A program made the translations under genes and the position numbers. The notes beneath the pieces are model-generated. The model saw only the letters and a list, made by a program, of their open reading frames with translations, was not told the origin of the DNA and made no database searches. 39,588 nt of DNA, from the IMG/VR virus record IMGVR_UViG_3300031688_000044, positions 1 to 39,588 of that record. The stretch is one strand, 5' to 3'. This document shows, one piece after another, positions 1 to 39,588 of this stretch (position 1 is the first letter of the stretch; each line of letters starts with the position of its first letter). Source of the DNA: a virus.

Positions 1-2
1 AA

Positions 3-98
3 GATATATGGGACGCGACCCGTCCAGCAGTACATCGTAGCAAGAAAAAGTATACTCGAAAGGGTAAGCATAAACAGAATAAAGAAGACAAATCATGA
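3..98 (+). CDS. C-terminal fragment of an unknown basic protein (5' end outside window)
   Basis: An open frame enters from the left edge and stops at TGA 96-98, overlapping the next gene's ATG as ATGA. The visible 31 residues end in a very basic tail rich in Lys, Arg and His, as in nucleic-acid-binding or ribosome-associated tails. The stop-start overlap is typical of phage operons and supports the frame. The function cannot be told from this piece. Confidence 0.5.
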   Translation, partial: DIWDATRPAVHRSKKKYTRKGKHKQNKEDKS

Positions 99-268
99 AA
101 GATCAATACGTAATCATAGACCTTAGGACCATGGACTTCATGAAGAGTAAGGGCGGACACATCAACTACTACGATACATCAGACGAAGCGGCTGAAACCT
201 GTGGTATGTATGAATTTGAGAATGCATGGGTTTGTAAGTTAGTGTATAACCATATAGAGCAAGACTAA
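95..268 (+). CDS. Small conserved-type phage protein, 57 aa
   Basis: It starts at the ATG overlapping the previous stop and ends at TAA 266-268, one base before the next ATG. It begins MKDQYVIIDLRTMDFM and ends NHIEQD. The style resembles short hypothetical proteins of T4-like phages (a YVIxDLRTMDFM-like start followed by an ETCGMYEF-like segment), but no function is known to me. Tight packing with both neighbours and clean codon use support a real gene. Confidence 0.7.
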   Translation: MKDQYVIIDLRTMDFMKSKGGHINYYDTSDEAAETCGMYEFENAWVCKLVYNHIEQD

Positions 269-269
269 G

Positions 270-407
270 ATGAAGTACTACGTAAGATTATTTATCAATA
301 GCACGTATGAGGTAGTAAGCTCATTGGACGGCGAAAGCATATATCAAGGCACCATATCAGACTGCAACGCTTGGTTACAGCTGCATGACAGAGGATATTT
401 TAACTAG
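270..407 (+). CDS. Small protein of unknown function, 45 aa
   Basis: ATG follows the upstream stop by one base, at a junction (caagactaagatg) that recurs at other gene boundaries in this window. It ends LHDRGYFN. The last 22 bases are repeated exactly downstream of denV (795-816), where they again encode DRGYFN followed by a stop. An extra copy of this gene's 3' end therefore lies beyond the denV insertion. Function unknown. Confidence 0.65.
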   Translation: MKYYVRLFINSTYEVVSSLDGESIYQGTISDCNAWLQLHDRGYFN

Positions 408-816
408 ACAACTATGACAAGAATAAACGTAGGTATACCGCCAGCTGAATTAGTTAATAAACACTTACTAGCTGAGCATAGAGAAATTAAGCGAATACCA
501 AATTGTGTTGCTAATGGTAAATATAATATGGATGGAATTCCAGACAGATTTAAACTAGGCACCGGGCACGTTAAATTCTTTTATAATAAGCTATTGTATC
601 TTAGGAAGAGATATGTTATCATATATGAAGAATGCATTAAACGGGGTTTTAATGTGCAAAATTATATTGAAGCTTGGAATGATGTACCCGAATATCTAAT
701 GAATGATTACGAAGTTAGATCAAATGATGCAAAAATAATTAGAGAAAGAATAAACGAAAGACTAAACAAATAAGAACATTTTTAAATAAAGCATATGACA
801 GAGGATATTTTAACTA
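385..816. repeat. 22-bp direct repeat flanking the denV gene (385-406 and 795-816)
   Basis: Both copies read ATGACAGAGGATATTTTAAC plus TA, identical over 22 bases. Copy 1 is the 3' end of the 45-aa gene. Copy 2 lies in the gap before the 110-aa gene and encodes the same DRGYFN-stop end, with no gene body in front of it. The whole denV gene lies between the copies, as expected for a cassette inserted or exchanged by recombination at short homology. Confidence 0.8.
414..773 (+). CDS. denV: Pyrimidine dimer DNA glycosylase / AP lyase (T4 endonuclease V family)
   Basis: The protein begins MTRIN like T4 DenV. In that family the catalytic amine is the N-terminal threonine exposed after Met removal (Thr2 here). 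Arg3, Arg23, Glu24 and Arg27 align with T4 Arg3, Arg22, Glu23 and Arg26, the catalytic and DNA-contact residues. Further matches are VANGK, a GxGHVxFFYxKLxxLRKR block at about 49-66, and CIKRGFNVQ. The enzyme cuts the glycosyl bond of UV-induced cyclobutane dimers and then the AP site. At 119 residues it is shorter than the 138 of T4 and lacks the aromatic C-terminal tail (WYKYYGK), which contributes to dimer recognition in T4. The gene is bracketed by 22-bp direct repeats. Confidence 0.93.
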   Translation: MTRINVGIPPAELVNKHLLAEHREIKRIPNCVANGKYNMDGIPDRFKLGTGHVKFFYNKLLYLRKRYVIIYEECIKRGFNVQNYIEAWNDVPEYLMNDYEVRSNDAKIIRERINERLNK

Positions 817-829
817 AACAGGACTAAAC

Positions 830-1162
830 ATGAAACACAAGTACTACATTAAAAAACAAACATTGCGAAACGGTACGGACCGATATGCCGCATACGTTGG
901 TACCCAGGACGGTACATCATTATTTAAGCGGTTCATCCGCATGATCACCTTCACATCTCCAACCATCATCAAAAGCATTGGCTTTAAGGGTTTAGTTTGG
1001 TACGAAGACGATCCAACATATTTCGATACAATTGATTTAGCTAAGAAGGCAATTGATGTACACAAGTACAAAACTGACGATAGCTATTGGAAGCAAGTCG
1101 AATTTGAAATGGCATACGACGTCCAAGATGATCTATCCGTTACATTGAAAATTAACAACTAA
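830..1162 (+). CDS. Hypothetical protein, 110 aa
   Basis: It begins MKHKYYIKKQTLRNG and ends LKINN. It has mixed charge, no membrane segment and no motif I recognise. The pattern of aromatic and beta-prone stretches suggests a small globular domain. The start follows the second copy of the denV-flanking repeat by 13 bases. It is followed after 11 bases by the 101-aa gene, probably in the same transcript. The reverse-strand frame over it is a shadow. Confidence 0.7.
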   Translation: MKHKYYIKKQTLRNGTDRYAAYVGTQDGTSLFKRFIRMITFTSPTIIKSIGFKGLVWYEDDPTYFDTIDLAKKAIDVHKYKTDDSYWKQVEFEMAYDVQDDLSVTLKINN

Positions 1163-1173
1163 CATACACTAAT

Positions 1174-1479
1174 ATGAAAGCAAATTTATATTACACAACC
1201 CCAGATCAAGCTGTTTTTGACGAAGTCATGGCAAATTCTATTTGCATTTGGGAAGAGAACCATTCCGACGAATATGGATATGTCACTGAAAAGGTGAAGT
1301 ACATCAAGGACGTCAATAACGTTGAAAACAATATGATGGTCGTTATATCACGCTTTGACATGGGTAACCAAATACTACTGAGTAGCAAATTATGTGCGGA
1401 AGCACGGTTAGCTATTTGTGAACGGTTAACCGCATGTGGTATGCCTGATCATTTCAACGTATTCATGCAAGACCAGTAG
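1174..1479 (+). CDS. Hypothetical protein, 101 aa
   Basis: It begins MKANLYYTTPDQAVFDEV and ends FNVFMQDQ, with an A-rich leader before the ATG and no Shine-Dalgarno. The N-terminal half alternates beta-like strands and the C-terminal third (LCAEARLAICERL) is helical. No catalytic motif is seen. It is the last gene before a 187-bp non-coding gap that holds a structured segment and a promoter. Confidence 0.7.
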   Translation: MKANLYYTTPDQAVFDEVMANSICIWEENHSDEYGYVTEKVKYIKDVNNVENNMMVVISRFDMGNQILLSSKLCAEARLAICERLTACGMPDHFNVFMQDQ

Positions 1480-1599
1480 CATCGTGAGACGCTAACGATC
1501 GAGGGTTATTGTAATACTTATAAGATAGACCTGCCTGGAATCTGTCCTGGTATGGCGGTCTCCGCTTAGGTTATTATCGGTGGGCGATTGCGAAATAAG
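1480..1599 (+). other. Structured non-coding segment, candidate small RNA
   Basis: No frame is convincing here. Visible stems are ATCGT (from 1483) with ACGAT, and AGACC near 1528 with GGTCT near 1557, the latter extended by GCC/GGC. The segment is more GC-rich than its surroundings and sits between a stop codon and the next promoter. It could be a small RNA, a transcription-ending structure or a decayed tRNA. No tRNA T-arm is recognisable. Confidence 0.3.
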
Positions 1600-1641
1600 T
1601 TGACGAATGTTTTACCATGTCAATTTTATTGCTTATATTTA
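1600..1641 (+). promoter_or_regulatory. Early promoter (TTGAC ... TTATATTTA)
   Basis: The core TTATATTTA at 1633-1641 lies 26 bases before the ATG at 1667. Upstream are TTTTACC and GTCAA, as in the other early promoters, and a TTGAC whose first base lies 33 bp before the core. This is the closest match in the window to a bacterial -33/-7 promoter. Confidence 0.7.
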
Positions 1642-1666
1642 CATATAATAATTAAACACACACATT

Positions 1667-1906
1667 ATGCAAAACAAATTTACAATAGGTTATCTACGAG
1701 GCGAGATTTATCGCATGCCGTTTCATATGAACGAAAGTTGGAATGCAAAAGTTGAAGCATGTACGAACAATGCCGAATTATTAAGCTTGATAGTTAGCGA
1801 AGCGACGATCAGTGAAAAGGATTACTTGCTCAGTATCATATTGACCGCGAATGTGGCAAGTGGTAGCGAGGGTCCAATTGTTAATCTTATACCAAAACGA
1901 TACTAA
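1667..1906 (+). CDS. Hypothetical protein, 79 aa
   Basis: It begins MQNKFTIGYLRGEIYRMPF and ends NLIPKRY. It is soluble, with a helical middle (NNAELLSLIVSEATISEKDYLLSI). It follows its own early promoter and an A-rich leader, and is two bases from the next gene. No recognised family. Confidence 0.7.
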   Translation: MQNKFTIGYLRGEIYRMPFHMNESWNAKVEACTNNAELLSLIVSEATISEKDYLLSIILTANVASGSEGPIVNLIPKRY

Positions 1907-1908
1907 TT

Positions 1909-2331
1909 ATGTTAAGTAAAAAACGAACAATGGACGAGCTTAGACAAACAAAAACGTTTACGCGTCCAAGACCAACTCAATTGGAACAAGATGAATCTGA
2001 TTGGCAAGCTGCAACATGCGACGCTGCGTTTACGTTAACATACTCGCAAGAATTATTTGATGAAGCCATTGATGCACATTTGGAGCAAGTCGAGAATCAG
2101 GACATTACGCCCAAATCCCTACTCAGTATTGGATTCAGCGAAATATATCAGGAACCGGAACCAGGTGCACCAGGATTTATATACTATACATTCGATCGAC
2201 ATGGATTAGATCTAACGTCAACTGATGTTGGCGGTCTTGAACCGTTCCATGTTGTAGATTCAACTGGATTCGTGGTAGTCAACTTTTCTAAATTGAAGGC
2301 GTTAGTTAAAGCCTTAGTAGAATTAGAATAA
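1909..2331 (+). CDS. Hypothetical acidic protein, 140 aa
   Basis: It begins MLSKKRTMDELRQTKTF and ends KALVKALVELE. A later in-frame ATG (MDELRQ) could also be the start. The protein is acidic with a Pro/Gly-rich centre (EPEPGAPGF) and beta-rich C-terminal half. It is co-transcribed with the 79-aa gene and followed by the tRNA-like element. No known family. Confidence 0.7.
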   Translation: MLSKKRTMDELRQTKTFTRPRPTQLEQDESDWQAATCDAAFTLTYSQELFDEAIDAHLEQVENQDITPKSLLSIGFSEIYQEPEPGAPGFIYYTFDRHGLDLTSTDVGGLEPFHVVDSTGFVVVNFSKLKALVKALVELE

Positions 2332-2344
2332 TATTAGTGGCAAA

Positions 2345-2438
2345 TAAGGGAGTGGCGAAACTGGGAAACGCTATACGCAAATAAGAGAGATAAGGCTAAC
2401 AAATCCTTATCGCGCAGGTTCGAGTCCTGCCTCCCTTA
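2345..2438 (+). tRNA. tRNA-Leu-like element with abnormal anticodon arm (possible pseudo-tRNA)
   Basis: Acceptor strands AAGGGAG (2346-2352) and CTCCCTT (2431-2437) pair perfectly, with discriminator A at 2438. The D-arm is GCG-AAACTGGGAAA-CGC, and the T-arm GCAGG-TTCGAGT-CCTGC is perfect. A 7-bp arm GATAAGG/CCTTATC matches a long class II variable arm, as in tRNA-Leu. The roughly 18 bases where the anticodon stem-loop should be (2372-2389) form no 5-bp stem that I can find. It may be a decayed tRNA, a tRNA mimic, or contain an unusual anticodon arm. Confidence 0.5.
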
Positions 2439-2449
2439 CAACATTCCAA

Positions 2450-2516
2450 ATTGTTAATAACTTATTGAAAATAATTGCATAGGATTGTTCCGGTTAAATT
2501 ATTATGCTTATATTTA
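2450..2516 (+). promoter_or_regulatory. Early promoter with GTTAATAAC element
   Basis: GTTAATAAC at 2453-2461 lies exactly 55 bp upstream (start to start) of the TTATATTTA core at 2508-2516. Between them are TTGAAAATAA and TTCCGGTT. The leader ACTATAACAAATTAAAC follows. The core contains an in-frame ATG (2504) that extends the next ORF artificially. Confidence 0.8.
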
Positions 2517-2542
2517 ACTATAACAAATTAAACAAACCTACT

Positions 2543-2824
2543 ATGACTTACGCACAAATCGTTAAAGCAATTTCAACCGCAGATCTTCCAATCGAGCAAT
2601 TACGTAGCCTAAACATCTTGGTTATCGGCTCAATTAAAGCGAAGAAATCAACATCTGATCGTTCAACTAAAGCACTACTAAGAGTTGGAATGAAAGTTGG
2701 AATCGATCACAAAAAATGTAGAAATACCGACTTTGTTATTACGAAGATCAATAGCACTAAGATAGTCGCTGTAGATGATGCTGGTAACAGTTACAATGTT
2801 CCAGTTAGTATGTTGATATTTTAA
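2543..2824 (+). CDS. Hypothetical protein, 93 aa
   Basis: I set the start at ATG 2543. The longer frame from 2504 would translate the promoter core and leader (MLIFNYNKLNK), and the same peptide prefix appears before unrelated genes. The protein begins MTYAQIVKAISTADLP and ends VPVSMLIF. A helical N-terminus is followed by a basic segment and a beta-rich C-terminus (VGMKVGIDHKK...VVDDAG-like) that could be a small SH3-type barrel. Function unknown. Confidence 0.7.
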   Translation: MTYAQIVKAISTADLPIEQLRSLNILVIGSIKAKKSTSDRSTKALLRVGMKVGIDHKKCRNTDFVITKINSTKIVAVDDAGNSYNVPVSMLIF

Positions 2825-2877
2825 TTGAAAATAAGTACATAAAAGTTTTTTTATGTCAAACTTAATGCTTATATTTA
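2825..2877 (+). promoter_or_regulatory. Early promoter, GTCAA subclass
   Basis: TTGAAAATAA begins 44 bp before the core TTATATTTA (2869-2877), with TTTTTTTATGTCAAAC between. It has no GTTAATAAC. The stop codon of the preceding gene touches the element. It drives the 131-aa gene at 2904. Confidence 0.75.
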
Positions 2878-2903
2878 ACTATAACAAATTAAACAAATCA
2901 ACT

Positions 2904-3299
2904 ATGACTACTACCTACCAGATCACAACAAAATTCGACCAAACATTTATCATCGATGCTAATCAGTATGGATTACTCGCTGAAGGTGCTCATGTACCAG
3001 TTCAGTCATTAGGTCACGATATTTCATTGGACCAACACGTTAAACGAATCGTTCAGATTGACACAGACGAAACTAGGTATATAACGTACGAAGTTGAAGA
3101 GACGGAGACAGCACACTACCAGGGCAAGATTGGTTTTTATCAGCACAAAGTTAATCAGGCTGTCGAACAGCTAAACACAAAGCACCTTGCTTTTTATTCA
3201 TCAAAGCTGGAACGCCTTATAAATCTTGAAGTTAAACGCCAAACAGTTATCAATCGAATGGCAGAGCAAATGGAATCAATAATCGGACCAGCGTCATAA
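2904..3299 (+). CDS. Hypothetical protein, 131 aa
   Basis: The start is ATG 2904. The longer frame from 2853 includes the promoter. It begins MTTTYQITTKFDQTF and ends ESIIGPAS. The N-terminal half is beta-rich. From about residue 80 a long helix with QAVEQLNTKHLAFYSSKLERL is coiled-coil-like. No catalytic motif or membrane segment. Single-gene transcript between two promoters. Confidence 0.7.
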   Translation: MTTTYQITTKFDQTFIIDANQYGLLAEGAHVPVQSLGHDISLDQHVKRIVQIDTDETRYITYEVEETETAHYQGKIGFYQHKVNQAVEQLNTKHLAFYSSKLERLINLEVKRQTVINRMAEQMESIIGPAS

Positions 3300-3309
3300 T
3301 TGTAGCTCG

Positions 3310-3329
3310 AGACTAAATGATTATATTTA
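3310..3329 (+). promoter_or_regulatory. Putative promoter core TTATATTTA, weak upstream match
   Basis: TTATATTTA at 3321-3329 is preceded by GACTAAATGA rather than the usual TTCCGG or GTCAA block, so this copy is degenerate. It lies 27 bases before the 35-aa gene and has the usual A-rich leader. Confidence 0.5.
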
Positions 3330-3355
3330 CTTATACAAATTAAAACTTACACATT

Positions 3356-3463
3356 ATGAACGATTTCATTTACATAAACGGCGACAAGTACAAGGTGATT
3401 ACAGTTAACAGATTCACAAATGGAGTTAACGAACCATACGACGTATACGAACTAGTAGAATAA
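3356..3463 (+). CDS. Very small protein, 35 aa, unknown
   Basis: ATG 3356 to TAA 3461-3463. It begins MNDFIYINGDKYKVITVNRF and ends YELVE. A beta-hairpin style pattern (INGDKYKVITV) is visible. It is supported by its own promoter core and A-rich leader. It is too short for family assignment. Confidence 0.55.
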   Translation: MNDFIYINGDKYKVITVNRFTNGVNEPYDVYELVE

Positions 3464-3469
3464 TATTAA

Positions 3470-3608
3470 AAATGGTATCAATCAAACACCTCCCCGTGGT
3501 GATACTGGAAATTGGAAGCTATTAGCGGGAAGAGAATAGTCCATCAAAACCAAGTTTGAATATTAGGTAACTGAAGAATACTGGCTCGATTCCTACTGGG
3601 ATCACTTA
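3470..3608 (+). other. Structured non-coding segment, possible decayed tRNA
   Basis: A hairpin pairs GTATCA (about 3476) and CACC with GGTGATAC (about 3500). Further on, CTATT and AATAG bracket an 11-base loop, and CTCGATTC resembles a T-loop near 3590. The flanking GTGGT and ATCAC could form part of an acceptor stem, but the T-stem does not pair. It may be a pseudo-tRNA or a small RNA. No protein frame fits. Confidence 0.3.
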
Positions 3609-3615
3609 AATTAAT

Positions 3616-3668
3616 TTGAAAATAGTTAACATAAAGTTTTTTTATGTCAAACTTAATGCTTATATTTA
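3616..3668 (+). promoter_or_regulatory. Early promoter, GTCAA subclass
   Basis: TTGAAAATA at 3616 is 44 bp before the core TTATATTTA (3660-3668), with TTTTTTTATGTCAAAC between. It is nearly identical to the promoter at 2825-2877. It drives the winged-helix gene at 3705. Confidence 0.75.
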
Positions 3669-3704
3669 ACTATAACAAATTAACAATAACTAAATACCTA
3701 CCAC

Positions 3705-4004
3705 ATGGAAAATCACAATCTCAACATCACAACATTAGAAACACAGGTACTAACTGAACTAATACAAGGATTATACGCTGAGCCTGGATTCAGCGATGTT
3801 TCAGATGCAGATCTAGTTAGACAAACTGGAATTCCAGCTAAATCTATTAGAGGAGTTCTTGGTAGCTTAACTAAGAAAGGTATCATATTCCAATTAACAG
3901 CAAGGGAATTGGGTATCGATGATCCATACTGCGATTTCAAAACCATCGTATATTTAGATGATGCTCACCATAACCTTCACCCAGAATGGAAACAACACAT
4001 ATAA
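3705..4004 (+). CDS. Winged-helix DNA-binding protein, 99 aa
   Basis: Residues about 8-65 read as a winged helix: LETQVLTELIQGLY, then DADLVRQTGIPAKSIRG as the helix-turn-helix, then VLGSLTKKGIIFQL as the recognition helix and wing. This matches small MarR-like wHTH proteins common in T4-like phages of environmental bacteria. The C-terminal tail (DFKTIVYLDDAHH) may mediate contacts. It is probably a transcription regulator, with target unknown. It is first in an operon with the 68- and 71-aa genes, which makes it a candidate reader of the conserved promoter elements nearby (inference). Confidence 0.75.
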   Translation: MENHNLNITTLETQVLTELIQGLYAEPGFSDVSDADLVRQTGIPAKSIRGVLGSLTKKGIIFQLTARELGIDDPYCDFKTIVYLDDAHHNLHPEWKQHI

Positions 4005-4011
4005 AATCAAT

Positions 4012-4218
4012 ATGAAAAATGATATCCAAATTGGAGATTCAGCACAATATATCGTGCCATGCTCCTCAACCGCAAGAAACTACGTCAATGTTGAAGTAGT
4101 ACTGGTTCACGATGGAAATTTTCCACTCGTTGAATTGAACAACGGCCACTCGGCTAGATGGAACGGACGAGATTTTGAACTCGTAGATCTACCATCAACA
4201 CTTGAATTTATAAAATAA
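4012..4218 (+). CDS. Hypothetical protein, 68 aa
   Basis: I chose ATG 4012, seven bases after the upstream stop. The frame opens earlier (3958) only by overlapping the winged-helix gene. It begins MKNDIQIGDSAQYIVPC and ends STLEFIK. The pattern GDSAQYIVP...VNVEVVLVHDGNFPLVELNNG looks like a small beta barrel of SH3/KOW type. Function unknown. Confidence 0.65.
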   Translation: MKNDIQIGDSAQYIVPCSSTARNYVNVEVVLVHDGNFPLVELNNGHSARWNGRDFELVDLPSTLEFIK

Positions 4219-4223
4219 CTATT

Positions 4224-4439
4224 ATGGAAAATGCAGCAACTCGATTAGTCGAAGACATTATATCTGCAAACGCAGTGAACGACACATTTGTATCAGTTGA
4301 TCATGACGATCGAGACATCAACATCTGGCTAAGTAGAGTCAGTAGAAAATGGGTACTAGAAATAGATGGATCGGTTATTGCAACGCATAGGGACGTAGCA
4401 GTTGTCGTAAACAAGTTGGTTGATATGAAACTAATTTGA
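4224..4439 (+). CDS. Hypothetical protein, 71 aa
   Basis: It begins MENAATRLVEDIISANAV and ends VDMKLI. The layout is helix, beta, helix (RLVEDIISA; FVSVDHDDRDINIWL; KWVLEIDGSVIA; VAVVVNKLVD). No motif is recognised. Its final codons overlap the next promoter, so it ends this transcript unit. Confidence 0.65.
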   Translation: MENAATRLVEDIISANAVNDTFVSVDHDDRDINIWLSRVSRKWVLEIDGSVIATHRDVAVVVNKLVDMKLI

Positions 4440-4488
4440 AAATAAGTTCACTATAATTTTCCCGTGTCAAACTTAATGCTTATATTTA
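4436..4488 (+). promoter_or_regulatory. Early promoter, GTCAA subclass
   Basis: TTGAAAATAA at 4436 is 44 bp before the core TTATATTTA (4480-4488), with TTTTCCCGTGTCAAAC between. This copy joins features of both subclasses (TTTTCC plus GTCAA). It drives the membrane protein gene at 4519. Confidence 0.75.
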
Positions 4489-4518
4489 CATTTATTAATT
4501 AACATATCAAACAACATT

Positions 4519-4797
4519 ATGGAAACAGAATTAACATTATTTTTAGACATGCTAGGTAAAGCATCTGGTATTGGATTAGTATTAGCTCCAACAATATTTG
4601 GTTTCATGGTTTGGAACAAGCTAAACGTTAAGAGCAATCCAAAGATCAAATCTCTCGAGGCTGCTGATAAGACGATCGTTGAAAGTACAAACGAAGCACT
4701 AGCAATTATTCTTGACAGAATGGACGCAATCGAACATACAATATCTGATTTGGATATTGAAAGAAAGCCAATCTCTGGATTTAAAGCAGATAAATAA
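4519..4797 (+). CDS. Small single-pass membrane protein, 92 aa
   Basis: It begins METELTLFLDMLGKASG. A hydrophobic segment at about residues 15-35 (GIGLVLAPTIFGFMVWNKL) is a likely transmembrane helix. The rest is a charged helical tail (AADKTIVESTNEALAIILDRMDAIEH) that looks like a coiled coil. The architecture could suit a holin-like or superinfection-type membrane protein, but nothing specific supports either. First of a four-gene operon. Confidence 0.65.
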   Translation: METELTLFLDMLGKASGIGLVLAPTIFGFMVWNKLNVKSNPKIKSLEAADKTIVESTNEALAIILDRMDAIEHTISDLDIERKPISGFKADK

Positions 4798-4798
4798 T

Positions 4799-4942
4799 AT
4801 GGAAGATCTATCTAACGCAGAATTATACGAAATTCGAGAATTGATCTGTGAAGAAATGGCTAGAACTGGTTCAAATTTGAACGAACATTTATCTTCGGCG
4901 CTACGCAAATTATCTAGTAACTTCATAACAAAAAAAGATTAA
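4799..4942 (+). CDS. Small helical protein, 47 aa
   Basis: The start at ATG 4799 lies one base after the upstream stop. The frame opens further upstream only inside the previous gene. It begins MEDLSNAELYEIRELICEEM and ends NFITKKD. It is probably a helical hairpin. Function unknown. Confidence 0.6.
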   Translation: MEDLSNAELYEIRELICEEMARTGSNLNEHLSSALRKLSSNFITKKD

Positions 4943-4943
4943 T

Positions 4944-5222
4944 ATGAAAAAACGATGGATTAGTACAATGACTCGAACGTCATCTGAACCAAGTGGTCAA
5001 ACTGGATCTACACCGCCAGAAGTTGATCAATTTGAATATGAATCGACTGATTTAGAACAAATAGCCGATCGGTTTGACGCAATTCAAACACATGCCGGCA
5101 GGGTTGGTAAGCAGGATTTAGAGCTTAGTCAATTAAGTTTTGAATGTGGGCGCATTTATGCAGACCTTAAGGCGATAAACTCCGATTTACGACAAATTCT
5201 TAGTACAATAAAATCAATATAA
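4944..5222 (+). CDS. Hypothetical protein, 92 aa
   Basis: It begins MKKRWISTMTRTSSEPSG and ends QILSTIKSI. A low-complexity Ser/Thr/Pro-rich N-terminus is followed by an acidic linker and a helical C-terminal half (LELSQLSFECGRIYADLKAINSDLRQI), perhaps a coiled coil. Same operon as the 47-aa gene. Unknown function. Confidence 0.65.
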   Translation: MKKRWISTMTRTSSEPSGQTGSTPPEVDQFEYESTDLEQIADRFDAIQTHAGRVGKQDLELSQLSFECGRIYADLKAINSDLRQILSTIKSI

Positions 5223-5236
5223 CCAATCAACAAAAT

Positions 5237-5374
5237 ATGACAGTATTAGACGTGTACAGCAATATGGTTTCAATGGTATGGCCAGACTCAGAAGTAGAAA
5301 CTATTCTTAAATCGGACTTTATTAGATTGTACGGCAGCAGCCCAATCAGTAATTATCATACTTTAAATTGTTAA
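5237..5374 (+). CDS. Small protein, 45 aa, unknown
   Basis: ATG 5237 to TAA 5372-5374. It begins MTVLDVYSNMVSMVWPD and ends NYHTLNC. The stop codon lies inside the GTTAATAAC palindrome of the next promoter, so the regulatory element and the coding end are merged. An A-rich leader precedes the start. No family recognised. Confidence 0.55.
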   Translation: MTVLDVYSNMVSMVWPDSEVETILKSDFIRLYGSSPISNYHTLNC

Positions 5375-5433
5375 TAACTTTTAAAAATAAATGATCAATT
5401 GTTTTCCGGTTGGGAAAATATTGCTTATATTTA
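5370..5433 (+). promoter_or_regulatory. Early promoter with GTTAATAAC element (copy 1 of a duplicated pair)
   Basis: GTTAATAAC at 5370-5378 is exactly 55 bp before the core TTATATTTA (5425-5433). The sequence from TTTTCCGGTT through the leader (5401-5469) is identical over 69 bases to 6121-6189. Confidence 0.8.
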
Positions 5434-5474
5434 TACTATAAATAACAAATTAACACTAACTAAACCTACGCAAC

Positions 5475-5672
5475 ATGCAAAATCAAGCAAAATCAGGAAT
5501 CAACTCATCATCAATCGTTTTGATTGTATTCGTTATCTTGAAGTTAACAAACCTAATTTCATGGTCATGGACATGGGTTCTATCGCCAATCTGGATTCCA
5601 ATTCTATTGGTCGTATCTGTTGTAGCAATTGCAGCTGTAGCAAGTTTTGTATATAGTAATTTCATAAAGTAA
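5475..5672 (+). CDS. Small two-pass membrane protein (phage Fragile-X-F-like transmembrane family)
   Basis: It begins MQNQAKSGINSSS. Two hydrophobic segments at about 13-29 (SIVLIVFVILKLTNLI) and 38-60 (PIWIPILLVVSVVAIAA) are joined by SWSWTWVLSP. The pattern LKLTxxIxWSWxWVLSPxWIPxxL is typical of small phage and bacterial membrane proteins in this family, whose role is unknown. An 85-residue frame over the same bases is a shadow. It follows its own promoter and leader. Confidence 0.7.
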   Translation: MQNQAKSGINSSSIVLIVFVILKLTNLISWSWTWVLSPIWIPILLVVSVVAIAAVASFVYSNFIK

Positions 5673-5683
5673 ACAATCCAATT

Positions 5684-5923
5684 ATGACAATCAAATCACA
5701 AGTATTAGAATACGTTGCAACAAAACGTGGAGCAACATACACTGAGATTATAACCTTCGTTTGTAAGTTGAATGGTATTACATACGACTATCGCAAAAAC
5801 AGAGGATATTACAGCTCAGCATTTAGTTCATCTGCCAATCCATATTTCCTAACTGGAAAAGACAGACTATCCAAATTTTGGGATGGCAAATACTACGCAG
5901 TTTTCGGAAAAACAAAGGCCTAG
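5684..5923 (+). CDS. Hypothetical protein, 79 aa, winged-helix-like
   Basis: It begins MTIKSQVLEYVATKRGATYTEII and ends AVFGKTKA. The start resembles a winged helix (VLEYVATKRGATYTEIITFV), followed by an aromatic and basic segment (YDYRKNRGYYSSAF) and a Lys/Gly-rich end. It could bind nucleic acid. The assignment is tentative. Confidence 0.6.
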   Translation: MTIKSQVLEYVATKRGATYTEIITFVCKLNGITYDYRKNRGYYSSAFSSSANPYFLTGKDRLSKFWDGKYYAVFGKTKA

Positions 5924-5980
5924 ATAATGTATCATAATGTTAACAATCTAGTAACATTGAATTAATACACTTCGGCTAGC

Positions 5981-5994
5981 CAATCATATTTATA
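5981..5994 (+). promoter_or_regulatory. Putative late-type promoter box CATATTTATA
   Basis: CATATTTATA at 5985-5994 lies immediately before the 26-aa ATG at 6000 and resembles the late box TATATTTAT. No upstream early elements are present. The short distance to the start is unusual. Confidence 0.35.
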
Positions 5995-5999
5995 TTCAT

Positions 6000-6080
6000 A
6001 TGAAACAACACACAAAAATAGACGTTAGCGGTTTTTTATACGTAGCAATAATGTTGACTGCATATATATTAGGCCTGTAG
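6000..6080 (+). CDS. Tiny membrane peptide, 26 aa
   Basis: ATG 6000 to TAG 6078-6080. It begins MKQHTKIDVSGFLYV and continues into a hydrophobic stretch ending AYILGL. It is a likely single transmembrane peptide. It is supported by a promoter-like box and its position between two cassettes. The short length makes it uncertain. Confidence 0.4.
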   Translation: MKQHTKIDVSGFLYVAIMLTAYILGL

Positions 6081-6089
6081 AATTAGATT

Positions 6090-6153
6090 GTTAATAACTT
6101 TTGAAAATAAATGTAAAAACGTTTTCCGGTTGGGAAAATATTGCTTATATTTA
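6090..6153 (+). promoter_or_regulatory. Early promoter with GTTAATAAC element (copy 2 of a duplicated pair)
   Basis: GTTAATAAC at 6090-6098 is exactly 55 bp before TTATATTTA (6145-6153). TTGAAAATAA (6101) and TTTTCCGGTTG (6122) lie between. It is near-identical to the promoter 720 bp upstream. Confidence 0.8.
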
Positions 6154-6194
6154 TACTATAAATAACAAATTAACACTAACTAAACCTACTTATT

Positions 6195-6578
6195 ATGAGC
6201 AGAACTAAAAAACCAAATCAATTCATTTACGGAATCGAAATTACAAAGCCACATTCAAGCGAAATGTACAGCCACAACGATACAGTTGCTGATAACATGA
6301 AGACAATTATTATGGAATTGGGTGGTAAACTTCGCAAGTTAGCCGATGATGAAAGCAATCCAAGTTCGGAAACAGCATTTAGAAATGTGGTTGCTACAAT
6401 GTGCTACAGATTCGGAGAAGGTTTCACATTAGACGATATCTTCAAGGAATTCAGTAGAACAGTTTCTGATTCTGAAAACTGGTTCATGAACGAATCATAC
6501 GGAGATTTACATAGCGATGGATTAGTTCCGACATTGGAAGTTGGAATGGTTGGTCACGGTAATATTAGCTATGTCTAG
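6195..6578 (+). CDS. Hypothetical protein, 127 aa
   Basis: It begins MSRTKKPNQFIYGIEIT and ends GHGNISYV. It is soluble and mostly helical in the middle (VADNMKTIIMELGGKLRKLADDE; FRNVVATMCYRFGEGFTLDDIFKEF). No known motif. First gene of a run ending in the metallophosphoesterase and SPFH genes. Confidence 0.7.
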   Translation: MSRTKKPNQFIYGIEITKPHSSEMYSHNDTVADNMKTIIMELGGKLRKLADDESNPSSETAFRNVVATMCYRFGEGFTLDDIFKEFSRTVSDSENWFMNESYGDLHSDGLVPTLEVGMVGHGNISYV

Positions 6579-6789
6579 GGAAGAATACATTGCAATGCGC
6601 AATTCAAGTAATTTGAATGTGCAATTGCTTTTTTCGTATTTTGTCAAAAACGGCGGAGACAGTAACTATAATATGTTTATGATGGCATTGCGATCTATGG
6701 ACATATCAAGTATTACTAAGCACCTCGATAAGGAATTCAGCCTATCAATTTTATCGAGTAAAGAAGGAACATTCATAAAAGCATACTAA
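6571..6789 (+). CDS. Hypothetical protein, 72 aa
   Basis: ATG 6571 overlaps the stop of the previous gene (ATGTCTAG), a normal coupled arrangement. A start at 6541 would bury 38 bases in the upstream gene. It begins MSREEYIAMRNSSNLNVQ and ends TFIKAY. Helical, unknown function. Confidence 0.6.
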   Translation: MSREEYIAMRNSSNLNVQLLFSYFVKNGGDSNYNMFMMALRSMDISSITKHLDKEFSLSILSSKEGTFIKAY

Positions 6790-6790
6790 C

Positions 6791-7060
6791 ATGACAGAAT
6801 GGAAATTAACTAGATCACGAGACGGTTTAACCAAACTATCTGATCAAATTGGATTTATATCATGGAAAGACGACGACACATTCGATGAACTTATCATCGG
6901 TATCGACGGCATAAAAATTGGTAGAAGTCTAATACTCGGTCCATTTACAAACGAATATGTTTGGCAGACCACCGTCATAAACACAGTTCAGTTTGGCGTT
7001 GATGGATCACTAACGATCGACACACTCAATTCAATATACACCCTAGAAAGACAAGACTAA
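6791..7060 (+). CDS. Hypothetical protein, 89 aa
   Basis: It begins MTEWKLTRSRDGLTKLSD and ends YTLERQD. It is beta-rich with repeated DG turns (FDELIIGIDGIKIG; FGVDGSLTIDTL). Its stop TAA shares its last base with the ATG of the metallophosphoesterase gene, so the two are translationally coupled. Unknown function. Confidence 0.65.
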   Translation: MTEWKLTRSRDGLTKLSDQIGFISWKDDDTFDELIIGIDGIKIGRSLILGPFTNEYVWQTTVINTVQFGVDGSLTIDTLNSIYTLERQD

Positions 7061-7740
7061 TGAGAATTTGGCACATAAGCGATACTCACACGTATCATGG
7101 TCACTTGAATATACCATCAGATATTGACATGGTGATCTTTTCAGGAGACTGTTCGAACCCTAGAAATCAATATGCAAATGAGCCTGAGGTTCGTTCGTTT
7201 ATAACATGGTTTAGTAGTCTACAAATCAAGCACAAGATATTCGTTGCTGGAAATCACGACTCAAGTATCGAATATGGACTTGTCGATAGGGACCTATTCA
7301 AGGCAAATGGTATCGTCTATTTGGAAAATGAATCAGTAACGATCGATGGTATTAACATATGGGGATCACCGTTCTCTCCAACATTCGGAGACTGGTCGTT
7401 CATGAAAAATCGATCAAAATTAAGTCGACTTTGGGCTGAAATTCCAGATAACACGAACATTGTTATTGTGCACGGACCACCTAAGGGCATATTGGACCTA
7501 TCAACTGATAGATTCGGAGCATTAGAATACTGTGGATGTTCGGCTTTAGCAAAACGATTATTGACTGTTCGTCCAAAACTAGTATTATTTGGACACATTC
7601 ACAATTGCGAAGGCATAATCAATGCTGGAACAAAAACGATTGCAGGAATCGACACACTTTATAGTAACGGTTCATGCGTAAAAGACGGAAGATTTGGCAA
7701 GAATACTGGCCAAGGTAACATTTTAACATACGCAAAATGA
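7060..7740 (+). CDS. Calcineurin-like metallophosphoesterase, 226 aa
   Basis: Metal-binding motifs appear in family order: SDTH (Asp8, His10), SGDCSNPR (Asp30), AGNHD (Asn65, His66), VHGPP (His138) and FGHIH (His179, His181). This is a complete two-metal site. The spacing and the HGPP motif resemble the MPPED1/2 class of small phosphodiesterases rather than Mre11. A phage enzyme of this kind could cut cyclic nucleotides, nucleotide signals or RNA ends. The substrate cannot be told from sequence. It overlaps both neighbours by one to four bases. Confidence 0.85.
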   Translation: MRIWHISDTHTYHGHLNIPSDIDMVIFSGDCSNPRNQYANEPEVRSFITWFSSLQIKHKIFVAGNHDSSIEYGLVDRDLFKANGIVYLENESVTIDGINIWGSPFSPTFGDWSFMKNRSKLSRLWAEIPDNTNIVIVHGPPKGILDLSTDRFGALEYCGCSALAKRLLTVRPKLVLFGHIHNCEGIINAGTKTIAGIDTLYSNGSCVKDGRFGKNTGQGNILTYAK

Positions 7741-7901
7741 TCGAAAAAATAATGGGAATAATCATAACATTGTTTGTAGCAATATTTATGATAACAATTG
7801 GGCTCGACCTAATTAGTGAACCGAATACAACTAAGAATATCGCCGGATTCTTAGTCGTACTTTTAACAATTTATTCCGGTATTAAATTAATCAACAGGTA
7901 G
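7737..7901 (+). CDS. Two-pass membrane protein, 54 aa
   Basis: ATG 7737 overlaps the metallophosphoesterase stop (ATGA). It begins MIEKIMGIIITLFVAIF. Hydrophobic segments at about 5-24 and 37-50 are separated by a polar loop (SEPNTTKN). It lies four bases before the SPFH lipoprotein gene and could work with it at the membrane (inference from position only). Confidence 0.65.
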   Translation: MIEKIMGIIITLFVAIFMITIGLDLISEPNTTKNIAGFLVVLLTIYSGIKLINR

Positions 7902-7905
7902 TTAT

Positions 7906-8763
7906 ATGAAAAAGCAAATTTTATTAGTATTAGGGGTAGCAACGTTATTGTTATCTTCATGTGGATATGAGCGTATTGACGCAGGACACGAAGGAATTAG
8001 AGTTAATCTATATGGAAATGAAAAGGGAGTGCAAAACGTAACAGCAGTTACTGGAGCAGTTTGGTACAATCCATTCACGACAGAGGTATATGAAGTACCA
8101 ACGTATGTTCAAAACGCAGTTTACACTAAGCAAGACACTCGTCATTCCGATGAAAATGAGGAATTTAGAATAACGACGAGTAATGGACTAGTTGTTGCAT
8201 TCGATGTATCTATAAACTATTATACTCCAGCTGAAAATGTTGTAAGTATATTTAAGAAATATCGTCGACCAATTGGAGAGTTAGAAAAAACGATCGTCAA
8301 GAACTATATGCGTGATGCGTTTAACTCAACAGCTGCAAACTATTCAGCTTCGGAATTATATGAGCGTCGTAATGACTTCCAAACTGAGTCAGAAAATGCG
8401 ATTAGAACGATTCTCGAGCCAGAAGGATTTGTCATCGAACAAGTTGTATTATTAAATGAGTTGAGACTTCCAAAATCGGTTGTGTCGAACATCGAAGCGA
8501 AGGTTAATGCTACTCAAATGGCATTACGTAAGCAAGAGGAATTGGCTCAAACTACGGCAGATGCAGAGAAAATTGTTGCAGAAGCAGAGGGAGATGCGAA
8601 AGCTATGCGAATTAATGCAGAGGCCGAACGTTATGCTTTCCAGCAGAAAAACACAGCATTGACCGATCTATTGGTTCAACAACAGATGATCGAGAAATGG
8701 GATGGTAAATTGCCAACATACGGCGTAGTACCACAGTTATTTAAGTCCGTAACCGGCAAATAA
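7906..8763 (+). CDS. SPFH/prohibitin-family lipoprotein, 285 aa
   Basis: A lipoprotein signal peptide runs MKKQILLVLGVATLLLSSC with Cys19 as the probable lipid-modified residue, which would place the protein on the outer face of a membrane. Residues about 25-190 match an SPFH/band 7 domain (GHEGIRVNLYGNEKG; WYNPFTTEVYEVPTYVQ; AFDVSINYYTP; KNYMRDAFNSTAANYSASELY). Residues about 195-245 form the Ala/Glu-rich coiled coil typical of prohibitins (EELAQTTADAEKIVAEAEG). SPFH proteins form large membrane rings. A phage copy could influence host membrane proteases or block superinfection, which is inference. The length is typical for prohibitins. It is followed by structured RNA and a tRNA. Confidence 0.88.
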   Translation: MKKQILLVLGVATLLLSSCGYERIDAGHEGIRVNLYGNEKGVQNVTAVTGAVWYNPFTTEVYEVPTYVQNAVYTKQDTRHSDENEEFRITTSNGLVVAFDVSINYYTPAENVVSIFKKYRRPIGELEKTIVKNYMRDAFNSTAANYSASELYERRNDFQTESENAIRTILEPEGFVIEQVVLLNELRLPKSVVSNIEAKVNATQMALRKQEELAQTTADAEKIVAEAEGDAKAMRINAEAERYAFQQKNTALTDLLVQQQMIEKWDGKLPTYGVVPQLFKSVTGK

Positions 8764-8843
8764 CAGTATAGCTGTTGATGGTACCAGCAAACTAAGGTCT
8801 TTAGTTGGGTTTTCCACCCATAATTAAAGTTAGACAACCATCA
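8762..8843 (+). ncRNA. Multi-hairpin structured RNA between the SPFH gene and the tRNA
   Basis: AACAG/CTGTT (8762-8766 with 8772-8776) forms a first hairpin. Then TGATGGT (8776-8782) pairs with ACCATCA (8837-8843), closing a domain that contains AACTAA/TTAGTT (8790-8795 with 8801-8806) and GGGT/ACCC. The 7-bp closing stem resembles a tRNA acceptor, but no T-loop is present. It lies three bases before a tRNA and may be a processing element, terminator or small RNA. Confidence 0.4.
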
Positions 8844-8846
8844 CCC

Positions 8847-8920
8847 GGACCCTTAGCTCAGTTGGTTAGAGCAGAACACTCATAATGTTAAGGTCACTGG
8901 TTCGAGTCCAGTAGGGTCCA
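8847..8920 (+). tRNA. tRNA with CAT anticodon (tRNA-Met or lysidine-type tRNA-Ile2)
   Basis: Full cloverleaf: acceptor GGACCCT/AGGGTCC, D-arm GCTC/GAGC, T-arm ACTGG-TTCGAGT-CCAGT, discriminator A at 8920, and no encoded CCA. The anticodon stem is four pairs plus a G-A mismatch at its top, with loop CTCATAA. The D-arm (AGCTCAGTTGGTTAGAGC) and GGTC variable region fit elongator Met or Ile2. The two cannot be separated by the anticodon. Phages often carry such a tRNA to match AT-rich codon use (ATA is very common here), which would favour Ile2. Confidence 0.92.
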
Positions 8921-8942
8921 CTCAACAATAATTAGCACCATG

Positions 8943-8951
8943 TATATTTAT
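8943..8951 (+). promoter_or_regulatory. Late-type promoter box TATATTTAT
   Basis: TATATTTAT lies 28 bases before the ATG at 8971, without the TTCCGG or GTCAA elements of the early promoters. The same box stands before the late structural genes. Confidence 0.55.
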
Positions 8952-8970
8952 TAATGAACAGATTTAAACC

Positions 8971-9369
8971 ATGGAGCAAAAGATGAAAAAGATTAAGGCG
9001 GCATTATGTATATTCATGTTATTATCGACAGTATGTACCGCACAGACAACCTATATATCAGATGTGACCAACCTGTATGATTGGAATGGTATGGCTTATC
9101 AATTAGATGAATCATTCAAATCTGAAGTTGCATTTACAATCCACGAAGAGTACATAGAAGTAATGTTAAACGATACCGAGATTATTCATACTTGGTGGGT
9201 ATTGATTCCAGAATGCGATGATGCATATGACTGTTACATAACAGACGGAGATAAATCCAAAATTTGTATATTCCATGAGGAAAAGTCAATTGTTTTTTGG
9301 ACAGTTGAAGATGAAAATGGCCAGTACCTTAAGGCCATCGAATTGGCAAATATATTAATTATAAAATAG
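8971..9369 (+). CDS. Secreted/periplasmic protein of unknown function, 132 aa
   Basis: It begins MEQKMKKIKAALCIF. An alternative ATG at 8983 would give a cleaner signal peptide (MKKIKAALCIFMLL). A hydrophobic core with a likely type I cleavage after CTA (before QTT) indicates export. The mature part is acidic and beta-rich (FTIHEEYIEVMLNDTEIIHTW). A late-type box upstream suggests expression with late genes. No family recognised. Confidence 0.7.
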   Translation: MEQKMKKIKAALCIFMLLSTVCTAQTTYISDVTNLYDWNGMAYQLDESFKSEVAFTIHEEYIEVMLNDTEIIHTWWVLIPECDDAYDCYITDGDKSKICIFHEEKSIVFWTVEDENGQYLKAIELANILIIK

Positions 9370-9412
9370 TTGATATAATATTTTTTTATGTCATTTTAAT
9401 TGCTTATATTTA
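9370..9412 (+). promoter_or_regulatory. Early promoter (TTGAT ... TTATATTTA)
   Basis: TTGAT begins 34 bp before the core TTATATTTA (9404-9412), with TTTTTTTATGTCA between. It drives the 3'-phosphatase gene. Confidence 0.7.
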
Positions 9413-9437
9413 CTTATAACAATTAAACATATCAACT

Positions 9438-9899
9438 ATGAGCAATTCAAACAAATGGGTAATTTTCGATCTAGATGGCACCCTAGCACTTATTGATGAT
9501 CGACGATCCTTTAGCACAAAGGACAATGGGAAGATTAATTGGACTAAGTTTTTTGATCCAAATAATATCCAAATGGATAAGCCCAATAATCCAGTCATAA
9601 TCATGGCACAAACACTCAAATCACAAGGTTTCAATATTGCGATATTTTCTGGTCGATGTACTGGAACAAAGGACACTACAACAAAATGGCTTGATAAATT
9701 CAATGTACCATTTGACAGTATCACAATGAGACCACTAAATTCATTCACACCCGACGATAAGCTCAAATCAGATTGGTTCGACGCTAAATTTCCAAATCAA
9801 TCTGATGTACTATGTATATTCGATGATCGCGATAAGGTCGTGAAAATGTGGAGAGATAGAGGATTAACGGTTATGCAAGTCGCTCCTGGTTCATTTTAA
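9438..9899 (+). CDS. HAD-type polynucleotide 3'-phosphatase domain (T4 PseT C-terminal type)
   Basis: HAD motif I is FDLDGTLA with Asp11 and Asp13, motif II is FSGR (Ser71), Lys108/Lys110 sit in the motif III region, and motif IV is FDDR (Asp129, Asp130) followed by KVVKMWRDRGL and a VAPGSF end. This ending closely resembles the 3'-phosphatase half of T4 polynucleotide kinase. In T4 that domain removes 3' phosphates from cut RNA and DNA ends and works with the 5'-kinase and RNA ligase in repair of host tRNA cleavage. Here it is a stand-alone 153-residue protein. No kinase half or ligase is in the window. Confidence 0.85.
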   Translation: MSNSNKWVIFDLDGTLALIDDRRSFSTKDNGKINWTKFFDPNNIQMDKPNNPVIIMAQTLKSQGFNIAIFSGRCTGTKDTTTKWLDKFNVPFDSITMRPLNSFTPDDKLKSDWFDAKFPNQSDVLCIFDDRDKVVKMWRDRGLTVMQVAPGSF

Positions 9900-9917
9900 C
9901 ATTAATAGACATTCAAT

Positions 9918-10280
9918 ATGAAAGCAATACATAAATTCAACAACGGGTATGGCGCTACATTATGTAACCAATGTCGCTGCATTATCGGTAGAGGATTACA
10001 TAACGCAGTTTTATGTGAAAATTGCATTAAAAAACAACAAACTAACACGGACAAAACTATGACACAAGATGAAAAGATATTATTAGATTGGTACGGACAA
10101 GGTTGGCACGACGAATTATGGGGTTGGGCAGATGCAAACATCAAATTTATTGCAGATGAATATTTGCCGGCATATAAACTAGGCCGGGATCATGCAATAT
10201 TGGGAGATGAATCTGACCTAATTGAATCTATGGCAGATCGGGCTATTCTGAAACAAATACTCAAACGCAGTGATCGTTAG
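9918..10280 (+). CDS. Zinc-ribbon protein, 120 aa, unknown
   Basis: The N-terminus has two Cys pairs, LCNQC (Cys16, Cys19, plus Cys21) and LCENC (Cys33, Cys36), a treble-clef or zinc-ribbon layout. After a linker (QQTNTDKTMTQ) comes an aromatic helical part (WYGQGWHDELWGW) and a C-terminal helical part (YKLGRDHAILGDESDLIESM). A Met in the linker could be an internal start for the second half alone. It is 18 bases after the 3'-phosphatase, in the same operon. Function unknown. Confidence 0.7.
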   Translation: MKAIHKFNNGYGATLCNQCRCIIGRGLHNAVLCENCIKKQQTNTDKTMTQDEKILLDWYGQGWHDELWGWADANIKFIADEYLPAYKLGRDHAILGDESDLIESMADRAILKQILKRSDR

Positions 10281-10285
10281 AAATT

Positions 10286-10349
10286 GTTAATAACTTATTG
10301 AAAATAATCACATAGGATTGTTCCGGTTAAAGAATAATGCTTATATTTA
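10286..10349 (+). promoter_or_regulatory. Early promoter with GTTAATAAC element
   Basis: GTTAATAAC at 10286-10294 is exactly 55 bp before TTATATTTA (10341-10349), with TTGAAAATAA and TTCCGGTT between. It drives a four-gene operon at 10376-11408. Confidence 0.8.
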
Positions 10350-10375
10350 ACTATAACAAATTAAACAAACCTATT

Positions 10376-10546
10376 ATGATGATAATTGTAGAATGCATAG
10401 ATCCAGGCGTATGGAAGAACCATTTGACATTAGGTTCAAAGTACAATGTAATTGCATTGGACGAAGATGTTTACCAGCTTATAGATGATAGTGGAGAGAT
10501 AAACTACTACTTTATAAATAGATTCAACAAACTAAAACAAGACTAA
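10376..10546 (+). CDS. Small protein, 56 aa, SH3/KOW-like
   Basis: The start is ATG 10376 (a second ATG follows at once). The longer frame from 10337 translates the promoter. It begins MMIIVECIDPGVWKNHL and ends NKLKQD. The pattern of GSKYNVIALDEDVYQLIDDSG is typical of small phage SH3-like proteins. The 3' end and junction (actaaaacaagactaagatg) recur at the next gene boundary. Confidence 0.65.
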   Translation: MMIIVECIDPGVWKNHLTLGSKYNVIALDEDVYQLIDDSGEINYYFINRFNKLKQD

Positions 10547-10547
10547 G

Positions 10548-10766
10548 ATGAGTACTGAAATACTATTAGCGAATTTATTAAGTCTAGTACCAAAACGATT
10601 AGCTAATGATTTAGCTAGACTGATTGATGTTCGTATTAAGGAGCTTACTAACAAGCGAGTAATAGAAGAGTTGGAGAAGCAATTAGAAAATTACTTTAAT
10701 CAAGAAGTAGAAACCTACCTATCAGATAATCTTAAAAATAGAATCAAAGAACTAAAACAAGAGTAA
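10548..10766 (+). CDS. Helical/coiled-coil protein, 72 aa
   Basis: It begins MSTEILLANLLSLVPKR and ends NRIKELKQE. It is nearly all helical, with heptad-like Leu/Ile spacing and many Lys/Glu. It follows the stop of the upstream gene by one base and shares a 19-of-20 identical 3' junction with it. Unknown function. Confidence 0.65.
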   Translation: MSTEILLANLLSLVPKRLANDLARLIDVRIKELTNKRVIEELEKQLENYFNQEVETYLSDNLKNRIKELKQE

Positions 10767-10767
10767 G

Positions 10768-10983
10768 ATGGATAGAGAAAGACTAGGAAAGATAAATACA
10801 ATTACAATGGAGCTAAACGATTTACTTCAAGAGCACGAAATAAAGAATAAGGATTCGTTTTTAAGTGGCGTATCAAGTATTATATGTCAACTAGACACCG
10901 ATATTGCTATTGAAGTAATGGAATCCTTTGGTGAGGAAGGTAAGAATGAAGCACTTTCAATTAAAATTAATTACGGATACTAA
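10768..10983 (+). CDS. Hypothetical protein, 71 aa
   Basis: It begins MDRERLGKINTITMELND and ends IKINYGY. It is helical and acidic. The gene is followed by a second copy of the acaagactaag junction, here outside any coding frame. Unknown function. Confidence 0.6.
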   Translation: MDRERLGKINTITMELNDLLQEHEIKNKDSFLSGVSSIICQLDTDIAIEVMESFGEEGKNEALSIKINYGY

Positions 10984-10994
10984 ACAAGACTAAG

Positions 10995-11408
10995 ATGGCG
11001 ATAGATATACACGAAGAAGCTATAGAGCTAATGATCAAATGGGATCAGACATACCGTATGGATAATCAGATATCTCTAGATGAATACTTAGCAGAGTATA
11101 GTGTAATAATGCATGTAGAAGACATAGAAGCTGGATGGAACCTCTTCTATAGGCTAAAGGGAAATAAACGGAATATATTGCATGACAGGTTATTAAATAC
11201 AATACACCAGCCATCGACTTCAACTGAAGCTAAAGAGCTCCATAGTTACTTAGTTAAAATATACGTAGACCAGTATGTAAGAGAAATGCTTACAGAGGAA
11301 CTTGAAAACGTAGTAGAGGTAGCAGAACACCATAGGAAAGCCTCATCGGTTATAAGCCATGCTAAGTATAGAATAGAAGAGCTCTCTCGAGATCATTTTG
11401 ACAAATAG
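10995..11408 (+). CDS. Hypothetical helical protein, 137 aa
   Basis: It begins MAIDIHEEAIELMIKWDQ and ends LSRDHFDK. It is mostly helical, with an acidic centre and a C-terminal segment (EELENVVEVAEHHRKASSVIS) that may form a coiled coil. Last gene of its operon, ended by the next promoter two bases later. Unknown function. Confidence 0.65.
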   Translation: MAIDIHEEAIELMIKWDQTYRMDNQISLDEYLAEYSVIMHVEDIEAGWNLFYRLKGNKRNILHDRLLNTIHQPSTSTEAKELHSYLVKIYVDQYVREMLTEELENVVEVAEHHRKASSVISHAKYRIEELSRDHFDK

Positions 11409-11413
11409 AGATT

Positions 11414-11477
11414 GTTAATAACTTTTGAAAATAAACAGTCCAAGATTGTTCCGGTTAAATTATTATGCTTATATTTA
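11414..11477 (+). promoter_or_regulatory. Early promoter with GTTAATAAC element
   Basis: GTTAATAAC at 11414-11422 is exactly 55 bp before TTATATTTA (11469-11477), with TTGAAAATAA and TTCCGGTT between. Confidence 0.8.
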
Positions 11478-11503
11478 CTTATAACCAATCAAACAAACCT
11501 ACT

Positions 11504-11854
11504 ATGGAAAACAATACAGAATCAAACACATCTGAATTTATAATGGCTCATTGGAGTGCATTGGACTCAACATCAATTGAACGGTATTTTAGCGATCGAT
11601 CAGAGGCGCTTATACAGCAATTAGCTGACGATTCGGATCAGCTTCCGATTCAAGCGGAAACCAACGATAAATTAGACGCTGATATTATGCATGATATGTT
11701 ATGTAAAGATATCGCATTTACTCGAGACAGAATTAGAGCATACTCTAGCATATTGGAGACCGATTTAGAATACTACATTAGAAAAATCCTTATTTCCGAT
11801 CTCGCTGATGCAAAGAAACGATTAATTATGCTAGTCGATCAAATGCACAGTTAA
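11504..11854 (+). CDS. Hypothetical helical protein, 116 aa
   Basis: The start is ATG 11504. The frame from 11465 includes promoter sequence. It begins MENNTESNTSEFIMAHW and ends MLVDQMHS. It is helical and acidic (ALIQQLADDSDQLP; FTRDRIRAYSSILETDLEYYIRK). Single-gene transcript between two promoters of the same type. Unknown function. Confidence 0.65.
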   Translation: MENNTESNTSEFIMAHWSALDSTSIERYFSDRSEALIQQLADDSDQLPIQAETNDKLDADIMHDMLCKDIAFTRDRIRAYSSILETDLEYYIRKILISDLADAKKRLIMLVDQMHS

Positions 11855-11863
11855 ATAGAAATT

Positions 11864-11927
11864 GTTAATAACTTTTGAAAATAATGTTAAATTTATTTTC
11901 CGGGTTAATCGATTATGATTATATTTA
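11864..11927 (+). promoter_or_regulatory. Early promoter with GTTAATAAC element
   Basis: GTTAATAAC at 11864-11872 is exactly 55 bp before TTATATTTA (11919-11927), with TTTTCCGGGTT between. The core is preceded by GATTATGA rather than ATTATGC. It drives the deoxyribonucleotidase gene. Confidence 0.8.
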
Positions 11928-11932
11928 ACTAT

Positions 11933-11974
11933 AAATAACAAATAACAAATAACAAATAACAAATAACAAATGAC
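11933..11974 (+). repeat. AAATAAC tandem repeat in the leader of the deoxyribonucleotidase gene
   Basis: Five perfect copies of AAATAAC (11933-11967) are followed by AAATGAC (11968-11974). The A-to-G change in the sixth copy makes the ATG start at 11970. Other leaders in the window carry only one ATAAATAAC, so this looks like a local expansion. Copy number would change the 5' UTR in 7-base steps without touching the reading frame. Confidence 0.9.
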
Positions 11975-12419
11975 CAAATTACGAATATTCATTGACCTAG
12001 ATGGTGTATTGGCAGATTTTGCATTACTCGCATCAGCTCACCCAAACTTTACAGGGGATGGACATTGTCCAGATTTAGACCTCGATTTTTCGATATTACA
12101 ACCTATACCCGGAGCTAAGTTAGCTGTTCAAGCTTTACTTGATTCCGGTCATGACCTGTTGATCGCTTCTACGGCTCCTTGGGATAACCCAAATGCTTGG
12201 ACGCAAAAGCGATTATGGGTAGCAGATCACTTTCCACAATTTAGAAAAAAATTAATATTGACACATAGAAAAGATCTATTGATCGGAGACATACTAATCG
12301 ACGATCACACTTGGAATGGAGCTGGAGATTTTAGTGGAAAACTAATCCACTTTGGCACTGATCAATTCCCAGACTGGACATCAGTTGTAGATCACGTTAA
12401 TATATTAGCAACCAACTAA
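11970..12419 (+). CDS. 5'(3')-deoxyribonucleotidase-like HAD phosphatase (NT5C type)
   Basis: Motif I is FIDLDGVLADF (nucleophile Asp9, acid Asp11), motif II is ASTAPW (Ser67/Thr68), motif III Lys is near KDLL (Lys101), and motif IV is DILIDD (Asp111, Asp112). The STAPWDNPNAWTQK stretch is typical of the NT5C deoxyribonucleotidase family in phages. It removes the phosphate from deoxyribonucleoside monophosphates and helps adjust dNTP pools. At 149 residues it is slightly shorter than bacterial homologues. The start codon is created by the leader repeat. Confidence 0.85.
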   Translation: MTKLRIFIDLDGVLADFALLASAHPNFTGDGHCPDLDLDFSILQPIPGAKLAVQALLDSGHDLLIASTAPWDNPNAWTQKRLWVADHFPQFRKKLILTHRKDLLIGDILIDDHTWNGAGDFSGKLIHFGTDQFPDWTSVVDHVNILATN

Positions 12420-12430
12420 ATCATATCAAT

Positions 12431-12874
12431 ATGAGGAAACGCAGTCACAAATACAAAATCGGAGACGATGTTCAATTTAGATATATGGATGGTACCATTA
12501 GGTACGGTGAGGTTACTCGCATAGGTTACGCTGGAGATAACTGGGATCATATCCCGACTGACTTCTCTGCAATGATATATACTATTACAGTTATAAATAA
12601 CGGGGATATCCGGGGCTACATGGTGTACCCATGCGTCGGAGAGGCTAGAATAATATCGGCAAATGGCCAATTAATTAAATCGTGTAAGTATGGATCTAAT
12701 TATACAACAGTTAAGGCTAAGCCATCTAAGCGTAAAAAACTCAAAAAGAAACCTTCCGTTAAATCTTCTGCGACAATTGTATTAAAGAAAGCTGTTCCAC
12801 GTAAGCGTAAACAAACTGATTTAGATTTAGCTATTAAGAAACAACAACGTTTTATAGACGGAAAAACAAAATAA
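12431..12874 (+). CDS. Basic-tailed SH3/KOW-like protein, 147 aa
   Basis: The N-terminal half (HKYKIGDDVQFRYMDGTIRYGEVTRIGY) has the pattern of a small SH3-like barrel. From about residue 95 the protein turns into a strongly basic low-complexity tail (KPSKRKKLKKKPSVK; PRKRKQTD), which suggests DNA, RNA or ribosome binding. It is 11 bases downstream of the deoxyribonucleotidase gene and likely co-transcribed with it. Specific function unknown. Confidence 0.7.
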   Translation: MRKRSHKYKIGDDVQFRYMDGTIRYGEVTRIGYAGDNWDHIPTDFSAMIYTITVINNGDIRGYMVYPCVGEARIISANGQLIKSCKYGSNYTTVKAKPSKRKKLKKKPSVKSSATIVLKKAVPRKRKQTDLDLAIKKQQRFIDGKTK

Positions 12875-12875
12875 T

Positions 12876-13109
12876 ATGGGTGCAAACAAACAATATATCA
12901 ATATTGATACAATCAAATGTGCTTGGACAATCAATGGTGCTGAAGGAATATCAAATCTATATACGATGTCTGAAACAATTATAATGTGCGACAATGAATC
13001 TAGGTATATTGGAGAGATCATGGAAAAGCAATTGACCATTGAAGACAAGCGTCATTTGATTCATATATACATTGATGCCTACCTATTTGAAAATAATTCA
13101 ACAAAATAA
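12876..13109 (+). CDS. Hypothetical protein, 77 aa
   Basis: It begins MGANKQYINIDTIKCAW and ends FENNSTK. It starts one base after the previous stop. It is mixed alpha/beta, with a helical end (IEDKRHLIHIYIDAYL). Its stop overlaps the next promoter element. Unknown function. Confidence 0.6.
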   Translation: MGANKQYINIDTIKCAWTINGAEGISNLYTMSETIIMCDNESRYIGEIMEKQLTIEDKRHLIHIYIDAYLFENNSTK

Positions 13110-13161
13110 TGAAAATAAGTTGAAAAACATTTTACCGAGTCAAAAAATATTAATATATTTA
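13109..13161 (+). promoter_or_regulatory. Early promoter, degenerate GTCAA subclass
   Basis: TGAAAATAAG and TTTTACCGAGTCAA precede the core TATATTTA (13154-13161) at the usual spacing (the TTGAAAATAA equivalent starts 44 bp before the core). About 150 bases of leader separate it from the next ATG. Confidence 0.6.
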
Positions 13162-13311
13162 CAACATAATTATTTATTACTAGTTATTATATAATATCTA
13201 TTAATATCCTAATAACATTAATATATCTGAAAATAATATATTAATAAATACAGCTTCGCTGTAATTACAATCAATAATTCAAATTAACAATCAAACCAAA
13301 ACAATTAAACT
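13162..13311 (+). other. AT-rich 150-bp leader with two hairpins
   Basis: There is no gene here. ATTAATATAT (13217-13226) pairs perfectly with ATATATTAAT (13236-13245) over a 9-base loop. TACAGC-TTC-GCTGTA (13249-13263) is a second, tighter hairpin. The stretch is extremely AT-rich. It could be a structured 5' leader of the 98-aa gene, a protein-binding region or an easily melted segment. Other early leaders are only about 25 bases long. Confidence 0.45.
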
Positions 13312-13608
13312 ATGTCAAAGACATTCAAAACCAACGTAGATCATCAGTCAAAATTTAACCCTTCAAAGTATGGTAAAACATGGGCAACAATAGATTTTGA
13401 ACTAGCACATGGACCTAAAGCATTACATCCAATTGCTCCAGCTACTCAACCAATTATTGGTACTCTATTAATTGCAGGCAAACGAGTTGAAATTACGTTT
13501 ACAGAGTCAAATAAGATAATGGAAACATTAATGGATGCTCAGACACAATATAATGTCGCCAAGAGAATGGGACAATTGGAGTCAGGTACTGGAACGTATA
13601 GAGGCTAA
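13312..13608 (+). CDS. Hypothetical protein, 98 aa
   Basis: It begins MSKTFKTNVDHQSKFNPSK and ends GTGTYRG. A basic N-terminus is followed by a beta-rich core (ATQPIIGTLLIAGKRVEITF) and a helical segment (NKIMETLMDAQTQYNVAKRMG). It has an unusually long, hairpin-bearing leader. Unknown function. Confidence 0.7.
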   Translation: MSKTFKTNVDHQSKFNPSKYGKTWATIDFELAHGPKALHPIAPATQPIIGTLLIAGKRVEITFTESNKIMETLMDAQTQYNVAKRMGQLESGTGTYRG

Positions 13609-13611
13609 TAT

Positions 13612-13752
13612 ATGTTTATATTAGGACTAATTGTAGGTGCAACAGTTGTAACCGCAATACATTACGTATTAAATCGACGCATTAAAACTCGATTGGGTGA
13701 TAAATTACTTATTAATGACTTGTTAAGGAAGGAGTTGAATAAGAAGGACTAA
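13612..13752 (+). CDS. Small single-pass membrane protein, 46 aa
   Basis: ATG 13612 to TAA 13750-13752. It begins MFILGLIVGATVVTAIHYVL, a transmembrane segment, followed by a basic helical tail (NRRIKTRLGDKLL) ending KELNKKD. Topology is probably N-out, tail in the cytoplasm. It follows the 98-aa gene by three bases and precedes a strong hairpin. Confidence 0.6.
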   Translation: MFILGLIVGATVVTAIHYVLNRRIKTRLGDKLLINDLLRKELNKKD

Positions 13753-13781
13753 CCCTCCGGTAGAAATAATTTTTGTATGTG

Positions 13782-13813
13782 TATAAGGGCTCAATTTAAT
13801 TTGAGCCCTTATA
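13782..13813 (+). terminator. Strong 13-bp hairpin at the end of the early region
   Basis: AAGGGCTCAA (13785-13794) pairs with TTGAGCCCTT (13801-13810) over a TTTAAT loop, and flanking A/T pairs extend the stem. The downstream strand has only a weak T-run (ATATTTAT), which is itself a late-type promoter box. It marks the boundary between early cassettes and the following genes. Confidence 0.65.
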
Positions 13814-13818
13814 TTTAT
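13810..13818 (+). promoter_or_regulatory. Late-type promoter box TATATTTAT, overlapping the hairpin
   Basis: TATATTTATAATA begins at the last paired bases of the hairpin and lies 64 bases before the ATG at 13874. The promoter and terminator hairpin are therefore merged. Confidence 0.5.
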
Positions 13819-13873
13819 AATAGATCAAGACAACTGGTCTATTAATTTACATTAAACATATTATATCATACAT

Positions 13874-14728
13874 ATGAACAGCGAAGAACAAATAGACGAC
13901 ACTGAATTTATTAATGCGGCATTTGATACAACATATTTACTATTTATTGGTGAAATGAGTATTGAAATGTTGATGAATTCGTCTGAAGTTGAAGTACCAA
14001 CATTATATGATCCATATAGCCTAGACAAATTAGAGTTTGTTGATATATTACGCGATATGTTGGATCATTATGAAGTTACCGAAGAATATGAGCGATGCGC
14101 AAAAATATTCAAACTAATAAATAATGAACCTGAACATGAAGCAATTATCGCTGAATTGGTAATTGACGAACCATATTATGGAACTGAAGATATACCAGAT
14201 ATTCAACCTGATATGCAATCAATTGACCAGCTAATCGCACAAGCTAGCACAATAGATAATAAGCTTAACGATGTTACTGACCTTGAAATATGGAGCATAT
14301 TATCAGATGCTGATAAATCTATATTCAACGGTGATATTGTTGCATTTTGTAAATGGGCAGAATTACTTGATAAAAAAACACGAGATGATTACATCGAACG
14401 ATTATTAGACGATGGACCATTAATACCAGATCAACCTCTATACAATAATATAGAACACGAACAAATTACAGATGATATCATAGACAACTACGCAGATTCA
14501 TCTGAAGAAATTAATTATCATGACAATATTGTAATATCGTATCTTGATAAATATACAATCATAAGTCACACCAATTTGACCAAACTAACTAATTTACAGA
14601 TAAAGTTTGCGCAAAACGGCATAATTGATATGTCGATTAGACAAAAACCAAATCCATCCGGACAAGGTATCATATACAGTTTGATATATGATTCATCACA
14701 AAAACATATCCCCATTAGCTGGAATTGA
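13874..14728 (+). CDS. Large acidic protein, 284 aa, unknown
   Basis: It begins MNSEEQIDDTEFINAAF and ends KHIPISWN. It is strongly acidic (many Asp/Glu, few Lys/Arg in the first 200 residues), mostly helical, with no membrane segment. Highly acidic phage proteins often mimic DNA or bind basic host proteins, but this is only a possibility here. The C-terminal 60 residues are less acidic and beta-rich. A late-type box precedes it. No family recognised. Confidence 0.75.
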   Translation: MNSEEQIDDTEFINAAFDTTYLLFIGEMSIEMLMNSSEVEVPTLYDPYSLDKLEFVDILRDMLDHYEVTEEYERCAKIFKLINNEPEHEAIIAELVIDEPYYGTEDIPDIQPDMQSIDQLIAQASTIDNKLNDVTDLEIWSILSDADKSIFNGDIVAFCKWAELLDKKTRDDYIERLLDDGPLIPDQPLYNNIEHEQITDDIIDNYADSSEEINYHDNIVISYLDKYTIISHTNLTKLTNLQIKFAQNGIIDMSIRQKPNPSGQGIIYSLIYDSSQKHIPISWN

Positions 14729-14853
14729 AAACTCCTAGGGAAATTGTAGGTAAAGTATCATCTGCATCCCGAAATGTGGCTTACAGCAAAATTTGTGATC
14801 AATGGGAACAATTCGGAACATGGATCAGCTTCATTGTTAATCAATGGCTGTAG
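14725..14853 (+). CDS. Possible small protein or remnant, 42 aa, TTG start
   Basis: The TTG at 14725 overlaps the previous stop (TTGA) and an open frame runs to TAG 14851-14853. It begins MKTPREIVGKVSSASRNV and contains YSKICDQWEQFGTW. This resembles the region in some phage HNH/AP2-type homing endonucleases where a Cys-x-x-Trp motif precedes the catalytic part. It may be a truncated remnant of such a gene or a chance frame. Its stop lies inside the next hairpin. Confidence 0.3.
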   Translation: MKTPREIVGKVSSASRNVAYSKICDQWEQFGTWISFIVNQWL

Positions 14854-14882
14854 TGAAATTAAATATAACTAATAATTTCACT
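14852..14882 (+). terminator. 10-bp hairpin before a late-type promoter box
   Basis: AGTGAAATTA (14852-14861) pairs perfectly with TAATTTCACT (14873-14882). TATATTTA follows directly, the same hairpin-then-box arrangement as at 13782. There is no true T-run, so termination is uncertain. Confidence 0.45.
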
Positions 14883-14889
14883 ATATTTA
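14882..14889 (+). promoter_or_regulatory. Late-type promoter box TATATTTA
   Basis: TATATTTAAAATAAAATAA starts at the 3' end of the hairpin, 35 bases before the ATG at 14917. No early upstream elements are present. Confidence 0.5.
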
Positions 14890-14916
14890 AAATAAAATAA
14901 ACAATAGGAAATAGTT

Positions 14917-15444
14917 ATGGCAAACGAAGAAAATACATACGATTCATATTACAAGCCTGGTACCAGATGGAACGAAAGTCCGGATAGATTATACAAATAT
15001 ATGGAATGTAAACTATGTGGCGGATATGACAGAGTTGGAGAGAACGCAACTGCAGTAACATGCCAACATTGTGTCGCTGATATGGTTGATCCACCAGAAA
15101 CATCTCAACATAAACGTCAAGAAGATAAAAAACCTGCTGGATGGCACTGGATGGCGGTTTACGTTCACGGTGATGGTACAGTTTATCATAAGGGAACTGA
15201 ACAACCTGATCTTAAGGGTACACTTGATAAAACAGTCATAGCGCCAAAAGTTAGGTTATCCAAGAAAGAAAAGGACAGATACAAATATGAGGCTGCCCTA
15301 AAAATAAGCAAGTTAAAGAAAAAACTGGCAACACTTCGTTGGAAAAAAGATAAGAAAATAGTTCAAGCAGAAATAAAATATTTTTCTAGAATAGCCGTTG
15401 GAAAATTCCCAGAAGGATTCAAAGAAAAACTTTTTGCTGAATAA
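14917..15444 (+). CDS. Zinc-finger phage protein, 175 aa
   Basis: Two Cys pairs, CKLC (Cys31, Cys34) and CQHC (Cys49, Cys52), form a zinc-binding knuckle of the kind seen in conserved hypothetical proteins of T4-like phages (an RVGENATAVTCxxCVxDMV-like segment). A middle part (WMAVYVHGDGTVYHKGTEQ) is beta-like. The C-terminal third is a basic helix rich in Lys (KISKLKKKLATLRWKKDKK). Probably nucleic-acid or ribosome associated. The exact role is unknown. Confidence 0.75.
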   Translation: MANEENTYDSYYKPGTRWNESPDRLYKYMECKLCGGYDRVGENATAVTCQHCVADMVDPPETSQHKRQEDKKPAGWHWMAVYVHGDGTVYHKGTEQPDLKGTLDKTVIAPKVRLSKKEKDRYKYEAALKISKLKKKLATLRWKKDKKIVQAEIKYFSRIAVGKFPEGFKEKLFAE

Positions 15445-15476
15445 TTTTTTTATGTCAATTTTTTTTCTTATATTTA
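15445..15476 (+). promoter_or_regulatory. Early-type promoter, T-rich variant
   Basis: TTTTTTTATGTCAA is followed by a T-run and the core TTATATTTA at 15468-15476, 32 bases before the ATG at 15508. It lacks the TTGAAAATAA block. Confidence 0.6.
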
Positions 15477-15507
15477 GCTATAACAAAAAATACAACGAGG
15501 AAAATTG

Positions 15508-15726
15508 ATGGAATATGATAAATTAGTATATGTACGTGGTTCATTATCAAAGGAAGCGCAACGAATTGAATTTGCGGTAAGTAACGACTTATCAATAACT
15601 GAATTCAAGCGAACCTGTAAACGACTGGCATATGCTTTAGGCTATAGTACATCATTGGTCGATACTCATTTCGGAAACGATACTGAAAAAGGCAACATCA
15701 AGCAATTACAAATTTTATTCGATTAA
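15508..15726 (+). CDS. Hypothetical protein, 72 aa
   Basis: I chose ATG 15508. A TTG just before it (15505) is also in frame. It begins MEYDKLVYVRGSLSKEAQ and ends KQLQILFD, with a purine-rich ACGAGGAAAA upstream. It is mixed alpha/beta with a helical middle (SITEFKRTCKRLAYALGYS). First of an operon that continues to the sigma factor. Unknown function. Confidence 0.65.
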   Translation: MEYDKLVYVRGSLSKEAQRIEFAVSNDLSITEFKRTCKRLAYALGYSTSLVDTHFGNDTEKGNIKQLQILFD

Positions 15727-15727
15727 T

Positions 15728-16174
15728 ATGAAAAAATTATTGTTTATCTTTCCATTATTTGCATTTACTTATCCAACCGCTGATATTGAAATTGTTCCGA
15801 TTAAATTAGAACAGATTCATATAACAGTGGTTGAACTTGACATTCCAAGTTTAGCTAATGCAATAATATTCGTAGAATCTTCAAATAATGATTCTGCATA
15901 TTGTAAAGTAGAAGACGCTGTAGGTTGTATGCAAATTAGGCGAACAATGGTAAGAGATATCAATAGGATATTAAAGACTCAGCGCAAGCAACACAGATAC
16001 AAATATAAAGACAGATGGAATAGATTAAAATCAATTGAAATGTTTAACATATACATTGAGCATTATGGTTTAGATACATCTGAAGAAATTGCTAGAGCCT
16101 GGAATGGTGGTCCGAGAGGATATAAGAAAAGCGCAACAATCAAATATTGGAATAAAGTAAAAAAATGGTTATGA
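15728..16174 (+). CDS. Secreted lytic transglycosylase (SLT-type), 148 aa
   Basis: An N-terminal hydrophobic segment (MKKLLFIFPLFAFTYP) is a signal peptide or anchor. The catalytic core shows IIFVESSNNDSA with the probable catalytic Glu50, then VGCMQI (66-70) matching the GxMQI motif, and ARAWNGGPRGY (122-132) matching the AYNxGP-type motif. Such enzymes cut the MurNAc-GlcNAc bond of peptidoglycan. Export by signal peptide would let it act in the periplasm, either in lysis or in particle entry. It ends overlapping the HD gene (ATGA). The small size fits a phage enzyme. Confidence 0.82.
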   Translation: MKKLLFIFPLFAFTYPTADIEIVPIKLEQIHITVVELDIPSLANAIIFVESSNNDSAYCKVEDAVGCMQIRRTMVRDINRILKTQRKQHRYKYKDRWNRLKSIEMFNIYIEHYGLDTSEEIARAWNGGPRGYKKSATIKYWNKVKKWL

Positions 16175-16956
16175 AGACAAACGAAGAAAACTTATTAGAA
16201 AATTGGAACAGACTAATGACAGTTATAGATACTGAATTTAGTGGTACAAGGCGAGATAATATCAAGCACATGTATGAAACATTAGAAGAGCGAATGATTG
16301 CTGCTCCTGCATCAGGAATAGAACATTATCATAATTGCTTTGCTGGTGGATATGTAGATCATGTATTACGGGTATTAAATTGTTCTATTAAATTACATGG
16401 TGCATGGAGTAGTATGGGTGCAAATGTTACTGGTTATAGTCGCGAAGAACTATTATTTGCAGCATTGAATCATGATTTAGGAAAGGTCGGAGATTTACTT
16501 AATGATTACTATGTACCAAATCCATCAGATTGGCACAGAAAAAATCAAGGTAAAATATATGACATCAATCCTGAAATCCAGAATATGTCAGTACCACATA
16601 GAAGTTTATGGTTATTACAGAACTTCAATATCAAATACTCTCAAAATGAAATGATTGCAATAATGATACACGATGGAATGTATGACGATGGAAACGTTTC
16701 ATACTTTAAATCATATGACAAGCATAGAAAAATGCACAACCATATGCCATTATTATTACATCATGCTGACCATATGGCTAGCCAAATTGAATACGAACAT
16801 TGGAAATCTAATCAGGGTGTTACAGCAAGTATGACAAATACACAAAAGTCAGCAGTAGCAGCCACAGCTCATAAACCTAAGAAGGTTACTGGAAAAGTAT
16901 CTACATCAGAATCGGATGCACAGGAACTGTTTAAGGGGTTATTCGGAGACTCATAA
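16171..16956 (+). CDS. HD-domain phosphohydrolase, 261 aa
   Basis: I chose ATG 16171, overlapping the previous stop (ATGA). ATG 16165 is also in frame. HD-superfamily metal ligands are visible: His64 (YVDHVLRV), His101-Asp102 (LNHDLGKVGD), then IMIHDGMY and LLLHHADHMAS. The C-terminal 60 residues are Ser/Thr/Lys-rich, ending SESDAQELFKGLFGDS, and are probably a flexible tail. HD enzymes cleave nucleotides, cyclic nucleotides or (p)ppGpp-like signals. The phage substrate is unknown. It lies in the operon leading to the late sigma. Confidence 0.82.
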   Translation: MKTNEENLLENWNRLMTVIDTEFSGTRRDNIKHMYETLEERMIAAPASGIEHYHNCFAGGYVDHVLRVLNCSIKLHGAWSSMGANVTGYSREELLFAALNHDLGKVGDLLNDYYVPNPSDWHRKNQGKIYDINPEIQNMSVPHRSLWLLQNFNIKYSQNEMIAIMIHDGMYDDGNVSYFKSYDKHRKMHNHMPLLLHHADHMASQIEYEHWKSNQGVTASMTNTQKSAVAATAHKPKKVTGKVSTSESDAQELFKGLFGDS

Positions 16957-17225
16957 TGGAATATATGTTATGTACCATTATACTAATACTTACATTAGTT
17001 GTTATAAACCTAATTCGAAAGTTTGACCAATCACAAGATACGGTTGAACAAATTGAACTTGAACAAAAATCTATTTTATTAAACTTAAATAATACGTTTG
17101 ATAATCTAAGAGAAATTGATTCAAAGGGTGGATTCGCTAGTGATGATGAGGTAGGACAAATATTTGATGCAATTAAAGATGAAATTAATGGCTTAGAGGC
17201 AATATATGGAAGTAATGATGAGTAA
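16956..17225 (+). CDS. N-terminal-anchored membrane protein, 89 aa
   Basis: The ATG shares a base with the previous stop. It begins MEYMLCTIILILTLVVINLI, a transmembrane segment, followed by a charged helical region (FDQSQDTVEQIELEQKS) and an acidic tail ending GSNDE. Its last bases overlap the start of the sigma factor, implying coupled translation. Function unknown. Confidence 0.65.
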   Translation: MEYMLCTIILILTLVVINLIRKFDQSQDTVEQIELEQKSILLNLNNTFDNLREIDSKGGFASDDEVGQIFDAIKDEINGLEAIYGSNDE

Positions 17226-17988
17226 GAGTCCAGTCGATATATTTTATGACAATTTACCAATGTACGAAGAAGAATTGGAGATATTATTAAATCCAAACGT
17301 TGTTCGTAGAGGTAGAAAGCGTAAAAATAAAATGTATTTTACGCCAATAACTGAAAAAGCAATTATCGCATATAATATTGAACCATCAAAAATTAAACGT
17401 GACAGATTATATAACGCACACATACATTATTCAATGTGGAAGTTAACGCAAAATATAATTAATAGGTTTAGATTTCCATATATGGATGGAACAACTGAAG
17501 ATAAGCAATATGAAGTTATGGGATTTGTTTTACAAAAATTGAATAAATTTACAGCTGAAAAAGGTAAAGCATTTTCATATTTTAGTATTGTTGCAAAAAA
17601 TTATTGCATTCAAACAAATAATAAAGCATACGCTAGATTGAAAACTAAAGATGATGTATTATCTATAGATAAAAATAGAAATATTGTTAATGAAGTTGGA
17701 AATACTGAACGATTGGCTGCAATAAAAGAATTTATGGATACGTTTATAGATTATTATGAACGAAAAGTTGAAACAATATTTACTAAACAGTATGAGCGTA
17801 GAATAGCATATGCAATATTGGAATTGTTTAAACAACGTGAAAACATTGAAAAATATAATAAGAAAGCGCTATATTTGTTAATACGTGAAATGACAAATGA
17901 ACGCACACAAGATATATCTAAGGTTGTTAACATCATAAAGAAAGAATATATTGAAAAATACAATATGTATGAAGACAAACTTAGTTAA
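17218..17988 (+). CDS. Late-transcription sigma factor, T4 gp55-like
   Basis: The start is one of three in-frame ATGs (17206, 17215, 17218). I take 17218 (MSKSPVDIFYDNL). The N-terminal part holds FTPITEKAIIAYN and YNAHIHYSMWKLTQNIINRF, as in gp55-type factors. The core has KFTAEKGKAFSYFSIVAKNY, matching sigma region 2 (the -10 recognition part). No sigma region 4 is evident, as in T4 gp55, which reads late promoters lacking a -35 box. The 256 residues exceed T4 gp55 (185). The late genes here are preceded by a box without upstream elements, consistent with this factor's type. Confidence 0.83.
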   Translation: MSKSPVDIFYDNLPMYEEELEILLNPNVVRRGRKRKNKMYFTPITEKAIIAYNIEPSKIKRDRLYNAHIHYSMWKLTQNIINRFRFPYMDGTTEDKQYEVMGFVLQKLNKFTAEKGKAFSYFSIVAKNYCIQTNNKAYARLKTKDDVLSIDKNRNIVNEVGNTERLAAIKEFMDTFIDYYERKVETIFTKQYERRIAYAILELFKQRENIEKYNKKALYLLIREMTNERTQDISKVVNIIKKEYIEKYNMYEDKLS

Positions 17989-18018
17989 AACATTGTTATG
18001 TAACATATAACGATCATA

Positions 18019-18030
18019 GGCAATATTGCC
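18019..18030 (+). promoter_or_regulatory. Perfect 12-bp palindrome GGCAATATTGCC, possible operator
   Basis: GGCAATATTGCC lies between the sigma gene and the 79-aa membrane gene, with a Shine-Dalgarno-like AAGGAG at about 18043. No obvious hairpin loop exists, so it would be a protein-binding site rather than an RNA stem. Confidence 0.4.
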
Positions 18031-18056
18031 AACAATAAATACAAGGAGAATATAAT

Positions 18057-18296
18057 ATGGATTACGTTTTTAAGTACGCAGAAGGATTTTTATCTGGATT
18101 ATTCGGATTACTTATGTCAATTTTACCAATTGCAATTTTATTTCAGGTTTTAACCGGAGGAGTTGTTTTTGGGATGGATGTTATTGGAAACATTAGCACA
18201 ATCATTAGTTACATTGGTAATGGCGGATTTGTCGGCTTAGTAACACTAGTTGTTGTTATGTCGTTCTTTGCTAACCCAAAGAAGACTAAAAAATAG
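18057..18296 (+). CDS. Hydrophobic membrane protein, 79 aa (holin candidate)
   Basis: It begins MDYVFKYAEGFLSGLFG. Two long hydrophobic segments at about 10-42 and 48-71 are followed by a basic tail (ANPKKTKK). This short two-helix layout with a charged C-terminus fits holin-like phage proteins, and a transglycosylase lies upstream in the same region. The assignment rests on topology only. It has a clear AAGGAG ribosome site, unusual for this genome, suggesting high expression. It is closed by a strong terminator. Confidence 0.6.
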   Translation: MDYVFKYAEGFLSGLFGLLMSILPIAILFQVLTGGVVFGMDVIGNISTIISYIGNGGFVGLVTLVVVMSFFANPKKTKK

Positions 18297-18324
18297 ATTA
18301 CATACCAACATATTGTTGATAATT

Positions 18325-18353
18325 AACCCCAATCTTTTGATTGGGGTTTTTTT
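18325..18353 (+). terminator. Rho-independent terminator
   Basis: CCCCAATC-TTTT-GATTGGGG (18327-18346), extended by AA/TT, is followed by a run of seven Ts (18347-18353). This is the clearest intrinsic terminator in the window. It ends the lysis/sigma operon just before the baseplate cluster. Confidence 0.93.
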
Positions 18354-18359
18354 GTTTCA

Positions 18360-18368
18360 TATATTTAT
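18360..18368 (+). promoter_or_regulatory. Late-type promoter box TATATTTAT
   Basis: TATATTTAT lies directly after the terminator and 30 bases before the ATG at 18390. It has no early elements upstream. It starts the baseplate cluster. Confidence 0.65.
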
Positions 18369-18389
18369 ATTAAACAAAGGAACAGTACA

Positions 18390-18725
18390 ATGGAACAAGG
18401 TGATGACATATTCGAGGGTAAGACATTTTCCGGATTAATGAAGAATATATATGATAATTCGATCCGAAAAGAAGCCCAAATAGCTGAACTAATTAAGCAA
18501 TTGCAACCAATGATTAAGAACATCGGAGATGCAACAATATTAGTGCCAATAATAAAAGACTACTTAGATGTAGCAGTTAAAAATGACGACCATTTGATTA
18601 AGATGGCAGCAATAGTTCAACGTGCAGAAGGCAGATCATCGTCGAATGCTAGTGGTGGAACATTATTGACGCCTGAAGAAAAGAAACAACTATTAGATGC
18701 AGCAGCTGAAATGGAAGACAAATAA
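18390..18725 (+). CDS. Hypothetical baseplate-cluster protein, 111 aa
   Basis: It begins MEQGDDIFEGKTFSGLM and ends DAAAEMEDK. It is helical throughout (YDNSIRKEAQIAELIKQL; ATILVPIIKDYLDVAVKN), with a Ser/Gly-rich linker before a C-terminal helix. Small proteins with this layout occur next to baseplate genes in environmental T4-like phages. The role is unknown. It overlaps the spike gene by one base. Confidence 0.7.
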   Translation: MEQGDDIFEGKTFSGLMKNIYDNSIRKEAQIAELIKQLQPMIKNIGDATILVPIIKDYLDVAVKNDDHLIKMAAIVQRAEGRSSSNASGGTLLTPEEKKQLLDAAAEMEDK

Positions 18726-19624
18726 TGGCTGGAGTAGTTTGGAACGATAATACGCTACATGATGGATATTCATCATCAAAAACATCAAGTAAGCAGCCGA
18801 ATGGATATTCATTGGGAATTGTCGCATCACAAGCCACTGATGGAATTGGTAGTGTAACATGTAAACTATTGCGTCAATCTGGCGAAATACAAACAATAGT
18901 AGCTCATCCAATCGACGCAAACAGTTTCACAATGCCATTAATAAATGAATCAGTATTTTTATTCAACAGTTCACACGATTCAGACTGGTACTATACTGGC
19001 ATCCTCAACAACACATCAAACATCGGATATATGTTAAATGATAAAATAACAATATTAGATGACGGTGAACCACCAGAAGAAACAATCAAGAAGCAACCAA
19101 CTGACAGGAATATAATTACTCCTGGTCAAACAATATTACAAAGCCGATATGGTTCATCTATATTAATGGGAGCCAAACATGACGCAATACAGTCGGATTG
19201 GTCATTAGATGGCGAAGATGGAGAACCGATAATCATTATTAGAAATGGTAAATCAACTTCCCCAACAATCAAAGATGACAGCGCTCAAATTGTACTGACG
19301 TCTGATCAATCCATCCCAACATCGGCCAAAGCCCCACTCACATTTGAACGACCTGACCAATACGTCGGTAGTCAAGCTATAATCGAAGCTGATAGAATAG
19401 TATTCCATGCTAAAGCAGATAGTTTAGTTTTGTCTGCTGTAGATAATGTTGGAATATCAACAAATAGCTGGGCAGTTGATGTCGAAGTCCTCATGACACA
19501 AATCGAAGCGTTGACAAAGGCTATGATGGCGTTAACGATTCCAACTAGTCTTGGTCCTGGAATGCCAATAAATATAGCTGATTTTTCCAAAGTACTGATT
19601 GAGCTAAACAAGATGAAACAATAA
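18725..19624 (+). CDS. Baseplate central spike protein, gp5-like OB-fold type
   Basis: The N-terminal part (PNGYSLGIVASQATDGIGSVTCKLLRQSG, then ANSFTMPLINESVFLFNS) reads as the OB-fold barrel of gp5/VgrG-type spike proteins. The middle (PGQTILQSRYGSSILMGAK; SAQIVLTSDQSIP) and the C-terminal part (ADRIVFHAKADSLVLSA) look like a repetitive beta structure, as in spike stems. No lysozyme domain is seen, unlike T4 gp5. At 299 residues it is shorter than T4 gp5. Its place directly before gp25 and gp6 fits a spike or hub role. Confidence 0.65.
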   Translation: MAGVVWNDNTLHDGYSSSKTSSKQPNGYSLGIVASQATDGIGSVTCKLLRQSGEIQTIVAHPIDANSFTMPLINESVFLFNSSHDSDWYYTGILNNTSNIGYMLNDKITILDDGEPPEETIKKQPTDRNIITPGQTILQSRYGSSILMGAKHDAIQSDWSLDGEDGEPIIIIRNGKSTSPTIKDDSAQIVLTSDQSIPTSAKAPLTFERPDQYVGSQAIIEADRIVFHAKADSLVLSAVDNVGISTNSWAVDVEVLMTQIEALTKAMMALTIPTSLGPGMPINIADFSKVLIELNKMKQ

Positions 19625-19655
19625 TATTGCAAACAGCTTAAAACCAATCCTATTA

Positions 19656-19664
19656 GATATTTAT
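19656..19664 (+). promoter_or_regulatory. Late-type promoter box GATATTTAT
   Basis: GATATTTATAATAAA lies 29 bases before ATG 19685, with a GGAG ribosome site in between. It differs from TATATTTAT at the first base only. Confidence 0.5.
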
Positions 19665-19684
19665 AATAAACATAGGAGTGAGCA

Positions 19685-20047
19685 ATGACGAAAAAAGATT
19701 TGGTAAAAATTATCAAAGCGGTTGTACAACGAGAAGTTGAATCTGCTGTCAAAACGCAGATTAGCGAAATGATGGATACAACCCCACCAGTGAAAAACTA
19801 TACGCAACAATTATCGCTTAATGACGCAATCAATGAGACAGCAACTGCAGCAGAGCCGGAATGGCCAACTATGCAAAACTTCACAAGTGATATGCGTTCA
19901 CAATTTATGGCAATGAATAGTAATACACCTCATACGCCAGCTATGACTGACATTAATAATCGTCCAGTCGACACATCCAAACTTGATCCATCATTATCGT
20001 CTGCATTAACTAGAGACTATTCAGAATTAGTTAAACGATTCAAATAA
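19685..20047 (+). CDS. Hypothetical baseplate-cluster protein, 120 aa
   Basis: It begins MTKKDLVKIIKAVVQREV and ends SELVKRFK. An N-terminal basic helix with a KxxLVKIIKxVVxREV pattern is common in a short protein next to baseplate genes of T4-like phages. The middle is Thr/Asn/Pro-rich and probably unstructured. It overlaps gp25 by one base. Role unknown. Confidence 0.65.
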   Translation: MTKKDLVKIIKAVVQREVESAVKTQISEMMDTTPPVKNYTQQLSLNDAINETATAAEPEWPTMQNFTSDMRSQFMAMNSNTPHTPAMTDINNRPVDTSKLDPSLSSALTRDYSELVKRFK

Positions 20048-20472
20048 TGGCTAAGCTGGACGAACATATACACCGAATAAATCCTCTAGACTTAGAGGTT
20101 GATATTGCTATCGGCATCGGTCTTCCAATGTCTGGCGATAAATTTGGCACATTCAACCTAAATTATACGTCAAAGGAACAGATTATATCAAATTTGAAAA
20201 ACCTAATATTGACAATGAAGGGTGAACGTGTTATGGAGCCTGAGTTCGGAACAAATATATATAGACTAATGTTCGAAACAGCTGACACAGTCACATTAAA
20301 TAAACGAATCAGATTAGACATAACATCAAGTATCAAACGATGGATGCCTGGTGTACAAATATCGGCAGTCGATACAACCATGCTCGACCATACAATGAAT
20401 ATATCAATATCATTTGTAGTACCAAACTTCAACATATCAGACACATTTTCAATGGAAATAAATAGGGCATAA
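20047..20472 (+). CDS. 25: Baseplate wedge subunit gp25 (GPW/gp25 family)
   Basis: Family hallmarks are present: NYTSKEQIISNLKNLILTMK, then GERVMEPEFGTNIYRLMFE, which contains the conserved EPEFG core of gp25/GPW proteins. The C-terminal half is beta-rich (MNISISFVVPNFNISD). gp25 belongs to the inner baseplate where it contacts gp6 and the sheath initiator region. The length (141) matches the family. The gp6 gene follows within three bases, as in T4-like phages. Confidence 0.92.
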   Translation: MAKLDEHIHRINPLDLEVDIAIGIGLPMSGDKFGTFNLNYTSKEQIISNLKNLILTMKGERVMEPEFGTNIYRLMFETADTVTLNKRIRLDITSSIKRWMPGVQISAVDTTMLDHTMNISISFVVPNFNISDTFSMEINRA

Positions 20473-20474
20473 TA

Positions 20475-22337
20475 ATGGGCAAAGACATTAAATATATAAA
20501 CAAGGACTTTAACAGTATAAAAGCTGAGTTGACGGCATACGCTAAAAACTATTTTCCGACAACGTATAATGATTTTAACTCTGCTTCACCTGGAATGATG
20601 TTCATGGAAATGACTGCGTACGTTGGTGATGTATTATCATATTATACTGATTATGCAATGAAAGAAAATATGATCCAGTATGCGCAAGAACGTAAGAATA
20701 TATATGCGCTAGCACAGTCATTTGGATATAAACCTAAGATTAGTGCAGCCTCTATTGTATCATTAGACATATATATGGAAGTCCCTGCAACTGGTATCGG
20801 AGCTGATTCATTGCCAGACCTAAACTATGCTGGAATACTTGAAGCAGGATTGGTTGTTACTGGAATAAGAGGACAGCGATTTACCACACTAGATAGTTTG
20901 GACTTTGCATCTGAATCACAAACAAATAAGACAGAAATAACAATATCTAAATTAGACGAAGCTGGACAGCCAACGTACTATTTGCTCAAAAAACGAGTTA
21001 ATGCACAAAGTGGAGAAGCAAAGGTTAAATCTGTTGTTATAGCCGATGCAAAAAAATATAATAAGATACTAATTGACGATGTCAATATAATTGGAATTGA
21101 CAGTGTGGTTGATTCATCTGGCAATATCTGGTATGAAGTACCATATTTAGCCCAAGATACATTGTTTGATGAAAATGTAAATAGCCCAGCATTTGATCCA
21201 GAATTATCAGAACAATCGCAGGCAACTCCATACATAATGAGCCTGCGTAAAACAACACGTAGATTTATAACAAATGTTACACCAAAGAATAAACTAGAAC
21301 TACAATTTGGAGCTGGAATATCATCAGATCCAGACATTGAGATTATACCAAGTCCAAGTAACGTTGGAATCGGATTACATGGTACAACTAATAAATTTGA
21401 CCAAGCATTTGACCCATCGAACTTCTTGCATACTAATACATATGGACAAGTACCTGCAAATACAACACTAACAATAAACTATACAACAGGATACGGCTTA
21501 TCAGGAAATGTAAATTCTGATGAACTAACAACTATTGCAGATGGTAAGGTTATTACATATAAAGTTGATGGATTAACTACTGCACTAAAAACAGAGGTAG
21601 CAGATTCAATCGCAGTATCGAATCCACATCCTGCAACTGGTGGAAAATCAGCTGAAACTATTGAAGAGATTCGCAACAATTCATTAGCATACTTTGCTAC
21701 ACAGCAACGAGCCGTAACAAGGGATGATTATATCATTAGAGCATATTCTATGCCACCTAAATTTGGATCAATCTCAAAGGTATGCATAACAAGTGATACT
21801 GTTATCGACAAGTCAACAAATAAAGAGATGCAGAATCCATTAGCAATGAACATGTATGTATTAGGATTTAATGCAAATAAGCAATTAACAAATTTGAATT
21901 CGACGACCAAAAATAATCTCAAAACATACCTATCACAATATAGAATGATGACCGATTCTGTGAATATTAAGAATGGATATATTATAAACATTGGGATAAA
22001 CTTTAGTATCGTTGTCCTACCAGGTAGAAATTCAAAGTCAGTAATATTAAAATGCATTGGTGCATTAAAGAAAAAACTATCAATCGACAAAATGCAATTC
22101 AACCAACCAATTATCACAAAGGACCTAATCTTATTATTGGCTAGCGTTGATGGTGTACAATCGGTAATGGGAGTTGACATTACAAATAAATGGAAAACCA
22201 GCGATGGTTATTCTGGAAACAAATATGATCTAAATGCAGCAAATCAAAATGGCATTATTTATCCATCAATCGACCCAGCTGTATTTGAGGTGAAATACCC
22301 TGATGTTGATATTAAAGGCGAAGTAGTAACGTACTAG
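20475..22337 (+). CDS. 6: Baseplate wedge subunit gp6 (baseplate J-like), 620 aa
   Basis: The N-terminus (IKYINKDFNSIKAELTAYAKNYFP, then FNSASPGMMFMEMTAYVGDVLSYYTDY) is the characteristic start of gp6/baseplate J-like proteins. The middle holds a repeated beta domain, and the segment AETIEEIRNNSLAYFATQQRAVTRDDYI is the conserved helical part. The length is close to T4 gp6 (660). gp6 dimers form the inner ring of the baseplate. It follows gp25. Confidence 0.92.
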   Translation: MGKDIKYINKDFNSIKAELTAYAKNYFPTTYNDFNSASPGMMFMEMTAYVGDVLSYYTDYAMKENMIQYAQERKNIYALAQSFGYKPKISAASIVSLDIYMEVPATGIGADSLPDLNYAGILEAGLVVTGIRGQRFTTLDSLDFASESQTNKTEITISKLDEAGQPTYYLLKKRVNAQSGEAKVKSVVIADAKKYNKILIDDVNIIGIDSVVDSSGNIWYEVPYLAQDTLFDENVNSPAFDPELSEQSQATPYIMSLRKTTRRFITNVTPKNKLELQFGAGISSDPDIEIIPSPSNVGIGLHGTTNKFDQAFDPSNFLHTNTYGQVPANTTLTINYTTGYGLSGNVNSDELTTIADGKVITYKVDGLTTALKTEVADSIAVSNPHPATGGKSAETIEEIRNNSLAYFATQQRAVTRDDYIIRAYSMPPKFGSISKVCITSDTVIDKSTNKEMQNPLAMNMYVLGFNANKQLTNLNSTTKNNLKTYLSQYRMMTDSVNIKNGYIINIGINFSIVVLPGRNSKSVILKCIGALKKKLSIDKMQFNQPIITKDLILLLASVDGVQSVMGVDITNKWKTSDGYSGNKYDLNAANQNGIIYPSIDPAVFEVKYPDVDIKGEVVTY

Positions 22338-22344
22338 GACAAAC

Positions 22345-23373
22345 ATGATATATACAGTATACCCATATAAAGATACAACAATTTATCAGCATAGCAATAA
22401 GCTGAATGCTGGAATTGACGAAATTCTGGAGCTAACAAAGCATGTTAAAACACCAGAAATAAATGGTATAAACAACTCCAGAATATTATTAAATTTTGAC
22501 ATAGCAACATTCAAATCTGAATCGGCTATTCCAACTGTTGCAACGTTGAAACTATTCACGGCAAATGTGTCTGGTATAATTAATGACTATAATGTTAGAC
22601 TAGCCCCAATCGAGGCAGCATATAAAGATTGGACAATGGGTACTGGAAAAACAATACATAATCCTCCATCTGAAGATGGTGCTTCTTGGGCATATAGCGA
22701 CGATGCATTGGGAGCATGGACAGCTGGAAATCCTGAAGCACTTAATTTTGTCGACATACCGAAGCTTGTAACAGACTCAACCGACATATCATCTAATGTA
22801 ATTGGCGCATATAATATGCATTCTGGATCAAACGACATTAGTTTAGTCGCATACCGTCACGGTCAAGAGGCTAGCTCAAAATCATATGGATCAATTAGTT
22901 ATTTTTCAAATGAAACCCACACAATATATCGTCCAAAACTAAATTTGGAATGGGATGATTCAACATATGCAACCGGATCTGGATCAGTATTGGCATCAAA
23001 AAATATTGTAATGTCAGTATATGATGCAAAGTCAACATACAATCAAGGTGAACGTACTAAATTATATATTAATCCAATTGATGTTAGACCGGTCAAATCA
23101 TATAGTACATCTGCAAAGGTTGAACTAGCCAATGTTCTACCAGAAACAGCATATTATTGTGTAACCGACACGGTTGCAAATACAATCGTTTGGGACTACT
23201 CAACAATTGGAACAAAAATAAGTTGTGATGCAACAGATGGATCAAACTTTGATCTATGGACTGATACGTTACTTAAGAATAGAGAATATAGCATATCAAT
23301 AATGGTGAATGATCGTTCATTTGTTGGTCAAGTTGAATATTTTGAAAATGTGCACACATTTAAGGTGGTATAA
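22345..23373 (+). CDS. Baseplate-cluster structural protein with DNRLRE/CBM-like domain, 342 aa
   Basis: The first 200 residues (VYPYKDTTIYQHSNKLNAGID; NNSRILLNFDIATF; ATLKLFTANV; KDWTMGTG) follow the pattern of DNRLRE-type beta-sandwich modules used in bacterial and phage surface proteins. The rest is beta-rich and ends EYFENVHTFKVV. It occupies the gp7-gp8 position of T4-like baseplate clusters. An adhesin or wedge-arm role is likely. The domain call is from pattern only. Confidence 0.6.
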   Translation: MIYTVYPYKDTTIYQHSNKLNAGIDEILELTKHVKTPEINGINNSRILLNFDIATFKSESAIPTVATLKLFTANVSGIINDYNVRLAPIEAAYKDWTMGTGKTIHNPPSEDGASWAYSDDALGAWTAGNPEALNFVDIPKLVTDSTDISSNVIGAYNMHSGSNDISLVAYRHGQEASSKSYGSISYFSNETHTIYRPKLNLEWDDSTYATGSGSVLASKNIVMSVYDAKSTYNQGERTKLYINPIDVRPVKSYSTSAKVELANVLPETAYYCVTDTVANTIVWDYSTIGTKISCDATDGSNFDLWTDTLLKNREYSISIMVNDRSFVGQVEYFENVHTFKVV

Positions 23374-23375
23374 TA

Positions 23376-24602
23376 TTGAAACAAAATGACAACGCTCCAA
23401 CTGCAGATAGGCTAGTTGAGTCAAAGGAACATTCATACCAAACAATGGTTGATATGCCAACAACTGATAATAGCAATCTGACAACCATACTTGATACAGT
23501 TGTCATAATTAGTGATAGTCCGGATCATGTTAATGTTGTAAATGTACCAATAATTAGGTCATCATTTACAACTGAGACGGTTGAAAAGTTTATAGACACT
23601 AAGATATGGCAACTTGTTACCGAAGGACCTCTTGCATCAAGAAAACCTCCAATGTCATTAGCTATAACTGCTACAAACTGGCACTGGATAACTGTAGATG
23701 GAACAAACGTATCAGATAAATGGGGCGGACATGATGCATTTACGCCAGCCGGAATAGCGTCAAGTGGCAAATATGCGAACCCAGTAAATCCAGTATTCTT
23801 ATATGCAACAGATGAACACGCATTATTCCTACCACATAGTGTAGTAAATTACATTGATAAGAACAATGAACCAGTATTAGATGGACTAACGTGGGAATGG
23901 AAATTAGATGGAAACATTGTATCCACCTCCCCGCAGTTCATGCTAAATAATGCCGAATCACAGGGACCTAAACATAGCGAAGTAACAACATATAAAACAT
24001 TAGTATGCACTGTATCAAATGAATTTGGTAGCATTAGTGAAACTCTGAAATTCTTAGTAGCTGATGATGTACGATACGATGGAGTACATACTAAGCGTGC
24101 TAGAGATGGATATTGGAATGCATTTGATAATTCAAAGTTCATGGCTAAATCAACTACCCCATGGTCAAAACACTATGATCCAATGACAGCGAATCGAGAT
24201 ATAACTGTAAAAGGCATAACATTCAACTCATATGGATCAGGTCATTCTGCAAAATCCAAATTCAAGAAGGATCCATCTGATTCAAGATGGGTTTATGAGG
24301 CACAATATAGAGTAGACAGTGGTAATTGGGTAAAGGCTAGTAGCGTATTTGCTGGAAAATCAAATAGTCATAGAGCATATCGATTCCATGATGAACCAAC
24401 CGATATAACTTGGTCGGCACCAGGAAATTCAACTACTAAATTTGAATTTAGATACAAATATAAGTTTTACTCTGGCGCTTGGCCATTTAGGAAGAAGCAT
24501 ACACGAACCTACCATAGGATATACGATATACAGGTACCGTCTGATCCGAATATATCATATAAAACGATTAATAACATAACTATTCCATACACGAGCTCAT
24601 AA
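23376..24602 (+). CDS. Structural protein with Ig-like domain, 408 aa (TTG start)
   Basis: The only start near the upstream stop is TTG 23376. The first in-frame ATG is about 23 codons further. Residues about 125-230 look Ig-like (ALFLPHSVVNYIDKN; LTWEWKLDGNIVSTSP; YKTLVCTVSNEFGSISETLKF). After this comes an aromatic C-terminal domain (KKDPSDSRWVYEAQYRVDSG; RFHDEPTDITWSAPG) that looks like a carbohydrate- or surface-binding beta sandwich. It overlaps the next gene by one base. It is probably part of the baseplate periphery or a fibre. Confidence 0.6.
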   Translation: MKQNDNAPTADRLVESKEHSYQTMVDMPTTDNSNLTTILDTVVIISDSPDHVNVVNVPIIRSSFTTETVEKFIDTKIWQLVTEGPLASRKPPMSLAITATNWHWITVDGTNVSDKWGGHDAFTPAGIASSGKYANPVNPVFLYATDEHALFLPHSVVNYIDKNNEPVLDGLTWEWKLDGNIVSTSPQFMLNNAESQGPKHSEVTTYKTLVCTVSNEFGSISETLKFLVADDVRYDGVHTKRARDGYWNAFDNSKFMAKSTTPWSKHYDPMTANRDITVKGITFNSYGSGHSAKSKFKKDPSDSRWVYEAQYRVDSGNWVKASSVFAGKSNSHRAYRFHDEPTDITWSAPGNSTTKFEFRYKYKFYSGAWPFRKKHTRTYHRIYDIQVPSDPNISYKTINNITIPYTSS

Positions 24603-27600
24603 TGGCAGAACTAATTAATGACATAGATTATTTCAATGTAGATTTGGAATCAAAGCTAGCATCGACTGAAAATTCAATATCACAATTTGAATTGGATCAA
24701 AATGATGTTCTACATCTGGACATATATTCTGGTGAAAATTTCATTGAAAATGTGACTATACCTGCGATCGACAATATTGAAATATTGGGTGGATCAATTA
24801 ATATTGATTATTATGATATATTGGTTAATACACTTGGATTTGTATCTGGATTTTATCGCATACAAACATCAATCTTGCGCAATCCGATATATCCAAATGT
24901 TGACGTTAGAGTTGATGAAATATCTAGAAACAAAACTGAACTTAGATTGGATGGCTGGACAGATGATGCAGCGTTGGTTGGTATACGTGATAAAGATGAT
25001 GACGGATATAAAACATTACGTCTAGTTCATGATAAAGCTGGAACAATTAGATTAATCAATTGGACTGAAGATACGCACAATAATGAATCAACAATTATTG
25101 TTAAGGTAGCAGACGATTTACCTAGAAGTATTAAGGCTGGAGATACTGTTCAATTATTTGACGATATAATCAATCCATTTGAAATACAATTCACAATACA
25201 ATTAGACGATCCATCTGCACCAGAAGATTTTAATATACTTAGAGGCCCAAATCTAACCCTTGATGTAAATAGGGAAATTGGAAAACCAACTGCATTATCA
25301 TCGTGGAATGACATACTTTCAGCAGATGTTGAAACAAATAGTAGAGTAGTCGACAAGGTATTTAGTGGTAGTTTAGGTGCAACACTTAATATAGATTATT
25401 CATCATATGAAAACTTTGTCCACTTCAGTTCAGCTGAAGAACGATTACGTAACTTCAAATATAAGCTACAGTTAATAGAATCATACAAATCGACAAAATC
25501 AAACATAACGTCATCAGCAACTGGATCAAGCTATTACATTGCAGTTAAGACTGATATGGATGACAAAATAGCAAAATTAGTTGGAACATTTGATGGCTAT
25601 GAGCAACATATGTACTTTAACTCCGCATCAGAATATACTGATACATATGGCACACATCCAGATACGACATGGCCAAAGACTACTCAAACTAAACCGTATA
25701 CAGTTGCTAGCACATTAGACGTTGCATCAACGGATTGGTTTGATAATCAAATGGCAATTGCGGCAGATTATGATTTAGCAAATGATAATTCACTTAGAAG
25801 TACAATTCCATTGCATATAAAATTGGACAGTGGAAATAATGGATACGTATTATTTGTTGACATGGTCTCACAGCATTTTGATGAAGTATATAATCATGTT
25901 GATCATTTGAAAAACATACACAGTAAAGATGAGGACGTTAATGTTGGACTATCAAAGGATCTATTATTTGACGTGCTATCTTCATTCGGCTGGAAGCCAG
26001 AATCTGGTTTAGATTTATCAAACATATGGTCATATTATTTAGGTACAAACAAAACTGGAACAAACACTGTTGAAACATCATCGGCTGAATATCCAAATGG
26101 AGCAACAATAAAAACCGTTACTGGTGAAACAATGTCAATACAAGACATAGAGGCGGAACCATGGTCAAGAATACTTAATAACTTACCATACTTACTAAAG
26201 ACAAAGGGAACGGCTAGAGGCGTAAAAGCGTTAATGTCATGCTACGGTATACCATCCACAATACTAAAAATACAGGAATTCGGTGGTCCAGATCCAATTG
26301 ATTCATCCATTGGCAGTAACAATGAAATACTTCAAGCCGGATACATGTTGAAATTCAATGGTACCGATTCATATTTACGAACAGATTGGGACAATAATTA
26401 CAATACTACACCAATAAACACAATTGAATTAAGATTTAAAACAAATACTATTGCAACAATGTCATTATGTGCAACATCATATAACATTGCTGGAATTCCA
26501 GCATCATCACTATGGATTGAGCCAGAATCATCTGGACAATACGGTATAGTTAAGTATTCAACAGCTGTAACCAAAACAACCTCACCAACGGTTATAACGT
26601 ATGCGTCAACGTCACTAGCAAGATTACCAATATATGATAATGATTGGTGGAACGTTTCAGTCAAACGTGACGATATAACTGGAAATATTTCATTAGCCTG
26701 TCAAAAATCGCCAGATCATGCTGGATCCAGAATAACGCATGCTGCAAAATCATCTGTACCAGCTCCACTTACACCATATGGATGGACTGATGGCGGCATA
26801 GAATATTTTGATATTGGAAAATCATCATCGGCAGCAAAGTACAATGATACAAATAATGTAGTTGGCTTTTTTAATGGACATATGCAGGAAGTTAGATTAT
26901 GGGATAATGAATTATCTGATGATGTAATTGATGTGCACACAAAGGCTCCAGTTAGTATACTTGGTAATTCATATACTGGATCATATGACAATCTATTATT
27001 TAGATTACCAATGGGAGCAGACACAAATCGTCCAGATGTAACAGTTGCAAATATTTCATCTTCGCATCCAAATCAATCAACGACTAGAACAGCAACCATA
27101 AATGGAACGTTTGCTTGGACATACAACGAAGAAGATTATTTTACTCCAGTACCAAATTCAATTGGTATGCGAGGCTTAGCAAACAAAATTAGAGTAGAAG
27201 ATAATGTTGCAGTTGGCGACCTACATCCAAATGAAAGTGTAGAGGTTAGTTCTGGAATGAATAATCCAATTGATTCAAATTTATTATTTGTTGGATTCTC
27301 TCCACAAGCTGAATTAGATGCAGATATATCATTACAATTCGGTGGGTTATCGATCGACGACATAGTTGGAGACCCTAGAGATAATCATAAATCAGAATAT
27401 ACTGGGTTAGCCCAATTTAGAAACGCATATTTTAAAAAGTACAATGGTAAACAAAATATATGGGCATTCATGAGAATGGTCAAGTATTTCAATACTGCAT
27501 TGTTCAAACAAATAGAAAGTATGTTACCTGCTCGAGCAAATAAAATTGTTGGACTAGTTGTTAAACAGACAATGTTAGAACGTCCAAAAATCGTAACTGA

Positions 27601-28051
27601 GCCGGTAATATCATATGAAGATATGCATCACCAATGCAAAATCAACGTGGTTGAAGATGGAATAGTTGGAAATATGCCAAATGCGGTAGGTACACAATTA
27701 TATGACGCAGCTGGCGCAGCAACACATAAGCATTGGACGTCGTATGTTCCTGCTAAACTCAATCTAAATGTCATAAAATGTGACACTGATGGACTAATGC
27801 AAAACGCAAGCAATTCACGCAATAATAGCAAATATCAGTCAAACGGCTTGACTCATGCTGCTCAATTGCAAACTGATTTTACCGGCATGAACAACCTAAT
27901 TGTTGAAGGCTGCAAAATGACTAGTGACGATTTTAATATTGACAGTCCGGACACTGTTGATGGTAAACCAGTTGTGGAAGTATTTGAAACGAATCCAAAT
28001 AAGCTCATAACTGATAATACATCACACAGCGGAGACATAAAAATAGTTTAA
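24602..28051 (+). CDS. Very large baseplate/tail structural protein with LamG-like domain, 1149 aa
   Basis: It begins MAELINDIDYFNVDLESK. A segment at about 515-560 (EPWSRILNNLPYLLKTKGTARGVKALMSC) is a conserved signature of large structural proteins in environmental T4-like phages. Residues about 575-790 form a concanavalin/LamG-type sandwich (YMLKFNGTDSYLRTD; NDWWNVSVKRDDITG; GHMQEVRLWDNELSDD). The gene position suits a gp7-like wedge or a side fibre. The LamG domain points to glycan or surface binding. Its C-terminus ends HSGDIKIV. No catalytic motif is seen. Confidence 0.65.
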   Translation: MAELINDIDYFNVDLESKLASTENSISQFELDQNDVLHLDIYSGENFIENVTIPAIDNIEILGGSINIDYYDILVNTLGFVSGFYRIQTSILRNPIYPNVDVRVDEISRNKTELRLDGWTDDAALVGIRDKDDDGYKTLRLVHDKAGTIRLINWTEDTHNNESTIIVKVADDLPRSIKAGDTVQLFDDIINPFEIQFTIQLDDPSAPEDFNILRGPNLTLDVNREIGKPTALSSWNDILSADVETNSRVVDKVFSGSLGATLNIDYSSYENFVHFSSAEERLRNFKYKLQLIESYKSTKSNITSSATGSSYYIAVKTDMDDKIAKLVGTFDGYEQHMYFNSASEYTDTYGTHPDTTWPKTTQTKPYTVASTLDVASTDWFDNQMAIAADYDLANDNSLRSTIPLHIKLDSGNNGYVLFVDMVSQHFDEVYNHVDHLKNIHSKDEDVNVGLSKDLLFDVLSSFGWKPESGLDLSNIWSYYLGTNKTGTNTVETSSAEYPNGATIKTVTGETMSIQDIEAEPWSRILNNLPYLLKTKGTARGVKALMSCYGIPSTILKIQEFGGPDPIDSSIGSNNEILQAGYMLKFNGTDSYLRTDWDNNYNTTPINTIELRFKTNTIATMSLCATSYNIAGIPASSLWIEPESSGQYGIVKYSTAVTKTTSPTVITYASTSLARLPIYDNDWWNVSVKRDDITGNISLACQKSPDHAGSRITHAAKSSVPAPLTPYGWTDGGIEYFDIGKSSSAAKYNDTNNVVGFFNGHMQEVRLWDNELSDDVIDVHTKAPVSILGNSYTGSYDNLLFRLPMGADTNRPDVTVANISSSHPNQSTTRTATINGTFAWTYNEEDYFTPVPNSIGMRGLANKIRVEDNVAVGDLHPNESVEVSSGMNNPIDSNLLFVGFSPQAELDADISLQFGGLSIDDIVGDPRDNHKSEYTGLAQFRNAYFKKYNGKQNIWAFMRMVKYFNTALFKQIESMLPARANKIVGLVVKQTMLERPKIVTEPVISYEDMHHQCKINVVEDGIVGNMPNAVGTQLYDAAGAATHKHWTSYVPAKLNLNVIKCDTDGLMQNASNSRNNSKYQSNGLTHAAQLQTDFTGMNNLIVEGCKMTSDDFNIDSPDTVDGKPVVEVFETNPNKLITDNTSHSGDIKIV

Positions 28052-28054
28052 CCA

Positions 28055-28063
28055 TATATTTAT
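28055..28063 (+). promoter_or_regulatory. Late-type promoter box TATATTTAT
   Basis: TATATTTATTATAAAG begins a few bases after the stop of the large structural gene and 39 bases before ATG 28094. No early elements are present. Confidence 0.55.
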
Positions 28064-28093
28064 TATAAAGAATTCACAAGATAGGACATTAAA

Positions 28094-28744
28094 ATGGGAT
28101 ATTTAGACAACACAACACTAACAGTTGATGCAATTTTAACAAAAAAAGGACGTCAACTTTTATCTGAAGGCGCACTTGAAATAACAAAGTTTGCATTAGG
28201 TGACGACGAAATCGATTATAGACTATGGGATCCAAACCATTCTCTAGGTACAAATTATTACGGTGAGGCAATTGAAAATATGCCGATATTAGAAGCATTT
28301 GCTGATGAAAATCAAATGATGCGATCTAAACTAATATCTCTACCGAAAAATACAGTTAAGCTTCCATTAGTAGAAGCTGGTGTATCATCTATCACATTAA
28401 ACCGTCCAGGTTTAGTTAGTGTAATACATCCGTCGACTTCAAATGTATCAAACGGTAACCGATCATTAGGTTATACATGTATACTATCAAACGCAAATAT
28501 GGCAACAATATCAGTTGCACCTGGTGGAGAAGTAGAAAATGCCACAACATATTCAGCAATTGGCGATAACGCAGCAAACTCTGTATCAATTGTTGGTACA
28601 AAATTTAACATCACAGCTAAATCAGTAACAGCTGATGCTAGCACAACTATAACAATTATTGGAAATGAAACTGGTGGAACTATAACTATTCCACTAACAA
28701 TCAAAAAAGATCCAACAATTGATATTATAACAAAGGGACTATAG
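28094..28744 (+). CDS. Conserved-type phage structural protein, 216 aa
   Basis: It begins MGYLDNTTLTVDAILTKKG, then LEITKFALGDDEIDYRLWDPNH, a start seen in structural proteins of environmental T4-like phages. The C-terminal 100 residues are a beta-rich Ser/Thr/Ala-rich domain (TTITIIGNETGGTITIPLTI) of Ig- or Big-like character. Probably a baseplate or fibre-attachment component. It forms one unit with the two following paralogue-like genes. Confidence 0.65.
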   Translation: MGYLDNTTLTVDAILTKKGRQLLSEGALEITKFALGDDEIDYRLWDPNHSLGTNYYGEAIENMPILEAFADENQMMRSKLISLPKNTVKLPLVEAGVSSITLNRPGLVSVIHPSTSNVSNGNRSLGYTCILSNANMATISVAPGGEVENATTYSAIGDNAANSVSIVGTKFNITAKSVTADASTTITIIGNETGGTITIPLTIKKDPTIDIITKGL

Positions 28745-28753
28745 GACACAAAG

Positions 28754-29830
28754 ATGGCAAATAGATTTAGATCCGGAATAGACAAACAAGCATTAGTTTC
28801 ACGTAGACTTAGAAAGGCAAAGCGTGGAATTAACATGCGAGTATTTCAAAACTTTAATGAAGACGATGTTGTTGAATCCGACGTTGCAAAAGGTATAACA
28901 TCAGCAATGTTTACAAATGACGCCGATTCAACACTAACCTCATTCTATACATCATCAGATCAAGTTGCATCCGCAGGTGGAAAATACCAATTTGAGGTAT
29001 ACTCAACTGACCCAGCAACTGACGCTACTGCTACTCCACAATTTAGTATAGCATATGGAAACATCGATGGCGCAGGTGCTGTAACCAGTTCAGGTGCAAG
29101 TGATGCTAGTATGTCTCCAGCTAAAGCAATATACACTCAGTTTGCAAATCTATTATTGGAACCAGGTGACGATAAGTTTACAATAGATGGCGACGATGAA
29201 ACTGACATGATGTTCATCACGTTCAATCGAGCTAGATACAAGGAAAAAGCAAATAAGGGAAATTGGGATATTGACCTAGAAAATGGTGCAGACACAATTA
29301 GCTTAATCGATAACAGTTCAACTGTTCCAGCAATGGCTAAAAATGGCAAGAAAGTATATTCAGTTGTATCTGGATCTGGTACAACTATTGCGTCATCTCC
29401 ACAACACACTGAATATGGATTATTCTATCCAGAATTAGGTATAATTGCATTAAGTGTTGATAAGATGGATGATACAAGCGGATTAAACGGATACTTTCCA
29501 GCTCCAGTATTAGACGTAGACGCAGCCATGAAAACAAATATGATTACTGCATTATCGTCATTTAAAGCTCGCGCTGAAGAGGATATTTCATCAACGCATT
29601 ACTTTATTAGAGTTAAAAATTCTGAATACAATTTTACAAACAACAATACATTTGTAACAGGATCAGGAAACTTAAAGCATGTTGAAATGATAAATGATCC
29701 ACAAACATATATAACAACTGTTGGATTATATAGTGACGAAAATGAATTAGTTGCAGTTGCAAAACTGTCTAAGCCACTACTTAAAAACTTCACAAGAGAA
29801 GCAACTATCCGCGTAAAATTAGATTACTAA
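28754..29830 (+). CDS. Structural protein, 358 aa, sharing its C-terminal motif with the next gene
   Basis: It begins MANRFRSGIDKQALVSRR, a basic start, followed by a Thr/Ser/Ala-rich beta domain. The last 40 residues (YITTVGLYSDENELVAVAKLSKP then a beta end) match the end of the 551-aa protein (YITSVGLYNDSGDLCAIGKMAQP). They probably share an attachment or assembly domain. No enzyme motif. Likely a virion fibre or baseplate-edge component. Confidence 0.65.
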   Translation: MANRFRSGIDKQALVSRRLRKAKRGINMRVFQNFNEDDVVESDVAKGITSAMFTNDADSTLTSFYTSSDQVASAGGKYQFEVYSTDPATDATATPQFSIAYGNIDGAGAVTSSGASDASMSPAKAIYTQFANLLLEPGDDKFTIDGDDETDMMFITFNRARYKEKANKGNWDIDLENGADTISLIDNSSTVPAMAKNGKKVYSVVSGSGTTIASSPQHTEYGLFYPELGIIALSVDKMDDTSGLNGYFPAPVLDVDAAMKTNMITALSSFKARAEEDISSTHYFIRVKNSEYNFTNNNTFVTGSGNLKHVEMINDPQTYITTVGLYSDENELVAVAKLSKPLLKNFTREATIRVKLDY

Positions 29831-29846
29831 ATATTAAGGAGTTTTA

Positions 29847-31502
29847 ATGGGCTTAGTATTTAAGGATCTAAATAAGGATAATATAAAGGTTACGCCTTAC
29901 ACTGCACATAAACAGTGGAACGTAACCTTGGCTAATGCCACTGATCTTGGTGTAATTACATACGATGGAGAATATGCAATAGGCGACTTCAATATATCAG
30001 ATCATCCAATTGAATCAGCAACTACATATGCAACCACATCAAATGGCCAATACAAGCGATTGATCCATGCATCGATTGACAAGCTGTATTATGCAGGAAA
30101 CGACAATAGATACGATGTATACTGTAATGAGAATCCAAACAAGCAAATACGTGAATATTCAAGCAAGGTAACAGTCATATCCATTCCAAGACAGATATTT
30201 GGTGACAAGCTGCATGCAAAATCATTCAAGCTAACATCTGGATCAGTTGTGATATTGGATGACGGATTCGGTAATCTATACGACTCAACCGACACAAATG
30301 ATTATATATCAAATGAGCATACAACGCTACATCTCGGTTTATGGGAAGGGTATAGATTTAATCAAACATCTGTAACAACTACACTGAAAACTGAAGGCCA
30401 ACTACAATTATCATCAGCAGCTCAAAACATACAGTTTGTTGATGGGAAATGGGGAAAGGCTGCAAAGTTCCACGGAACAATATCGTCACAAGAATCAACG
30501 AATAGCGTAATACGAATTGATGGATCAGCTGATATCTCATTTGATGATGATTTTGCAATATCATTTTGGTTTAAGGCTCCAACAGCTCAGTCGTCGACCC
30601 GAAGCTACATTGGACGTCCAACGCCAAGTGGAGAACGAGCACTATCAAATGTATACGTTAATTCAATGTTATCAAAGGCTGGTTTTACTGGAAATCATAT
30701 TCCATTCGATATATCTATTGCAAACGACCGATCTAATGCAGATGGAAAAATCATATTTAAACGTGAAAGCAAGTCTGGATCAGGCTTAATGCAAATATTT
30801 TCAGCAGCAACATATAATGATTCTACACTTCACCATTGCCTAGTTCAGAAAAATGGATCAACAATTGAACTATATATTGACAATGGCACACCAGTAACGG
30901 CAACCGATACTGCAATTGGCGTAACAACATCCAATGACATACCAATCCACGTTGGAGGTAGACGATGTGGATTTAAGCATTATTCAATAGACGATGGCTG
31001 GACCGGAGAAAACATAGCGTATCCATTCACTGGCGAAATAGATGAAGTTAAATTCTTCGATAGATCGCTAACATCGGCTGAACGTACTTCAAACTATTCA
31101 TCTGTAAACAACACAAATAGGGTTGGAAATATAATGTACGAGCATGGTATTGCAACAATAACAACGCCATTGGTTGGTGGAAAGGATATTTACCATAGTT
31201 CATCTGCATACGATGAATTATCATTCAAGGGATCTCATAATGTAACTGAACATATGTATGTATGCAACGTGTTAGATGGTGAATATAATAGTTCATATAA
31301 CATAACATTGCGTGACAAATACGATATAAACAGCGAAGATTTGCGATCACATGTAACACAATCGGAGTTCTCACCATATATCACATCGGTTGGGCTATAT
31401 AATGATTCTGGTGATCTATGTGCAATAGGTAAAATGGCTCAACCAATTAAGAAGCCAGACGATTATGATATATCATTCATGATCAGATTCGATACAAATT
31501 AG
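29847..31502 (+). CDS. LamG-domain structural protein, 551 aa
   Basis: It begins MGLVFKDLNKDNIKVTPYT, with an AAGGAG ribosome site just upstream. Residues about 160-410 are a LamG/concanavalin-type sandwich (DGKWGKAAKFHG; SFDDDFAISFWFKAP; LHHCLVQKNGSTIELYIDNG; GEIDEVKFFDRSLTSAE). The C-terminal end is shared with the preceding protein. LamG domains bind glycans or surface proteins, so a host-recognition role is likely. Confidence 0.7.
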   Translation: MGLVFKDLNKDNIKVTPYTAHKQWNVTLANATDLGVITYDGEYAIGDFNISDHPIESATTYATTSNGQYKRLIHASIDKLYYAGNDNRYDVYCNENPNKQIREYSSKVTVISIPRQIFGDKLHAKSFKLTSGSVVILDDGFGNLYDSTDTNDYISNEHTTLHLGLWEGYRFNQTSVTTTLKTEGQLQLSSAAQNIQFVDGKWGKAAKFHGTISSQESTNSVIRIDGSADISFDDDFAISFWFKAPTAQSSTRSYIGRPTPSGERALSNVYVNSMLSKAGFTGNHIPFDISIANDRSNADGKIIFKRESKSGSGLMQIFSAATYNDSTLHHCLVQKNGSTIELYIDNGTPVTATDTAIGVTTSNDIPIHVGGRRCGFKHYSIDDGWTGENIAYPFTGEIDEVKFFDRSLTSAERTSNYSSVNNTNRVGNIMYEHGIATITTPLVGGKDIYHSSSAYDELSFKGSHNVTEHMYVCNVLDGEYNSSYNITLRDKYDINSEDLRSHVTQSEFSPYITSVGLYNDSGDLCAIGKMAQPIKKPDDYDISFMIRFDTN

Positions 31503-31510
31503 GAGACAAT

Positions 31511-31954
31511 ATGTCACATTGGTTATATAATGGGTCAATTCTGAGTGAAACCCCAGAAGACATGTTTGGTTTTGTTTACTTAATAACAAACAATCAAACT
31601 GGAAAAAAATACGTCGGTAGAAAATACTTTGGTACAACTCGACGAATAAAGGTACCAGGCAAAACTCGCAGAAAGGTTATTAGAAAGGATTCAAATTGGC
31701 GAGAATACACTGGATCATCCAAGCTACTGAATTCAGATATAGCTAAACTCGGTAAATCCAACTTCACATTTGAGATATTGATACTTGGTGAAACAAAGGG
31801 ACAGGTAAACTATCTTGAGGAAAACATCCACCACCGATTCCATGTTTCAGCAAAATCAGATTTTTACAATGATTGCATAGGCCCTAGGCGCTTCGCCAGA
31901 GTTAGATTAACAGAACAAACATTCGAGAAAATAAGCACCATAAAATTTTCATAA
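31511..31954 (+). CDS. SegE-like GIY-YIG endonuclease, 147 aa
   Basis: GFVYLITNNQTGKKYVGRKYF contains the GIY-YIG core in the variant form of phage SegE-like nucleases (F-V-Y ... Y-V-G). A catalytic Arg-rich region (GRKYFGTTRRIKVPGKTRRK) follows, then DSNWREYTGSS and a Glu in the motif NYLEENIHHRF. Such proteins are free-standing homing endonucleases that move between phage genomes. It sits between adhesin and primase genes, so it may be a mobile insertion. The stop is followed directly by a promoter. Confidence 0.75.
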   Translation: MSHWLYNGSILSETPEDMFGFVYLITNNQTGKKYVGRKYFGTTRRIKVPGKTRRKVIRKDSNWREYTGSSKLLNSDIAKLGKSNFTFEILILGETKGQVNYLEENIHHRFHVSAKSDFYNDCIGPRRFARVRLTEQTFEKISTIKFS

Positions 31955-31977
31955 TTCAACTTTTTTTCTTATATTTA
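31945..31977 (+). promoter_or_regulatory. Early-type promoter, T-rich variant, before primase
   Basis: A T-run (TTTTTTTCTTATATTTA) ends in the core TTATATTTA at 31969-31977, only six bases before the ATG at 31983. It resembles the 15445 promoter and separates replication genes from the late adhesins. Confidence 0.55.
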
Positions 31978-31982
31978 AACAT

Positions 31983-32888
31983 ATGAAAAAACAAAGGCTA
32001 ATTCATCTTCTGCAGGCAGTACTCGGTATTGCAAAGATCAGCAAAAATGAAATAGCCTTTGCATGCCCTTACTGCTCCCATCCAAAAAAGAAGTTCAACA
32101 TCAATTTGAATAACTATCGGTGGCACTGTTGGGTATGTGGAATAAAGGGTGTTGGAATACACCGGATATTCAAGGCAGTTGGAGCTGGTAGTAAGATTGC
32201 TGAGCTGAACTTGCTCACACCGAAGCAAACGGTTGAAACCGATAAACTATCGACGATATGTGTATTACCATATGAGTTCATACCAATGATCAACGGTAAC
32301 CGATATAGTCCAGAATACAAAAATGCAATGACATATTTACGCAATAGGGGATTATCTAAGGTCGACGTATTACGACATAATATTGGATATTGTGAATCTG
32401 GGTATTATGCAGGATATATTATTGTGCCAAGTTACGATGCTAACGGAATATTAAACTACTTCGTTGGTAGATCGTACTATGAAGTCGCATACAAGCACAA
32501 AAATCCAAAAGTATCTAAAGACATAATTGGATTCGACATGTTGATAAACTGGAAAGAAGACATAAACCTATGTGAAGGCGTTTTTGATGCATTTGCAATA
32601 GGTGAAAATACGATACCATTGTTTGGGAAGTTTTTATCGCCAAAACTCAAGCAACAGATTAATGACAAAAAGGTAAGGCGGATTAATGTAATATTAGATA
32701 AGGATGCTATGAAAGAAGCTCTGAGACTATCCGAATATCTACTAGGATTAGATGTGGACGTACATTTAATTGAACTGCCAAACGACACTGATCCAAGTGA
32801 TATTGGACTTGATAAAATGAAAGAAATAATTAATAAATCTGAATCATTGGATTTAACAAAAATAGTGGAGATGCGATTTGGATTTTAA
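31983..32888 (+). CDS. DnaG-type primase, T4 gp61-like
   Basis: A zinc ribbon near the N-terminus has CPYC (Cys28, Cys31) and CWVC (Cys49, Cys52). The catalytic TOPRIM fold shows LCEGVFDAFA with Glu198 and LDKDA with Asp239 and Asp241. The protein makes RNA primers for lagging-strand synthesis with the phage helicase. At 301 residues it is a compact phage primase close to T4 gp61 (342). It overlaps the next gene by 11 bases, so the two are translationally coupled. Confidence 0.9.
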   Translation: MKKQRLIHLLQAVLGIAKISKNEIAFACPYCSHPKKKFNINLNNYRWHCWVCGIKGVGIHRIFKAVGAGSKIAELNLLTPKQTVETDKLSTICVLPYEFIPMINGNRYSPEYKNAMTYLRNRGLSKVDVLRHNIGYCESGYYAGYIIVPSYDANGILNYFVGRSYYEVAYKHKNPKVSKDIIGFDMLINWKEDINLCEGVFDAFAIGENTIPLFGKFLSPKLKQQINDKKVRRINVILDKDAMKEALRLSEYLLGLDVDVHLIELPNDTDPSDIGLDKMKEIINKSESLDLTKIVEMRFGF

Positions 32889-35800
32889 TAAAATAGACGT
32901 AGGATTTAATGAAATTGACAAAATATTACACGTGGCTGATATCCATATTCGAAACTATCAGCGACATGCGGAATACCGTGCTGTATTCAAACAACTATAT
33001 GACGAGATCGATCGCCTTCCTAAAAACGCTATTGTCTATGTAGGCGGAGATATTGTACATAGTAAAACTGACATATCACCAGAGTTAATTGAACTAACGT
33101 CTGAATTCTTTACTAATTTAGCAGATAGACGACATACTATTGTTATAACTGGTAATCATGATGCAAATCTAAATAATTCAACTAGGTTGGACTCATTAAC
33201 GCCAATAATTTCAGCGCTAAATCATCCAAACTTGCACTACCTAAAGGATTCAGGTGTATATCATATAGCAAATGTGCACTTCACAGTATTTGGAATATTT
33301 GATGATCCTGCTACATTTATTAAATCGGACTCATTTGACGCCGAAACAAAGATAGCATTATTTCATGGTGCAGTTGATAAGTCGACTACTGATAAGGGAT
33401 ATGTTGTTAGTAATGACAATTTGCCCGTAACAATGTTTGATGGATATGACATGTCAATGTTGGGAGATATTCATAAGCGACAATTTTACGACGAAGCAAA
33501 AACGATACTACAGATTGGCTCAACATTGCAACAAAATTTTGGTGAAGCATTTGAAAACCATGGATGTGGCATATGGGATGTTAAATCTAGGACTGTCGAA
33601 TTTGTAGACTTCACAAATAATTACGGATATTATACTATTGATATAGCTGATGGTGTACTTCCCAATATATCAGATATACCAAAGTATCCCCGGGTTAGAT
33701 TGCGTACAACAAATACAACTCAAGCTCAAATAAAGGAATTAACTAAAACAATTAAAACTAGCTGCAAAACAACTGACATCGTTATAATTAGAAACGATAG
33801 ATTGGATGCACAAAATAAGAAAACTAGAAAGATTGTTAGGGATATTCGTGACGTTTCATATCAGAATCAATTGTTGGATGATTATATTAGAACAAATCAT
33901 AATCCAGATGATGAGACAATGCGTAGAATTAAGAACATAAACAGGGAATTGAATAAACGATTACTTGACGCCGATGTATCAAGGGGAATCAATTGGAAAC
34001 CCAAAACGTTTGAATTCGACAACATGTTCAGCTATGGGCCAAACAATAAAATTGACTTTTCTAAGGCGAACGATGTGATTGGAATATTTGCCCCTAACCA
34101 TGCTGGTAAATCTGCAATATTTGATGCGCTAATGTTCTGCTTATTCAATAAATGCTCTAGAACATTCTCTGCTGCAAATGTAATGAATAATAGATTAGAT
34201 ACATTCAATAGCAAATTAAACTTTGAAATAGACGGTGTAGATTATTTTGTTGAACGTAGGGGAAAACGAAACAAGGATGGTAAATCGGTTCGAGTTGATG
34301 TTGACTTTTGGATGATCGATGAATCCGGTGAAAAACTATCACTTAATGGTGAACAACGTAGATATACAGATAGAAACATAACTGGATATTTGGGAATATA
34401 TGAGGATTTTGTACTAACAGCAATGTCAATGCAAAATAACAATACTGGATTCATTGATAAACCTCAACCGGAAAAGAAAAATCTATTGTCTAAGTTTTTA
34501 GACATATTTGTTTTCGAGGAATTATTTAGATTAGCCAATGACGAAATAAAGTCTGTACAAACATTACTGCGAAATTTTAAGAATGTAGATTATGCGCAAA
34601 AATTAATTGACGCAGAATACTTGTTGGATGAACATGTAATAGCATACGACACGTTATCTGCACAACAAGCTAAATTAACTGAAGATTTAGACGCTGCCGA
34701 ATTATCAATAAAGGATAAATCTGCGGAACTAAAGCATGTATCAGTATCAACAGACTTGGCTGCTATGCAATTAACTAGAAGCAATGTCGCATCAGATATC
34801 GTTGATCATACAGATAAGCTGGAAAAATATTCGGCGTATATGGAAACAAATAAACTAAAGTTGGACGAACTGGCAACAGAGATGTTATCATATGACATAG
34901 TTCAATTGAACACGCAACATGCAACAATGCAAACTGAACAGTCAAATAACAGACAGATTCAGCAAAAGATTGGCATAATCAAGGTAAACGTACAAAATAA
35001 ATTAACATCAATATCAAAGTTAGCAAAGCATGAATATGATCCAAACTGCGAATACTGTTGCAACAACGACTTTGTTAAATCAGCTGAAGATGCAAAAATT
35101 GAATTATTAGACGATAAACTGGTCGTGGCATCGTTATTGGCAGCTAAATCGGACTCTGACAAATTGCTACAAGGTGCAGCCAAAATATCGGATGATATTC
35201 GTGCGTATAGCACACTAACAAATGACCAATCAAAATATATTCGATATGAGTCAGAAGTTGTTACAAAATTGGAACGACGTAGAAATGCATTACTTGAATC
35301 AAATAGAAATTTAACTGATGTTGATGCAAGTATTGTTATATATTACCAAAATGAAGCTGCAATAAAGCATAATATATCTATAAACCTGGAACTGTCTAGC
35401 CTAGAATCAAATAGATCATCGATCAAGGGTAGAATATCGTCCCAAAACATAGTATTACGTAATGCATTCAGTAGTGTATCCATGGCAAAACAAACAATTG
35501 AATCAATTCAGACAATAATTGGTGATGCACATGAATTAGAATTGAAACTCAAGTCATACGAATATTATTTAGATGCAATTAGACGCGATGGAATTCCATA
35601 TGAAATTATTGCAGAAACATTACCATACATTGAAGAGGAAGTAAACAATACACTTTCGCAAATAGTTGATTTTGAGATACGTTTTGACGTTGACGGTAAG
35701 GACATATTGAGCTACATAAAATACGACGACAATATGTGGCCACTTGAAATGACTTCGGGTATGGAAAAGTTTATAAGCTCATTAGCAATTAGAGTTGCAT

Positions 35801-36024
35801 TGATTAAGGTATCTAACTTACCACGTCCGAACTTCCTAATTATTGATGAAGGATTCGGTAACCTAGATTCAACCAACATCAGCTCACTTGAATTATTATT
35901 TGGTTATCTCAAGACTGAATTCGACTTTCTAATGATTGTGTCACATATTGACATCATGAAGGATATGGTTGACAGTTTAATTGAAATAGACGTAACAGAT
36001 TCAACGAGTCTAGTACAATATTAA
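32878..36024 (+). CDS. Fused Mre11-Rad50 recombination protein (gp47-gp46 fusion), 1048 aa
   Basis: The start is TTG 32878 (MDFNKIDVGF). No in-frame ATG follows for about 180 codons. Residues 1-260 are an Mre11/SbcD-type nuclease: HVADIH (Asp21, His23), GGDIV (Asp58), TGNHD (Asn93, His94), LFHGA (His163) and GDIHKR (His199). From about 375 the Rad50/SbcC ATPase begins: FEFDNMFSYG, then Walker A APNHAGKS (405-412), a long coiled coil with a CEYC zinc hook (724-727), the signature TSGMEKF (959-965) and Walker B LIIDEGFG (Asp990, Glu991). T4 encodes these halves as separate overlapping genes 47 and 46. Here they are one uninterrupted frame. The complex resects DNA ends for recombination-dependent replication. 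Confidence 0.9.
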   Translation: MDFNKIDVGFNEIDKILHVADIHIRNYQRHAEYRAVFKQLYDEIDRLPKNAIVYVGGDIVHSKTDISPELIELTSEFFTNLADRRHTIVITGNHDANLNNSTRLDSLTPIISALNHPNLHYLKDSGVYHIANVHFTVFGIFDDPATFIKSDSFDAETKIALFHGAVDKSTTDKGYVVSNDNLPVTMFDGYDMSMLGDIHKRQFYDEAKTILQIGSTLQQNFGEAFENHGCGIWDVKSRTVEFVDFTNNYGYYTIDIADGVLPNISDIPKYPRVRLRTTNTTQAQIKELTKTIKTSCKTTDIVIIRNDRLDAQNKKTRKIVRDIRDVSYQNQLLDDYIRTNHNPDDETMRRIKNINRELNKRLLDADVSRGINWKPKTFEFDNMFSYGPNNKIDFSKANDVIGIFAPNHAGKSAIFDALMFCLFNKCSRTFSAANVMNNRLDTFNSKLNFEIDGVDYFVERRGKRNKDGKSVRVDVDFWMIDESGEKLSLNGEQRRYTDRNITGYLGIYEDFVLTAMSMQNNNTGFIDKPQPEKKNLLSKFLDIFVFEELFRLANDEIKSVQTLLRNFKNVDYAQKLIDAEYLLDEHVIAYDTLSAQQAKLTEDLDAAELSIKDKSAELKHVSVSTDLAAMQLTRSNVASDIVDHTDKLEKYSAYMETNKLKLDELATEMLSYDIVQLNTQHATMQTEQSNNRQIQQKIGIIKVNVQNKLTSISKLAKHEYDPNCEYCCNNDFVKSAEDAKIELLDDKLVVASLLAAKSDSDKLLQGAAKISDDIRAYSTLTNDQSKYIRYESEVVTKLERRRNALLESNRNLTDVDASIVIYYQNEAAIKHNISINLELSSLESNRSSIKGRISSQNIVLRNAFSSVSMAKQTIESIQTIIGDAHELELKLKSYEYYLDAIRRDGIPYEIIAETLPYIEEEVNNTLSQIVDFEIRFDVDGKDILSYIKYDDNMWPLEMTSGMEKFISSLAIRVALIKVSNLPRPNFLIIDEGFGNLDSTNISSLELLFGYLKTEFDFLMIVSHIDIMKDMVDSLIEIDVTDSTSLVQY

Positions 36025-36032
36025 GTATGTTG

Positions 36033-36041
36033 TATATTTAT
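36033..36041 (+). promoter_or_regulatory. Late-type promoter box TATATTTAT
   Basis: GTATATTTATATAC is also a short inverted repeat. It is followed by a CCTAA/TTAGG hairpin (36051-36065) in the leader, 53 bases before the ATG at 36086, which has a GGAG ribosome site. Confidence 0.55.
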
Positions 36042-36085
36042 ATACGATATCCTAAGTAGATTAGGGTAGGTATATTGGAGACACA

Positions 36086-38059
36086 ATGATTAGAAAAAGA
36101 AATGCATATAAGGGTTTAGCCGAATTACCCGTACTTGTAACAGATCAATCAGTTCATTCTGAATATTTTAACGTCTCTGATATACCCCAAACTCTTACCT
36201 CCGGCAAAAATCAATTCAAATTAACTGGAAACAGTTCATTACTTGAAATAAATACTGAAATATCGGTTGAAATAACTGATGCTATAGGTCAAGTTATTTA
36301 CCATGAAGTATTAAATTACAAGGATGGATTGGATAGAAGACTCGTTGCAATATATGTTTATCCAGAGACTCCAGCTGGCCCTGCAACACTAACTATCATT
36401 GGAACAGCAGCAAAACGTCCAAACGGTCGCGATGTATCTGACAACTGGAAAGGTAAACAAAATGTACGCTGGAAAAAACAATTATATGTTGATCCAACGC
36501 AAGCAAATATAACTCCAATACTATTCAATGAAAACCCAAGAGTACATATTAATGAATCTGTTCGAAGTCAATTATCTCAGTCGTATGCAATAGGAACAGC
36601 ATCTGCTGCAACATATTCAACTGGAACAGGTACATATTCAAAATTATCAAATAATCAGTCGCAACTGAACTTTGTTGGAGCAACACTAACATCTGACATG
36701 ATAGGCGGATCTATATCAATTACTCCATCTACTGAATTAGTCGATGGCTACCTAACTCCTAGCACTCCACCATCATTCAATGCAACAATTGTTGACGTTA
36801 TAAATTCTACCACAATCAAGATTTCCCCACATTATTCAGTAGATGTAACAATTGCAAATCCAAACATCAGTCGAAATTCAACCATGAATTATGGTGGACC
36901 ACTGCAAACAACTGTTTATCCAATTACGTTTGCATTCACATCATTCCAAATATCATACATGCAGATTCCAGATGCATATACAACTGTAGCTGAAAATCAA
37001 ATTTCATATGCAAGCATAATAGTTGCAAACATGGATCCAATGGTTGGAGACGTACACAAGATAAAAACATATATGAAACTGAATAGCGAGACAGACTGGA
37101 ATCCGGTATCAGATGACATAGTAGAGTCACGTGAATTATTGATAGATTCATCCAACATATTCCATAGAAAGCCAACAGGCAAGTTTGTTAATTCAGACGT
37201 ATTAACATCGTACTGGGAATCGTCTATGGTAGGTGTAGTTGGAAGTCCAACAACAGCAGTTAGTGACGTTGAATTGGTAGATGCAGTTGAATTGTCTGGA
37301 ACAGAATTGCTATTGAATGCTACGCCAAGATCATCAGCTTACACTAGATTTAATGGCACAAAACCAATACAAATATATAAAGGCAACACATATTATTTAT
37401 CGTTTAGGGCTAAAAGTATATCAGTTAATGACAGTCCAAATGGTCTTGTTCATCCATTGGTTAAGTTCTATTTGTCTGGATCAGGTGTAACTTCACAGAT
37501 ACCTGAACTAGGAAAATATATTGGAAAGATATCACCGCCATCAACTAGTCCAGTACCGACTGGCAAGATGCAATATTTTGCTTCAACGACAAATGGAGCT
37601 TTTCCAACGCGTATGCTATCATCAACTGGCCAATCTCGTTCCCAAGCAACTTCTCCGCAATCGCCAACAACTAGTCCTCCACAGATAACTAATCCGATAA
37701 CAGTTGATGAAATGCTGGGATTTGAATTCACAGCCGATAGCGATGGATCAATTGTACCAGTATTCAAAATATCACATGGTAAATGGTGGATATCGGATAT
37801 ATCACTAACGTCTACGTCTGAAACTGGCTTCACGCCGAATCATACATTTGTAGACGTACAATTAAATACGCAGCAACAAGACGCACAACTCGACTTTAAG
37901 TTTGATTTTTACAATGCAAATGAACAACTGGCTGAATATTCACATATAGTTCGCGACATAAACTTCGCAGGACCAAATACATATATAAACGGTGCAAACA
38001 ATCATATAATTGGATCACTTGTGATTGGAAACGGAATAGTACTTAGAGGAGTATCTTAA
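36086..38059 (+). CDS. Large structural protein, 657 aa, probable fibre or baseplate component
   Basis: It begins MIRKRNAYKGLAELPVLV. The N-terminal 150 residues are beta-rich with domain-like turns (LLEINTEISVEITDAIGQVIY). At about residue 425-560 a CBM-like sandwich (YTRFNGTKPIQIYKGNTYYLSFRAKS) is followed by a Pro/Ser/Thr-rich linker (STSPVPTGK; QSRSQATSPQSPTTSPP). It ends NGIVLRGVS. The next gene starts on its last stop base. Probably a tail fibre base or adhesin. The family is not recognised. Confidence 0.6.
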   Translation: MIRKRNAYKGLAELPVLVTDQSVHSEYFNVSDIPQTLTSGKNQFKLTGNSSLLEINTEISVEITDAIGQVIYHEVLNYKDGLDRRLVAIYVYPETPAGPATLTIIGTAAKRPNGRDVSDNWKGKQNVRWKKQLYVDPTQANITPILFNENPRVHINESVRSQLSQSYAIGTASAATYSTGTGTYSKLSNNQSQLNFVGATLTSDMIGGSISITPSTELVDGYLTPSTPPSFNATIVDVINSTTIKISPHYSVDVTIANPNISRNSTMNYGGPLQTTVYPITFAFTSFQISYMQIPDAYTTVAENQISYASIIVANMDPMVGDVHKIKTYMKLNSETDWNPVSDDIVESRELLIDSSNIFHRKPTGKFVNSDVLTSYWESSMVGVVGSPTTAVSDVELVDAVELSGTELLLNATPRSSAYTRFNGTKPIQIYKGNTYYLSFRAKSISVNDSPNGLVHPLVKFYLSGSGVTSQIPELGKYIGKISPPSTSPVPTGKMQYFASTTNGAFPTRMLSSTGQSRSQATSPQSPTTSPPQITNPITVDEMLGFEFTADSDGSIVPVFKISHGKWWISDISLTSTSETGFTPNHTFVDVQLNTQQQDAQLDFKFDFYNANEQLAEYSHIVRDINFAGPNTYINGANNHIIGSLVIGNGIVLRGVS

Positions 38060-39588
38060 TGGCTAATCAGGCTAATATAAAAACAATAGACTATAAGGGA
38101 TTTGACTCAGCATCAGATGGAACAGGACCTTCAGGATGGATGCTTTGGTCTGGATCACAAGAATTATCAGGTAGTTTATACAATGGCGTTGGAATGGAAT
38201 TAGTCGCCGGATCAGACTCATATTTGAAATTTGATGCATCAGCAGCAGGTGCAGAATTGGATATTAGAGCTAAGAAGTTCTTCGTTGGAACAGCGAATAC
38301 GCAATACATATCTGGATCAGATGGTAATATTGAAATATCTTCCTCACTATTCCATCTTGATCCATTGAACAACAGCTTAATTATTGGTGCAGGAACAGTT
38401 ATAAACGCTGATTTATCTGCTAATCAATTATTTGTGCCAGCCGGAAAAGACGCAAACAATGCAACAGCATACATATCTAGTTCAGGTGATGCAAAATTCG
38501 TAGGTGATGGCGCCGGAACATATGCTGTTAATTTGTCCCCGGGTAATTCGTCCATATCTGGATGGTCAATTAATGCAACATCGTTATCGAGTTCTAATTT
38601 GGTAATAGATTCATCTGGTGAAATAAAGACTAAGGATTATATTTCTAATCAAACTGGTTGGAAGATAGATGGCACTGAAGCTGAATTTGCCAATGTTAAG
38701 GTACGTGGTACACTTGGAACGACTGTATTCGAAAAAGACACGATATCTGCAGTAGGTGGGCAAGTAATGATTGCTAATGCGACAACATTTACTGGTAGTA
38801 ATTTGGACTTCGACGGAACTGGTAATCCAACACACTCATTTACAGTTGCAAATACTGGCGGATGGGTAGTTGGTGAATATGTTAGAGCTAAAGCAACATC
38901 GTCAACTGGTTTTGTAGAGGAGATAATGCAGATCGACACAATATCGGCTGATCCTATATCATTAGATATGGTTAGACGAATTGGTGGAGGTCCATATATC
39001 CCATCTGTAACTGACGGTCAAGTATTAATTTCGGCAGGTCTATATGACAATACAACTAATCCTGGTCAAGTAACACAAAGTGGTTATATACATCTCAATG
39101 CTGATCCTGGTGACAACAGTACACCGTATATTGATATAATAGAACGAACTGGTTCTGGAGTCAATGATGTAGAAGTAAAAGCTAGACTAGGTGATCTTAG
39201 TGGTATTGGTAGCTTAACTGATCCTGGATATGGATTATACTCCGAAAATGTATTCTTAACTGGAAAAATAACAGCAACATCGGGTAGAATTGGTGGCGTT
39301 GACATAGAATCAGACAAACTGTATATTGGAGATGGCACACATAGTGATGCTGACACGGCATTCTATGTTGATAACACTGGAAACTTTAGCTTAGCTGATA
39401 AATTTTCTTGGAATGGAACACAATTGGTCGTTAAAGGCGCTATAACAATAGAGGCATTCACTGACACTAATGATGTTATGGGCATAACTGCCAATGCAAC
39501 AACAGCTGCAAATGCAACATCTACATTAACTTCAACAGTTGGTGCCAATGCAACAACAGCTGCAAATGCAACATCTACATTAACTTCA
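38059..39588 (+). CDS. Tail fibre / receptor-binding protein, N-terminal 510 aa (runs off window end)
   Basis: ATG 38059 shares a base with the previous stop. It begins MANQANIKTIDYKGFDSAS. Repeats such as SISGWSIN, TGWKIDGTEAEFANVKVRGTL and SGRIGGVDIESDKLYIGDG are typical of phage tail-tip and fibre proteins, in which GWxIxxDGxAEFxNVxVRG units form shaft repeats. From about residue 478 the sequence becomes an 18-residue tandem repeat (ANATTAANATSTLTSTVG) that is cut off by the window end. The gene is therefore partial, and the receptor-binding end is outside. Confidence 0.78.
   Translation, partial: MANQANIKTIDYKGFDSASDGTGPSGWMLWSGSQELSGSLYNGVGMELVAGSDSYLKFDASAAGAELDIRAKKFFVGTANTQYISGSDGNIEISSSLFHLDPLNNSLIIGAGTVINADLSANQLFVPAGKDANNATAYISSSGDAKFVGDGAGTYAVNLSPGNSSISGWSINATSLSSSNLVIDSSGEIKTKDYISNQTGWKIDGTEAEFANVKVRGTLGTTVFEKDTISAVGGQVMIANATTFTGSNLDFDGTGNPTHSFTVANTGGWVVGEYVRAKATSSTGFVEEIMQIDTISADPISLDMVRRIGGGPYIPSVTDGQVLISAGLYDNTTNPGQVTQSGYIHLNADPGDNSTPYIDIIERTGSGVNDVEVKARLGDLSGIGSLTDPGYGLYSENVFLTGKITATSGRIGGVDIESDKLYIGDGTHSDADTAFYVDNTGNFSLADKFSWNGTQLVVKGAITIEAFTDTNDVMGITANATTAANATSTLTSTVGANATTAANATSTLTS
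39490..39588 (+). repeat. 54-bp tandem repeat in the tail fibre gene
   Basis: Two identical 45-base copies (39490-39534 and 39544-39588) are separated by ACAGTTGGT, giving an 18-codon period (ANATTAANATSTLTSTVG). The window ends inside the array, so the copy number is unknown. Ala/Thr/Asn-rich with regularly spaced hydrophobics, compatible with a trimeric coiled-coil shaft. Confidence 0.85.

Follow-up and report, generated by a model that had tools for sequence, protein, structure and literature searches.

In a clade of T4-like phages, the box GTTAATAAC, nine letters long and nearly invariant, lies upstream of the promoter core TTATATTTA in a single orientation and at distances quantised in whole helical turns, and the same box is found at similar spacing before replication and dNTP genes of Bacteroidota. 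We consider it likely that this box serves a host replication/dNTP regulon as a class-I-type activator site and was borrowed by these phages. The T4-like viruses carrying the box appear to infect Bacteroidota. In the literature, no paper was found on this box or its phased promoters, and a literal motif search of papers gave, among the matches listed, none that was relevant by title or start of the abstract.

Box promoters in the window and their spacing in related phages

The window, which is the whole stretch of 39,588 nucleotides that was analysed, contains six box promoters, presumably early ones. They are listed here together with the gene that follows the last of them.

2453-2516, + strand: box promoter; box 2453-2461, TTCCGG 2488, -7 core TTATATTTA 2508-2516; next ATG 2543 (93-aa gene)
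5370-5433, + strand: box promoter; box 5370-5378, TTCCGG 5404, core 5425-5433; next ATG 5475 (65-aa gene, phrog_1374)
6090-6153, + strand: box promoter; box 6090-6098, TTCCGG 6124, core 6145-6153; next ATG 6195 (127-aa gene)
10286-10349, + strand: box promoter; box 10286-10294, TTCCGG 10321, core 10341-10349; next ATG 10376 (56-aa gene)
11414-11477, + strand: box promoter; box 11414-11422, TTCCGG 11449, core 11469-11477; next ATG 11504 (116-aa gene)
11864-11927, + strand: box promoter; box 11864-11872, TTCCGG 11898, core 11919-11927; next ATG 11970
11970-12419, + strand: NT5C-type 5' nucleotidase gene (Pfam PF06941)

A constant distance of 55 bp, kept by compensating length differences of the blocks between box and core, had been claimed for these promoters in the first-pass annotation, and both parts hold. 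Start to start, the distance is 55 bp in 6/6 cases, made up of 35 bp from box to TTCCGG and 20 bp from TTCCGG to core in the promoters at 2453, 10286 and 11414, and of 34 and 21 bp in those at 5370, 6090 and 11864. The 43/44 and 22/23 bp given earlier must refer to other measuring points. In an order-1 Markov model fitted to the window, exact boxes on the + strand have a mean of 0.39 and a maximum of 3, and 300 trials yield 0 box-core pairs at 40-70 bp; the backwards pattern of the pair has 0 occurrences in the window. One-mismatch boxes are only mildly enriched (28 vs 18.5 expected). Fifteen TTATATTTA cores are present on the + strand, nine of them without a box, and at these nine sites the best box match at 40-70 bp deviates in 2-4 positions. 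The six copies are independent only in part, with identities from box to core of 0.45-0.89 and two near-duplicate pairs (0.86, 0.89). Upstream of the box the flanks are unrelated (identity 0.13-0.40), therefore the shared cassette starts at the box.

A 147,286-bp record (G217) includes the window at 99.99-100% identity and has four boxes besides the six. The distance is 55 bp for three of these four and 46 bp for the other, so that 9/10 of the boxes in G217 are at exactly 55 bp. Seven related phage records, one being this fuller copy of the window, were compared. The motif search of the genome and related phages, as proposed earlier, revealed that the spacing does not vary freely: all 65 box-core pairs found 20-120 bp upstream in the seven records fall at 45-47, 55-58 or 66-68 bp. 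Of the 79 exact boxes in these records, 65 stand in phase with TTATATTTR; other distances within 20-120 bp are empty, and the one-mismatch pairs number 12, with 3 at 55 bp. The spacing as conserved feature is thereby confirmed across phages in a quantised form. At homologous phage genes the box is kept and its position shifted by about whole turns; the homologues of the window's NT5C-type gene in G222 and G224, for example, also have box promoters, at 56 and 68 bp.

Among the IMG/VR matches listed, 94/116 non-redundant box-core pairs are in phase (33.7 expected), and three control boxes are flat or nearly flat across spacings among theirs. A fourth-turn spacing gave no peak at 71-101 bp, with just two promoter-like cases at 78 among the matches listed. 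As a side observation, GTTGATAAC displays a slight in-phase excess (31/72, p 0.008, among the IMG/VR matches listed), and its in-phase sequences are mostly unlike these promoters.

Furthermore, eight named phage records were scanned for the box. The closest named phages are the Chryseobacterium phages MA9V, among which MA9V-2 shows a single box, of the 46 class; two MA9V promoters that were read have the downstream parts in common with the window's promoters and lack the box. Box matches in MA9V-1, Lak-B1 and PAU are unlike these promoters, and the scan gave no box match in DAC16, Panino, immuto 3-5A and Mel-JY01.

Orientation, promoter core and known activator systems

The box had initially been described as an interrupted palindrome, the usual form of an activator or repressor site, and its reading as a symmetric site is not supported. 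The reversed box GTTATTAAC has 2 exact matches in the seven phage records (at 36 and 62) vs 65 forward, and among the IMG/VR matches listed it is flat (28/93 in phase). A symmetric dimer operator would be expected in either orientation (central A or T); because only one is used, the symmetric reading was rejected.

Bacteroidota sigma-ABfr promoters consist of a -33 TTTG and a -7 TAnnTTTG element, according to the available text of PMC7366714 and PMC9723704. The phage promoters are similar in their TATATTTA core, which differs from TAnnTTTG in the last base only (G is A in the phage cores), and in a TTTT/TTGT tract at the -33 position. In the B. thetaiotaomicron study, the motif search was limited to -50 to +1, again following the available text (PMC9723704/PMC7366714). 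In the phage promoters, which keep the TTTT tract at the -33 position, the box centre lies at about -65, -55 or -76, and A-tracts are present at ~10-bp steps between box and -33 region. Those near -54 to -48 and -42 to -38 might be contacted by the alpha C-terminal domain, although they are suggestive only.

Class I activator sites, e.g., those of CRP, are located at -61.5, -71.5 and -82.5. By occurrence, not by activity, the box likewise stands at whole helical-turn positions: as in CRP class I promoters, the upstream site is tolerated at one-turn steps, with A-tracts between the site and the -33 region, whereas the box is used in one orientation and is also found at about -55. Such spacing is as expected of a protein on one DNA face touching RNA polymerase, and fits the polymerase contact suggested in the first-pass annotation. 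T4 middle promoters have, instead of a -35 element, a box at about -30 for the phage-coded MotA. As in these, a short box was added to a promoter subset of a T4-like phage; in contrast, the box here lies at about -65 and also before host genes. A T4 MotA-type middle promoter does not fit, since the box centre is at about -65/-55/-76 and the -33 TTTT tract is kept.

The same box before host replication genes

In Bacteroidota genomes, the box is found 46-48 or 56-60 bp before TAnnTTTG, which formed part of the query, at dnaN, gyrB, a GyrB/ParE paralogue, dnaX, dnaB, RNR and nucleoside kinases, a gene set that varies by lineage. At the host genes the long spacing is 56-60 to TA, which is 0-3 bp more than in the phages, where it is 56-58 to this base. 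The order of G114 was sampled with 148 genomes, in which 30/46 sites are at 46-48 or 56-58 bp against 8.9 expected, these phases having been picked after an earlier look at host sites. Twenty of the 30 in-phase sites precede dnaN, gyrB, the GyrB/ParE paralogue or dnaX vs 0/16 elsewhere (two of these unread); the contrast gives p 1.7e-5 with the unread sites dropped, and 14/21 vs 0/13 (p 8e-5) in the genomes outside a 198-genome sample of the phylum. In this sample, the bare box count displays no excess (28 vs 28 for the backwards control), and a phylum-wide count was discarded as evidence of a host feature. Boxes were present at 4/26 gyrB loci (26/30 loci parsed), all 4 in phase, and at 0/25 ordinary Bacteroidota thymidine kinase loci (parsed of 30).

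Because the same box at similar spacing precedes host replication genes, a hijacked host factor, one of the two options raised initially, is the favoured reading. On this view, GTTAATAAC (extended AAATTGTTAATAACTTT) would be bound by a sequence-specific activator that the host encodes. The site lies at about -65, or a helical turn to either side of it (about -55, -76), would share a DNA face with RNA polymerase, and adjoins UP-element-type A-tracts that precede a Bacteroidota sigma-A-like promoter. It marks several host genes of DNA replication and dNTP supply. The phage clade would have put it before a subset of its early-region promoters, and the resident host factor and polymerase would thereby start these phage genes. 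Most likely, the factor would be DnaA or a protein of overlapping specificity.

DnaA and other explanations

DnaA is the leading, still unproven, candidate. That the factor is specifically DnaA, with TGTTAATAAC as a Bacteroidota DnaA-box variant and DnaA as helix-phased activator of replisome and phage early genes, is a sharper form of the host-activator explanation, not exclusive of it, and is proposed tentatively, at somewhat less than an even chance. The DnaA box has the n form TTATnCACA, which TTATTAACA breaks at position 6. Nevertheless, the box is an asymmetric 9-mer used in one orientation only, and the canonical TTGTGGATAAC is in phase in 7/13 host rows (2.5 expected, p 0.006), or in 5/11 with near-copies collapsed (p 0.044). 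Two genomes read carry it at 46 ahead of dnaX, as does a third row of identical sequence, and one thymidine kinase is preceded by it at 47. The dnaX position thus holds TGTGGATAAC at 46 in G019 and G280 and TGTTAATAAC at 56 in G110 and G338 (there as TTGTTAATAAC), which is suggestive likewise at tdk; one gyrB has GTTGATAAT at 56. Furthermore, TGTTAATAAC and TGTGGATAAC are 20-21 bp apart near yidC and also near dnaB, and two genomes have TGTTAATAA within an array resembling DnaA boxes upstream of dnaA. DnaA boxes cluster at oriC; of our box, direct pairs number 7 in 20 genomes (in 5 genomes) vs 0 in the control, and no larger array was found there.

Against DnaA, all four DnaA proteins read keep the DHSTV stretch of the DNA-binding domain, the boxes at dnaB of G110 point away from the gene, and the phages have no in-phase excess of the canonical box (13/53 vs 15.4 expected, among the IMG/VR matches listed). 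The DnaA-box likeness remarked on at the outset proved relevant, as the canonical box is in phase at some host genes. According to the available text of a review, in which 'bacteroid' has 0 occurrences, DnaA can activate promoters and can help a phage (PMC8203912). The DnaA-regulated promoters described there (nrdAB, dnaN, dnaB; lambda ori transcription) likewise concern replication/dNTP genes, overlapping with the gene set found here, and an asymmetric 9-mer (PMC8203912). In contrast, their box is given as TTATCCACA and ours is TTATTAACA, at one strict helix-phased upstream position and in many phage promoters.

Instead of serving a classical activator, the box might be an architectural site, for a bending protein of the IHF/HU type or just for phased A-tract curvature. 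The A-tracts recurring at ~10-bp steps from box to -33 region are in line with this, and a bend would also give helical periodicity. However, curvature alone needs no fixed 9-mer, and the 65 exact pairs stand against 12 one-mismatch pairs, 3 of these at 55 bp; an exchange with the DnaA box at dnaX would not be expected either, which makes this explanation unlikely.

Rather improbable as well is an activator that the phages themselves encode, conserved across the T4-like clade and binding the box, with the host sites as a separate matter. Among the IMG/VR matches listed, 83/91 in-phase loci, which include loci from the seven records themselves, have at least one gene common to these records, therefore a clade-wide phage factor is possible. 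However, box and phases recur at host replication genes, and the 12 clusters of proteins shared by at least six of the seven records (ORFs of at least 50 aa, blastp E 1e-4) include no regulator, 11 having been scanned with Pfam and the SbcCD-like one judged by reading. A 413-aa protein among them has no Pfam match, and with these cut-offs a short or fast-evolving regulator could escape. The winged-helix protein at 3705, the binder named in the first-pass annotation, is found in this virus only, with no homologue in the other six records (phmmer/tblastn). No shared phage regulator thus emerged from the seven-record clusters, from Pfam/PHROGs of candidates and conserved proteins, or from phmmer/tblastn of the 3705 protein, and this earlier option is not upheld.

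Finally, duplication of one promoter cassette in the genome, with a spacing inherited and not selected, would fit the near-duplicate pairs of the window (0.86 and 0.89 box to core) but is very hard to reconcile with 55 bp kept via compensating indels while identity drops to 0.45, with whole-turn quantised spacing across diverged promoters and homologous genes, and with similar spacing classes at host genes.

A host activator site thus remains the preferred reading. Its fullest version, in which DnaA or an S-phase regulator controls Bacteroidota replisome/dNTP genes through a helix-phased class-I site and a T4-like clade copied this site into its early promoters, comes near to an even chance without reaching it. 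If true, the onset of phage transcription would be tied to the replication state of the host. The box offers a handle, defined by sequence, on the possible coordination of replication-gene expression in Bacteroidota, a major phylum in gut and marine habitats, and the phages use the same handle. Should DnaA be the factor, one switch would serve the initiation of replication, the supply of the replisome and the takeover by the phage; if not, an undescribed regulator of replication genes would read this site.

Spacing between box and core

Six exact copies of the 9-letter box GTTAATAAC are present in the window, all of them on the + strand and each 55 bp (start to start) ahead of the core TTATATTTA, the -7 element of presumed early promoters. 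The internal sub-distances differ by one base and cancel out (35+20 or 34+21), a compensation already described in the first-pass annotation. In a Markov model of the window, the mean number of exact boxes is 0.39, and no box-core pair at 40-70 bp arose in 300 trials. Since the other nine + strand TTATATTTA sites have no box at 40-70 bp, with 2-4 mismatches in the best matches, the presence of the box is all-or-none. The flanks upstream of the six boxes are unrelated (identity 0.13-0.40), whereas the copies, some of which are near-duplicates, are alike from box to core (0.45 to 0.89); therefore, the cassette starts at the box.

A second promoter class without box is found in the window at 1590, 2826, 3617, 4437, 9361, 13110, 15425 and 31926. 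It displays a GTCAA-like sequence behind the -33 tract, where the box class has CCGGTT, and both classes share the TGAAAATAA-like and -7 parts. At the very end of the window (39489-39588), a 46-bp sequence occurs twice without any difference, at a distance of 54 bp.

Part of the record G217, a fuller copy of 147,286 bp, matches the window at 99.99-100% identity. The portal, capsid (Gp23) and terminase proteins of G217 are of the T4 type. Free variation of the spacing within the same genome, which had been named as the observation that would speak against a fixed distance, is not seen here: of the ten G217 boxes, nine lie at 55 bp and the remaining one at 46 bp.

When IMG/VR was scanned for boxes located 40-70 bp ahead of the core, at least 119 stretches were obtained. 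Among the matches listed, 94 of 116 non-redundant pairs are located at 45-47, 55-57 or 66-68 bp, classes picked after sight of the first histogram, compared to 33.7 for a flat distribution. In the same scan and again among the matches listed, the reversed box was in phase in 28 of 93 cases (27.0 expected), GTGGATAAC in 13 of 53 (15.4 expected) and GTTGATAAC in 31 of 72 (20.9 expected, p 0.008). Seven of the eight IMG/VR relatives, all except G220, were analyzed, and 65 of their 79 exact boxes are in phase with TTATATTTR. Counted from the 292 TTATATTTR sites, skipping those less than 130 bp from a piece boundary, 65 box pairs occur at 20-120 bp, all within the three distance classes. One-mismatch boxes near TTATATTTR number 12, of which 3 lie at 55 bp.

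Furthermore, the box is kept at homologous phage genes while its distance is moved by about one or two turns.

Box distances (bp) at homologous genes of G217 and related phage records
NT5C nucleotidase: 55 (G217), 56 (G222), 68 (G224); homology by Pfam
NAMPT: 46 (G223), 57 (G218); Pfam for G223, near-identical start in G218
127-aa gene: 55 (G217), 68 (G224); homology from protein starts
666-aa gene: 46 (G217), tandem boxes in G222 and G224; homology from protein starts

Promoter anatomy

When 119 non-redundant elements are combined in a profile, AAATTGTTAATAACTTT comes first and TTATATTTAcATAATAA last, box and core being preset by the search. Between them, elements of the 56 class show AAAATAA, an A-rich stretch, TTTT and TCAA in this order. 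UP elements are the binding place of the alpha C-terminal domains, around the A-tract positions -51 and -40. If the -7 element is taken to span -12 to -5 (PMC9723704), the A-tracts lie at about -51 and -40 and the box centre at about -65, -55 or -76. A search of the available literature found no paper on this box element. The start-site study of B. thetaiotaomicron, in the part consulted, looked from -50 to +1 (PMC7366714), and the box was therefore out of its reach.

In several relatives (loci L032, L040, L055, L085, L097, L108 and L122) the spacer between box and -7 element consists of a hairpin and a T-run that continues into the latter, an arrangement resembling an intrinsic terminator set inside the promoter. 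A weaker TTTTCC...GGGAAAA repeat is present in the window at 5402-5418 and 6122-6138.

The box before host genes and its probable reader

The gp6-like protein of the window has matches in Microcystis phage Mel-JY01 (47.8%) and in Flavobacterium phage immuto (41.3%). Together with the -7 element, these relatives point to a Bacteroidota bacterium as the presumed host. Scanning genome contigs, not of Bacteroidota alone, with TANNTTTG replacing the phage core gave at least 118 stretches, with peaks at 47 and 59 bp among the matches listed. The genes behind the in-phase matches listed encode thymidine kinase, RNR, deoxynucleoside kinase, dnaB, MraZ and many others, named by reading except for representatives tested with NCBIfam. 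In 13 genomes chosen from these matches, TTGTTAATAACTT occurs 27 times vs. 7 backwards, upstream of dnaB, tdk, dNK, RNR and others, at 47, 48 or 59 before TAnnTTTG. Of two dnaE genes, the first carries TATCTTTA at 47 and the second just a candidate at 37.

Across the phylum (198 genomes), the box count was not above the backwards control (28 vs. 28); the in-phase matches precede gyrB (three genomes), a GyrB/ParE paralogue, dnaX, dnaB, dnaN and a few others. In 148 genomes from the order of the Bacteroidota genome G114, 49 rows vs. 16 backwards were obtained, corresponding to 46 distinct sites, of which 30 lie at 46-48 or 56-58. Twenty of these 30 precede dnaN (10), gyrB (4), the GyrB/ParE paralogue (4) or dnaX (2), in contrast to none of the 16 out-of-phase sites, two of which were unread. 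Without the 12 of 46 sites from genomes already within the phylum sample, the numbers are 14 of 21 vs. 0 of 13. The dnaN sites form two groups with unlike spacers, both at 46. Ten host representatives were named by NCBIfam (dnaN, dnaX and dnaB twice each, tdk, dnaE, gyrB and GyrB/ParE-type), the gyrB and GyrB/ParE-type matches being partial and under curated cut-offs. An in-phase host box also precedes genes of uncertain role, named by reading only, at L361, L356, L364, L341, L490, L488 and L500 (PUR-alpha-like, CCDC81/HU-like, DUF3127-like, peroxiredoxin-like, SAM chlorinase-like and radical SAM proteins).

Judged from sequence, the box is probably read by a host factor of some kind. That this factor is DnaA seems possible, if somewhat doubtful: DnaA matches the gene set (PMC8203912, in the part consulted) and the 9-mer is asymmetric, but position 6 of the box, the DHSTV of DnaA conserved in 4/4 genomes read and the lack of the canonical box in the phage promoters argue against it. 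The outcome of an exchange test fits DnaA as well: of 13 rows with the canonical DnaA box TTGTGGATAAC, 7 were in phase (p 0.006; 0.044 once near-copies were collapsed), and the genes behind them include dnaX (two genomes read and a third by identical sequence), tdk and one resembling apt. At other dnaX genes, TTGTTAATAAC is found at 56, and one further gyrB has GTTGATAAT at 56. A phage-encoded factor is an unlikely binder. Use as a symmetric operator is excluded by the orientation of the box in the phage records and IMG/VR.

Genes under phage box promoters

Box promoters also precede DNA ligase, UvdE and 5'-3' exonuclease genes in phages. Further proteins encoded by the relatives and the window are:
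L281:14541-16163, GroEL-like (by reading)
L289:7997-9493, NAMPT (Pfam)
window 7906-8763, Band 7/SPFH protein (Pfam)

At L280:871-2085 and L280:9751-11748, a MoxR-like AAA ATPase (AAA_5) is found near a gene whose CobT-type VWA match is weak. Homologues are present in G222 and G224, several copies under box promoters; if they form a MoxR-VWA pair, this would be an unusual cargo.

In three phages, sigma-70-type genes follow box promoters (G223 by Pfam, G218 and G219 by similar starts), directly at:
L290:9540-10133, sigma-70-like gene
L292:2966-3583, sigma-70-like gene
L322:10723-11334, sigma-70-like gene

With these genes placed behind it, the box could be the first step of a phage transcription cascade.
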